Shown: piece by piece, positions 1-64,000 of the stretch | Numbering within the stretch: position 1 is the first letter of the stretch | Layout of the letters: each line of letters begins with the position of its first letter | Source of the DNA: Brachionus manjavacas | Taxonomy: Eukaryota; Rotifera; Eurotatoria; Ploima; Brachionidae | Length of the DNA stretch: 64,000 nucleotides | Reading direction: 5' to 3' | NCBI GenBank assembly: GCA_019054805.1 | Contig: JAHQIY010000008.1 | Location: 1,721,501 to 1,785,500, forward strand | Notes under the pieces: generated by a model | The model's database searches: none | What the model was told of the DNA's origin: nothing | The model's input: the letters and a program-made list of their open reading frames with translations, nothing else | Program-made: the position numbers and the translations under genes

Positions 1-1298
1 TGCCTAAAAATTGAAATTTTTAATTTTTAATTCTGGCGTTGTAAATTAATTGATAATTATTGAAATAAGATTAGCAAAAATGGCTTGAAACATTAGCTTA
101 TACCATTTTAGCTTGCGATTCCACATCATTTCGAAGACTCCCTCGATCTCGGTCTATTTTTTTTTTGGCCGGTCATGTGGCCTTCAGACCGGCCCCAACA
201 CTAAAAAAAAATCATAAAGATGGTATTGTGATGTTTCGTGTTAAAGAACAGAACAAAATGAAAAAATTTAAATTACTAAAATTTTAGAGTTTAGCAGAAT
301 TAGATAATTGATACAACTTTGAATTTTACAGCAAGTCACAATCACGAAAATAATTTTAATTTTTTAGTAAAAAATTATTCAATTTTTTAAAAAATTTTTG
401 TAATTTTTTTATTATTTTTTACTGAACTAAATCAGAAATGTAATCTATAAAAATTTAAGAATTTAAAAAAAATATGTCACACACTTACTTCATTTATTTC
501 TTATAAGCGCAATTATTTATTGATTTATTTATTTTATTTATAAGATTGATGTATAAAAGAATTTATTTGACTGATGTTCTTGATTGCGTAAATAATTTAA
601 TAAAATAATATCAAATATATTTTTGAATTATACAGGAATGCATCTACTTCTTTTAAAATAATAGTTGATATCATTTGAAATTTTAATTAACCAAAATTAA
701 TTAAATTTTTAATTTTAACTTTAAAACCTCGAAAATCTCGTGTTTATGATCATTTTATTAGAAAAAATAACTAAGGAAACATATTTTCAAAATAAAACAA
801 AATTATTGATTTTCATTTCGAAAAGAAATTAAAAAATAAAAACAAATGTATCGCGATGTTTCACTTATTTTCTAATAAAAAATTCACATCCAAAGAAAAC
901 AGCTTTTTAATAATCTCATTTGTAAATTAAATTAATTTTCTCATAATAAAAACTTATTTAAGCATTTAAATTTTTTTCATTTTGACTAAAATATAAATTT
1001 ACAAATTAATGTTTGTAATTTAATTCATAAATATCATTTCCTTCCTTTTGTCTTTTTTAGCAATTTCTAAATTTAAAAATATTTTAAGTATAAGCGTATA
1101 ATTATTTCAAATTTTACAAAATAATTAAATTGAAATGATGTTTTCAAACGGGACCCTTTGGGTAATTGGATGAAAAAAAAAATTATTTTTGATTTTTAAT
1201 TTTAAAAAAGGATACAATAGTTGAAACCCTTTTTAATTACAATGGAGTGTAAATTTCCGTTTTTTTATTAGTAAATTTTGTCTAAAATCAATAAAAGG
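1..1298. other. Non-coding A+T-rich stretch at the left edge
   Basis: No convincing coding region, RNA gene or repeat was recognised. Near 110-205 there is a short patch richer in G+C with a GGCCGGTC / GACCGGCC inverted pair, of unknown meaning. Because the gene starting at 1299 encodes a protein that begins almost directly with its membrane segment, an upstream exon encoding an ectodomain could lie here or beyond the left edge, but none was identified. Confidence 0.5.
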
Positions 1299-1722
1299 AT
1301 GATATTTATAGTTGGCATAGTATCACTTGTATCTCTTTTATTCTCTATATCAATCTGCTGTATAGTTTGTTCAAACAAGTCAAATTACAGACGTCTTGAT
1401 CAAAGAATACATCCAGGTAGACAAAATTTTGATTATTTTGATTATTGATTTTGATTATTTAAAAGTCCAAAACGAATGTCAGAATTGCAAGTACAATCCG
1501 CCCAGAATGGTTATTTTTACTGACTATCAGACTTCAAAAATACAAAATGGCGCCTATTTTCTGGTCCCTTTTGAAGCTAATCAAATTCAGAGTAGATCAA
1601 TGAATGCTGGCATGTTTCAAGCCAAGGAAGTGAACAATTTTAATAGAGAAATTCCTCTCAATCCTCCAAACTATTTGGTTCAAGAACCTAATACAAGCAA
1701 AATTTATCCACCATTAAATTAA
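1299..1722 (+). CDS. Small single-pass membrane protein with PPxY-type tail
   Basis: Two exons, 1299-1416 and 1466-1722, are joined across a 49-bp GT-AG intron (donor GTAGAC, acceptor TTAAAAG). Reading through the donor hits TGA within a few codons, while splicing keeps the frame and gives about 124 residues. The first 24 or so residues are hydrophobic (MIFIVGIVSLVSLL...) and end in a Cys-rich stretch (ICCIVC), followed by a basic, polar tail. This looks like a signal-anchor or a transmembrane segment with the tail in the cytoplasm. The tail is proline-rich and contains NPPNY, a PPxY motif of the kind bound by WW domains, plus NPPRM and YPPLN. This layout recalls Shisa or WBP1-like adaptors, but I see no homology strong enough to name it. 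An upstream ectodomain exon is possible. It is convergent with the aquaporin gene; the stop codons lie 78 bp apart. Confidence 0.55.
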
Positions 1723-1784
1723 AAGTTCCAAAAAAATTTATTTTATTAAATAATTGTGTTAGGAGAATTTAATTAGTAAAACAA

Positions 1785-1797
1785 AATAAATTTTATT
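1785..1797. terminator. Back-to-back poly(A) signals of two convergent genes
   Basis: AATAAA on the + strand at 1785-1790 lies about 60 bp after the stop of the small membrane protein. Its mirror, AATAAA on the - strand at 1792-1797, lies immediately after the aquaporin stop. The transcripts of the two convergent genes probably overlap at their 3' ends. Confidence 0.4.
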
Positions 1798-1800
1798 TAT

Positions 1801-2947
1801 TTATGCTCTGTAAACATTTCTGGGTATATATTTCCTTGGGCACTTAAGGTTTAAGACAAATTGATAGATAAATCCGGCTAAGAGAGCGCCGACAATCGGC
1901 CCTAGCCAATAAATCCAATGATTTTCCCATATACCAGTGACCAAAGCAGGTCCAAAGCTTCTTGCCGGGTTCATACTTCCTCCAGTAAATTTGCCTCCAA
2001 ACAAACCTCCAATTACTACCGCAAGACCAATTTGTAGAGGAAAAGAGCCTCCAATATCTTTACGTGATGAGTCTACACAACTAAAGATAGTCAAGACTAG
2101 GATAAAAGTTATGATTATTTCGACGGCCAGACCCTGAACCAAATGTATGTCCGGATGCAAGGTTGTTACCGTGTCCATGATCAAACTTGCATTTTCGTTC
2201 TGATTGAAGACAAAGCCGTGTAGAATCAAAGCTCCTACATAAGCTCCAAGAAGTTGAGATACGATATAAATAATGGTCAGAAGAGGATTTATTTTGCCAG
2301 TGAATAAAAAAGCTATTGTTACTGATGGATTAAAATGACCTCCGCTAACATTGCCCATACACCATATCAATGTTGCCAGCGTAAGACCTCCGCCAAGACA
2401 CCCTTTTAAAGTTAGAAATAAAATTTATCTAATAATTGTTAATAATATAATTTAAATTTTTTAAAATATTTTCTAAAATTTTACCATTCAGAGATGGGAT
2501 TTTGTCCTCGGAAATGGGTAATCCAATGCTGCATACGTATAAAGTTAAAATTAGAGTTCCCAAAAATTCAGCCAAAGATTTCTGATAGGGACCAGGAGTT
2601 TTCAAATCTTGAAAACAGTTTGGATATGTTTTGATAGCTGTTGATTGTAAATTACAGGTTATCGATTGAGGTTCATTTTTTTCGTCATCATAGTTCAATT
2701 GAAAACATCCAGTTTGTGATAAATCAGCTCTGCTAGGATCAATGAATCTAGAGCTTTCTTCAAAAGACTCGTCATGCTCCAAACGACGAGCAGCCTTTTT
2801 CAGAGAAGACTTGGCATGCAAATTTACATTTTCATCATTCATTTTAAATTTGTTTTGAAGATTTTGGTCAACCTTTTTTATTTCAAATCTTGACGATGCT
2901 GGAAGCTGTCTTGTCATACAATCACCTAGAGGACTGTCTTCGCTCAT
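1801..2947 (-). CDS. Aquaporin, AQP8-type
   Basis: Membrane channel for water and possibly small solutes such as ammonia or hydrogen peroxide, as known for the AQP8 group. Two exons, 2485-2947 and 1801-2402, flank an 82-bp intron (donor GTAAAA). Splicing joins ...IPSLNG to CLGGGLTLATL in frame and gives 354 residues. Exon 1 encodes an unusually long polar N-terminus of roughly 120 residues before the first membrane helix (KSLAEFLGTLILTLYV). The first pore loop reads SGGHFNPSVT (residues 179-181 NPS instead of NPA); the second is intact, GGSMNPARSFGP (299-302). The helix-5 selectivity position, His in classical water channels, is Gly (VVIGGLFGG), and the loop-E position before NPA is Gly, as in AQP8. 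The end of the last helix, HWIYWLGPIVGALLAG, also resembles AQP8. The start is the first ATG of exon 1; further 5' non-coding exons cannot be excluded. Confidence 0.9.
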
Positions 2948-5900
2948 CCTAGATAAATTACAAATTAGACGTGTCTTGCTATTTTGGTCATTAGTTTTAC
3001 TTGGGTTTCTTTGTCTAATTTCAATTAATTGATTTTTTTAAAATTATGTTCAAATAAAATTTGAAAAAATAAAATTCTAAAAATTGATTTTAGTTAATGA
3101 GCTTTAATTATTTGAATTCAAGTCCTTATTTAAAATCAGGCTAAGGGTTTGAATTTTTTAAGCGTTCGCGGTTTCTATATGATGCAACAATAAACTATAA
3201 TGAATTGTTCGAGCAAAAAAATTCAATAGCTTAAGAAAAAGTTGAAAAATTTGCTTTAGAGTAAATTTTTTTTAAAAGCCAGTTGTGTTCTATATTTATA
3301 ATTTTTACATATTTTATTTTGAACAATTTAAATTCGCGGCCTAGTCGGAAAAAAAAGCTAAATTTTTTTTTCTAATATAAATGCTTCCATTATTTTCCAT
3401 TTTTTTTGCCTTTGAATTTAAATATTCCATTTAAAAATGCGAGTTTTTTTTGAAATGAAATTTTTGGCTAATTTTCTAAATAAAATTATCGATTCAAATT
3501 AGAGTGAGATTTTTTATTTAAGGCATTTCCCATGAGTTCAAATTAAATGCTTTCCGTTTTAAAGAAAAATCTACTGCTAATGACTATTACTTGGTTGATT
3601 TTTATTATTTGATCTTTATAAATTTTTTATCAACTGCTAACCATTAGAAACACGTTGATAGGTTTTTAATAAAAATCTAGTAATTTTAATTATATTGTTA
3701 CAAAGCCATTTCCTTTAAATTAGAATGATAGCTAGAAGCACCCTAAAACCAATTTTTTTTTGGCTCTACAACGATTTACTTAAAAAATTCAAAATTAATT
3801 TGCTTCTAGAAAGTGATAAAAAATTTTATCATTATTTTAGTAGTAGTCGTACAAAATACTGCGACCGAATAGGGGGTTCATAAAAACAAAATTTTCTTCC
3901 ATTTTACTTTTTTTTTTAATTTTTGCATAAAACGGTATAAATTGTTATAAATAAAATAGAGCAAAAAAAATAGTCATTTTAATATTAAAAAAAACTTATA
4001 AATCGTAGAATGAAAAAAGAAAGAAATTTAAAAAAGAATTAAAATATAACTTGATAGCTGTAATTTAATTTCATTATCATTATTGAAAAGATGAACCTTA
4101 AAAAAATTTAAAAAATAGTTTCAGGACAAGAAATTAATTCGTAATCTAACTTCAATATAAAGTTAATTAAGTAATTTTATAATGAAAAATTTAAAAAAAT
4201 AAAAAGAGGAAAACAAAATGGAGCACAATAAATGATTTTATATCATATTACAATTATTTAAAAAGCTGAAAAACTCTTTTCTTCAATTTAACAAAAATTG
4301 TTCAAATGTTAAAAAAATATTGTCACGATATTAATATCATTTTGAAAAAAATCGATTTAATTTCTTGAAGGATTGATCAATAAATTGTGTATTTTTATAC
4401 TAAAACTCGAATAAAAAACAGAATTAATAAAAGGTTTGTATCTTAAAAATTGAAAAGAAGATGAAAAAAAAATTGATTTCAAATTGAAAATTTTAATTAT
4501 TTTACCATTTGTGTAAATTAGATTTTATACATATTTTAATAATTTAGTTTCATTGAAAAAAAAATTTGATTATAATTTGACTGAATAAATTTACTGATAA
4601 TATTTATAAAAATATTTAAAAATTTGAAAAAACGTTTTCATATTAAACTGAGATTAAGAATCAAATTTGCTCTTTTCTTTATGTTATTCACTAAGTTATC
4701 CAATTTCAAAATGTACTTGAAGTGAATATTTTGCGTGATTATTAAGATGATATTTTCTAATAGCATTAAATTAAATATCTTAATTTTCTCATGCAACAAT
4801 TAAAATATAATATTTAAGTAAAAATAATAATTTCTTTAATAAATTTTACTTTATGAAAAAAAAAAATTATTTTTATCATAACATATAAATTTTGTTCTTT
4901 TAATCGACCAGTAAAAGAAAGACAGGTAAAATAAAGCAACAAAGACTCTCAAAATAATTTATAATTTATTTTTTAATAAAACTCGCTCTGTTCCCAGTTA
5001 GTAAAATTAAACTTAAAAGATACTTTAAGTGCGAAAAAAAGAAGCCTTGGTCTTGAAATAATAAAATTAGGAGTCGAAAAAAAATTATATCAAATATTAT
5101 ATCAAATATGATGAAACATAATTGTACCTCTCTACTAATGCAATGAAGCGTTTACTTTGAAATGTCATGATGGAAATTAAAATTTAAAATTTAAAAAAGA
5201 ATTTTGTATATTTTTTTAAAATTTTTCAAACAAAAATAAAACTTATATTATTTCACAAAAATTTTAATTTCAAATATGAAAATGCTTGCAATATTCACTT
5301 AAAGCAACAAAGAACACTTAAAATTTTTTTTCTATTTAAAACTGAAAAAATGTTTGAAACACCGCACATTGGTAATGTATTTCAACAGTGGATACATTTT
5401 GTAATTCAAATACAAAAAATCTAATTTATCAATAACTAGAAAATGAGTAATTTTCATAATTTATTTGAGAGTCTTTGTTTCTTCACCATCATTTAGAAAA
5501 TTTATAAAAAAAATACCTAAGGCTCTTTGCTTTTATTTATTCATCGTGTCCCATTGCATTTCTTTCAAAGTTTGAACTTGTTTTTTTGCTATTTTCAGTT
5601 AATAATCTGCTGGACAGTAACATTTAACAGAGTTCGATGCAGAATCAAAGAATTTTTGTTATTGAAATAATCCATTGTAGCTTGTCTGTTTGCTTTTTCT
5701 TCCATTTCATAATTTTTCCTCGAAATTCGGAAATCAAGTTTAAAATAAAAAACAATCATCATTTAGACTGAGACTCTCAGTTGAACTGTTTAAAAGACAA
5801 CCATAATACTTTAATTATTTATTTAAAATACTTAAATATTAAATAATACTTAATGTTGATAAATGTAGATTAATGTACATAGGTTAGAAAACAGCCGAGC

Positions 5901-6494
5901 ATGATTCAAAATTTTCAATAAAACCTAAAATAGGAAAAATCTTGATATTTTTATTCTGATTTTTTTAAAGATGGAAAAATAAATACTATAAAAAGGGTGC
6001 TACTATAAAAAGATTTTGATTCAATAATTACAAAGTTTTTCCACACATCTTTTAATATAAATAGCTTTAAAATTGAATTTTTTTTTACATATATATAATT
6101 TTTTAACAACAGAGATTATAGAAATTATAAAAATCAAAACATTTTTTTATATAGATTAATACTATCCCGGAATAATCCTATAAACAAAGTTACAACTCCA
6201 ATTCAATTCTGATTTTTCAATTAATTTTTTTCTGTGATGAACTTTCAAAATTGAGGAAAAAATTTAGAAGAAAAAACGAAGAAAAACATTTTATTGAGAA
6301 ATTTAATTAAAGAATAAAATGTAAAATTATAAAAAAAAAGGAGAGCATTTCATAGCACGAGCAGTGAAGCGTTAATTTAAAAAAATTTATGTATAAGCCT
6401 ATTTTTTAAAAGTTTGTTCGCATTAAACCGAATATCGTTTTTCTGAATTTTTGATTTTCGAAATTTTGCTCTCGAACATCCGAAAAAATTGGCA
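2948..6494. other. Long A+T-rich intergenic stretch
   Basis: No coding region of meaningful length, RNA gene or clear transposon was seen on either strand. The aquaporin promoter presumably lies at its left end. Homopolymer A and T runs are frequent. Confidence 0.5.
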
Positions 6495-6985
6495 GGATCA
6501 CAATCACACAAGACACTGTCGCCAAACCTTTACCCGAGCTTAACCCAGACAAATCAACTGGAAACGACGGTGTTCACCCATGGGTCCTTAAAGAATGTGC
6601 ACGAACACTCACTTTAACACTAATTTACCAATGCTCGCTGGACAAAAGCAAACAGTAAATTGCAAGAAGCCAATGTTACTCTGCTTTTTAAGAAAAGCAA
6701 CACAACCGAGTCATCAAATTATCGTCCAATATCGCTCACATCTATACGGTGTAAAATTTTGGAAAAAATTTTAAAATCTCAACTATTGTCCTTTCTTTGT
6801 CAAAATAAATTAATTGCAAAATAACAACGCGGATTTGTGAACAAGAAAGTCTGCGTGACTAACTTATTAGAAACATTTGATTTTGGCACAAAACAATATC
6901 GAAACTTAACTCTAAAGATATTCTTTTATGATTTTGCCAAGGCCTTCGATAAAGTGTCTCACAGAAGAAGATTTTGGGATTAAAT
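6495..6985 (+). mobile_element. LINE reverse transcriptase fragment (degenerate)
   Basis: Conceptual translation with frameshifts and stops gives a non-LTR reverse transcriptase core in the correct order: NPDKSTGNDGVHPWVLKECA (finger region), then ANVTLLFKK, SSNYRPISLTSIRCKILEKI, RGFVNKKVCVTNLLE, and FYDFAKAFDKVSHRR carrying the motif A aspartate. This order is typical of CR1/Jockey-type LINEs. The copy stops after motif A, so the catalytic YADD/FADD box and the 3' end are missing, and it begins without an endonuclease. It is a dead, truncated copy, probably of a family related to but distinct from the one at 8090-9712. Confidence 0.8.
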
Positions 6986-8089
6986 TTGATAATAAAAAAA
7001 TTATTACTTTTGTATAACAATAAAAAAAAATTTTAGATTGCGTATAGAAAATATTTTATTAATATAAACTGTTTTTTAATTAAAAAAAATTTGAAAATAA
7101 ACAATAATGGAAAAATAGAAATTAGCGGTTCTCCATAAAAGATAAATGTCATTTTTAATTTGATAGCCCAAAAATAAAGAGTATTTAATTTCCAAAAGGT
7201 TTTCGAAACAGTCTAACTCTAGTATTCCTAAGTCAATACAAAGTGAGATTTTATTTTACTAAAAAAAACTAGTTCAAAATTTAAATTTTGTCTCCATATT
7301 TAAATATTTAAATTTTTATTGAATTTTTTTGTTTATTTTTTTTGTGCAAAAAAAAAATCTATCTTTTATGAAAATTTTTATTCAAAAAGAAATTCAAAAA
7401 TTTATTTTTTTGATTTCTCCGCTGTAACTTAAATAATTTGTTTAATTTCCATGCGCACTGAAAAGAAGTTCAGGACAGCCTGAGATTTAAATGTCTTGAA
7501 CTTTTTTTTCTTAATCAATTTTTTATTTTTTCAATTAAATGATTTAGAAAAATTCAAATTTGATATATAAAATTAAATAAGGTAGATAATTTTTAATTGT
7601 TCTTTAATTTTATTTTGCACCTGCTCTTTAATTGAATTTAAACTGCAATAAACATTACAACTACTTAAATTGCTGCAAATTTTGACAACAAAAATCTTAA
7701 TACATAAAAAATAATTCAAAATTTTGATTCATTCTAAATATTATACTTCTTCAATTTCTGCATTTAAAATCATTTTGATTCCTATTCTCTAAAAATTGTT
7801 TTTAAAAGATATCTAGTAATTTTGCATTTAAAAAGTAAATAGATAGAAAAATAGCTTTAAATTCTTTTCCCTTTGATTTAGCTAAGATAAGTTTTAATTT
7901 TATAAAATTTTTTGTTTAGATCTTTAGAATTTTTTCCAAAATCTTACTTGATTAACTTAAAAATTAGTATTATTCAACATAATTTATTTTTTTATTGGAA
8001 ATTTTTTTTTTTCAAACTTAAATAATTTTTCAACCGTTTTTTAAATTTTAAAAAGATTTATAATCTAAATAAAAAACTAGATTTTTCAA
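6986..8089. other. A+T-rich spacer between two LINE fragments
   Basis: Nothing recognisable; no coding region over 60 residues with protein-like composition. It may contain eroded LINE sequence. Confidence 0.4.
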
Positions 8090-9712
8090 GTGAAGTTTTG
8101 AAAAGGAAAAAGATGTTGTTCAAATTTTTTGGAACAACATTACCTTTTTGGACATTAATGACTCGTCTGCCGATCAACTCATTAATGTGAAAAAGGTTAG
8201 AGAAAAAACATAAAAGTAAGACTCGAAAATGGCCATTGGACCCGACAAGATTCATGGTTTTGTACTTAAAAATTGTGCTGAGTCGTTTGCTCTTACTCTT
8301 TCAATAATTTACAGAAAGTCGTTAACCGTAGGGGAGTTACCTAAAGTTTGGAAGCAAGCAAATGTAACGCCTTTACATAAAGGGGATTCGAGACTCTCTC
8401 CTAAGCATTATCGTCCCGTATCATTAACGTTTATTGTATGCAAAGTCCTGTAGTCCACAATTAAAGAATCAATGTTAGAGCACTTACTGAGAAACAAGTT
8501 AATCAATATCACAGCAAAAACAGTTTTCTACCAAAAAAAGCGTGCTTGGAGACTTTAGATCTCATTTCTGAAGCAATTTCTCAAGGTTTACCAGTTGATA
8601 TCTTTTAAACAGATTTCGCAAAGGCTTTAGATAAAGTCTCCCACAGAAAGCTTTTGTAATAACTCATGTTTTTTGGTTTTGGTAATGGCCTGATCAATTG
8701 GATAAGGCGTTTCTGTTAGAACGTTCTCAAAGGGGAGTGTTAGGGGACACTAGCTCATTTTGGATTAAAGTTGGAGTTACACAAGGTTCAGTGCTCGGTC
8801 CTCTACTCTTTTTATTTATATAAATGATATATTGGATATTGTCCAAAAAAAGGTGTGAAGCTTATGCTGATGACACGAAGATCTTATCAACAGTTAATAA
8901 TTTTAACTCGATTTATAAGCTACAATCAGATCTCAGCTAAATGTAGAAAAATGTTAAGTAGTACATTTTGGTATAAATAATCCCGAGTTTGAGTACAAGA
9001 TTGGTTTGAAGCCCCTGAGTAAATCAAAATGCGAAAGAGATTTAGGTATTTAAATACAGAATGATTTAAAATGGGACAGACAAGTCAAGAATGCAACAGC
9101 TAAAGCAAATAGAATGTTGGGTATAATTAGGAAAGCATTTAAGTGTCCGTGCAGCGAGACTATCAAACTATTGTATTGCTCTATGGTTAGACCGTACCTC
9201 GAGTAAGCTGTTTTGGAAAAGGATATAAATGAGCTTGAGAAAGTTCAACGAAGAGAAACAAAATTGATTCCAGAACTGCGTGATTTGGATTATCAACAAC
9301 GTTTGTCAAAGCTAAAGTTAACTAACCTGAGGACAAGAAGTTTAAGGGGTGACCTTATTCAAATGTACAAAGTGGTAAACAATTACGAACAAATGAATTT
9401 AACATAGGAATCAACTAGAGTCTAAACACAAGATCCGGAAGCCGAAGATATGAATTAAGGAGAAATATCTTTTGTCTAACGCGTGAATATGAAAATAATT
9501 GTCTTTCTAGATTTAACTTTTTTACAAATAGAGTCGTGAATGGATGGGACAAACTCCCGGAAGATGTGGTAAATGCGAAGAACCTGAAAAGTTTTAAAGC
9601 GAAACTTGATGTTTGGATGTCGAAACAAAAAGAAGCGACTGCTAAAAATCTTTGGAGTTATGCTTAGATAACCTCCAAGCTGCAGTTTAAACTACTTCTA
9701 CTACTACTACTT
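8090..9712 (+). mobile_element. 5'-truncated CR1-like LINE with ACT tail
   Basis: The remnant covers the reverse transcriptase and the 3' end of a LINE. Recognisable blocks in order are MAIGPDKIHGFVLKNCAES, WKQANVTPLHKGDS, KHYRPVSLTFIVCKVL, a motif A region (8605-8650), VTQGSVLGPLLF, EAYADDTKIL (catalytic YADD, near 8868), KLTNLRTRSLRGDLIQMYK (9326-9378), and the C-terminal NGWDKLPEDVVNAK region (9540-9580). Multiple stops and frameshifts show it is dead. The copy ends in a short ACT/TAC microsatellite at about 9697-9712, which looks like the 3' tail of the family. The minus-strand fragment at 43200-43660 shares the same C-terminal protein end and a similar tail. Confidence 0.82.
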
Positions 9713-10294
9713 TGGTCAAAATATCAAAAGCTGTACGATTGGAATCATAAGTCTCTTATTTAAAAGATTTATATGAATCGTTTAATATGTAAATACTCTT
9801 TTTTTTAGATAAGGAAATAATTCGATCAAGTTTCTGTTTTGTTGAAACCTTGATTGTCTTCCATTGTCGATTATTATATCAAAAAGCGAGCCAAATTCCA
9901 ATCGTTTCAATGCATTGAAATCACTTTTACTTCCAATTAATAAATTTTAAGGTTTAATTTTAGTATTAAATCACAACCTTGGTCATATTCCAAAATAGAT
10001 ATTATTGAATTTTACAGATACTCTGTGATATAGCGACATCTTTGTCGATATCACTGGAAAGTTAATTAACTTAACCATGATCGTTTAAGTTAACAAGGAG
10101 CATAAATAGATGATCCAATACGTCTTACGACAAGATCGGAAAGACGGGCCCAAGGGTACTAATGTAAACATTACAAACATCTTCCAAAATAATAAGGATT
10201 TACCAGTTCCGTAGACAAGCCTAATTTCGAACACTTAGATTTTTTCATTTCGAATTGGACCAATAAACTATCCAATAAAATAGTACAATTTATG
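9713..10294. other. Non-coding flank left of the hAT block
   Basis: Mostly A+T-rich with no confident gene. A patch at about 10080-10200 is richer in G+C and can be read from an ATG at 10111 as MIQYVLRQDRKDGPKG followed by a possible GTACTA donor. This may be an old exon or a repeat, and I do not recognise it. Confidence 0.35.
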
Positions 10295-10302
10295 GATATA
10301 TT
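10295..10302. repeat. Left 8-bp target-site duplication, GATATATT
   Basis: The eight bases directly before the first base of the hAT terminal repeat (TAGGGTTGGTCGACC at 10303) are GATATATT. The identical word follows directly after the right terminal repeat at 24774-24781. hAT transposases generate 8-bp duplications. Confidence 0.65.
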
Positions 10303-12180
10303 TAGGGTTGGTCGACCGGTAGGAGGTAACCGGTTTTTAACCGGTTAAGTTTTAAGCCAATTAGGATGTATAACCGGTTATCAAATTGAGATGAATTTTC
10401 TGGTGATATTTTTCTTTATTTTTATTTTTTAATAAAATTATTTTTAAAAAATCAGATTTTGAAAATTTTCACAAAGAAGTCTTTTTGAAAATAACAATAT
10501 AATATTTTCTTTTGAACATGCGTTTTTTTCTCATAAAAAATATTTCAAAAAATTAGCTTTCTATTGAATTTAATTTTCTTGAATAAAAAAAAATTGGTGC
10601 ACCATGAAATTCTAGCACTTTTAGAAGCAATAAAATTTAAAAAAAAAATCTAAGCTTATGAAGCTTCTTTAATATTAATACATTTAAAATCTTATTCAAA
10701 CCAAAATTAAAAAAAATTGTATTAAATTAAATTATCTCACTTATTTGAAATTCCGATGTCAAGTAATTTGATTGATTCAAATCCTCAGATGGTTTTTCCA
10801 GTCTTGAAAAGAAGAAACGAAAGTGTTGTATGGAAATATATGAAAAAATATGAGAACAAAATTGTTTGCCAAGTAATCAATTGTTCGGCAGAATAACTAT
10901 TTCAAAACTATTTCAAGTTTGATGGCTGTTCATTTAGCTTACATTCATGAGATTCATGAAACAGGAATTGAAGACAATTCTGGAGAAACAACTTGCCCTA
11001 AAAGTCCAAGATCAAAACAAAATTTCTGAGCTCTTTATCGTTTTTGTTGAATCAAATATCCAATCATTTAGTAAAGCAGACGGTACAAAGTTTAGAAAGT
11101 TTGTCTTTCCTTTAAAACCACTTTTTGTTCTTCCGTATAGAAAAACTGTTCGGGAAATGATAGAAAGAAAGTTTGATGAAAAAAAGAATGAATTAAAGGA
11201 TATTCTTGCAATTAGCATATCGAAGATAAATTTGTCATGTGATATTTGGACTTCATTGAGTAAAGTTCCTTATCTTGCAGTTAACTGCCATTTTATTACA
11301 AATGATTGGAAGCTAAACGAATATATGTTGGATATTATTTATTTTCCACATCCTCATGATGCAAGTTTTATTAGCAATACAGTTTTAGAGGTTGAATTTT
11401 GTTTAATAAAAATTTAAAATTATTTTTATTTTGGAATATAGATACTGAATGATTTCCAAATATCTAATAAGTTTCACTCATTTACAAGTGACAGTGCTGC
11501 AAATATGGTTTTAGCGGCTGAAATGTTTTGTTCCAACCAAGAAAAATCTTTTCATGTTCGATGTGCAACCTATATATTGAATCTAATAGTGCAAACTGGT
11601 TTGGAAAATGATTTGTTCAAAAGAAAAGATAGAAAAGATTAGATACTACTTGAAAAAAATTCATTCATCAACAAAATAAATTCAATTTTTTGAGAGTCAA
11701 ACGGTTTCAAAAAATGAGCCAAAACTAAAAGTTGAACTTGATGTCGAAACTAGATGGAATTCGACACATGAAATGCTACAAGTCGCAATAAAAGTAAGAA
11801 AATCAATTACAGCGACTTAAATCCATCTTGAGAATGAAAAAGACTCAATTTTCCAAGAATTGAAACAACTGATTGGAATTATGCTGAAAAATTTATAGAT
11901 TTATTAGAGCCATTTAGACAGGGTAAAATAATTGATTCTTTTAAGATATTAATCTAAATATTGATTTAAAGGAACTATTGATCTTTCTTTTTCTAAGAAT
12001 TTTTCTTCGTCTCATTTCCATGCTTTTAACAAGTAAAAGATGATTTAAACTAGTTTGAAGCTGATAAAAAATTTGATTTTGTTCATGATGCGATCAGAAT
12101 TATGAAATCAAAATTTGAAGAAAACTGGATTAAAATTTTGGATAAAACACTAATCTGTCATGTTTTGGATCTAAGATTTT
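10303..12180 (+). mobile_element. hAT transposon copy 1, right end missing
   Basis: It starts with the terminal repeat TAGGGTTGGTCGACCGGT and several subterminal ACCGGT words. A transposase remnant follows: a BED-finger region from an ATG at 10756 (VWKYMKKYE, then two Cys), interrupted by a stop and frameshift, then a long piece at 10947-11390 with the hAT block INLSCDIWTSLSKVPYLAV. A 51-bp intron (11391-11441, acceptor TATAG) splices into ILNDFQISNKFHSFTSD and HVRCATYILNLIV. The copy is nearly identical to copy 2 (offset about 11,678 bp). Similarity stops near 12180, before the C-terminal dimerisation domain and right inverted repeat. The copy is non-autonomous. Confidence 0.85.
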
Positions 12181-12459
12181 AAAAAATAATCTTCTTAACT
12201 TGACTACAATCAAAATTTAATAGTCAAACGGAAGTGTTACTGTGTTGTCATCAAAGTTTAAAATTGGCGCTAGATTCATAACAAATCAACGATTGATTGA
12301 GGAAATTAATTAAATCAAATCAAATTACATTTCTCATAATAATCTAATCAGAATCGATTATAATACGATCAAATTTCAAATTCATAATTTGAAAAAAGCT
12401 CTTTTTCAATCTTGTCGTTTGGCTTAGCAAATTTGAAAAATCAAATTTTATTAATAGCG

Positions 12460-14470
12460 TCATCACGTGGTACACAGAACTATAAAAATTTGTGTGTTAG
12501 CAATGTCGCTAACCAATCCTTACCTAAATAGACGCTGGATTTTTAAAAATTCGGTCAAACTAAACCTTAAAAAGTTAGATAAACAAGTCACCCACAAAAT
12601 TATATTTATGATTATTCAAAATTATGACTCTCTTGATGTTACCCTTAATCAAGTCGAGAATGAATCAATCACGTCAATTTACAACTTTTCGTCGAATAAG
12701 ATATGGATTATCGAATTCAAATACTCATCTTATGTAGAAGAAATTTTTGGTCGAGAAATTGACATTAATGGCACAATTTATAAGCTTGAAGATGCGAATA
12801 AAATCCCGGATCTTAGAAGATATTGTACATTTAGAATCCACTTTCAAGCATGCCTTTTTGGAAAAAAAATAAACAAATTAAGAACACAGAAAGGATCAAA
12901 ATTAATATCAAATTTGATCTCAAAAAACTAGGAATTAAAAACTGATAAGGAAAAAGGAAAATGCTTCGGAGATATATTATCTTCAACATTTAGTCCTTAC
13001 TCTGATCTAATAGATACTGAAAAAGATAATGAAATAATTAGCTTTAATTTTGACCTCAAAAATTACAATCAGTGTAATTTCAATGATCCTATTTGCTCAA
13101 ACGAACTTTCACTGGCTTTAAAAAGACTGAAAATTGAAGCGGCTTCAGGACCTGACCAAATACATAATCTAATGCTTAAAAATTTACCAAGAAATTCCTT
13201 AATAGAAATCTCAAAACTTTTTAACCTATCTCTGCGACATGGTATTATTCCAAAATCATGGAAAACTGCGAACATAACTATGATTCAAAAAAATACATCT
13301 TCTCCACAAGATCCTTCAAACTAAAGACCAATCAGTAAAACAAGTTGCCTAGGAAAGTTACTTGAGCGTATAATCTACACAAGACTCTACAATTTTTTAG
13401 AAAAAAATTTTTTACTTATCCAGGAACAATCAGAATTTAGGAAACATCGGAGAACTTCCGATAATCTTTACATTTTGATTCAAAAAATTATAGAGTCATT
13501 TAATAGAAAGAAAAGAGTTTGTTCCCTTTTCTTTGATATTTCTAAAGCCTTTGATAGGGTTTGGCACGAAGGTTTAATTTATAAATTAATAAAAATAAAT
13601 CCACCACAATATTTAATTAACTGGATTAGATCCTTCTTAGACTCAAGGACATTTAGGGTGAATGTGAATGACTACTTGAGCGACGAATATCAAATAACTG
13701 CAGGTGTTCCTCAAGGCTCAGTTATTAGTCCTCTTTTATTTAGCATTTATATTAATGATATCCCTAAAAGAAGCAAAACAAATAATGAATACTCTCTTCT
13801 TTTTGCAGATGATCTAGTTACTTTTTTTATTTACAACAAAAAGGGGAATCTTGAAAATAAGATAAATAAATACACCAACGAGCTAGAACAATGGCTAATT
13901 AAGTGGAAAATGAAGATGTCAGTTGAAAAGTCTTGTTCAGTAATATTCTCTAGGTACAAGAAAGAAAGTGATAATCTTAACTTAAAAATTTATGGAAATA
14001 GAATAAAGGCCAAAAGGAAATTAAGTTTCTAGGAATTAAATTTGATTCTAAATTAAATTTTAATACACTGGTTGACGAAATAAAAGGACGTTGCAATACA
14101 AGGCTAAATCTAATTAAGATTCTGTCAAACAAAAAATGGGGTCTTAATCATAAATGTTGGGAAATCGTTATAAATCTTTAGTTGGTTCAATTCTAGACTA
14201 TTCGTTTCCTTGCTTGAATTCATTTTCAGAAAATAATATCAAAAAGTTACAAGCAATTCAGAATACAGCAGCAAGATCTATCCTCAGATAAAAATATGAT
14301 ACTCCCTCCAGCATCATGCATCAGGAGGCTTTTAATAAACTTAAATTACTGACAGTCTCGAATCGACTTCTAATTTTACTCAACTTAATTTTTTATTTTT
14401 TATTTTTATTTATATTCTGAAGGAGCTTTAGCTCGGTACAGTTAACAAATAAATAATAAATAAATAAATT
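12460..14470 (+). mobile_element. Jockey-like LINE, internally deleted
   Basis: The first open stretch (12467-12931) resembles a LINE ORF1/gag product (WIIEFKYSSYVEEIFGREI, YKLEDANKIP). It runs on, in a broken frame, into ORF2 reverse transcriptase: AASGPDQIHNLMLKN, WKTANITMIQKN, RPISKTSCLGKLLERI, FFDISKAFDRVWH (motif A), TAGVPQGSVISPLLF and LLFADDLVTFF (catalytic FADD, near 13800), then EIKFLGIKFDSKLNF and the C-terminal LQAIQNTAARSILR. The endonuclease is absent. A clean open stretch at 13475-14032 covers the palm. The 3' end carries TTAGCTCGGTACAG followed by (AAAT)n-type sequence ending near 14470. The copy is inactive, with stop codons in RT and an internal 3' deletion relative to the minus-strand copy beside it. 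Confidence 0.85.
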
Positions 14471-14539
14471 TAAAAAAAATTCACCTTTCACCTACAAAGA
14501 CTCCAACCTCAATACTCATTTAATCGAGAGCGAAAGACA

Positions 14540-14935
14540 TTTAATAGTTCAATTCAAGAGAGAAGAGATTGTTTTGTATTTTTTTTTTGTTTTGGATTGA
14601 CTCAGTCCTGTCCCAACATATCTCTCACTCATCTCAAAAAGTCGTTTCGAGACTGTTAGTAATTTAAGTTTATTAAAAGCTTCATGATGCATCATGTTGG
14701 AGGGAGTATCATATTTTAACTTAAGGATATATCTTACTGCTGTATTCTGAATTGCTTGTAACTTTTTGATATTATTTTCTGAAAATGAATTCAAGCAAGG
14801 AAAAGAATAGTCTAAAATCGATCCGACTAAAGATCTATATAAATTTCCTAGTGTGTTTTGATTGAGACCCCATTTTTTTTTGACAATATCTTAATAATAT
14901 TTAGCCTTTTATTGCAGCGTAAAGTTTGTTGAATA
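14540..14935 (-). mobile_element. Second copy of the Jockey-like LINE 3' end, inverted
   Basis: On the minus strand, 14794-14549 encodes NSFSENNIKKLQAIQNTAV, then YDTPSNMMHHEAFNKLKLL and VSKRLFEMSERYVG before a stop. This is the same C-terminal region as 14215-14365 on the + strand. Similarity continues upstream to about 14930 (the GGCTAAAT...ATGGGGTCT stretch). The two copies lie tail to tail, so the region folds as a large imperfect inverted repeat. This copy keeps the C-terminal residues that the + copy has lost. Confidence 0.8.
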
Positions 14936-15607
14936 CATTTTTATATATATTATGTAACAAGTTGATTTTTTACTCAATTAAGAAATTAATTTAATTGAAA
15001 TTGATACATTAATCAAGTTAAATTGACAAAAATCAAAAAATAAACAATTCTATGATAAATTTCTACTTTACAAATTAATTATCTACTATTGAAAATATTT
15101 ATCAATTTAAGTATATATTTTTATCCTAAAAAATTAAATACATTTAGCAAAAAATATTTTTAAACTGAAAAAAAATATTTATCTTTTAAAGAAAAACTAA
15201 AAATCACATTGCTAAGATAAGTAATTTGATTTAAAATAAATTTTATTATAATAATGCATTTAATATTAATTAAAATGCTTTGTTTTTCGTTAGGAGATAA
15301 ATATTTTCTTTTTTGTGATTAATTTAATTAATAAAAAGGCGATAAACAACAAGTTGCTAAATTATTTTTTTAAGAGATAAATATTAACTAAAATTTTTTA
15401 AAATTACGTTTGAAAATAGTTTATCAGCGCTCATGTGAAATCAATGTAAAAAAAACTTGATAATTTTAATTTTTAGTCTTTAAGACTTAAATTAGATCGC
15501 TAGAATAAGCATTATTTGAATAGATAAATATAATAATATTATGAAATTAAGATAATTTCAGTTTTAAATTCTAATTAATTTTTTAATTTAAGAATATAGA
15601 AAGTATA
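14936..15607. other. A+T-rich upstream region of the HEPN-MYND gene
   Basis: No coding or repeat signature was seen. It should contain the promoter and 5' UTR of the gene that starts at 15608, but no recognisable core element can be singled out in this base composition. Confidence 0.4.
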
Positions 15608-18600
15608 ATGGAAAAAAAAAATTATACCGAAAATTTTTTTAAATTGCAACTTTTGTTAAAAAAATCAAATGAATTTATTAGAAATTTGTTTATCGAAATC
15701 TATAAATTTGAAACAAACAGTGCATGGATTGAAAGTGGTAAAAGTGCTGAGTTGTTTTTTGAATCACAAAATGGTAAAACTGCCTTTAATATGATGACGA
15801 AAATTCAGAAAAAATATGCTCTAAATGGCGACACATCAAAATGGGACATCAGTTTGATGTATTTAATTTTTTCGAATACAAAATTAGTTGATAAATCAAA
15901 ACTAAAGCATTTAGAAAAAATTAGAGAAATTCGCAATAAAGTAGCACATAATTCGGATATGAGCTTGAATGATCAAGAATATCAGACTTGCTTGTCTCAA
16001 CTTGAACAATGTTTGATTAATTTAGGAATAAATAAAATAGAAATTGGCCAGTTTTTGTCTAATTTAAAAGAGAATAATAACGCAATTAAACAATCTAATA
16101 ACAGCGATAAAATTTTAGATTTAAAAAGCAAAGCAGATGAAAGCTTTGCACAAAATAATCTTGGTGAGTCAATTGAGCTATACTCCCAGGTAATTGATCT
16201 TGATATGTCTGATGATTTAAAGTCAAAAATATACTCAAATCGGTCTTTAGCCTATCTGAAATTGTTTGAAAAAAAATTTAGAAAAAACAAAGATTCGCTA
16301 TTTAAAGCTTTGATCGATGCTGAACAATCGGTGAATTTTAATCCAAAATGGTTCAAGTCATATGCTTGTGTGGCCCAAGTTTATATGGAATTCAATGAAA
16401 AAGAAAAAGCAATTGAGAATTATACCAAAGCTTTAGTTTTAAATCCATCAAATGAAGAAATAAAATCATTGCTCGCCAATATTAGATATTTAAATTTTGA
16501 GCAAAATCGTTATTCTCATTTGAACGCTAACACACGGCCAAAAACGACAGAAGAACGATTTGAAGAGTTCATTCAAAAACAACAGCCTAGATTTGGTATC
16601 AGCTCTGATCAATTGGCTGACAATATTAAAAATTGACAAATAAACTTGAAAAAAATTTGAATGATGTTTTTTTGGCTCATGAATATCGTGATGGTTCAGC
16701 AAAATGCACTCAAGACTATGAAAAGGCAGCTAAATTATACAGTAAAGCAGCCATGAGTGGAAATATTGAAGCCATATACAATTTGGCTCTGTTAACATTT
16801 GATGGTAAATGTGTTAAACAAGATTACCAATTAGCACTAAGCTTACTTAAAAGAGCAGCGAGTCAGCCAGCTTTTAAAATAAATAAATTCTCAAACGAAA
16901 TTCCAGTTGCAGGCGTTGCTGAATCACAGCATTTTTTGGGCATTATTTATCATGTAGACAAGAATATCGCTTTAGCCATTGATTTCTATCAAAAAGCTGT
17001 AGATACAGTCAATCCTCCGTACAACGAAACCCCATAGAACGAAAAACCCTATAGAACGAATTCGATTATCAGAACCGATTTCGATCAATGGAAAATGAAT
17101 ACTTTTTATCTTCTATAGAACAAATTTCGATGCAACGAAAACCCGATACAACAAGGTTCTTCTAACGAACCAATTAATCTTTTTCTTAAGAAATAAAACT
17201 TCATACAACGAAAAATCAAAAAAAAATTCGCACCTTTATATTATAAAAAAAATCTTTGGAAATAAAGCAAAAATTTAATTGTTCTTTATTTGACTTTATC
17301 TATATTCTCTCAATAAAAAATATATATTTACAGGTAAAAATTTTATCTGTTAATCTTTTTATTAAAATGAGTGAAAATAGATTTCGAAAAAAATGCTTAT
17401 GTTTCAGTCGACTCAAATTTAGCAGCACGTGGTTCGCTTTCTGATTTGCAAATTTTAAATACAGTTGCTACAAAAAAAGAAGAATCAGACAATAGTGACA
17501 GTGAAATTGAAGAGTTAACTCAACCGAAAAAGTCAATCATTAGTTCAAAAGAAGCAATCGAACGAATTAACGATTTAAAAGATTTTTTTTTAAATCAACA
17601 AGAATATGATTCATCAAATATCGTTAACTTTTTGTTTAATATTGAAAATTTGGTAATTGAAAAAAGTTGTATAAACAAACAACTATTACTTCGTATGTTA
17701 AAAAGGATTAATTTTTCATTTCATTTTATTTTTTTATAAATTTTTTCACCTTTTTCATTTATTTTAATAAAAATTCAAAATAATAAATCTTAAAATTTAT
17801 TCAATGCTTTTGTATGGGATTTTCGATAGAACGAATTTCGATACAACGAATATAAAAATTTCCGCCTAACTTTGTCGTTATATCGAGGATTGACTGTAAT
17901 GGTTTTCCTGGCTCAGCAAATAATCTTAGCATACTTTATTTAAAAGGTGATGGTGTAAAAGTTGATCTGGATAGGGCTGAAAATTTGTTCTTGTTTTGTC
18001 ATAAAAAAGGCTGTTCGGATTCAATAACTAATCTTGTTGATTTGTATTTAGCTAAAGGTGATTCGACCAATGCTCTTTTATGGCATAAACGAGCACTTGA
18101 AAACAATTCATTAATTGACTTGAGCCGAAATGAATCAATTTTAAAGGCAATAAATGACTTAGATGAAATGAAAAAGCTGGCCAATATTCCTACAGATCAA
18201 AGTATAGATTCGTATCTAAAAAATAATTTGCCTCATGTTTATAAATTAAAGAGCAATTATCAGTGTAAATCTTATCCAAATGAAAAAAAACCTAGAACAT
18301 ATGATCCAGAGATGCTTGTGGAGCATGCAAATAAAGGCTCTGCAATTGCTCAAAGAATACTTCATGCTTTGTTTATTTTCAGTGGTGCCTTGAGCGATTA
18401 TGTTAAAATTACAAATTTAGACAATTTTCAATTAAATTCAATAGTTGAAAGAATGTCCCAAGCTATTCAAATAGAAAGTCTTGTCTGTCAACTCCCGATT
18501 GAATTACAAGATGATTTAATTAATAAATTGGAGAAAATACTGGCTTTGAATTTACAAGATGAAGAAAATTTTAACGCAAGTATTTGCTATGTGCATTTAA

Positions 18601-19706
18601 TTATGGCTAATTATGAGAAAACTATTATGTTCATAGATGAGGCTTTGAAAAAATATCCAGATTGTTTACATATGCATCTAGTTAGAGGGTCTATTTTTTG
18701 CTTTTTGGAAAAATATGAGCAAGGTCTAAAAGAATTTGAATATTTGATCAGAATACAGCCAGACAACTTTGAACTTTATTATTTTAAAGCAACTGCTTTG
18801 AAAAATCTTGGAAAATTTAACGAAGCATTTAAAAATTATGAATTTTTTATTCTAAATTCTGAGAAAGATGCACGCGAATTACCAGAGGCTTACTATTCAA
18901 TGGGTCTAATTCAAGAAATTTCATCACCAAAAAATAAAATATTGAATTCAATGAATAAAATTATACAAAAATATCTTAATAAAGGCAAACAAGCCGAGCA
19001 AGACCAGTTGCCATGCTTTTTGCCATTTGAAAGTCACTCTAAAGACATGCTGTCAAATATGGTTGACTTAATAAACAATAAAATCAATAATATACCACAA
19101 TTCAATATTCACAATGATAATTATCGCTATGAACTTATAAAAGAGCATAGAAAATCATTTCTAGACATTCAAAATTTAATTTTGTCATCTCAAATTATCA
19201 TTAAAGCAACTTTAGTACCACCCAAAGCCCAAAAAGCTATGTCTTTTTTAGAAGACTTCAAGGAAATTTATCTAAAACAAATAGACTTTACCAAAGATGA
19301 AATATTAAATAAATTTTATATCAATTTAAGAGTGTTTGACTATCCATTTTTTGGATTAACTTCTGTTTTTTTTCTGGTCGAAGATCAAAATGGTACGATG
19401 GAACGATTGAGTGTTTACAATTTAGGAGACGATTACGAAAAAATAAAACAAGATTTTAAAATTGGCACTTGGATTGCAATTATTAATCCTTATATTAGAC
19501 AAGCAGCTGATGGAAAGCCAATGATTAGAGTTGATGATGTAAAAAGTATTAAATTTACTGGAAAGTATACAAACAAAATGTGTCAATATTGTGGAAAAGC
19601 CGATTCTAAATTTAACTGCTCAAAATGCATGAAAGCATTTTACTGTAGTAAACAATGTCAAGTGGATGACTGGAAGCAACTAAACCATAAGCTTGTTTGT
19701 TTTTAG
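15608..19706 (+). pseudogene. HEPN-TPR-Sel1-MYND protein gene, broken by frameshift and Tigger
   Basis: Three open segments form one gene: 15608-16636, 16633-17005 and 17898-19706. Residues 1-150 resemble the HEPN domain of DZIP3-like proteins, with the Rx4H motif RNKVAH at 109-114 (HEPN domains are often RNA-cleaving or nucleotide-binding). Then come TPR helices, Sel1-type repeats (QDYEKAAKLYSKAAMSGN; DYQLALSLLKRAAS), further TPRs (NFELYYFKATALKNLGKFN), a helical region, and a C-terminal MYND zinc finger (CQYC, CSKC, CSKQC, HKLVC), a protein-interaction module. Break 1: at 16626-16636 the frame shifts by one in an A run; one extra A would join NIK to KLTNKL. Break 2: a Tigger element at 17006-17896; removing it with one TA copy restores the frame exactly (VDNGFPGSAN). 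Either the gene is dead here, or break 1 is a sequencing error and break 2 a polymorphic insertion. The coding frame is otherwise clean, so inactivation is recent. Confidence 0.8.
17006..17896 (+). mobile_element. Tigger/pogo-like DNA transposon, internally deleted
   Basis: The 891-bp element has inverted ends CAGTCAATCCTCCGTA... and ...GAGGATTGACTG and a TA duplication on each side (17004-17005 and 17897-17898). Its subterminal DNA is full of ACAACGAA / AGAACGAA words, typical of pogo/Tigger ends. Inside, 17371-17739 encodes an acidic tail with SDSEIEELTQPKKSIISSKE and a helical end (FLFNIENLVIEKS), matching the C-terminal end of Tigger transposases. The DNA-binding and DDE domains are deleted, so it depends on a transposase elsewhere. 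It lies within a Sel1 repeat of the HEPN-MYND gene, in the same orientation. It shares its ends and the FLFNIEN motif with the element at 48342-49162. Confidence 0.88.
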
Positions 19707-20635
19707 CTTACAAACAACTACAAATTTTTGACTATATTTTTAAAAAATTGTTCTTTTTAAGTTTAAAAAATTTTTAAGAAGGATTGAAAAGTTTGTACCA
19801 ATACCATTAGGAATTTTGGAACAAAAAACAAAAATTTTTAATTTGAATACTTTTTTTTCTGACTTAATTTTGAAAATTCTATCAATCATAAATCCTTGGT
19901 ATAAATTTTAAGTGAATTTTGGTTAATATTCTAGAACTTTCTAAAATAACTAAAATAATCTAGAGATATTCAGTTTTAGATAGAAATAACACCATGAAAA
20001 CATAACTTTCTTTCTTGGCTAAGCCAATTTAAACCTAATATACCAGTTATTTTGGCAAATTGAAGTTTCTGATCTAAATTTTTGTGCTCATGCTCAAAAT
20101 TTATCTTTTAAAAATTTTTTAATGTGTTTGAAATGATAAATGCAGAGACATGTTTTTATGTGTAGTAAACTATGTTAAACCATATCTGAGTGTTGTGCAT
20201 AATTTTATATGCAAAAATTTTTTGCAGAAATGTACATTTATAAAATATTAAGTTTAGCATTGAATTTTAACTTTGAAAATGTCTTTCTGAAAAAAAATTA
20301 AAATTCTAAAATAACTTATAAACCTTGTTTATAATAAAAAAATTTTGAATATGATCATTTTAATTTGATCATAAACTTCAATTTGCCATTATTTTGGATT
20401 GTGTGGGTAATGGAATTATAAAACAAGTTTAATCATTGATATTTCATTATCAGTTAACAAAAATTTGTATCACACAAATCTAGCTTTGCAATAAAACTGC
20501 ATTTTATTTAATTTTTTGTTAAAATTTAAGGAAATAAACTTTCAAAATAATCTTTCTACACTCTTAAGAGTAATGAAAATTTGTCAAATATGATGCTTCT
20601 TTAATGGAATCTTGAGATAAGATAAGCTATATCAT
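19707..20635. other. Downstream region of the HEPN-MYND gene
   Basis: A+T-rich with no open reading frame or repeat that I can name. The 3' UTR of the preceding gene must start here. Confidence 0.4.
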
Positions 20636-20690
20636 TATTTATTTTATTTATTTATTTGTTTTTTGTACCGAGCTAATGCTTGTAACTGGT
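20636..20690 (-). mobile_element. Short 3' tag of the Jockey-like LINE
   Basis: Read on the minus strand this shows TTAGCTCGGTACA followed by A-rich sequence and (AAAT)n repeats. It is the same word and tail order as the 3' end of the LINE at 14425-14470. It is probably an extremely 5'-truncated insertion of the same family. Confidence 0.55.
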
Positions 20691-21980
20691 TTATAAAAAA
20701 ATAAAACATTTATTACTTAAATTTATTTTTATTTATTAAAAAATAGTTTGTGTTTAAAACCCTGCCAGTTTGGAATGGATCTTAGTCATTCCTTTCAACC
20801 ACATTAAAAAAAACAAAACAATCCGACACGAAAACGTCCACGTACACTTCCTTGTTTAATTTTATGCGTATTTACACATACGCGTACACAAACATGCCTC
20901 ATTTACACTATAAAAACGTTAAAATAACAGGTGTATGTGATAGAACATTTGTAATTTTTAATTTAAGAAATTATTTTTATAAATTATCTTGAAAAATAAA
21001 TAGAAAATTTTAAAATTCTTTTTTTTAAACCAAATTGTGCCAAAAATTTTATAATGAATGTTATAATTATTTTTCTTTCGATTTATTTTATTTAATTTTG
21101 TTTATCTTTAAAATAAATAAAACTCAAAAGAGTATTTTAACAAATTAAAAAAAATGACACCAAAAAAAAAATTCTAATTCTACAAGGCCGTTCTGTTCCA
21201 CTCGCTAACTAAGATCAAATACTAAAAGAATAAACTAACATAATTCTGACCGGTCATATAATTCTATCAACATGCAATTCTGGGAAGTCAATTGAGTGAA
21301 AATTCAAATCTTGAATAAAGGCATTGTGAATTTTGGTACAAAAAACAAAAAAACATGTAAAAAATGTCAAAGCTCAGGTTCTGAAGGAGCAAAACATGTT
21401 CTGTAAATTGGAGCATCTGAAACATCCTTTGTACCACAAATAAACTGATTCTGCAAAACTCTGCACTACATCTGCAAAATTCATAATTTTGTGAATTATA
21501 GTATAAAATCAGAAACAAAATATAAAATACACCATAGATTTAATTGGACAAGCGAAAAAATATTCTGTAAAATGTAGCAACTAGTACATCCTCTATACCA
21601 ACATTTAATGTACAAATAAAATTCTAAAATTAAAAATCTTACGAAGCATTTAAATCACTGTTTAGGCAACCTAAAGTATAGAATTTTAAAATTTTGATAT
21701 GTTTTAAATGTGTTTAATAATTTTTCAATACTATTTAATTGATTATTTTTTCTAAATCGAAAAAATTTAATTTAATTTTTATTTTTTATCAAAAGCCCTT
21801 ATGGCAAACTGAGGCCACTACATTTTACTGTGCACGAACCTACATACGACAACCAGAACATCTAAGAACCCAGCTATCTCAAAAACTCCATGTGCCTGGT
21901 GATAATCGAGCTGATCAGGCGCGAAAATCTGATGCCAGATCTATTCAGCATATCCAACATATCTGCTGAGCACAAAAAGC
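20691..21980. other. Spacer with one G+C-richer patch next to hAT copy 2
   Basis: Mostly A+T-rich. A patch at about 20785-20940 has several ACG-containing words, and 21790-21970 is clearly richer in G+C and open in one frame (TEATTFYCARTYIRQPEHLR, then LHVPGDNRADQARKSDARS). The latter ends just before the hAT terminal repeat. It looks like a fragment of an unidentified coding sequence or transposon rather than random DNA, but I cannot name it. Confidence 0.35.
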
Positions 21981-24773
21981 TAGGGTTGGTCGACCAGTAA
22001 GAGGTTACCTGTTTTTAACCGAATAAGTTTTAAGTCAATTAGGATGTATAACAAGTTATCAAAATCGGTTAAGATGGATAACCGGTTATCAAATTGAGAT
22101 GAATTTTCTGGTGATATTTTTCTTTATTTTTTTTTTCTAAATAAATTATTTTTAAAAAATCAAATTTTGAAAATTTTCACAAAGAAGTCTTTTTGAAAAT
22201 AACAATATAATATTTTCTTTTGAACATGCGTTTTTTTCTCATAAAAAATATTTCAAAAAATTGGCTTTCTATTGAATTTAATTTTCTTGAATAAAAAAAA
22301 ATTGGTGCACCATTGAATTCTAGCACTTTTAGAAGCAATAAAATTTTTAAAAAAAATCTAAGCTTATGAAGCTTCTTTAATATTAATACATTTAAAATCT
22401 TAATCAAACCAAAATTAAAAAAAATTGTATTAAATTAAATTATCTCACTTGTTTGAAATTCCGATGTCAAGTAATTTGATTGATTCAAATCCTCAGATGG
22501 TTTTTCCAGTCTTGAAAAGAAGAAACGAAAGTCTTGTATGGAAATATATGAAGAAATATGAGAACAAAATTGTTTGCCAAGTAATCAATTGTTCGGCAGA
22601 ATAACTATTTCAAAACTATTTCAAGTTTGATGGCTGTTCATTTAGCTAACATTCATGAGATTCATGAAACTGGAATTGAAGATAATTCTGGAGAAACAAC
22701 TTGTCCTAAAAATTCAAGAAAATATTTTTTTGTTCAAAACAAAATTTCTGAGCTCTTTATCGTTTTTGTTGAATCAAATATCCAATCATTTAGTAAAGCA
22801 GACGATACAAAGTTTAGAAAGTTTGTCTTTTCTTTAAAACCACTTTTTGTACTTCCGGATAGAAAAACTGTTCGGGAAATGATAGAAAGAAAGTTTGATG
22901 AAAAAAAGAATGAATTAAAGGATATTCTTGCAATTAGCATATCGAAGATAAATTTGTCATGTGATATTTGGACTTCATTGAGTAAAGTTCCTTATCTTGC
23001 AGTTAACTGCCATTTTATTACAAATGATTGGAAGCTAAACGAATATATGTTGGATATTATTTATTTTCCACATCCTCATGATGCAAGTTTTATTAGCAAT
23101 ACAGTTTTAGAGGTTGAATTTTGTTTAATAAAAATTTAAAATTATATTTTATTTTGGAATATAAATACTGAATGATTTCCAAATATCTAATAAGTTTCAC
23201 TCATTTACAAGTGACTGTGCTGCAAATATGGTTTTAGCGGCTGAAATGTTTTGTTCAATCAAGAAAAATCTTTTCATGTTCGATGTGCAACCTATATATT
23301 GAATCTAATAGTGCAAACTGGTTTGGAAAATGATTTGTTCAAAAGAAAAGATAGAAAAGAAAAGATTAGATACTACTTGAAGAAATTCATTCATCAACAA
23401 AATAAATTCAATTTTTTGAGAGTCAAACGGTTTCAAATAATGAGCCAAAACTAAAAGTTGAACTTGATGTCGAAACTAGATGGAATTCGACACATGAAAT
23501 GCTACAAGTCGCAATAAAAGTAAGAAAATCAATTACAGCGACTTAAATCCATCTTGAGAATGAAAAAGACTCTTGAATGAATTGAATCAACTGATTGGAA
23601 TTATGCTGAAAAATTTATAGATTTATTTGAGCCATTAGGACAGGGTAAAATAATTGATTCTTTTAAGATATTAATCTAAATATTGATTTAAAGGAACTAT
23701 TGATCTTTCTTTTTCTAAGAAAATTTCTTCGTCTCATTTGTTTTCATGCTTTTAACAAGTAAAAGATCATTTAAACAAGTGTGAAGCTGATAAAAAATTT
23801 GATTTTAATTATGAAATCAAATTTTATGCGATCAAAATTATGAAATCAAATTTTGAAGAATACTGGATCAAAATTTTGGATAAAACATTAATCTGTCATG
23901 TTTTGGATCCAAGATTTAAAGCACATTATATTGTTTGTAGATTATTTAAGATTTTTAGTTTTTATTGTAGATTTTTAGTAAAAAAATTAATAGATATATA
24001 TCAAACTTCTATTGATTCTAGTCCAAGTCTACCGAGTACGTCTATAAATATAGAAAAAAAAGAATGATCGTTTACTTTAATGGAGCGTATGATTTCTAAG
24101 ATTACAAATACAAGAGAAAATGATGAAGATGAACCCTCAACTTATCTAAAGCAGCCTCCAATTATTTATTCGAATGAATATGATATTTTACAATGGTGGA
24201 AAGAGAATAACAAAGATCTTCCTTTCATGGCCCAGATTGCAAAAGACTATTTATCATTAATGCCTACCAGTGTTTCTTCTGAAAAATGCCTTTCGATTGG
24301 CACACTAACAGTTGATAAAAATAGAACACGATTGCACTCAAATACAGTACTACTTTGCTTAAAATCTTGGATTAGTTGAAAAAAAAAATAAAAGTTTGAT
24401 AAAAAAAAATATTTTTTTTGTTATTTCCATTACTTAATTTTTTTTGAAAATATAAATTTTTACAAATTAAAACTAGACTGGTGATGCCGGTTTTTTAAAA
24501 TCCTAGAAGTTTTCAAATTGATTTTGATAGCCGAATTTATTTTTAAACCGGTTTTGATTTCTGGTTATAGATTCAAACTGGTTTTGATAACCGGATATAG
24601 ATTCAAACCGGTTTTGATAACCGGATATAGATTCAAACCGGTTTTGATAACCGGTTATAGATTCAAACTGGTTTTGATAACCGGATATAGATTCAAACCG
24701 GTTTTGATAACCGGTTATAGATTCAAACTGGTTTTGATAACCGGTTAGGTTTCTAACCGGTCGACCAACCCTA
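21981..24773 (+). mobile_element. hAT transposon copy 2, both ends present, transposase decayed
   Basis: A 2.8-kb element with terminal inverted repeats TAGGGTTGGTCGACC / GGTCGACCAACCCTA. The transposase reads: BED-finger region from ATG 22464 with a TAA at 22602-22604 and a frame change; 22627-23109 with INLSCDIWTSLSKVPYLAV; then FTSDCAANMVLAAEMF and HVRCATYILNLIV after a former intron whose acceptor AG has mutated to AA (near 23167). The C-terminal dimerisation domain is at 24080-24379 (YDILQWWKENNKDLPFMA, SSEKCLSIGTLTVDKNRTRL). The right side carries a tandem array of ACCGGTT-type binding words. The element is not coding-competent, but its ends look intact. Its left flank and right flank do not match each other; the right flank matches the left flank of copy 1. 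Confidence 0.9.
24540..24750. repeat. Subterminal 30-bp tandem repeats of the hAT element
   Basis: About seven tandem copies of a 30-bp unit containing AACCGGTTTTGATAACCGG followed by ATATAGATTC, differing at a few positions. Each unit holds a short inverted pair, AACCGG and CCGGTT, also scattered at the left end (10318-10382 and 22010-22090). Such arrays near hAT ends usually bind the BED fingers of the transposase. As a side effect the array is open in frames on both strands and produces repetitive peptides that are not genes. Confidence 0.85.
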
Positions 24774-24781
24774 GATATATT
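24774..24781. repeat. Right 8-bp target-site duplication, GATATATT
   Basis: GATATATT follows directly after the last base of the right hAT terminal repeat (CCAACCCTA). It is identical to 10295-10302, the word just before the left repeat of the first hAT copy, 14.5 kb away. Confidence 0.65.
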
Positions 24782-24937
24782 TGTATACAATCGAACTTCT
24801 AAAATCAAATCGAAACTATGTTTTCAATGTGCAATTATTATTATTATTTATTTCAGAAATTACGCAAGATTTGGCGATGAAAAAAAATTAAATATAAAAG
24901 AATAAAAATATAAAAAAAAAACTCTTAAAATAAATAG

Positions 24938-25258
24938 AAAATTAGATTTAAAAAACTTTTTTGCTGGTGGTTTGCTCGATTTAATTATGGGTAAAATTTC
25001 CTCTAGAGCTTTGAATCCAACAAAATTACAGTTACTTTTTTACTTAGAATATACTTGAATCTAACAGCTGTTGCAATTCGGGAATTAGAGGGTTCGATTA
25101 GTGGTGCTGCTTTGTGGGCATTTAACGGAAATAAATTTGTGCCAGTAACAGGTTCATTTTTTGGTTTAGCTGGTGGTGCTACAATTGGAATGAGTGCTGG
25201 AACTCTAAGAATCCAAAAATTTTATAACGAAGAACAACTTATCAAAATGGATAAATAA
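24938..25258 (+). CDS. 3' part of a small glycine-rich hydrophobic protein
   Basis: The clear part is 25055-25258, encoding AVAIRELEGSISGAALWAFN, then a glycine-zipper-like membrane segment (GSFFGLAGGATIGMSAG) and a short charged tail (QKFYNEEQLIKMDK) before TAA. Upstream, a 53-bp piece at 24938-24990 in the matching phase encodes LKNFFAGGLLDLIM and ends in a GTAAAA donor. A 41-bp intron (24991-25031, acceptor TTACAG) would join them in frame. The 5' part of the gene was not found; a plausible acceptor (TTATTTCAG) occurs at about 24848-24856. The right end of the 14.5-kb hAT block is only about 160 bp away, so the insertion may have displaced or interrupted the upstream exons. I do not recognise the family. 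AATAAA overlaps the stop codon (25254-25259). Confidence 0.4.
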
Positions 25259-25283
25259 ATCTATTTAATTTTAAAAATTGCTC

Positions 25284-25289
25284 TTTATT
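25284..25289 (-). terminator. Poly(A) signal of CLYBL
   Basis: AATAAA on the minus strand, about 30 bp past the stop codon of the spliced CLYBL model. Confidence 0.5.
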
Positions 25290-25319
25290 TTAATAATTTT
25301 AATGTAGTAAAAAATTTGG

Positions 25320-26431
25320 TTAAATTATTTTGACTTTTTCAATAATTTTTAAAATATTTTTGGCTTGCAGTAAAGAAGGCATGTCTATCATTTGGCCTTT
25401 ATAAGTAAACGCACCCTTAATTAAAAAAAAAATTAAATATTATTAAGAAATTTATTTATTTTAATTACAGCTCCTGATTTTTGATGATGCTCAAAGGCCT
25501 CAACAAGACCAGTGGCCCATTCGACCTTTTCTTTGGACGGAGTGAAAGCATTTTGGCAAACATCGACCTGTCCCGGGTGAATAACCTGTTTTCCAGTAAA
25601 GCCCATTCTTGCTCCTTGTTCGCACTGCGTTTTCAAGCCTTCTAGGTCTTTAAAATCAATATAGACCATGTCAATAGCTTTGAGTCTATAAGCCTTGCAG
25701 TAAGTGACTAATTTTTGTCTTGCATAAATTAACTCGTGAGACTCCTTGGTTCTTGATGCTCCAATATCTGCACAAAAATCATCTGATCCAAACACAAATC
25801 CCTCCAAGTTGAATCTTCCATGGTATTTTTCAGCAGACAGACTCAAAGCTGTTTTGATAATATCGTTTAAATTAATCAAACTAATGGCTGATTCCATGTA
25901 AAAAAACATGTTTAAACTATCGAAATCTTTGTATTGTTTAGTTTGATCATGGAGGGTTTCGAACAGCCATCCAATTTCTTGAGCATTGTTGGTTTTCGGA
26001 ATAAAAATGCATTTTGGAAGAAGATTTCTTGTGGTATTTTTACACTTTATTTCCTGTTTAATAGTGAAAATAGTTTTTATGTCCTCAAAGGCTAAGCTTG
26101 TTTCAGCCGGGTTTATTCTCACCGTGAATTTTCCGTCTGCATTATTTTGAACTCTTTCATCTGAATCAAACAAATTACGGATTTTTTCTCGGGCCTCGGA
26201 TTTTTTGTTTAGAGCTACTCCGTCTTCGCAGTCTAGAACAATACAGTCCGCATTTGTGGCAAATATTTTTGAGAGTTTTTTGCTATCGTTGCCTGGCACA
26301 TAAAGACAAGCTCTTGATGGGGATGAAGCCTTCAAGCCAATATCAGGATTAGATAAACTTGAAAAAGTTAAATATTTTTTCTTTTCTACTGATTTAATCA
26401 ATCGATTTAAATTAGATCTAATTGAAAACAT
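25320..26431 (-). CDS. CLYBL: Citramalyl-CoA lyase, mitochondrial (citrate lyase beta-like)
   Basis: Member of the HpcH/HpaI / citrate lyase beta family. In mammals CLYBL cleaves (2R)-citramalyl-CoA to acetyl-CoA and pyruvate in mitochondria, part of itaconate disposal that protects vitamin B12 metabolism. Two exons, 25469-26431 and 25320-25415, are separated by a 53-bp intron (GTAATT...TTAAG), giving 352 residues, close to the human length. Without splicing, the C-terminus would be wrong; with it, HHQKSGA joins GAFTYKGQMIDMPSLLQA, the conserved family end. Visible motifs: SRACLYVPGN (substrate loop), VLDCEDGVA (67-73), RINPAE with the conserved Arg at 105, FFYMESA with metal-binding Glu near 180, FGSDDF with Asp at 217-218, and GFTGKQVIHPGQ. 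The N-terminus is basic and Ser-rich with no acidic residue in the first 15, consistent with a mitochondrial presequence. Confidence 0.93.
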
Positions 26432-29400
26432 TTTAAAAATTAAAATTTGTTCATTACTTTCGTTATTTTTTATTTCAAAATTTCAAATTAAACAAAACAT
26501 TCTGTTTTGACGGCAAAAGTTTTGAAGAAGTGGGCTTAATAAAGCTAAAATGCAATGTTTATTTTCAAATTTAGAATTAAATTGGTGGCCAAAAAGTAAA
26601 GAAACACGAAACTATTTTATCAAAAAAAGACCATTGCTGGGTGATTTAACTTCTTTATTAAGTTCCATTTGAAGACATATACCAAGTCAGTTATTAATAA
26701 TTGCAAACATTTTTGTAATAAAATTTTTTTCAATAACATTATTTTGTTTTTTGAAATTCTTAAAAGGAAAAAAAAAACTATAGAATTAGATTATTAAAAA
26801 TTGCTCTTTATTTTAAAAATGTTTATGTAGTAAAAAATTCTATCAAAAAAAGCTAATCGGTTAGAGTTCTATCTATTAGTTTGCTTTCTTTCGTAGTCAT
26901 AGCTAGAAACAACGAAATATGAATTTATACATCAGTTTATACTCAAATAATGCTGAATTCGATGGTTGTAATTTAAAAAAAAATACAACTAACCATTAAA
27001 ACGTTAAATACAATTACTTGATTTATTTGTTATTTTTTAAGTAAGCTCAATTTCTGTTACGATTCGTCAAAATCAGAGTTATTTAAAAATCTTAAGTCAA
27101 GCCAAAGTCACTGACTTAAAATTTTTTTTAAGTCAATTTTATTTTAACTAGCAATTATTGCTTAATAATTTATTAATGCGAAGTATTAATATAATTTTAA
27201 TTTTTTTATATTTATACATTTCCTAAAAATTCATAAATTACCGAAAAAATGAGCATTTTTGAAACAGGATTAATATTTGTAGGGGCAAACACTTTTGAAG
27301 TATAAAATGGTAAAGAAATGTCTAAAGTTTTTATGAAGAATTTTATTCTAACTTTTTTTGTGTAAAATTGAGAATTTACTATAATCAGCCAAAATTTGAT
27401 AATAAAATCTAATTCCATTCAAAATAGATCACATTTTATTCACGAAAACCCCTTTTTTGAACTTGGTATAATTTCATCGTTTTTGGGATGTTTTTGATGA
27501 TATCTTTTGAACTGAGCATCGGAAAAAAAAGAAATAGGTAGCACTAGAGAGCTGATAAAGTTTTCTTTTCAACGATATACAATACTATATTGGTAAAAAA
27601 TGAAATTCTCGAGGACATTTTTAAGGTTGATTAGAGCTCAAGATCACCAGGGTTTTTTGCTACCTATTTGTCCAACGAGTTATCGATTGTATTATATATA
27701 TATATATGTTCTCATTCTTTATCTGTATAAAATTTCATCGGAAACAAACATTCTTTCACATTATTTTTTAATTAAAAATTTTGGTCAAGCTTAATTGAAC
27801 ACCCGTTGTTGTTGCTTATTAATTTGAATCTTTTTATTTAAAAAACTTTTATAAAATAAATCCAATAAATTCTATTTAGATTGCATTTGTTAAGATAGTT
27901 AAGAATTCCATCGCTATACTATCAAAGAATAATGCCTGTTTTTAAACAACATTTGAAAGCAATTTTTCAGAACTAATTTTACTTTCACCAGATAAAATTT
28001 TGTTTAAAATTTCAAGCAAATCGATATGTTCAAAATGCATCGAATATCGATTATTATCATGGTATTGTGTGTCTGAACATGCCATTTTTGGGAAAAAACT
28101 GCATAACAACTAAATTATTGGCAGTGTAAATGTAAAAATAAAGAAAAATGTTCAAAAATAAATGAATAATAGAATAAAATATAGATAATTCTGTATCGAA
28201 CATTAACTCATTCACATTAAAAAATGTATATATTTATTTAAGAAAAAAAGATAAAAAATTTTATCTAAAATCCGAAAATTTATTTATTTAAAAATTTAAA
28301 GCCTCATAGGCAAATTGAAAAAGAAACACAAAAATACAAATTACAATTAAAAAAAAAAAAAAAAAAAAATTATTTATGAAAATCGCATTAATTTTCATAA
28401 ATAATTAATAGATCCATTTAAATTTTAAAATTTTAAATTTTAAAGTCTTGATTACATAAAAGAGGGGTAAAAAAAAGAAAAAAAAATCTAGATAATCAAG
28501 AAATCGCAGGCTTAAGTAAAAGATTCAAGTAGTCAAAATAAAAGTAAAAAGTTAAATTACTATCTAATGAAATTCTAATTTTATGAACAAAAAACTTAAC
28601 TGAGTCAATTAAGCCTCTGTTTTGGCACGTGAACAGCTCATTAATAAATTCGAGTAAGACTTTTTTTTTCATATTCTTGGCATTCAACACTAATCTTTTG
28701 TTCCAATGTTCTCAATTGTCTGCCAAAAGAAGTATCATTTCTCGAAGTAATTACAGGTATTTTCTTAATCTTCTATTAGCATTGCTGTATATGCTTCTTC
28801 GGTATTCTCAAATTGTTCCAATCATAACTGTTTATCTCACTTGCAGCATGTCAAATTATTACTATGTCGAAAGTCATATTTGTCAAAATTTACAATTTTG
28901 TTTATCAAATTCTAACTGATTATTTTGAATACACTCTATGATACTGCAATTAGATCGTAATATGATATTTTGTTAGCCATTGAATTGAATATAAAGAAAA
29001 TCGGATTGTTAATTGTGAATTATTTAAAGTATTCAAAGGAAATGTTCAGAGCAGTCAATCTACTGTCATCGCTTATTCTCAATAGGGTCGCACAAGAAAA
29101 GCTTTCCTTAAAGCCTGATAATCATCAATCGCATTGATTTAATTTTCATTGTTTGTGAGATTTTTTTCAGATTTTTTTCGAATTTTGCTTTAAAAACATG
29201 ATATATGTATTCAATTTAATTTAATGATTAAAAATAATTTTTTAATTAAAAGAAACTTTGAATTTTAATTGAGTAAAAAAAAATCTAATAGATAAAGAGA
29301 TTTATTTTTAGTTATATCTTGTAACTGTTCTACAACTATTAATGCACTATACTAATATTTAAGTTGGAATTTTTATTTATTTAAATTTTTTTTTTAAATA

Positions 29401-32400
29401 TTTTAAATAAAATCATATAAATAAAATTATAAATATTGAAGCGTAAACTTTTTGCTTTTTAGCAATAATACACTCAAATCATTATTGTCTATCCTTTTTT
29501 AAAAAATAATAATTTTAATTTTTTTATGTTAGTTTTTCTAATTTTTAGATAATTAATTTTTTAAATTAATAATTTGTAAAACAAAAAGGATTGATTACTA
29601 GAATTAACTTATCAAAATTTTCTTCTCTAAAATATAATTGAATAACTATTTAGATTAAAATGGATACACCCATTCTTAGTAATTGAAAAAGTCTCTAGTT
29701 TGGTTGATTTTAAAATTTGATATCCTTCGTATAATTTGGCGAAAAATTTATCTATAAAAATTTCCCAAAATTTTACATACTATTGTTATTTTTTGTAAGC
29801 ATCACAAAAATTTTTAATTTTAAAGTGTTAAAATTCTTTAATTATTATTTTCACTTACAAGGAATTCTAATTTATTTTTGTTGAGTATTTTTTTTAATTT
29901 GAAAAATTGGAAATTTTTGTAATAATCAAATATTTAGTTTTATTTAAAAATTTGAGTATTTTAAAAATAACCGGAATATTCATGTCATATACAAAAAAAT
30001 TAAGAGTTCGTTTCACTTTATTTTGATTTCTTAGTCAAGTATTTTTATTGTGAAATTTTCGCTTCAAATTAAAATTAAAAAAAATTTAACCAAATTTAGC
30101 TGAAATGCGTCATTGAATTTAATTTACCTTAAAATTCAACACCTCCAAAAAATAAATTATTCGAATTGAATTTATTTTCAAAAATAATTATTTCAGAATT
30201 TTTTGTTGAGGGAATTTAGACAGAAAACTGTATTACATGGCATGCTCCTGTTTTTTAATTTTCTTGAAAAAACATCATCTAATTTTTTTATCAAATTTTA
30301 ATTTTGATCATTTTGTGCGGTAGTTTTTCTTCTTTATCTTTTAAAAAATTATTCGTTAATTATTTTTGTTTTTAGCACTTAAACAACTATACCTTAAACA
30401 AAATTCATAAATTTTTTTCATTATTTATCCAAATTAATTTGGATTTAATTTGTTTTATCTTCTAGAAGTTTAAAAATCAATTCCTTAATTTAAGCTCTAA
30501 ATGCCTTTATCTGAGATTTAAAATTGAATTAATTTAAAAAACTGTTTTCTGATTTTAAAGCAGTGTTTTTTTTAAATCGAGGCTTGAAGTTTTTTTCAAA
30601 GTTTTGTGTTTTAGCGACAGAAAAAAATCTCTAGATATTTACTTAAAAATTTAAATTTCAAGAGAAAAATATTGAATAAATTTCACTCGATGTTTAAAGT
30701 TAAATAATCTTTTTTCTTTAGTTAATTTTTTAAAATGTTTCCTAAATTTTCGTGTCGAAAACACATGCTATACAGACAAACATTTTGACTTCAAAATGAT
30801 AAAAATCAAAGTTATATGAAGATGACTTATTTTACAAAAGAATTTTAAATAAGCTTTAAAAATAATTTTAAATTAGATAATTATTTTTTTAGGTAATTTA
30901 AATCAAGCAAATTTAAAAAAAAATTTTACGGCATATTTTCTCGCCTTCAAGGTAGGCGAGCTAAAACATTGAATTAATTAGTATAAAGTTGATGGATAAC
31001 TTTTCACATTAAAGATTAATAAAATCTTATAACCTTTTTATTACATCATCAGATTTCAACTTGAATAAAATATGATAAGCGCATTTATCATTATATCGCG
31101 CAAATATTTTTTTAAATTTTACCATGGAATCCAACAGCGATTTTTCCCAATCTTTGACTTAATCAATTTTTCCATTAACTACTAATCCAATTAGAATACA
31201 AATATCAGTAAAGTTAATTTAAAATTTAGCAGAATAAACAAACTTTCTTGAACCCTGAGAAAAAGTTAAATATTATTTTTAAAAATTTTTAATCAAAAAT
31301 TTGCCCAAATTCGTGAGCTTAATTCTCGTTTGTTTACTTAACTAGGGATTTAATGCGTGAATTGATCTTGTAGCTTGTTTAATTTACCTTAAGTTAGAAA
31401 ATTGAGATTTTTAAGTGCCAAATAGGTACCCTCAGAATTTTAATAATATTTGATTATTCGGCTTTCGGGAGATTTTCAATTTTGACTTGATGTTATCAAT
31501 TTCAAGAAGACTGGAAAAATTAATTGCTGAAATATGATGCTCGAATGGATGATTTAGTTGCCCAAATTGACGTCTCCAAGATGAGAAATGACCGAATTTA
31601 AATTCAAAAATTATTCCTGAATTAATTAACCTATAGGAGGTAATTAAAAATATTTAAACTAGGCTATAGATAATGGATATCTGACATTCTGAAAAAATAT
31701 TTATCCGTTTTCTAGATGATTTTGAGTAAAAATTCAAGATAATTTTTTAATTTAGCTTACTCTCGTTGTCATAAGATAAGCTACACAAAATTATTTTTTT
31801 TATCTAAAATCATTAATTTATTTCTAGGCTAGTCTTCATAATAACAACTCTATGTTTCGAGTCTTTAAGTTAATTTTTATTGTCAAAAAAAATGAAATTA
31901 AAATTTTTAAATTTAAAAAAATTGTAAAAAATTTTGCTTTTGATTTTGACGGGAGTTTTTAAGCCTTTTTTGAGATAAGAAATTCTTTAGGCAATATGAT
32001 GATTAATTTTTAAGTTAGTTGACGTGATCAAAAATTAAAAGGAACTGATTCATAATTTCAAAATTCAAATTATTTTTTTTGCTGTTGTAAAACAATCGGG
32101 TTTAGTGATTAATTCTGGGTATTCGAAATGAATTCGTTATCGGCTTAGCAGATAATTTTTACCATTCATTTTCTAATTATAATTTACATTTTTTGGGTTG
32201 ATGTATCATGGTGAAAAAATCAAATTAGAAAATAAATATTTTCTTTTGGATAAATTTAGCAACAGTTTGAGAAATAAATATTTTTTCCATTAATAATGTT
32301 TGTGCAAGTTTTCAAATTAAATTTTGATCAAAAACTAATCTAATTTTGGCAAATTCTATTTGATCACTAGTTCTAGTTTGGATCGAGCAGAAATTTTATC

Positions 32401-33327
32401 TTATTTTAAATATTATAATAAAATAATATTAAATTTTAAGTTGATTGCAAAATGTAGCAAAAGTAGTTTTCTAGAATTTGAAAAGGATTTATTTATGTGT
32501 TTGATTGTTCATAAAGTGGAGTATAAATCAAATAAAGGAAACTTTCTTAAATATCAAGCTTTACCTAAACCATTTACATTCGGAAAATAAAATATTTAAA
32601 AAAATTTGCTAGTATTTGTTCAAAATTATGCTGGAATGGAACGCTACTGTTGAAGACTTGGTTTGTCGGCAGCGAAGCCCCCAGCTCAAAAGTCAAATGC
32701 TCAGTCATTATTTTAAAATTTGTTTCAAAAATTATGAATTTTGTATATTTTGATTCAAAATTATTAAAATTTTTTATCGCTTTTCAACTCCTAATTAGAA
32801 TTTTTGACTTTAAGAGCTCAACAAGAGAGAAAGAGATGCACATCGTTTTTGTTCTCTTGTTTTTAGAATTTTAAAATTATGCAAGTAATTATTTAGACTC
32901 GGAGATTAAGAATCAAATTTAGGACCATGTTTATCTATTTTTCTATTGCCTAAATCGTCCTAAACATGCTATTTGTCCAAGGTGCTCGTCTAAATGCTAA
33001 ACCATTTGACTTTTAGTCCCCATGCCGATTTAAAGTCAAATAATATTTTGTTCAAAATTTATTAAAACCAAAAAATTTAATACTAATTCATTTAGTTTAT
33101 TGATTTAGCCAAAAACTAGTCTATTATTCGAGAATTAAGTGATTTGATCTTATCTTTGAACAAATTTCCTTCTTTTTCTTTTCTACCATGTCAAACATGA
33201 CTATTAATTATGAAATTTGTTTCATAAATTTAAATTTCTAATTAAATCTGGTTTTAGATAGGAAACAAAGAGCTAAAGTAGAATTTTCCATGGCCAATCT
33301 AGAGACAGCCTAAGCGAAAATAAACAG
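26432..33327. other. Seven-kilobase gene desert with simple repeats
   Basis: No gene was recognised. Visible items are a (TA)n tract at about 27689-27704, a poly(A) run near 28349-28370, a hairpin CTCGCCT...AGGCGAG at 30940-30960, and a possible MITE trace at 27083-27150. A few open stretches of 60 to 96 residues (for example 28629-28919 and 32360-32590) have the Phe/Leu/Ile/Asn-rich composition of random A+T-rich DNA. The CLYBL promoter should lie just right of 26431, and upstream exons of the PHACTR gene may lie near the right end. Confidence 0.5.
27083..27150. repeat. AAGTCAAGTCA-type repeat, copy 1
   Basis: Contains CTTAAGTCAAGCCAAAGTCA followed by CTGACTTAAAA and AAGTCAATTTT. The same alternating AAGTCAAGTCA / TGACTT words recur at 42544-42860 and 44590-44650, suggesting a dispersed short element such as a MITE. 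Confidence 0.4.
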
Positions 33328-36300
33328 ATGGTTATGGAAACAGACACGATCAGCAGTACTTACGAGACAAAGACGGCCAAAAACTACTCGCTGGACAAAT
33401 TGACTAAGAACTATGTTAACTCGGCCAGCCTCTTGATACAGCCAGACCATTTGTCCAAAAATGATCTAAATTCAAACGAAATAAAGACTTTTGAGAATTC
33501 GGTTGTGTTGGAAAAGAGTGAAAAATTCATCCAAATCGAGCCCGTCTTCTCAGAACAAAATCAAAACTCTGACACCGTAAGTTAAATTTTTTGGAAAAAT
33601 AATTTCTTTTTTTTCTCTCTCTCTCTCAAGAAAGCTTTCATAACTTTTTATAAACAATAAAAGTCGTGTAGAGACAACAAAATTTATTCAAATAAACTTG
33701 TTTTTCTGCTAAATTTTCTAAACTAGAAAAAAAAATTTCCAAATTTAAAAAGTTCAACTTTAAGCAATTTTGGATCAGTGGGACACCCAATTCAAATTAG
33801 CTCTAAAAGACAATTTTTTCTCATTCTTGATTTTTGCTTTGAGCCATCGGCAATTATTTTCTTAGCTTTTGATTATTTAAGAATTCGAATAATGGAAATA
33901 TAAGCGAAAATAACGTGAATACATCTCAAGCTGCCAACTCGAACAATAGCAACACAATAGGCAGTGGCAGTGGAGGTCGCTTTCTGGCAATACGCAACTG
34001 GCTCAAGCAAAATCGATGGCGAAAAAAAGACAAAACAGTGTCACATTCCACGTCACCGCTCGTAATCCAAGAAATTCAGACATCTAACCTGGACAAAGAC
34101 CCACTTCAATCCAACTCATTAGACAAAAAAGCCATGAAAAAAAATGCCAAAAATGGTAAGAACAACAAATTTAAAAAGCTTAACAGCGATTACAGCCTGA
34201 ACAATAATTCGAACAACACTAATAATCCAGCTACACTAACCGGTGTAAATACTAATTCTTTAACTAGCTGTAGCACCACTGTGACTGACCCGTCCGTGAC
34301 CAATCTTGCCGAAAATACTCCGCTTAAAAATTTAACAAACAACAGTAAAGTACTTTTGACCAGCTCGCCGAATAGCATGGCCACCAGCCCTGGACCCAAA
34401 TCGAAAGCAAGCACACCCCTAACCAATGGTAGTTTTGGTCAATTGACCAATACTACTCAAATTGGCCAAGATAAAAAAGATAAAAAAAACACTGATAACA
34501 ACACCGCTTTGATTTACGTTAATTCTAACATTGTTCACAATTCGCAGCTAACTAATGCTTCGCCTTTAACTACAAATCCGAATTATCGAAGTAAGATTTT
34601 TATTAATAAAAGTTCACAGAGAAATGGTAAAGTGGCAGAAATTTGAATAAAGAAGAGTTAAATTTTTAAAATATTTATTGTATCTAAATATTTTTTTAAA
34701 AAATTTCTCTCAGCTTCATCATCTCATTAACCATGGCCATTTTTTTGCTAGTAAAATATTTTTTTTGTTGAATATTTATTCTGTTAAAAAGGATAAAATA
34801 AATTGAGGTGATTGTTTTTAGGGCACTAAATACACTTTTGGGCACATCCTTAATGATCTTTTTTTTATTATTCGTAATCTGTCTGACACCCCTTAAGATT
34901 AAAATAAAATCAAAATCTATAATCAAGTGACAAATTTTTTAACTTGGGTGAATCTCTTGGACAACTTAGACTATCCTTTATATGTGTCTATTCATTAAAG
35001 GTTTTACTAAATCAAATATTAAAAATTTTGAAAAAAATTATAAATGTTACAGAAATTAATTTATTCTGTGGCATTTCAATTCAAATAGTATAAAATTATT
35101 GAAATCATTAAAAATTTTAGATTTCTGTTTTTAGTGGGAAACATTAGAATAACTCAACTTGATATGACCCTTTTGGAAACAAAATTTTTAAGTGTCAATT
35201 TTGAAACTGTTTCACTAAATCAAGGTTTTCTTTAATACCAACATTTCTTTAATACGTTCAATACTTAAATCTTTGGTACACGCTGAATCTCTTTTTAATT
35301 AATTTTATTTATCGAGTTAACGCCGTGTGGGCGACGAAAAATTAAGAAAAGAAAAACCAAAAATAAAGATTATTTTTTTTTATTATAGAGATAAAATTAA
35401 TTTGATTGCTATCAACAAAAAATTAAAATTAAAATTAAGTTAAAAATAAAATAAAAAATTATGATTTTCTTGTTACTTTTATTCTTGAGGTACTCGATGT
35501 AGATAAAACAATATATAAATACTTAGCTATATCATTACCTTTAGATTTCTTACTTAAATGATTTGTGTAATGTTTACAAACAAATTGACGGTAATTGCAC
35601 TTTTTCAAAATTAATATATCACAATGAGGGTTTATTTTTTTAGCTACATACTTTCCAAAAGTCACACTAACACAATTTTTTTTGTATGAAATAACACAAA
35701 ATTTTAAAAAATCTAAATTTATGGTTAAATTATCAAGCAAAAAAAATTGAAAATTAAAAAAAAACCATTGCTATGAATAATTTAAATGAAAAGTTTAAGT
35801 GGTCAATGTGGCTTGGCTGAATTCCATTTAATAAAAATAAATAAAAATAAAGGCACATTACAAGTTAAGATTGAACTTTATTTTATTTTAGATAAATTAA
35901 ACTAAAAGGAAAATTCAATTATTTAAAATTGGAATGCTTGATTTTTTTTGAAGTGTCCCAAACTACAATCTAAATTACTTGTCATATTTTTTTTTATCTT
36001 TTATCATACACTACTTGAAAATACTTTTCTTGAATATTTTAGAAGTTTAACCGCTCGTTACTCGCATTTATAAAGCTCTGCTTCTCTATCTTAGATAATA
36101 AAAAATTCAGTCGAAATTAAATTATTTGTTTATGCATGAATAGAACTTTTTGGCTCAGGAAACTACACTCGTAGTTAGACCCTATTGAATTTTTTATTAT
36201 TTTTAAATTTATTATTTTTCTGTTACTCGAAAACTTTTATATTTTCATAAGCTCCAGACTCACCACAGTTATTCCAAGAGTTTTCCTTATTTGAGTTCTC

Positions 36301-39300
36301 ATTCTGCAAAGAATCAAAAAAGTTAAAAATGAGAGATGATTTGCTTGGAAATGAGCTAAAATTGGGAAAATTTTAGAAAAATTAGTTAAGAATAAATCAC
36401 GGTAAATCAATTAATTTATCAAATTTGTTATTTTCAATTAATTCAACTTCTCATATTTTATATCAAAGATTATTCCAAATTATCTTTTATATCAAAGATA
36501 TTTTAATATCATAATTTTTAGACATATTTGTTATTGTTTGAAAAAGAGTATTTAATTTTATTTTTTTTGAATTTTTGGGGAAAAATTTTGTCAATAAATC
36601 AATTGAATAAAACGATTCTTTTTGAAGAAAATTAATTTAACTTGATCGCAGCTTATCGATAAACGAAGTTGTCATTAACAAGTAATTAACTTCTAAAATG
36701 GAATAATAATAAATAAATCAAAAAGCATAATTAAAAAAAATTTTAAAATTTTCAATCAAAAATGCATTATAATTCAAATTTGAATTTGACTAAGGAATAA
36801 ATTTTATTAATTTTTAGATTTTGATCGCTTGACAGTAGTAAATTTGTTTACCGAACCATCTTAATCAAGTTAAATTATAATTATTTTCGTAAGGATTTTG
36901 ATTTTTTGATAATTCTTAATTCATAATTCTTTTAATTAAATCAATTGAAATCGATTTAAAAAGTTGTTTTTTTTTTTGTGAATAATCTATCATGTCCTGT
37001 CATCTAAAAATAATAAAAGCTAATTGTTTTGTTGGTATATGGAATTGGTATTTTCGTAAATTTAGGTAAAAAAATGATAAAATTTCAGAAGCCTATAAAC
37101 GATTGTTTAAATTTAAAAAAAAAAATCATGTTCCTTTTTTTGGGTTAAAAATTTTTAACAAAATATTGCTAGATGAACTATCAAAATTTCTACTGAAAGA
37201 TTCAACATTCAAAGAATCGTGTGATGTAAATTAACCTAAAATTAAGTAAAAAAATCAAATTTTTTTTATTATCAAAAATCAAAATTTAATCAATTTTTTT
37301 TAATTGCAAAAATTGGTTTTTTTAGGGTTTTTAAAATAAACCAATTTTTTCGTAAATTTACGAAAAAAATAAAACTTAATTCATAATTCGCCTAATTAAT
37401 TTAAGTGATGGAGTTTAATGTAAAAATATTTTTATTTCTTATTTTATCTTTTTTTTCTAATCAAATTGTTTATTAGTTTTTATAAAAAAAAATCTGTTTA
37501 AATTTTTCTTAGATATTTAATATTTTATATTTAATAAATTAATTTATAGAACTTATATCAAAGATAATTTCAAAGTTATTTTTTAGATACAAAATTTTGG
37601 CAAAATTTGTTTTCCAACAATTAATCGTTTTTTCCATAGTTGATTTAAATCTCATCCAAAGCACTCATATACTTGAATAATCCATAGATTTTCAAATTTT
37701 TGAGAATTTTTAAATTAAATATAACTTTGAGAAAAAATATTTAGGTAATTTGATATTTTCTGAAATATTGGTTTTTACCGTTTTTGTTTGTTATTTGATT
37801 TTTAATATAATGTTTTAAATAATATAGTCATATTTTTTAATTTCTTGTAAAAAATCATCATTTAGAATTCAATATTTAACAAAAGAAATGAAATTTTTTA
37901 TTTATGTTTCGGAAAACATTTCTAGGGTGATGATAGAAGAAAAAAATAGATTTTTAAAACGGTTATATAAAAACTTTTCTAATCAATTTCTTTTCATTCC
38001 ACGTTTTTATAATTTATTAAAGTATCTATGAACAAAAAATATATTTTGTTTTTTAAGAATTATTTTTTTAAAGGAATAATGGGTTAAAATTCAAAATTTA
38101 ATTAATGAAATCAAATAAAAGTTAAAAAAAACATTTAAAATAAAAAAATTGAAATAAGAAAAAAAATTCAATGCCATTAAGTCATGCTCAAATAGTCGTG
38201 AAGGCATGTCTTATTCTATTTTTTAAAATATCAAAATTAAATTTTCAAATAGATATTTTTTAAAAATTTTTATTTTTCAAAATTTTTGCTTTCGCGGCAG
38301 CATTTTTTAATTTTAAAACAGCCGATCAAAGTTGGGACAATTTTCATTTTCAGAACACCTAAGTCATGTCTAAGTCGTGTTCCATTTTAATTAATCTTCA
38401 TTTTATCTAAAAGTGTTAGTTTATTTGCAAACGATAGTTTAGCATTTCGTGATGAAAAATAAATGGTTTCAAAGAAGATCGTGGTATCTCTCCGCTGTTG
38501 CCGTAAAGGGTGGTAACTTATTAATAGCCTTAAAAAAATTTTATATGAAATCAGATTTTTCACAGTCAAAATCTAGATGAATTGAGTCATAATTATTTTG
38601 ATTAATGACTTGAAGATTTTGAGCAACTTTTCCATAAATTATTAAAAATTAATCTTCAAGAAAGAGGAAGGAAAAAAATAAAATTTTTCCTAATGACTAA
38701 GCTTGAATAAATAAGTACTAAATTCATCAGCGATTTGTGAATAAATTTAGCAAAGCTATCATTATTTAATCCAATATTTAGTCAATTCTTTTGAATTAAA
38801 TCTTTTTCAAAAAACAATAGTAAATAACTTTTAAAATTTAATCTGCTCTAATTTTACTAAGGAGATCTTAAATAAATAGATAAATTTTTATAAAATAAAA
38901 TAATCCAAATTTAAGACAAGCTCTTCAATTTAAAGGACGCCAGGAAGAACTAAAAAACAAAAAAGATTTTCGTGAGATTTAAACTATGAAAATTATGGTA
39001 AATAATGGAAAAATTTAAATGTTTTTCTTAATTTAAAATAAAATAGTCCAAAAGCATGCTTAAAATAATTATACGATTTCTATATTTCTTGTCAATTAAA
39101 ATTAAATCAATCAAAACTAGCTAAGATTGTTAATTTTCAAATAAAAAAACATAACTAAAAAAATTCCTGGAAAAATCTCCCAGGGTGCTTGATACGGATA
39201 CTTATTTTCAGCCGATTGACCATTTAGCTTTATTAAAAATATTATTATAAATTTTGTAAAAAATAATTGAAAAATAATTATGCTAGAACAATGATGGTTC

Positions 39301-40970
39301 GAGGGTGGTGACAATTTTTCAAAATTTTTTAAAAATCTTTTTAAATAAGCTTAAAAATCTGATCTGTCCTAATTTTACTAATCTGATTACCAAATCCAAA
39401 TAAAAAGATAAATTTTGGTTTATTTTTGAAAGGAACTCCTAACTCAACTGGTCTAGTTCGCCGTCAGCCGTTCAAAACCCGACTGGAGACTACTTTGCCA
39501 TTTGTGGACAAACCAAAGCCTTTCGAAGAAGACTATTCGGACGACGACCAAGAAGAAATCACCAAACAGCATTATCTCCACAAAAGCGCTGAATTTTCTG
39601 CCAAAAACCACGACTCCGAAATAGCAGACTCGCCGCAGCGATCCTCGGTCGAAGAGACCCCCCTCTCAAAACAAACACCCGTTCCGACCAAGCCGCGAAC
39701 CATAATCACTCTTCCTCACCTAATCGGTCGGCGTTCCAACCAGACCACGCCGACCAACGGCTCAAAAAATCCAATCATCATCCGTGAACGAATCGAAACG
39801 CCAACAAGTCCTCGAACGACATTCTGCCCAAGTACATCTAATGTAAATAGCCAAGTGACCAAGTCTAGTGAAGACATCTCGCGCCAAAGCACACCCAAAA
39901 TGACCACAGGCGTCTTGGTCGTTCAATCACCAACCAAAAGCCCGGCCAAAGTTCCCGGTGAAAGTAGCGACAATTTGCCCAGTGTCCAAGAACGCATCGA
40001 ACAATTCCAGCAGATAACTAGACAGCGGCAAGTCAACTCAAACACGACCAATTCAAGTCCGCAAAACTTCAAAAACCAAATTCTCTTCAATCGGCTCAAC
40101 AGCTCGAATGAAAAAGAGTCGCCCAGAATAATCAAAATATTCAACAATGGACCATCGAATTCTTCTTCGCCACAAACAGATTCGCCAAAGAACACGGCCA
40201 AGTTAAATCAAACAAACAAGCATAATTTCCTAAGCTCGTTCACCTCATCAGATTCACCCATCCGCGACTTCACCGACACTCTGACCAAAAATCAGTTCAT
40301 CAACAATTTCGGCAACATGCTCTTCAATAATAATTGCCCGAGTGGCGAGATGGAAAAGAATGGCAAAGACGCTGAGCAGAAAAAAGCAGGTCTTCAGGCA
40401 AAAAATTTGCAAGGCTCGGACGATGAGTCCGATCCGGAAGAGAATGGTGATGTGAACAAATTGAGCTTGTTGGCAATCAAAGTACAAAGAAATAATAGCT
40501 TGGCCAGATTTTTGAAAGAGAGGCCGAAGCTAAGAGACCTTGAGGAAAAAAATATTCTGCATAAGAATACGGACGAGCAGCGTAAGGTGGAGCGAGAGGA
40601 GATTGAAATAAAGCTGGATCGAAAGTTGAGCCTGAGACCGACACCTAAAGAACTGGAGGAGAGAAACATTTTGCACTGCAAAACTCAGGAGGAATTGAAT
40701 AAAGAAAAGGAAGAGACAAAGAAATTGCTTGTTAGAAAATTGAGCTACAGGCCGACCATTCAAGAGCTTAAGGATAAACGTATAATACGTTTTTGTGATT
40801 ACATTGAGGTGAGCGAAGTGGACGACTATGACCGACGAGCGGACAAGCCTTGGACTCGCTTGACGCCTAAAGACAAAGCGATGATCCGAAACGAGCTAAA
40901 TTTGTACAAAAGCACCGAGATGGAGGTGCACGAGGAAAGCAGGCACTTGACTCGATTTCATAAGCCATAG
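33328..40970 (+). CDS. PHACTR: Phosphatase and actin regulator (PHACTR), three exons
   Basis: Binds protein phosphatase 1 and G-actin; PHACTR proteins redirect PP1 to cytoskeletal substrates, and actin competes for the RPEL repeats. Exons: 33328-33576 (donor GTAAGT), 33882-34590 (donor GTAAGA) and 39433-40970; the phases agree and give 831 residues. Residues 116-134 are basic ([19 protein letters not shown]), like the N-terminal PHACTR segment that holds a nuclear signal. A long low-complexity region rich in Asn, Ser, Thr and Pro follows. Near the C-terminus are three RPEL repeats at about 675-696 ([15 protein letters not shown]), 713-734 ([14 protein letters not shown]) and 751-772 ([14 protein letters not shown]). 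The PP1-binding tail follows: [18 protein letters not shown], then [11 protein letters not shown] and final FHKP (FHRP in vertebrates). The start is provisional: the frame stays open about 50 bases upstream, so an upstream exon may exist. Exon 2 read through its donor ends after 18 more residues, a possible short isoform. Confidence 0.92.
34591..39432 (+). other. Large intron 2 of the PHACTR gene
   Basis: A 4.8-kb intron beginning GTAAGA and ending TTTTTGAAAG. It contains no coding region that resembles PHACTR; skipped or alternative exons in a matching phase cannot be excluded. Open stretches at 35459-35740 and 39117-39314 (minus strand) have no recognisable domain. Words of the GTAAATTTACG type also seen at 41400-41720 occur near 37055-37075 and 37350-37365. 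Confidence 0.6.
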
Positions 40971-42543
40971 GACTTTATTTGCTTGTTTTAAATAGAAAAT
41001 AATCTTTTTTAACAATTAGAAAATTCCATTGATTAAAACAAATTTGATATGAAAATAATTTTTATTGTGTTTTTTTTTTTTTTTTTGAGAAAATAGATAA
41101 TTTAAATTTTTTTGCTATTGGATATTTTAAGTTTTTTATAAATTTTATTTTGAAAGATTAATATGATTCTTTTTTGAAATAAATTTCTTAACACTTTAAG
41201 CTTTTTACTCTTAAATTCTGACAATGTTTTAAAGAAATTAAAAAATTTTAAAAATTAGGGTAAAATATCAAATTTAAGTGTTAATTAGAGTAAGAAATGA
41301 ATTGATGACATCCTTTTTAACTTTTCAAAGAAATAATGGATCCTACTAAAACACTGATCCACAATTTTTGAAAATTTACTAACCCCAACTGATACAGTGG
41401 TGTTCCGGATTTAGTAATTTACGATAATTTACGCACAAAATAGTAAATTTACCGAATTTTACGTAAAATATTGTAAATTAAGGTAAATTTACAAAAGTAA
41501 AAAAACGTAAATTTACTTGATTTTAAGTAAAACTTGGTAAATTTCGATCATTTTTCGTAAATTTATGTAAAAAAAATGTCCAAAAATTGAATTTATTTGG
41601 CACTTTTTTAAAAAAAATAAATTTTTTTGTATCCTTTAATATTTATTTTCACCTCAATTTTTTTTTCCCATAATTTACGTAAATTTAGGTAAAATATAGT
41701 CAATTTAAAAGCAAAAAATAGTAAAAAATGGTAAAAAATGATCAATTAAAATTTTAAATTAAATTGAAAAAAAAAATTTATTTACATTTTTAACGTTAAA
41801 AAAAACATTTTAAATAGTTTCAATGCTTTTTAATTGTTTGACCAACCTCCTTGATTTTCCATTACTTTAATTAATATCTAGATTTTAATTTAAATTTATT
41901 AAAATTTTATTTTATATTTTCAATTTTTACCTTTTTTAAATTTTTAATGTAATTTTGACATTTTAAAATTTTTTAAAATTTTTTAATATTTTTTACCATT
42001 AAATTGATTAAATTTTTTTTTTTTTAATTTTGAATATAAATATAAATATTGTAAAATTTAAAAAAAATAATTTTTTTAAGGTTTTTAAAACAGTTTAAAA
42101 AAATTCAAATTTCACAATAAATAAAAAGCTTGGAAAAAAAAAATTTGATTTTAAAAAAAAATATAAAATTAAAAACTAAATGGTATGATAAAACAAACAA
42201 AAATTTTTGACAAGTAAAAAAATTTTTGGTAAGTGTTTTAGTGGATTTTAGGGTTTTAATTTGAAAATGCAAATGCATGACTCAGAATATAAAAATAAAT
42301 CAAATTTTCATCTTGCTCCTTTTAAATTTTATTCGATTTGAAAAACTGTAAAAAGAATGGTACCGCATAAGCATGTAAATCTTGCCCCCTTGTTACTTTT
42401 TAAGCATAATAGATTTCATCATAATTTTTTTTTTTAATTTTTAATTTTTAAAAAATTTTAAATTTTCAAACTATGCGATAGATTTGCCTTTACTTTGATA
42501 TTCACATATTTCGTCTGATATATTTTATTTTTAATTTTTTTTT
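40971..42543. other. Downstream region of PHACTR
   Basis: Contains the PHACTR 3' UTR and very A+T-rich DNA, with a long T run at about 41068-41087 and the palindromic repeat cluster listed separately. No gene was seen. Confidence 0.5.
41400..41720. repeat. Cluster of GTAAATTTACG-type palindromic words
   Basis: The words TAATTTACG, GTAAATTTAC, TTTACGTAAA and close variants occur about a dozen times in both orientations over 300 bp. The core GTAAATTTAC is its own reverse complement. Fewer copies occur in the PHACTR intron near 37060 and 37355. It may be the subterminal region of an unrecognised DNA element or a degenerate satellite. Confidence 0.5.
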
Positions 42544-42860
42544 GTCCAGATGAAGCAGGTGTTGATAAAAATTTTTGAGCAAGTCATAACTTTGACTTAA
42601 AAAAAAAAAATTTAAGTCAAGTCAATGATTTAATAAATCCATATTTGATATCAATTAAGTAGTTTCTTCCAAATTCCTGGCTGTTAATATTGACCTATGT
42701 GCTCTGTAAATGTAACCAGATTTAGGAAATATTTTTTTCTAATGGTCCAGATGAAGCAGGTATTGATAAAAATTTAAGTCAAAGTCATGACTTTGACTAA
42801 AATTTTTGTGACTTAGACTTAAAACTGTGACTGAAACATATATATTATTATGCTTGCTAA
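42544..42860. repeat. Direct 31-bp repeat with AAGTCAAGTCA words
   Basis: GTCCAGATGAAGCAGGTNTT followed by GATAAAAATTT occurs at 42544-42574 and again at 42745-42775 with a single mismatch in 31 bases. Each copy is followed by AAGTCA / TGACTT words in both orientations. This looks like two tandem or nested copies of a short dispersed element. Confidence 0.6.
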
Positions 42861-43199
42861 GTTAGACCTAGATTTTATAAAGATTTTTACAATTATAACT
42901 AATTTTTATAACTTGCTTTTTAAACTCGAATTCGAGTAATTTTACTTAGTGCTTGCAGATTTCAATATTTAATAGCATGACCTATTCTTTGAAAATATAT
43001 TTGAAGCTACTTTATAGCTAAATTTGTCGAGAGAGAACGCTGAGCCTATAGGTACTGGAGATCTTGTTTGATTACCATGCATGAATAAAAAATAAGAGCT
43101 TAAAACAAATTAAACGTACACTTCAAACAATACATTATTGGTCCATGAATTCAATCAAGATGCTGCTGCAAGTGAAGTTTTTGAGTCTTTATTTGATAA

Positions 43200-43660
43200 T
43201 ACTAGAAGTAGTAATAAGAACTGCAGTATAGAATAAATCTACACTAACACCAAACGGCGTTTAGCCCAAGTAGAGCTGTGGCAGTCTTTCTTCGCTTTCT
43301 CTTCACCATAACAAATACTTCTTTATCAATACCCGATTTGAAGCTGTTGACTGTTTCAGCATTCACCACATTTTGTGGCAAATCATTCCACCTTGACACA
43401 TTTCTGTTCGTTAAAAAATAATACCTATATGAGCCGCGTTTACTAATTTCTCTAACAAACTTCATGTTATGCTCTCTTCTAAGATTCATTTTCAAACTTT
43501 TTGCAAAGTTCAATCCATTCACCAAGTTGATTTTCTCATGGCCGTTGACTATTTTAAGCATTTGAATTAAATCTCCTCTTATTCTGCGCTCTTCCAAGTT
43601 CATTAGTTCTAGCGATTTAAGCCTATCTTCGTATGATTTCTTCCATAAAAATTTGACCAA
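43200..43660 (-). mobile_element. CR1-like LINE 3' end nested in the DDE transposon
   Basis: The minus strand encodes the last 125 or so residues of a LINE ORF2 with an open frame: LKSLELMNLEERRIRGDLIQ, then RGSYRYYFLTNRNVSRWNDL and PQNVVNAETVNSFKSGID, ending in ALLGLNAVWC. This matches the C-terminal end of the element at 8090-9712. The 3' tail on the minus strand is TTACTACTTCTAG-like, again an ACT-type microsatellite. The flanking + strand sequence on both sides belongs to the DDE transposon, so this is a nested, strongly 5'-truncated insertion. It is the best-preserved LINE piece in the window. Confidence 0.82.
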
Positions 43661-44589
43661 TTCGTTGCACGTAATGAGCAAGAAAATGAGCCAAATAATC
43701 CAGATGATTTTGTCGTGAAAGGTCAAGATAATCAAGTAATTGAACAAGATCCAGCTAGTCATTCGATTAATATTCCAAGAACAGGCATTCTCATAAAAAA
43801 AGTGTCATTTGTAATCGATTGAATCAATATCAAAGCCTAAAATTGATATCAGACGAAGCCGTATTCCATGTAATTTATGTTCATACTGGGAATACAATAC
43901 CGTTTAAGCGCCGGGCTTGTCCAGGGCACTTTAATGAAATTAGGCTATTTTAAGAAAGTGTTCTTCAGAAAATGACTTGCTATAAAGATACAACAGAGTC
44001 ATCAAAAGTATCACTAGAGTTTTTTTTTCAAGCATTTCGTGAGTTTTGTAAAAGACAATCTCTTTTCTCAAAATTCATAGACGTGACTACTGTTAAAGAA
44101 AATGTGTCTAAGTAATACTGGATTTACTTGAAATGAATTTTTAGTGATACTGAATAGTATTAAATCTATGCTTAGTTCAAACGAAAGAAGTTTTTGTCAA
44201 GCATTAGCAGTCTATCTCTATTCACTTAAAACAGGGCTAAATCAAAAGACTATTTCAACTCATTTCGACTAAATTGAACAACAAGAAGTAAGTCGATATT
44301 GCCAACAAGTAAGAAAGGCTCTAAATGATGATTTCGTCCAACTTAATCTTGGTTACAATCATCTCAGTCGGGAAAAATGGTTAATTGAGAACAGTATTGA
44401 CAATCAACTTCAAAGATTAACTTATAGTCAGACTTGGAAAAAAAAAAGTCACTAAAATTGAAAAATTTAGGGAAAAAAAATTTTTTTTTTTCGGAAAGAT
44501 GTAACTTTTTTTTTTAAATTAAATGTTGATGTCGAACACTTAATGTTAATTTTTTCTTTTTTTGATATTTAAAACCAAAATTTAAATCA

Positions 44590-44650
44590 AAATTTAAATT
44601 TAAGTCAAGTCACCGACTACTTAATTTAAGTCAAGTTACTCCCAATAGAA
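44590..44650. repeat. AAGTCAAGTCA-type repeat, copy inside the DDE transposon
   Basis: TTAAGTCAAGTCACCGACTA, then TTTAAGTCAAGTTACTCCCA, located exactly where the catalytic domain of the transposase would be expected. It may be the right end of a small inserted element that begins near 44450. Confidence 0.45.
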
Positions 44651-46410
44651 GTCATAAATTCATTTTTGAAGCGCTCATTTAAGGCTCTGCAAGAGACACA
44701 AAATCAAATGTTGAATCACATAATAAATGACTATCGTGTTGCAGGTTCTTTAGTTAATTTATTCTTTGAAAGGTTAACTTCAGATGAGAAAGACGCTGAT
44801 ATGGTTGTCTCTAAGTTGCAAGAGAGTTTAAATCACATAAATGAACTGGAAAATATTGTCTCTGATTTAGAGCTTCATAAGAAGAGTAAATTCGTTAAAA
44901 TATATACTTTTTAAAAGTAGATGATTTCCCAGAGCTCTCAAAAGATCAACTAAAATTGATTGCGCTAGGTACTTTTGGATTAAGAATGTGTGTTAGTTTT
45001 TAAATGAGGCACTAATTAATGATGAATCTGAGATTCAAATAAATGATTTTGTGATAAGCCATATGGAAAGTATAATAACTTTTACAAGAATTCAATCAAG
45101 ACACACTAATTCAACAAAATATAAAACTTACATAAGATATAATTCTGTTAAAGATGCAAGTGGGGAAATTATTGATTCATTTTGTGACTGTTTATCCGGC
45201 ATGAGAATATCTGGATGTGTCCACTCTTTAAGTTTAATTTACTATCTTGGTTATGGCCGATACCTTGATGAGTTGCCACGGCAAAAAGTTAATCTAAGGA
45301 CGATTTTTTGTCATTATGATGAGTCACACAAAGATGCGGAATCAAGCGAAGCACAAAAGAAAAAAATCAGGTCAGAAGCAAACTTGCAGAAACCTAATTC
45401 TAAGAATCGGCGTATTACGTCAGACAAACCTGAAGATCAGAAGTCTGATAATTTAGAATCTATGCGTAAAAATTCAAACAAAGAGGTTTCTCCAAACTTT
45501 AAATGAATATCCGAAACAAAGCTATTCGATTTGGACAACCGTTAGAAGCCGAAAACTTGAAGACAACAATTTTAAATATCTTGAAATCAAGTGTATTCAT
45601 CACAGGGAGATAAATGATATATCATCAAAGACTACTGGTAAACGACCCAAACAAAGCGTTAAATTATGTAAAATTTGTTGTTTATCATTTGAATCTAAGA
45701 ATATAGTTTGTGATAATTGTTCTTGTATTTTTCATTTAAAATGTGTTGATAGAACTTATGCTCCAAAAAAACAGAAATGGATTTGTAATGAATGTGCTAA
45801 TTGATTAATCTTTTTTTTTATCTGAAAATAAACTTTGTTTTTAATTTACTTACAGATATTTTATCTGATTTTCTTTTAGTTTATTTACAGATAATTTACG
45901 TGAAAATAAACGTATTTTTCTTTTTAAACAATTATTCTCCGAAAAAAAAATCAGATAATGTCTGTAATTACATGAAAAATAATTCTAATGAAGAAATTCT
46001 TTTAGATGAATTTGCAAAGCGAATTCCAGGATGGGGGACCTAACTTTTGGAAAAATATGACGAATTTGGTAAAAATTGAAATCAAAGACACATGCACAAA
46101 TCATTATTTTTTATTGAGTTTTTGGACCATGACTATACGCGTATGATTCAATTTGTAAATGATCCTTCATTTATTTTTGGACAATCAGAGGCTGACTCAG
46201 ATACTATTGAAATTACTGATTGACCATTAAAACTGATAAAAAGTGAAAATAATATCAATTTATTATGTGCAACGTTTAGAAGTGGTAATCATTTCAGAGG
46301 AATTTTTTACCTTAAGAAATTCTATTTATTGGATGACATGGCACCCGGCTTTCTAACCAAAGCTATACCAAGACATTCAATTAATTCAGTATTTTATTAT
46401 CGCACTTAAA

Positions 46411-47574
46411 ATCAAATAAAATTGTATAAAAATTCATTTCACTTGAGTTTTTCATTTTTTTTCAACTTTACATATTTAATTGTATCATAAATAAATTTAG
46501 CAACGATTTATTTTATATTTTGTTATAAAAACTAAAAAATCTACATAATTTAAGTTAAAATGAAATTTTTTTTTGTAATTTCCGTCAATGTACTTTTTAG
46601 TTTCATTACCAAAAACCGAAATAAATTCTTCCAATATTAACAAATCTTAATTGTCTATCTTTATAATATCTCAATATCTGTTAACTTTTATGGTAATATT
46701 CCGGGGCATGAAGCTCAAACTTAAATGGTAATAGCCTTTACATAATGAAAACAATGACGAGAAACAACATAACTTTCATAAATGAAATTGAAAATAAAAT
46801 TTTTGTAAAATAAATATGATAATAAAAATTTAGTTTAAATCATTAAAATGCTTATTTAAGTGCAAATTTAATTTTCTTTGTTATTTAATGATTTTTAATT
46901 TTTTTAAATTTTCCATTAACAGCAAAACAACATTTTAAAAATTATCTTCGGCATCATTTGAATCCAATAACCAGCATTACAATGTCAGCCTAGTAAAAAT
47001 ATTGAAGATTTGCACGTTCAAGTGAATTTTTTTTTTTTATCTAAAATAAAACAATTTTTTGGAAAAAAAAATAATAAAAGCTTTTTTTTATTTGATGATA
47101 AAAAAATTAATTGAATAAATTTTTTGTTTTTATTTTTTTAATAATATTTGCTAAAATAGTTGAAAAAAATTAAATTCACTTTTCAAAGAATTAAAAAAAA
47201 ATAGAATTAGAAAAAGTGAAAACCACATTGAATTGTTGTACAAATCGATAGATTGTTAAAAATATTTTAATGTTTCTTTTCAAAAATAATAAACTATATG
47301 ATAATTTAAAGATAAATATTGAATATTTAACAGATTCGGCAATTTTTCAAATTTTTATTTCAACATGTATTGATGCTAATTTTTTTATTAAAATGAGCTG
47401 AGTATTTCACTCTTTTTCTCACTAAGGAGAAAAATTTAAATTTGATTTCTAAAAAAGAATAAAAATAAATAATGTTTGAAAACAATTTAAAAAGAAAAAT
47501 ATAAAAATAATTTGGATGATGAAAATCTGGTACTAGAAGCAATTTTAAGGTGAATACATAAAAATTTTATCTTT
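46411..47574. other. A+T-rich spacer
   Basis: No coding region, RNA gene or repeat was recognised between the DDE transposon and the LINE fragment to its right. Confidence 0.45.
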
Positions 47575-48320
47575 CCTGCTCATCAAATAATAGGGAAAGC
47601 CTTTGACAAATTTGGGATTAAGGTCTCTTGTATAAAATAACTCAAGATACCAACTAGAATGGCTCTATGGATTAAAGAATTCTTTAATGATAGAAATTTT
47701 TTTGTTGAGACCAACAGAAAAAAAATCTAATACTAAGTAAATTAAAACAGGAGTCCCTCAAGGAGCTATACTATATCAGGTTCTTTTCCTTATCTTCATA
47801 AATGACATTCCATGAACCACGCTTAAATACGCCATAAATGAAATTATTATTTGCAGAAGATCTTTTTAGTTTCTATTTTGACCGCAACACTTGATACTTA
47901 AAAGACTGGTTAAAAAAGTGGAGGCTGATAAAAAAACTGGATCTAAATGTTCATATAATATTTATCAAAAAAACATAAAAGTAAAGAAGAGTTAAATAAT
48001 AAATGCTTAAAAAAAGAATATTTTAGAAATCTTAAACAATAAAAATGGAAAATTCCAGCAAAAGTAAAATTAACAATATATTTTTCGCTAGTAAGCCCAA
48101 ATATAGATTACGCTTGCATACTTTTCGCCCATATTTCAGAATATTGTAAGCGATGACTTCAAGGTATTCAATACTCTTGTCTTCGTTTTATCCTTAAAAA
48201 ATCCTTTGCTTACTCAAGCTCACTAATGCATATACAGCTTAAAAAAACACTTAGTCGAGAGATATAAAAACCTACTCACGACAGATCGTAGCTTTAGAAA
48301 TTAACTCGCACCCCTACCAT
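47575..48320 (+). mobile_element. Heavily decayed LINE reverse transcriptase fragment
   Basis: With frame changes it reads GKAFDKFGIK (motif A region), MALWIKEFFNDRNFFVE, KTGVPQGAIL...LFLIFINDIP, an LLFAEDLF form of the catalytic box near 47850, LKKWRLIKN, and the thumb region SPNIDYACILFAHISEYCKR and LRFILKKSFAYSSSLMH (48095-48230). The order matches the Jockey-like element at 12460-14470, of which it may be an older relative. Its right end is followed almost directly by a Tigger element. Confidence 0.7.
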
Positions 48321-48341
48321 ATTATTTGAAATTTTTATTTA

Positions 48342-49162
48342 CAGTCAATCCTCCGTATAACGAGACCCTATATAACGAGAAACCCTTTATAACGAGCAAC
48401 TTGGCTAGAACCGATTACGAGCTATAGAAAAAGATATAAAAATTAATTCGATATAACGAGTTTCGATATAACGAAAACTTGATATAACGAGCTTATAATG
48501 AAATACCGCTTAATCATTTTCTTAAGAATAAAAACTTCCTATAACGAGCTTGAACAAAAGAAATTTTTTCACACTTTTTAAATAAAAAAAAAATAAAAAT
48601 AAAACAATTAACTTATCTTCATGAATAACTATAAATCACCAGAAAACATTTCCTATCTAATTGTTTATAAAAAATGTCCAATCTTAATCAAAAAAAAAAG
48701 AAAGTGTATTTCACTTGAAACAAAAGTTGAAATAATAAAAAAACATTGCGAACAAAAAATCGCTACTTCAATTCTCGCAAAAGAGTATAGCGTCAACACA
48801 TCGACCATTTCGACAATTCTCTCGTCTAAAGAAAAAATTTTAGAGCACTTTGAAAAGAACTTGTGCGGTACAGAAAAAAAAAGAATCAAATTTATTTCTC
48901 AAAAATAGTTGATTTTTTGTTTAATATTGAAAATGTTGTGATTGAAAAATGTAATACCAAACAAACATCTATTAAAGATTTTGTAAAAAAACAATAATTT
49001 TGTATTTTTTTTCCTTTTTTATTTATTTTTTTACCAATAAACATTTTGAAAAAAAAAAAATTTTTTGCCCATCTTTTTCAATGCAATTTCGATATAACGA
49101 GTTTCGATATAACGAGCAACGAAATTTTCGCCCAACTTGCTCGTTATATAGAGGATTGACTG
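48342..49162 (+). mobile_element. Tigger/pogo-like DNA transposon, second copy
   Basis: An 821-bp element with inverted ends CAGTCAATCCTCCGTATAAC and (reverse) CAGTCAATCCTCTATATAAC, flanked by TA on both sides. Subterminal DNA carries repeated ATAACGAG words. Inside, 48621-48908 encodes the N-terminal CENP-B/pogo-type helix-turn-helix domain: KRKCISLETKVEIIKKH, then ATSILAKEYSVNTSTISTIL. After a stop, a short C-terminal transposase end follows (FLFNIENVVIEKC, about 48910-48995). The DDE catalytic core is deleted. It shares ends and the C-terminal motif with the copy inside the HEPN-MYND gene, but keeps the DNA-binding domain that the other lacks. The 48620-48908 frame is clean, so the copy may be fairly young. 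Confidence 0.88.
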
Positions 49163-51336
49163 TACCATCAAAATTTATTAAGATTCGACCTAGTAACTTT
49201 AAAAGTAATATTTTTATTTCTATTAAAATTAGAGTTAATTTTATTTTATTAAATTTAATTTTTATGATAGCACACAATTTTTCCTAAATTGAAAATTTTT
49301 TTTGAACAAATTTTTCCAAAAAATATAACTATTAACCAAAATTTAATTCATATCACAAAGTCCATAAATCTTAGTTATAATACCTTTCAAAAGTTTAAAA
49401 TTTTATTTTTATTAATTTTTATAATTTAAAAATAAAAAAATAAACCTAGAATAAAAATTAACATCTGCAATTTAAACAACTAAATAAATAAGATTATGTT
49501 TTATCTTATTATATCTTATTATTTATAAAAAGGTATCTACTATATAAAAAATTATTTAGTCAAAAATGTGGGGTGTACATTTTTCAGGTATACAAATATA
49601 TTACAAGCATAAAATAAAATAATAAAAAAATTGTAAAAGATTATTCATTTTGGTTGTTTCTATCGTTTTTCATATTCTAAAAATGAGAAAAGAATCTAAA
49701 GAATCTAGAATGACATATGTTCTAATTATTTTAAAAGAGATTTTCTCATTTGAATCAGTTTCATGGAAGAAAAGCAAATTATTTTCTCAAAAAATAATTT
49801 ATCAAATCTGTAAAATGCTGTTTTGTGCAGTTTTTTTTTATTATAATTAGTAACCTCATAGGCATTGTATAAAATTTTTAAATGAAAAAACTTACAAAAT
49901 AGTATAAAATTAATTAGTCTTTCAAATTTGATTATTTTAATTAGTTTTTTCTAGTAATGAAATGAGAAATTTAATCTAAGGTTTAGTTATTTTTTTTGTT
50001 GAAAATAAAAATGAAGATTTGAAAAATAATCAGAGTTTATTAACGCAGAGCCTTATAAGTTTCTATTTAAAATTTTTACGACAAAATAATTTTAATTAAT
50101 AAAAGCTAATTTTTCAAAAAATATACCGATATCATATCTATTTAGAAATCATATGAAAAAAGTTAATTCATAGATAGTATTTTGATATTTGTATGCTCTT
50201 TTCAAAGACATCACCGGCTTTTGGGTGCATATTGAAAGTTATGATGGTTTTTTATTTTGTCTTTTTTCATTTAAAATTTTTGTGTGATTTTAATTTTTTT
50301 TTGATGAAAAAAGATGCACAGTTAAGGCAAGTCCGCAGAAAGAATAAACAAAATTTTATATTTTAATTTTATCACTTCAAAGAGCTCGATAAATGATTGA
50401 TAAGTAACTGCAAAAAAGGCATAGGTTTCTAAAGATTTTTAAATTAGCTTTTCAAATTTTTTTAAATTTAAATTATAATTCAATAAAATTTTAAAATTCA
50501 ATATTCTAAATTGAGGCAATTTTTGGATTGTAAAATTTAATAAAAAACCTTATTTTTTTGGTAATCATTAATATTTACAAAACTCTGCAGAAAAATTTTA
50601 TAATTTTTAAATAATTAGATTTTCATGAAAGAAGCCTTTTCTATTATGAAAATATATTTTAGCTCTAATTATTTAATGATCATTAATATTTGATCATAAT
50701 CTTCAATTTACTAACTATTTTTGTGATGAAACACTTACCGATGGCATATTATGTAGTTTTTTCACTAGTTACCAGCAAGTTAGAAATTTTAAATTAAAAA
50801 TTTAATTTCTTTATTCTCTCTATTGAAGCTTCATTAATTTTTGTGATACTCTTGAGAATTACATGTAATATTTTCTATAGCAAAAATTACGATTTTTATA
50901 AAAACATTCTTCATTCAGGTAAAATAATTATTAATCTTTTTGATTTTTTTGTTTATTCTCTATCAATTCTTGATTTAAAAGAAAATAAGTAAAATGAGAA
51001 TTTGTCAAAAATTTATTCATAAAAACAAAAAACTACTTTAAATTTTTTCTTAAATTTCATAACAACCTGAATATAAAAATAATTGTAGATATTAAAAATT
51101 CTTATTAATTAAAACCTAAAACCGGTTTAGAGCAAGGCAACACATCAGCCATTTTAAACTTTATTTTATCAAATTTAAACGAAATATTTGTACCAGCTTA
51201 AAATTGCGTTTAAATACACATTTACAAAAATAAATTAAAAATATTTGTACACAAAAATATAAATGAGATTTTAGATAAAAAGAGATAGTATCCAGTTTTG
51301 GTTGATTAATGGTCGATAAACAACAGCTTTTAAAGC
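49163..51336. other. Intergenic region 3' of the receptor kinase
   Basis: No gene was recognised. The stretch at 49650-49850 that can be read as 66 residues has random-like composition. The right part contains the 3' UTR of the kinase gene on the minus strand. Confidence 0.45.
51160..51165 (-). terminator. Possible poly(A) signal of the receptor kinase
   Basis: AATAAA on the minus strand, about 170 bp past the stop codon; no closer AATAAA was seen on that strand. Confidence 0.35.
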
Positions 51337-54300
51337 TTAAACGTCTGTAATCATTGGCTTATTGGTAGACTTGGTCAAAAGTTTGATCAAATTTTTCCAA
51401 TTTGAATTAGACAATTTGTTCTGGGCACATATGATATCTTTACTTTGGTTAAATTTTTCCTCATCTAAGTGAATAATTTTTCCGCCATAAATCGGATTTT
51501 CTCGAGTATTTTCGGCAAGGTACGGAATTTTAGACTTATTCTCTTGATTAGGCGAATCTTTTGCCAACAAAGGCTGCTCTATTTCAACCTCCATTTCATT
51601 TGATTTTAAATTGTACAAATTCTGCACTTGTTTGTTAACATCCGAATGACTAGTTGATAAACTAGACGAAGTTGTGTGAGTCAAATTGGAAGGATTGAAC
51701 GATGATGTCGAAGTGGATAGCCAGTAATTACTTGGATGAAGTCTTGTGTTTTTATGGCAATCTGAGCATTCTGAAGCACGCGACTTGGACAAAATTTCAA
51801 AATATTTTTCATCATGAACTTGTCCATCTTTTCTCTTGTTTTCTATGTGCGAATTAACTGATTGATACTCGGGGAATTCAAGAAATTCGCCGAACACCTT
51901 AACTATCTCGCTAAACTGCGGTCTGCTTTTTGGCTCCAAGTTCCAGCACTGCTTTATAATCTGGTCGTATATTTCGGCTCTACATGCATCAGGTCGCTCC
52001 ATTCGGTAGCCTGACTTCAATTTTTCAAATATTTCCTCTTGTTCAATGGAAGGATATGGTGTGCAGCCATAAGAAAATATTTCCCAAAGTAAAACACCAT
52101 AGGACCAAATGTCCGACTCTTTGCTTACTTTTTCAAAACTCAAAGACTCCGGAGACATCCATTTAAAAGGCACTTTACCCTTTGGTATTTTAAAATTATT
52201 TCTTTGTTTTTTTTTTTGTCAAAATTTTTAAATTACATTTAAATTTTGAACATAGTAATAGTTGGATTTTATGTTTCTAGCGAGACCAAAGTCGGCTATT
52301 TTTACCGAATCGTAGTCATCGACTAAAATATTTCTTGCTGCTAAATCGCGATGAAGTATCTAAATAAAAAAATTAGATTTTAGAAAAAAATTAAAATTTA
52401 TTTTTACGTTTTTAGAGTGCAGATAAGCCATGCCTGATGCAGATTGATAAGCATATAAAAAAAGCAAATCGGACTCAATTTTTTTATCACCAAGATAATC
52501 GTTTCTTAAAAAGTCCTTTAAGTTGCCAAATTTGGCGTACTCTAGCACAATATTAAGACTTTGATCATCAATACAGTAGCCTATCAGGTTAACTATGTGA
52601 GGATGCTGTCCGACTGATAGCATTAGCTGAAGCTCTTTGAACATTTCGTAGTAATTATACTCTGTAGCGTGTTCAGGCAATTTTTTTATGGCTACATCAA
52701 CTGATTTTGACGATTTGCCATCAGACGTACAACTGGAATAATCGAAGCCCGAGTCCACGTCCTGCCTCGGCTTATCGCTATTCAAATAGCCGTGCATCAC
52801 AATTCCAAACGCGCCTCTACCAACTTCTTTGCCCAATTTCAGGCAATCGAGTGGTATTTTCCATTTTTGTACCACTTCTTCATCCAACAATGCTTCAATG
52901 GATGATGAACTTTGGTACTTTTCTTGGAAATTTTTGAAATCTTCTTCAGTTAGATAAAATGCGTTCTTAAATTAAAAAAATTATTAAAAATTTTCCTCAA
53001 TTTTTCTTGAAATATTCTAAACATTTTTCTTCTAAAAGTTAAAAAAAATATACTTAAAATATTTTGAAAATAGTTTTATTTAGTGAATTTTAGACCGATT
53101 TTAAAAGAAAATTTTAATTTGTTTTTGATTCAAGTATTTTATAAAGACTAATTGAATAAGAGCAATTTTTTTGTATTAATAATTAAAATCTTAAATTAAG
53201 GATTTTAGTAAGTAAGTGTTTATAAATTTAAAGGTAATATTTATATTAAAAAAATAAAGTTTTTAGAAGAAAATTTCTCAATTTTCCTTTTCTTTTTTAA
53301 ATTAAATTTTTGGCTCTATTATTAATTTTACATCGCCACATTCGGCGTTTGCCGACACGGATATTAATGAATTAATAAAATTAGCAAAAAATAAAATTTA
53401 TCTATTTCTTATGAGTTAAAAGAGTTTCAATATTTGAAAAAAATGTTTAATTACTTTTTGCATGTGGTCTCTAGCTTGTTCGGCGTTTTTAATAGACCTA
53501 AGTCTTCGTCCACATAAAAGTGTCAAAATTGTCATTATCATGATCGCCAACGCACCTATACTAATTAATAAGAAAAGCCATACATTTGATTTTTTTTTTA
53601 CAGGTAGCACCTTGAGTTCGACACTTGAACAAGAAAATTTTGGATTTTTATCATCAACAATTTTTTCTTGTAAGGCTTTTCTTTTGTCATGAACACTCAA
53701 TTTTGATTTAACAAGACAGCAAATGTACCATCCGGCATTTTCGGGTGTGATATCTTTAAGCTCCAATATAGAACCGAAGCCGACCGATTTGCTGAAGTTA
53801 AAATAAATTGTTTCAGAGTTTTGCGGCAATAGTTCGCTGTTATGCTTGAACCATTGGTAGCGGTCGGGTTCATCGCTGCCTGACGGCTTTTCACAAGTGA
53901 ACTGGGTATCGGAATTTTCGCCAACTTCTTGCCGGGTGGGAGATATAAGAGGTGGCTGAAAAACTAAAATAAAATAAAATTTAATTAAATTAATTTGGTT
54001 TTTGAATTTTATTTACTGGGACAATTTGAACATTCCAATTTATAGGTTTTAAAAGCACCACTAAGGGAATTGTGACAACGAAATACGATATCAAACAAGC
54101 TTAGATCATTTAGACTAATAATCAAACCATATGTTTGAGACTTAAAAATTCAATTAAAATAAATGTCATTTTTATCTCTATTTAAATATTTACATTTAGT
54201 TTTAATTGAGAATTAATGTCGCTATTCTCGACATTATAATACCACTGAACGAAAGGCAAATCTTCAGAGCTTTTCTCGTCATTATCAACACATGCATCCA

Positions 54301-54820
54301 GCTCTACTGTTTCTCGAAAATTTTTAATTATTGTGACATCTTAATTTATAAAATTAGACCTAGATTTAAAAAAAAATTATCTAATTTTACCATCATAAAC
54401 CAAAAAAATGTAACTTTCCACCAAATATTCTATGTGGTCAATTTTTTTGGCCGAGTAAACGCAATAATAGAGGCCAGAGTTTGAAAATTTGGCCTCATCT
54501 ATCCAAACTTGGTTTTTGTTCCATTGTCTATCAATGAGATAGAAAATTTTGTTAAATTCGATATAGGAGTTAATTTTCATGAATCTTTTAGTTGACTCGC
54601 TGGGCAGACTCAGCGATCTGTTGAATATGAGGCGGTCGAATGTGAACTCATTAGTCACATTGGCGTAGCATTCTACTTTAAATTTGGCTCCAAGTCGCAC
54701 TTTGTTTATGGGTTCCTGGTCAAGCCTGGCCACTCGTTCGTTCGCAGCGATCAGCTGCACAACCAAAACTATCAAGAACAATTTAATCAGCATTGTTTTT
54801 TTAAAATGGCATCGTATCAA
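51337..54820 (-). CDS. Receptor tyrosine kinase with Ig-like ectodomain, FGFR-like
   Basis: Seven exons with consistent phases: 54391-54820, 54194-54339, 54017-54140, 53455-53963, 52408-52965, 52237-52359 and 51337-52179, giving 910 residues. A signal peptide ([15 protein letters not shown]) is followed by about three Ig-like domains: Cys pairs in exon 1 (KVECYA...GLYYCVY), exons 2-3 (DACVD...VFRCHN) and exon 4 (FTCEK...GWYICC). A transmembrane helix lies at about 361-385 ([16 protein letters not shown]). The kinase has all key residues: GRGAFG loop (452-457), VAIK Lys 497, HRDLAARN with Asp 594, DFGLAR (612-617), WMSPE (637-641) and [17 protein letters not shown]. It should signal from the cell surface by trans-phosphorylation; the tail has candidate tyrosine sites such as ENPIYGG. 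A Ser/Asp-rich insert (about 466-490) lies in the N-lobe between strands 2 and 3, and there is no long kinase-insert domain. Closest by layout to FGFR-type receptors; VEGFR/PDGFR-like origin is possible. Confidence 0.9.
52966..53454 (-). other. Intron between juxtamembrane and kinase exons
   Basis: A 489-bp phase-0 intron, the longest of this gene, with donor GTAATT and acceptor TTTAAG. No additional exon was seen in it. Confidence 0.7.
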
Positions 54821-57800
54821 TTAAATCTATCTGAAATGGCAAAAATTAAACAATTTGTCTAAAAATTCAGCTAACTAAAGCCGAAGAAATTTTTCGTCAA
54901 CGTTATAGAGCCTTGATCATTAAACAAAAAGGTGTATTAAATTTTTTGTTTTCAATAACAACTGAAACTAAAAACCAGTAACAGAAATTTCGAAGCTTTG
55001 CCAAATATTTAACATCTAAGTCTTCTTTGCATAATTTCTGTCAAGTACACTGGCAAATTTTAAACAAACTTTGAAGAATTACGCATATACAGTCTTTTTA
55101 TTTTAGATAAGCTAATAAAATATTTTTGAAATTTATACGATTTAAAATATCAAAGCTAATTTAAATCATAATTAAGAATTAATGTTCTAGCCAATGCGGG
55201 CTCCGACTAAGGCTGAACAAGCCGCTACCTTTTTCTGCTAAATTTTTAAATACCTTAAGAGAAAGTAAAATTTTAGGATTTCAAAAAATTAAACAAATAA
55301 TTCTGAATTTCTAGAAATCTGATTTTAAGAAATTGAAAATAACGCTTGTTAAAACTGTTCGTGACACAAGATTCGAATCAATAGACTTTATCAAGGTAAT
55401 AATGTGAATATCTTTTATTTTTGTTGCCAATTTAAATTTGTTTCAAGCACCTTGAGCTAAATAGATTAATAAACACAAAAAAAACAATCATTTTGAAATT
55501 GATTCTACAAAAAAAAACCTTGAAAATTTTAAAATAAGTTTATTTACTTTTAAAAAAATTTAATTAAAAAATATTCACCAAAAATGTAAATAAATTTTGA
55601 GCTTTGTTCGAGCTCAGACTTATGTGATCGACTATCATGTGATCTTCGGTTTGGATTTCAGGACCTGAATCGAGGATTTAAATATTTATAAACTGTTTGC
55701 ATAATTATACCTTGTCATTGATATTTACAAACGCATTGTTTTGGCTTATTAAGTGTCAATTAAAATATTATTTGAATTGAAGAACACTTTTAATTATTTT
55801 CAAAGTTGTCTTATATAGATAAGGTTGTCATGGAATTCGGAATACTAATGCTAGGAGTTAAAGATTAAAAATAAGAAAAAATTAATTGTATGGCTTTAAT
55901 TTTGAGCAAAAGTTTGAAAATAAAATTAAATAGATGTCTTTAAAGTTTCTTAAATACTCGAATAAAGCCTACATTTAAGCAAACTGTTTATATAAGATAT
56001 GTCCTGAGAGGAAATAGCTTTTAAAATCATCCTGTATACGTAAATTGTGATTAATTAGTAGAAATAACTTAAGGATAAATTAACTTCTTGTTTTATGAAA
56101 ATTTAACGCTTTGACTCACATCATAAATAATTTTTAAAACTTTGCTTTTTCTTGGGCTTATTTGGCAAACATATTACGCAAGCGCCAAATTGAAGAATCA
56201 ATTTCTAATCAATTCAAGTTATTTAGGCCTCGAGGTTAGAAGTGGAAAAAACTAGCGTAGGAAGATTAAGAATCACTTTATAACTATAAAATAATATTAT
56301 CTTTTCGACCTAATTGACTTCCGGACTAGTTGATTTACGCAAAAAGAAAATTAATATGAAAATGATTGTAAAATTTAAATTTTACTTTATTCAATTAGTT
56401 TAGATTAGAAATGACGGATTGATAAGCAATAACTCGGAGCCTGAACTTTTCACCAATTTTTTTCTTGCTGATAAAAACAGCATATGGCCACATTCGAAGA
56501 ATACTTGTTTACAAACTTGCAGCTCTCAAGCACTTCAATTTAAATAAGCTCTCTCTCAGCATTTTAATTGCTTCCTCATACGTAAATAATAAAATACGAC
56601 AAGTTTTTTTTTTCTTTTTTTTTTATCTTTTTATCAATGTCTAGAAAATAATATTTCTCTGAAAACTTTAAAAAAAATAAAAGCTTATTTTATTTTTCAT
56701 CTGACAAATATTTTGAATAAATGTCAACCAGGAAGGTTTATAGTTCTTCTTTGATAATTTTAAATTAACCAAATGGCTTGTGTCACAAATCAATTAAAGC
56801 TAAATGGAACATATATGACAATTTCCTAGTAAATGCCCTAGACAGAAAATTAAAGCGAATCTAAGCTTTTTTTTAAATTAATTAAAATCGAAAATAAATA
56901 ATTTTAAAATAATTAATATCATAGTATTTTCTAAAGAGTTATACACATTTGAAAAACTAGTTTTTATGCACCACTAATTTTTTCCATACCAAAAAATCAA
57001 CTTTTATCTCAGCCACTATTTGATCATTGCAATTTTATGATTCAGACTAGCGTCTTTTTTTGATATCAACAAGCTTAAAAATAAAATGAAATAGAATTAT
57101 AATCCCCAAGAATTAAACTCGAGTGCGTCACTGGCGCTAATGTATTTGAATAAATAATCAAATTCTCAAAAATTTTCTTCAGAGACCTTAACTCGGACTT
57201 TACTTGTTCATAAAACAAAAATTTAATTCATTTTCAGTGTTGTTTAATTCCCGCCTGAAAATTAAAATAAAAAATAAAGGTAAATGTTTTTCTAAGATGC
57301 ATTTTGTTAATAATGTACAGATTTTAATAGAAAAAAAAAGAAAAAGTCTTGGGCAAATTGTTGCTATAACTACTCTTAAAGACAACCTGCTAAATTAGTC
57401 ACTTAATTCCGAAATTGATGATACATTGTCTTTGCTATTTATTTTCTAATTAAAAAAAATAGTAAAATTTTTTCAAAAATTTTATTTCTTTTCTTTTCAG
57501 TGTAATTATTTTCAGTTTTTGTTTAAATTAAAAATAAACCTTTTAGTGAGGTTGACATAAAGAAAAACTAGAGACTAAGTATTGCAAAACAAAAATAGGT
57601 AAACCATGTTCAAGTTGGAAACTATTTTTAAATTACGAAAATATTTTCTTTCAGATATGGTGATAGTGAGTCAAAAATTAAATTGTCAAATATATTTAGA
57701 GCGTTTTGAAGCCCGTCTATTTGACAGTGTTGGGTATTAGCGTCAAGTAATCACTCTATAGTCAATAAACCATTAATCTAAATCCAATTTTTGCCTTTTT

Positions 57801-59033
57801 GTCTTGTTCACTGAGAGCTAACCTAATTTAATGTTCACATATAGAAGCTAATTTAAAATGTCCATTATATTTTAATCTATTTGAAATCGTTCGAGCCAAA
57901 TGGACCTAAAAGCCATAATCAAATTGTAATTTTCGCATTATCAAGGCGTAAAAACACAATGCTGCATGAATTCGAAAGTTTCTAAAATTATTTTTAGACT
58001 TTAATTAAGCTTTTGTCATCTTTTCCTAGGTGCGACTTTAAATTTAAGTTTTTTAATTTTTTTTTAGAAAATAATTTCGAATAACCAGTTTGAAAAGAAA
58101 ATAACCTGAGTTTTTTGTTAGGCGCCGAATTCTTTTATTTTTTTTTGATTTTAAATGAGTTTAATTGTTAGTTAATAAAGAAATTTAGGTCTCTATTTTG
58201 AGTAACCTTTTCTAATGGACTCGAATTTAAAAGGCTTTGTGATTCATTAGAAATTCAAGAGGAAGATTACAAAAGATACAAATTCATTCTATTTTGAAAC
58301 AATAGACTTTTCTCTACTTTTTTATTTTAAATAAATTATTTGATAACCTAAAACCTTTTTGTTAATTATAAATTTTTATCAAAATGCCTTTTGTTTGAAT
58401 ATAAAATCTAAATCAATTACTAATTGAGATATAATCGCACTAAGTAATCTCAGCATTTATTTGGTTTAAATTGAATTTTATCGATAATAATTTAATGCTA
58501 AAATGTTTAAATATTTTAATTTTCGATTGATTTAAAAAAAATTTCCTTAAACTAAATCTTGTTCAAAATAAATTGGTTGTATTTTAATTTCAAATAAAAA
58601 ACTAAATTATACCGATTTGCGAAGGCGTTTTTGTTGCCTAATTCAGAGCTCCGAGGCGCTAGTAACCTGCGGTTAATTTAAAAACTCTTATCTTAGAACT
58701 GCCTTATGCAGCTTAAAAGCTCTACTCTCATATCAAATTGAAAAATTGATAAAAATTGTTACATAACACTATTTTAAGGTATCGTTCGGAAGTTCTCTTA
58801 GAGTGCGCTGCGTCGATCGCAAATGTTTTTTTTTAAACAATCGTAGCCTTGGAGATTTGTTTCAATTCTTAAAATTTTTGTCAAATGTTATTGAACTTTT
58901 TTCTTATTTTTTTTAAATTTAAAATAAAAAATTATGAAAATTTAAAGATTTTAATTTTATTACTCTTAAAAAAAAAACAAAATTTCTTTGAAAATCTTTA
59001 TTAACATAGAAAAAAATGAAATTTTAAACATAG
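54821..59033. other. Divergent intergenic region between receptor kinase and delta-tubulin
   Basis: It should carry promoters for both flanking genes. It is A+T-rich with no gene recognised; the open stretch at 57200-57400 on both strands lacks protein-like composition. The exception is about 58613-58850, which is clearly richer in G+C (for example GAGCTCCGAGGCGCTAG and GCGCTGCGTCGATCGC) and could be a promoter element or a small RNA gene. Confidence 0.45.
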
Positions 59034-60389
59034 ATGAGTTCCATAATTATTTCGGTGGGACAATGCGGTAACCAACTATCGAATAGTCTAATCGATCAGT
59101 TATTGTTAAATCAAACAAACCAAACATCTTATCTTTACTCTAATTTTGACAATAGATTTCATTTCATTAATGTTGACAGTGAGATTAAGGTAATCAAAAG
59201 TTTGTTCACTGAACATTCGCAGTATTTGAGAAGGGAAAATGTTCTGAATACAAAGTGTGGCCGTGGCTCGAACTGGGCGTCGGGCTATTCGGGTCTGAGC
59301 AATGACGGTGCTCTGAAAATAATCGAGCAGAGTCTTGAGTCAGTGCGAAAAGAAGCGGAAAGATGCGATTTTTTGGTCAACTTGTGTATGATGCACAGCT
59401 TGAGTGGAGGAACAGGGTCAGGATGTGGTTCGAGATTAATGGAAGAGCTAAGAAATGAATTTGGATGGAAAAAATTAATCTTCACTCAATCAGTCGCCCC
59501 TTTCCGCGATGGTGAACTTCCTCTTCAGCACTACAACAATTTGCTTTGTCTTTCTCATCTGCATGAATACGCCGATTTCATCGGCCTTTACCAAAACGAT
59601 GATATTCTTAGCACTCTTGGCAAATCGAGCCAAACCGCGCCACAAGTATCTTCCAAAACCGGCCTAGTACCGTTCAACGCAGCTAAATTGGCCAAAAAAC
59701 CCAGCCAAATGGACAATGAGCCTTCGGTTACTCTATCTGAAATGAATGTCCACATAACCAATTGTTTTCTGAACACATTCAACCCGGTAGATAACATAAG
59801 TTTGAAGTCACAGGGATTCGGAATGGAATTCTTAGAGATTCAGAGGTTTTTGTGTCCCAATTTTAATCTCAAAATTGTAGAGACCCTAAATGTGAATAGT
59901 TTAAATTCTACCAAATCTGTGTATGAAAAAACAAATCCTTTAATGAAAAAAATTTCTTCCGCTATTGTTAAATTTAAGCCTAATTCGACAAATTTTTACA
60001 CCAGCCTGAATTCTTTGTTTATAGCAAGAGGTCTACAGGATTTTAAGGATTACAATAGCGAGTATGTGCTAGGCCAACTAGTGAACGATATGGAGTTAAT
60101 TAATAAAATGCTGAACCCGGTAAAGTGGAACCCTTTTACGATAGACTTTTGGACCGCCAAGAATTCGCTGCAAATGGGCATAGCAAAAAGCAATTCGCTG
60201 ACTCTGTGCACCAACCGTAACAGGTGTTGTGATTACTTAATGGAAGTTGTCGCCAAGGCGAGACTCAAGTACTCAGCTAAGGCTTATTTGCACTGGTATG
60301 AAAAATTTAACATTTCAAGTTGTTTATTCGAGAATGCATTTGAAAACATAGATAAAATTATTGATTCTTATAATGAGATGACTATTTAA
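59034..60389 (+). CDS. TUBD1: Delta-tubulin
   Basis: Delta-tubulin is needed for triplet microtubules of centrioles and basal bodies and is kept in lineages that build motile cilia. A single exon encodes 451 residues, matching the usual length (human 453). The GTP-binding features of tubulins are present: GQCGNQ at 9-14, NWASGYSG near 80-87 and the glycine loop SGGTGSGCG at 124-132. The assignment to delta rather than alpha, beta, gamma or epsilon rests on overall divergence and on the C-terminal part: LNPVKWNPFTIDFWTAKN, SAKAYLHWYEKFNI and the end NAFENIDKIIDSYNEM all align with TUBD1, and there is no acidic tail. The start ATG is preceded by A-rich sequence with no in-frame alternative of interest. 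Divergence from vertebrate TUBD1 is high, as usual for this subfamily. Confidence 0.9.
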   Translation: MSSIIISVGQCGNQLSNSLIDQLLLNQTNQTSYLYSNFDNRFHFINVDSEIKVIKSLFTEHSQYLRRENVLNTKCGRGSNWASGYSGLSNDGALKIIEQSLESVRKEAERCDFLVNLCMMHSLSGGTGSGCGSRLMEELRNEFGWKKLIFTQSVAPFRDGELPLQHYNNLLCLSHLHEYADFIGLYQNDDILSTLGKSSQTAPQVSSKTGLVPFNAAKLAKKPSQMDNEPSVTLSEMNVHITNCFLNTFNPVDNISLKSQGFGMEFLEIQRFLCPNFNLKIVETLNVNSLNSTKSVYEKTNPLMKKISSAIVKFKPNSTNFYTSLNSLFIARGLQDFKDYNSEYVLGQLVNDMELINKMLNPVKWNPFTIDFWTAKNSLQMGIAKSNSLTLCTNRNRCCDYLMEVVAKARLKYSAKAYLHWYEKFNISSCLFENAFENIDKIIDSYNEMTI

Positions 60390-60470
60390 ATATATATTTA
60401 TTAATTATATTGTTTACATTAAAAAAATAATTTATCTACAATGTAAGAAAATGACAAATTATTTTATTTC

Positions 60471-60476
60471 AATAAA
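60471..60476 (+). terminator. Poly(A) signal of delta-tubulin
   Basis: AATAAA 82 bp after the tubulin stop codon, on the sense strand. Confidence 0.45.
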
Positions 60477-60790
60477 AAAAAGCTATAAAATTGTAAATTT
60501 TTAGTTAATTATCTGACCGGTTTCGGCTTCCTCAGGGTTTAAAAAAGAAAGAATTTTTCTATTGCACAAAATATACAGAAAATAAGGATTTTTTTAAAAA
60601 AATTAATTTTATTAAATATTTTAACTTTAGTTCTTAAAAACTTGGCTAAAAGCGATTGAATTTACAGATTGTATTTTTTTTTCAAATATAACTATTAGTT
60701 TAATTATTTATTTGGGGTATTTGAAGGCATGTTTTTTTGAGATCTAGGTGATCATGTTCAGAAGTCTGTCAACAAATATTAAGGGGATCT

Positions 60791-60877
60791 ACTGTTGAAC
60801 ATCTAAATGCTGATGTGATGGAACTTAATCTAGTCGAAAATACATTGGATAGTATTTTTAGATCTATAGATCCAAGG
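60791..60877 (+). pseudogene. Possible decayed histone H2A fragment
   Basis: A 29-codon stretch begins VEHLNADVMEL and ends RSIDPR, then meets TAA. It aligns without gaps to the H2A core segment that reads V(I/L)EYLTAE(I/V)LEL...R(I/T)IPR in ordinary H2A: V, E, L, A, an acidic residue, a hydrophobic pair, E, L, R, I, P and R fall in the same columns. The middle does not match. It could be a retro-pseudogene or chance. Confidence 0.2.
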
Positions 60878-62852
60878 TAACAATTAAATGTTTTTTTCAA
60901 TTTTTATGTTTAAACAAAAGTTCCATTTAACAAAATAAAGGAAACGAAAAGTATTATTTAGTCTAAGTTGGGAACATTATTTGGCTTGTTTCAATTTATT
61001 TTAATTTTAAGTCATGTAGAAGAAAATTAAAAAAATGATTTTTAGCACCAAAGTGCAGTGCTGTTTGAATTTTCTCATTATTATTTTGTTGCATTAAAAT
61101 TTATTTATAAAATATTTTCTTTACATTGTTAGCAAACAATTTTTTATTTATCTTCAAATAATGTTTCTTGTATTGGATATCTATTTAAATAAAGCAAACA
61201 TTTTTGAAAATGATTTCAGACATTTAAGTTGATTTGGCAAACGTCAGCAATTTTACAAGTTTATTTAGCACATCTTGCCGAATAAATAAATAACTTAATG
61301 GATCCAAGAAATTTTTTACGAATAAAAAAGATGCAAAAAAATCTAATTAATTTTTAATGTAATTTATTTCTTTTATAAATTATTTAGCCGAATCTTTTTT
61401 ATTAATTAAATCTTTCTTAATTTTTAATATTGCTTAATGGGATTAATTTAAGCACTATTGACGTAATTTTTTCCCGAAAAAATAAATATCGCTTTAGTAA
61501 AAATATAAAAAAAAATGAAATCTCGGACTTAATTGTAAAAGGATAAAATCAAAAAATTAGCAATTTTTGATTTATAGAAATTTTTTTCCAAAATTTTAGT
61601 ACCTTGAAAAAAAAACTCATTAAATGATTTAATTTCAGAAATTTTTTAATTCAAATGATCAAATTTCATATTTTTAATTAATATTATGAAAAAAAAAATT
61701 TTATCCATAGGTAATGTGTAAATGGGAAATTTTTTAGGTAAAAGATTGATCAAATTTCAAAAGGGTGCATCAGATATCGCATTGTTTAAATAAAAAGGTT
61801 TCAGAAGTCAATCATTTTCAACTGTTATTTGTGTTTTTTAATTAAATTTTTACAGTCTTCCACTCTAGATTTAAATTTTAGATAATAGAAGTTTGTTAAA
61901 TGGATTCAAATTTTGGGCAGATTTTTTGGATAGAAGCGCTCAACCATGATGCTCATTTATTATTTAAACTCGGAAAAAAAATCTGAAATAGTGTAACAGA
62001 AATTTTAAATATTTATAAAATCGATTCATTGATGAATGATTAAAAATTATTCTATTCAATGCTTAAATGGGCGTCAAAGCCAAGTAAGAAAAATAAGACA
62101 ACAAAATAAAAATTAGAAAGTTAAATTGATTTTGTTCAATTTTATTCAATTAATATTTAATGATTTGGACTAATTGATTTTTTTTTTCTAAGTAGAAAAT
62201 CAGCTCGTAAAGAAAATAGTTCTTGCGTTAAGTTCCGTATATAAATAAGCTAGAAATTTTTCATTATTTAAAAATTTAGATAAAATCAAATCAGCATAAG
62301 ATTTAGAGACACGGTAAAGTTTTTTTTATATTTAATTTTTAGTTCCAAAATTTTTCTTAGCTAATAATTTTGTTTAAGTCTGGTAAAAATTTAGTCAGAC
62401 CAAATCAACTCAGAGTTCCAAAATCGGAAACTGCTCTTCAAATTAACTTTATTTTTTTTCAATTTAAATAATTTATTGTAGGTTTTAGAAAAAAAATAAC
62501 TAATTTTCAAATGAGATTAAAAATTATTTTTCCTTTTCATTGTAAATTATTCCATGATTTTTTAATATCAACAAAATTTCAAATGTCTTGAACATTGACA
62601 AAAAAATAAGGCCAATTTAAATTCGAATTTAAATTTAAACTAATTTGAGTTGATTAGACTCCTAGGGGATTCTTTTTAAATTCTTAAATTTTCAAGCAAT
62701 TAATTTTAAATTTTTTAAAATGGCTCTCGATAAGTTACTTGGTAATTTTAATTAATTAAAAAAAAAAAATAAATTTTCAAATAATTTCTATTTAAATGTT
62801 TTAATCCCAATATTAGATATTGTTTTTAAATTAAACAACAAAAAAAAGAAAA

Positions 62853-63375
62853 ATGTTTGCAAAAAGTGGATTTCTAAAAGACTTTAGCAATATTTCCAAG
62901 TATTCCGTAGCTTTAACATTATTTTTAATCGTTGTTTCTATGTGCGAAAATGTAAGAGCTATGGATAACCAATATTCGGATCTTCCACCGCCACCAGCCA
63001 AGCCAGAAAGATTCACCAGTAAGCAGCAATTGAAGGAATACTTGGTTAAATTGCACGAATACTACGCCATTATCGGTCGACCACGCTTCGGTCGATCCCA
63101 AAACCTATTCAATGAAAATATTCAAAGCTCTGAGTTAGGCACAGATGCCAAAGATAACTCGATCCCAGTCACTTTGGCAATCAACGTCATGGACTTCAAT
63201 GGAGATGGATTTCTCACCAAAAAAGAACTTCGTAATTTCGTTAAATTGGTTGAAGACTATTTGTAAGTGATAAATTAATTTCTTAAATTAAAATACATAG
63301 AAAAAATGTACTCTGTGTGAAAAAAATTCACAATTTTTAATTGTTGTATTTTTTTTGTTTAGTCATCTTGAATAA
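62853..63375 (+). CDS. NPF: Neuropeptide F precursor with C-terminal EF-hand motif
   Basis: Secreted neuropeptide of the NPY/NPF family, which controls feeding and related behaviour through G-protein-coupled receptors. The main exon is 62853-63262. The strong GTAAGT donor at 63263 and acceptor TTTTTTTTGTTTAG (ending 63362) suggest a last exon 63363-63375 adding FHLE-stop, 140 residues; without splicing the protein ends at DYL (137). Residues 1-36 contain the signal peptide (VALTLFLIVVS, cleavage near VRA-MDN). The mature peptide, about residues 37-79, has the PP-fold signs: a proline stretch (LPPPPAKPERF), an amphipathic helix (QLKEYLVKLHEYYAII) and the end GRPRF, followed by G80 (amide donor) and R81 (cleavage). 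Downstream, where other precursors have an unstructured flanking peptide, DFNGDGFLTKKE (114-125) matches a canonical EF-hand loop at all six key positions and is followed by an exiting helix. Confidence 0.88.
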
Positions 63376-63397
63376 TGAATTTAAAATATTTTTTTTT

Positions 63398-63403
63398 AAT
63401 AAA
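63398..63403 (+). terminator. Poly(A) signal of the neuropeptide F gene
   Basis: AATAAA 22 bp after the TAA of the proposed short last exon, which supports that exon being terminal. Confidence 0.5.
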
Positions 63404-64000
63404 ATATTCTAATTAAGTGTTTTTGAAATTTTTCTTTAATAAAAATGTGTACTTATTTAATCATAAATGAAACAAAAATCAAGACATTTTTTGAAGACTT
63501 GGAAATTTTAATTACAATGCTTTTAGGAACGACATTCTTAATTTTTTGCCCAAGTAGAAATTGTGAAACCGTAATTTTTAATTATGAAAGACATCAAATA
63601 ATCTAGTCTAAGATATATCATAAAATAATTTAAGATTTTAAGAAGCTTATCAAATTAAATTACGAATATCAAAATATATTAATGTATCTATATTTAATTT
63701 CATTTAAATTTTGATTAAATTTTATTAAACTATGATCAAGACTGAATCAATCAAAAAAAATAGTCATTTAGCAATGGGATAAGTTTAATTGGTATTTTAC
63801 AGGAAATTTAAAATATGATAAAATTAATCGACTCGTTTTAAAAAATTTTAAATTTCCTCTTGAAACAAAAAAATCGAATTTTTTAGTATAAATTAGAAAA
63901 TAAAAAAAGAATCTCGAAAAATCAGATTTCTAATAACCATTTTACATTTAATAATAAAAATCAGGAAGTATTTGCCAAAATTCCAATTATTAATTTTCAT
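63404..64000. other. Non-coding right edge
   Basis: A+T-rich with no gene, repeat or RNA recognised. Confidence 0.45.

Follow-up and report, generated by a model that had tools for sequence, protein, structure and literature searches.

Macrotransposons formed by Ac/Ds elements of maize were reportedly treated by Huang and Dooner in 2008. In the available portions of two papers, Ac/Ds macrotransposons are documented in maize as two hAT copies with one end of each used, by which the intervening DNA is carried along and an 8-bp target duplication or its footprint is left (PMC3260210, PMC9910405). The reversed-ends composite insertions of Ac in maize, as far as the accessible text goes, likewise combine transposon ends, an 8-bp duplication and flanking segments joined inside at one internal joint, with sizes of 10-24 kb (PMC4270019). 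In animals, relocated CYP6CY3 copies of Myzus persicae nicotianae adjoin a nonautonomous hAT element, with alternative transposition or nonallelic recombination as the mechanisms given by the authors; the element lies at the 5' breakpoint, and the part of the article at hand describes no copy pair with a shared outer duplication (PMC7202869). For AgaP2-P12MITE of Anopheles gambiae, it was proposed that two neighbouring partial copies travel en bloc, using one 5' end and one 3' end, although the available text concerns the P superfamily rather than hAT, and a short element with its middle largely deleted (PMC1562414). No animal hAT macrotransposon appeared among the literature matches listed, which were judged by titles and abstract openings with partial coverage. 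The sequence-only reading of the present locus had called composite hAT transposition with a host gene as cargo uncommon, a description to be qualified by the events documented in maize.

The locus is a 14.5-kb block within a window of 64,000 nucleotides from Brachionus manjavacas (Table 1), and it is best read as a further case of the macrotransposon kind already documented in maize. Unlike the maize Ac/Ds cases, in whose accessible accounts movement was observed with active Ac present, it is one static case in which both copies are decayed, one copy lacks its right end and the donor was not found in the same assembly. It also differs from the composite insertions of maize, whose segments, in the text available, duplicate a known donor, whereas here the interior turned up only once among the candidates scored. 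The assembly comprises 114 Mb in 61 contigs, and the contig with the block measures 5.2 Mb. The genome is AT-rich, with a GC content of 26.6% in the window; monogonont rotifer genomes range from 24.95 to 31.14% in the consulted part of PMC11954553. Rfam returned nothing in the window at gathering scores.

Table 1. Features of the block, in positions of the window
Feature	Position	Strand	Basis
GATATATT, 8-bp target duplication on the left	10295..10302		Octamer counts and end-pair comparison
hAT copy 1, lacking the right end (left end and 5' two thirds present)	10303..12182	+	Alignment to copy 2
Break, end of copy 1's hAT similarity	12183..12183		Alignment and genome DNA search
LINE fragment with reverse transcriptase	12835..14487	+	RVT_1 E = 1.2e-35; relatives up to 96% identical
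Second LINE fragment, inverted relative to the first	14549..14920	-	Sequence comparison
HEPN-like/TPR/MYND gene, probably broken	15587..19706	+	Pfam, paralogue comparison
Presumed pogo/Tigger-like element, 891 bp	17006..17896		Inverted ends, TA flanks, paralogue comparison
Gene-like fragment, severed by copy 2's left end	21712..21980	+	Relative on C1
CAAAAAGC, inner left flank of copy 2	21973..21980		No partner right of copy 2
hAT copy 2, two ends present, transposase frame broken	21981..24773	+	Dimer_Tnp_hAT, reading frames
Tandem 30-bp units with ACCGG motifs, adjoining copy 2's right end	24512..24761		Self-comparison
GATATATT, 8-bp target duplication on the right	24774..24781		Octamer counts and end-pair comparison

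Direct reading placed GATATATT immediately before the start of copy 1 (TAGGGTTGGTCGACCGGT, at 10303) and again immediately after the terminus of copy 2, ACCGGTCGACCAACCCTA, which stops at 24773, confirming at 8/8 the earlier statement that this octamer lies outside both outermost hAT ends. The 18-bp end occurs at the two outer sites and, with 1 mismatch, at 21981, with 0 expected from shuffles; no further site was found in the window at ≤3 mismatches. The terminal inverted repeats are short: the three ends share 15 identical bases, and the outer ends agree at 18/18. Two copies of the same family lie close together in direct orientation, their outermost ends being one left and one right end, and the duplication surrounds these outer ends rather than the inner copy: the flanks of copy 2 alone match at only 3/8, compared with 8/8 for the outer pair.

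Since GATATATT was observed 6 times in the window against an expectation of 5.9, it is common in itself; the probability of meeting it exactly at the second end is about 8e-5 from octamer frequency, or 1.8e-4 for two random octamers. As a control, 41 ends of the family were collected from the genome at ≤1 mismatch and their flanking octamers were compared pairwise. None of 405 non-neighbouring left/right pairs matched at 8/8, one reaching 7/8 and one 6/8; among the seven short neighbouring pairs, three matched at 8/8, two at 6/8, and the others at 3/8 and 1/8. The family therefore makes ordinary 8-bp duplications elsewhere in the genome. In the same set, left/right pairs up to 60 kb apart were otherwise no longer than 1,933 bp, so that no second two-copy structure was found. 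That one insertion employed the left end of copy 1 jointly with the right end of copy 2 is supported.

Over 1,874 aligned positions, gaps excluded, the two copies are 96.9% identical and are separated by 59 or 61 site differences plus indels; one run of 304 bp contains no differences, compared with about 3% divergence elsewhere. With gaps counted, a genome search placed copy 1 at 93% against copy 2, other matches longer than 1.4 kb at 78-88%, and short fragments of the family (187-623 bp) at 90-93%. In the fragment comparison, the reference was taken by majority at each column from 8 other fragments, with no outgroup, and shared changes may fall on either side; the C3 fragment was kept despite its poor alignment (65%). 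Copy 2 contains the C-terminal dimerisation domain of the hAT superfamily (Dimer_Tnp_hAT, 24068-24379, E = 7.9e-16, scoring 58.1 bits where the cut-off is 21.4), and both copies seem to derive from a decayed element. Besides copy 2, this domain has 11 matches at ≥60% identity, 8 of them with stops and the remaining 3 being pieces of 32-46 residues within frames of 49-58 aa. A working transposase of the same family was not found in the genome, where longer open frames belong to relatives of at most 53% identity.

Three ACCGGTT/AACCGGT motifs are kept at the left end of copy 1, and the first two are mutated at that of copy 2. Copy 2's left end agrees with its right end at 17/18 bases, and the left ends of the two copies match that right end equally (18/20 and 20/25 each), so copy 2's own left end is not obviously unusable. 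Copy 1, as the sequence-only reading had noted, has no right end: neither blastn nor tblastn detected a remnant up to 21980. Between the copies, its 3' part gave only blastn matches of 12-17 bases (E ≥ 0.11) and the C-terminal domain no tblastn match, and the end search likewise found no right end hidden within the interior. Immediately beyond the break, 12183-12400 has no other match in the genome among the candidates scored, and a repeat separate from the LINE fragment overlaps 12400-12868.

The interior gene has paralogues at 56-63% (C3) and 40-52% (C6) at the amino-acid level, and its HEPN match, at 24.8 bits, falls under the curated Pfam cut-off of 27. Near 16.63 kb the reading frame changes, which may reflect a small intron. 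The 891-bp insert, which we take to be pogo/Tigger-like, has perfect 12-bp inverted ends with TA on either side, and both paralogues have open frames where it sits. The gene looks disrupted by the frame change and the insert, so the moved cargo may be a pseudogene among transposons. The earlier proposal is retained for the joint use of the outer ends (8/8, with 0/405 in the control) and corrected as to the host gene, which probably broke, be it before or after the move. No near-identical copy of the gene emerged at another locus, the best other match in the protein search (28/28 candidates scored) standing at 63%; a DNA search gave matches elsewhere only in repeats and short pieces among 40 of 1,065 candidates scored, and a second DNA search, likewise limited to 40 scored candidates, agreed. 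The interior therefore does not appear as a duplicate of DNA present elsewhere within these searches.

The inner left flank of copy 2 differs from the outer octamer, as had been observed, and CAAAAAGC is not matched by a partner beyond copy 2's right end. On C1, the relative of the severed gene fragment extends past CAAAAAGC into a continuation that is absent from the window, which indicates that the DNA now to the right of copy 2 did not originally adjoin it. The right half of this fragment was found at 3 places in the assembly, with the left half attached in 3/3, and hence no donor scar was detected. The joined flanks matched only themselves (2/2 candidates scored), giving no empty site in the same assembly. 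The immediate flanks had no match elsewhere, 10200-10302 among 40 of 490 and 24774-24831 among 40 of 134 candidates scored; among them, the insertion point thus showed no repeat by which an empty site in this genome could be recognised.

Macrotransposition offers, in our judgement, a rather probable account of these data. At the donor locus, two sister copies would have lain about 10 kb apart in direct orientation, copy 2 within a CAAAAAGC target and copy 1 already deprived of its right end. A hAT transposase, presumably supplied in trans since both copies are decayed and no working relative of the family was found, would have brought the left end of copy 1 together with the right end of copy 2 and inserted them at GATATATT, duplicating 8 bp and carrying along the DNA between the copies. 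A pre-existing contiguous block likely moved as one, and cut-and-paste is favoured by the lack of a near-identical second gene copy in the protein search. This course is supported by the outer octamers (8/8, chance about 1e-4, 0/405 in the control), by the direct orientation of the left and right ends used, by copy 2 lacking a duplication of its own and the C1 relative of its left flank running into DNA absent from the window, and by the motifs preserved at copy 1's left end and mutated at copy 2's. Against it stand the empty site and donor scar missing from the same assembly, the extra event required for the loss of copy 1's right end, the left end of copy 2, which is not obviously unusable, and the 304-bp run, which is also compatible with recombination.

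Copy 1's missing right end and the 304-bp run keep two rivals alive. A composite insertion by alternative transposition with re-replication, as in maize, is unlikely, as is its fuller version of a natural insertion outside plants after which the interior disappeared from the donor. The ends of two neighbouring copies would be cut at a replicated donor and inserted into an unreplicated site; the elements and flanks would be re-copied until the forks break and the broken ends are joined, making copy 1's stop at 12182 the repair joint, although the break at 12182/12183 could also be a later deletion. One event would then yield both the truncation and the outer duplication, in an anatomy and size range resembling those of the maize insertions, but a duplicated interior and hence a remaining donor copy are predicted, and none was found among the candidates scored; an element itself cut at the joint is, moreover, not described for maize in the available text of PMC4270019. 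Similarly improbable is a single hAT copy at GATATATT that acquired the interior afterwards, with a second hAT copy as its partner in homologous recombination or break repair; for instance, a circle holding the interior plus a portion of a hAT copy may have integrated, or the other copy's flank may have been copied during repair. The same anatomy would result, and the 304-bp run is unusual (p = 0.0002 for 61 independent sites and 0.0046 for 49 clustered events; 5,000 simulations). This run could, however, equally be explained by later conversion between the two repeats, a circle or copied donor is required, and the failure to find a second interior copy among the candidates scored weighs against the copying version.

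An assembly join that confused two hAT copies and misplaced the interior is very unlikely: the copies are 97% identical, but at least 2 wrong joins would be needed to leave the site and return to its other side, the contig measures 5.2 Mb in an assembly of 61 contigs, and the copies differ at 59 or 61 sites plus indels. Least credible of all, given the octamer frequencies and the 405-pair control, is an accidental octamer match between two separate insertions, with a recombination deletion between hAT copies altering copy 2's flanks, even though GATATATT is AT-rich and common, and 2/7 short family pairs also lack matching flanks, showing that ends do become separated. Tandem duplication by in-place unequal crossover was rejected, as the second interior copy it predicts to the right was absent from the window on self-comparison and no near-identical second gene copy was found in the genome by protein search.

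If re-replication were true, a mechanism known from maize would also hold for a further eukaryotic branch and for elements without a working transposase of their own. Because the carried gene looks disrupted, the case informs genome restructuring more than the relocation of a working gene. If macrotransposition is confirmed, the block would be a natural example, from outside maize, of unrelated DNA (about 10 kb) brought to a new place by a pair of decayed hAT copies; dead elements whose ends are good could then still relocate genes or gene remains.

The outermost ends of two decayed hAT copies, which bound a 14.5-kb block (10295-24781), are flanked on the outside by the same octamer, GATATATT, whereas the inner flank of copy 2 is CAAAAAGC. 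This arrangement, described in the sequence-only reading, was confirmed as claimed in the assembly (C8:1721501-1785500; 114 Mb in 61 contigs). Copy 2 retains both ends, and no remnant of the right part of copy 1 was detected between the two copies. Beside the right end of copy 2, a tandem array of some seven 30-bp units containing ACCGG motifs (24512-24773) offers plausible candidate binding sites; on the minus strand the array also reads as an open frame. Further left, the repeat at 10001-10199, of which one unit lies here, has copies elsewhere in the genome at identities of up to 96%; these occur in pairs spaced by roughly 365-390 bp, a pattern resembling a short element flanked by direct terminal repeats.

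Features of the block and its right neighbour
Feature	Position	Strand	Remarks
hAT copy 1	start 10303, similarity ends 12182		
pogo-like element	17006-17896		891 bp, TA either side, perfect 12-bp inverted ends
hAT copy 2	21981-24773		both ends, hAT dimerisation domain
citrate-lyase-beta-like gene	25433-26482	minus	HpcH_HpaI, E = 2.1e-37

The outer octamer is frequent, with 6 occurrences in the window against 5.9 expected, and the probability of its matching exactly at the second end is approximately 8e-5 to 1.8e-4. As a control, all genome sites of the 15-base hAT end with at most one mismatch were collected. They comprise 23 forward and 18 reverse ends, and flanks were read for all 41. Among 405 non-neighbouring left/right pairs, none matched at 8/8, one at 7/8 and one at 6/8, while the seven short neighbouring pairs (378-1,933 bp) matched at 8/8 in three cases and 6/8 in two, the other two being non-matching (3/8, 1/8). 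The 14,471-bp outer pair scored 8/8 and copy 2 alone 3/8. Insertions of this end family thus generate 8-bp duplications, and the outermost pair of ends acts like the ends of a single insertion. Two short elements of the family, at C3:1570842-1571389 and C6:450641-451096, have unmatched flanks (1/8 and 3/8) and are perhaps recombined or old copies. Two forward ends 155 kb apart, at C21:837441 and C21:992734, have the identical outer flank AATCCGCG, perhaps through segmental duplication.

One alignment of the two copies shows 59 differences over 1,874 aligned positions, and another shows 61. Position by position, copy 1 is 96.9% identical to copy 2, and of the longer other copies C1a, C1b and C6 are about 90% and C10a 84% identical to it. 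Scored against the majority of other copies, 62 substitutions are common to copies 1 and 2 and 25 are private to each, with 130 sites ambiguous and 3 unclassified; the shared substitutions within 22630-23120 fall 8/7/6 by codon position, showing no sign of coding constraint in this small sample (n=21). A single-base insertion at 23345 occurs in both copies and in none of the four others covering it. The common ancestor was probably already decaying, so that movement would need transposase in trans. Besides copy 2, the genome holds 11 C-terminal domain matches of at least 60% identity, eight with stops and three of them short pieces. ACCGGTT/AACCGGT motifs may bind transposase, by analogy with Ac; three lie at the left end of copy 1 and one is kept at that of copy 2. 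An argument from motif loss is weakened by the good match of the copy 2 left end to the right end of the same copy: 17 of 18 bases agree, and when 20 or 25 bases are compared the match is as good as that of the copy 1 left end.

Immediately left of copy 2, the DNA at 21712-21980 has a relative on contig C1 (two blocks, 83% and 87% identical), possibly an exportin gene by its translation, which continues through GAGCACAAAAAGC and then for about 430 bp within the fetched sequence. This continuation is unmatched anywhere in the window, and copy 2 has lost its original right neighbour. The right half of the relative occurs at three genome places; since all three keep the left half, no donor scar was found in the assembly. 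An empty-site check, suggested earlier for relatives, was run in the species' own assembly and found none, the joined flanks matching only themselves. The earlier proposal of a macro-transposon carrying the HEPN-MYND gene is partly supported: it holds for the joint use of the outer ends (8/8 against 0/405 in the control), and a move of the block as one unit is likely.

The interior contains a LINE fragment whose relatives reach 96% identity (40 of 3,849 candidates scored), a second, inverted LINE fragment, and a HEPN-like/TPR/MYND gene, whose HEPN match is under the curated cut-off. The gene looks disrupted because of a frame change near 16.63 kb, which may instead be a small intron, and the pogo-like insert, at whose insertion point both paralogues have a single open frame (C3, 801 aa; C6, 685 aa). 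A search for the gene at another locus found no near-identical copy, no protein candidate being closer than 63% (28 of 28 scored). A DNA search with 14900-21980 recovered only repeats and short pieces elsewhere (40 of 1,065 candidates scored). The gene is uninterrupted over 17856-19706, without either of the paralogue gaps of 1.8 kb (C3) and 2.8 kb (C6), which lie in differing places and are introns or inserts. Additionally, a relative of the pogo-like element lies at 48340-49164 in the window (72-74% identical), and others elsewhere in the genome reach 99% over part of that element's length.

In maize, a macrotransposon is described as having mobilised up to 100 kb (PMC3260210), and another, of 28 kb, excised and left its 8-bp duplication behind in modified form (PMC9910405). 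Among animals, relocated CYP6CY3 copies of an aphid have a hAT element at their breakpoint (PMC7202869), and P-element macrotransposition has been proposed for a mosquito (PMC1562414). Among the matches listed, no animal hAT macrotransposon appeared by title or abstract opening.

The best-supported explanation is that a transposase joined the left end of copy 1 and the right end of copy 2 to a single target. A re-replication version, as outlined for maize (PMC4270019), explains why copy 1 is broken; it also predicts that the interior exists twice, and is improbable. It is likewise unlikely that the interior entered one resident hAT copy through homologous recombination, which yields identical anatomy; a 304-bp difference-free run between the copies favours such entry (p = 0.0002 to 0.0046, 5,000 simulations), but would equally be produced by later conversion between repeats. 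For joining by a transposase, the simplest version is macrotransposition, in which a pre-existing block between the outer ends would have moved whole with transposase supplied in trans, and this fits the single gene copy.
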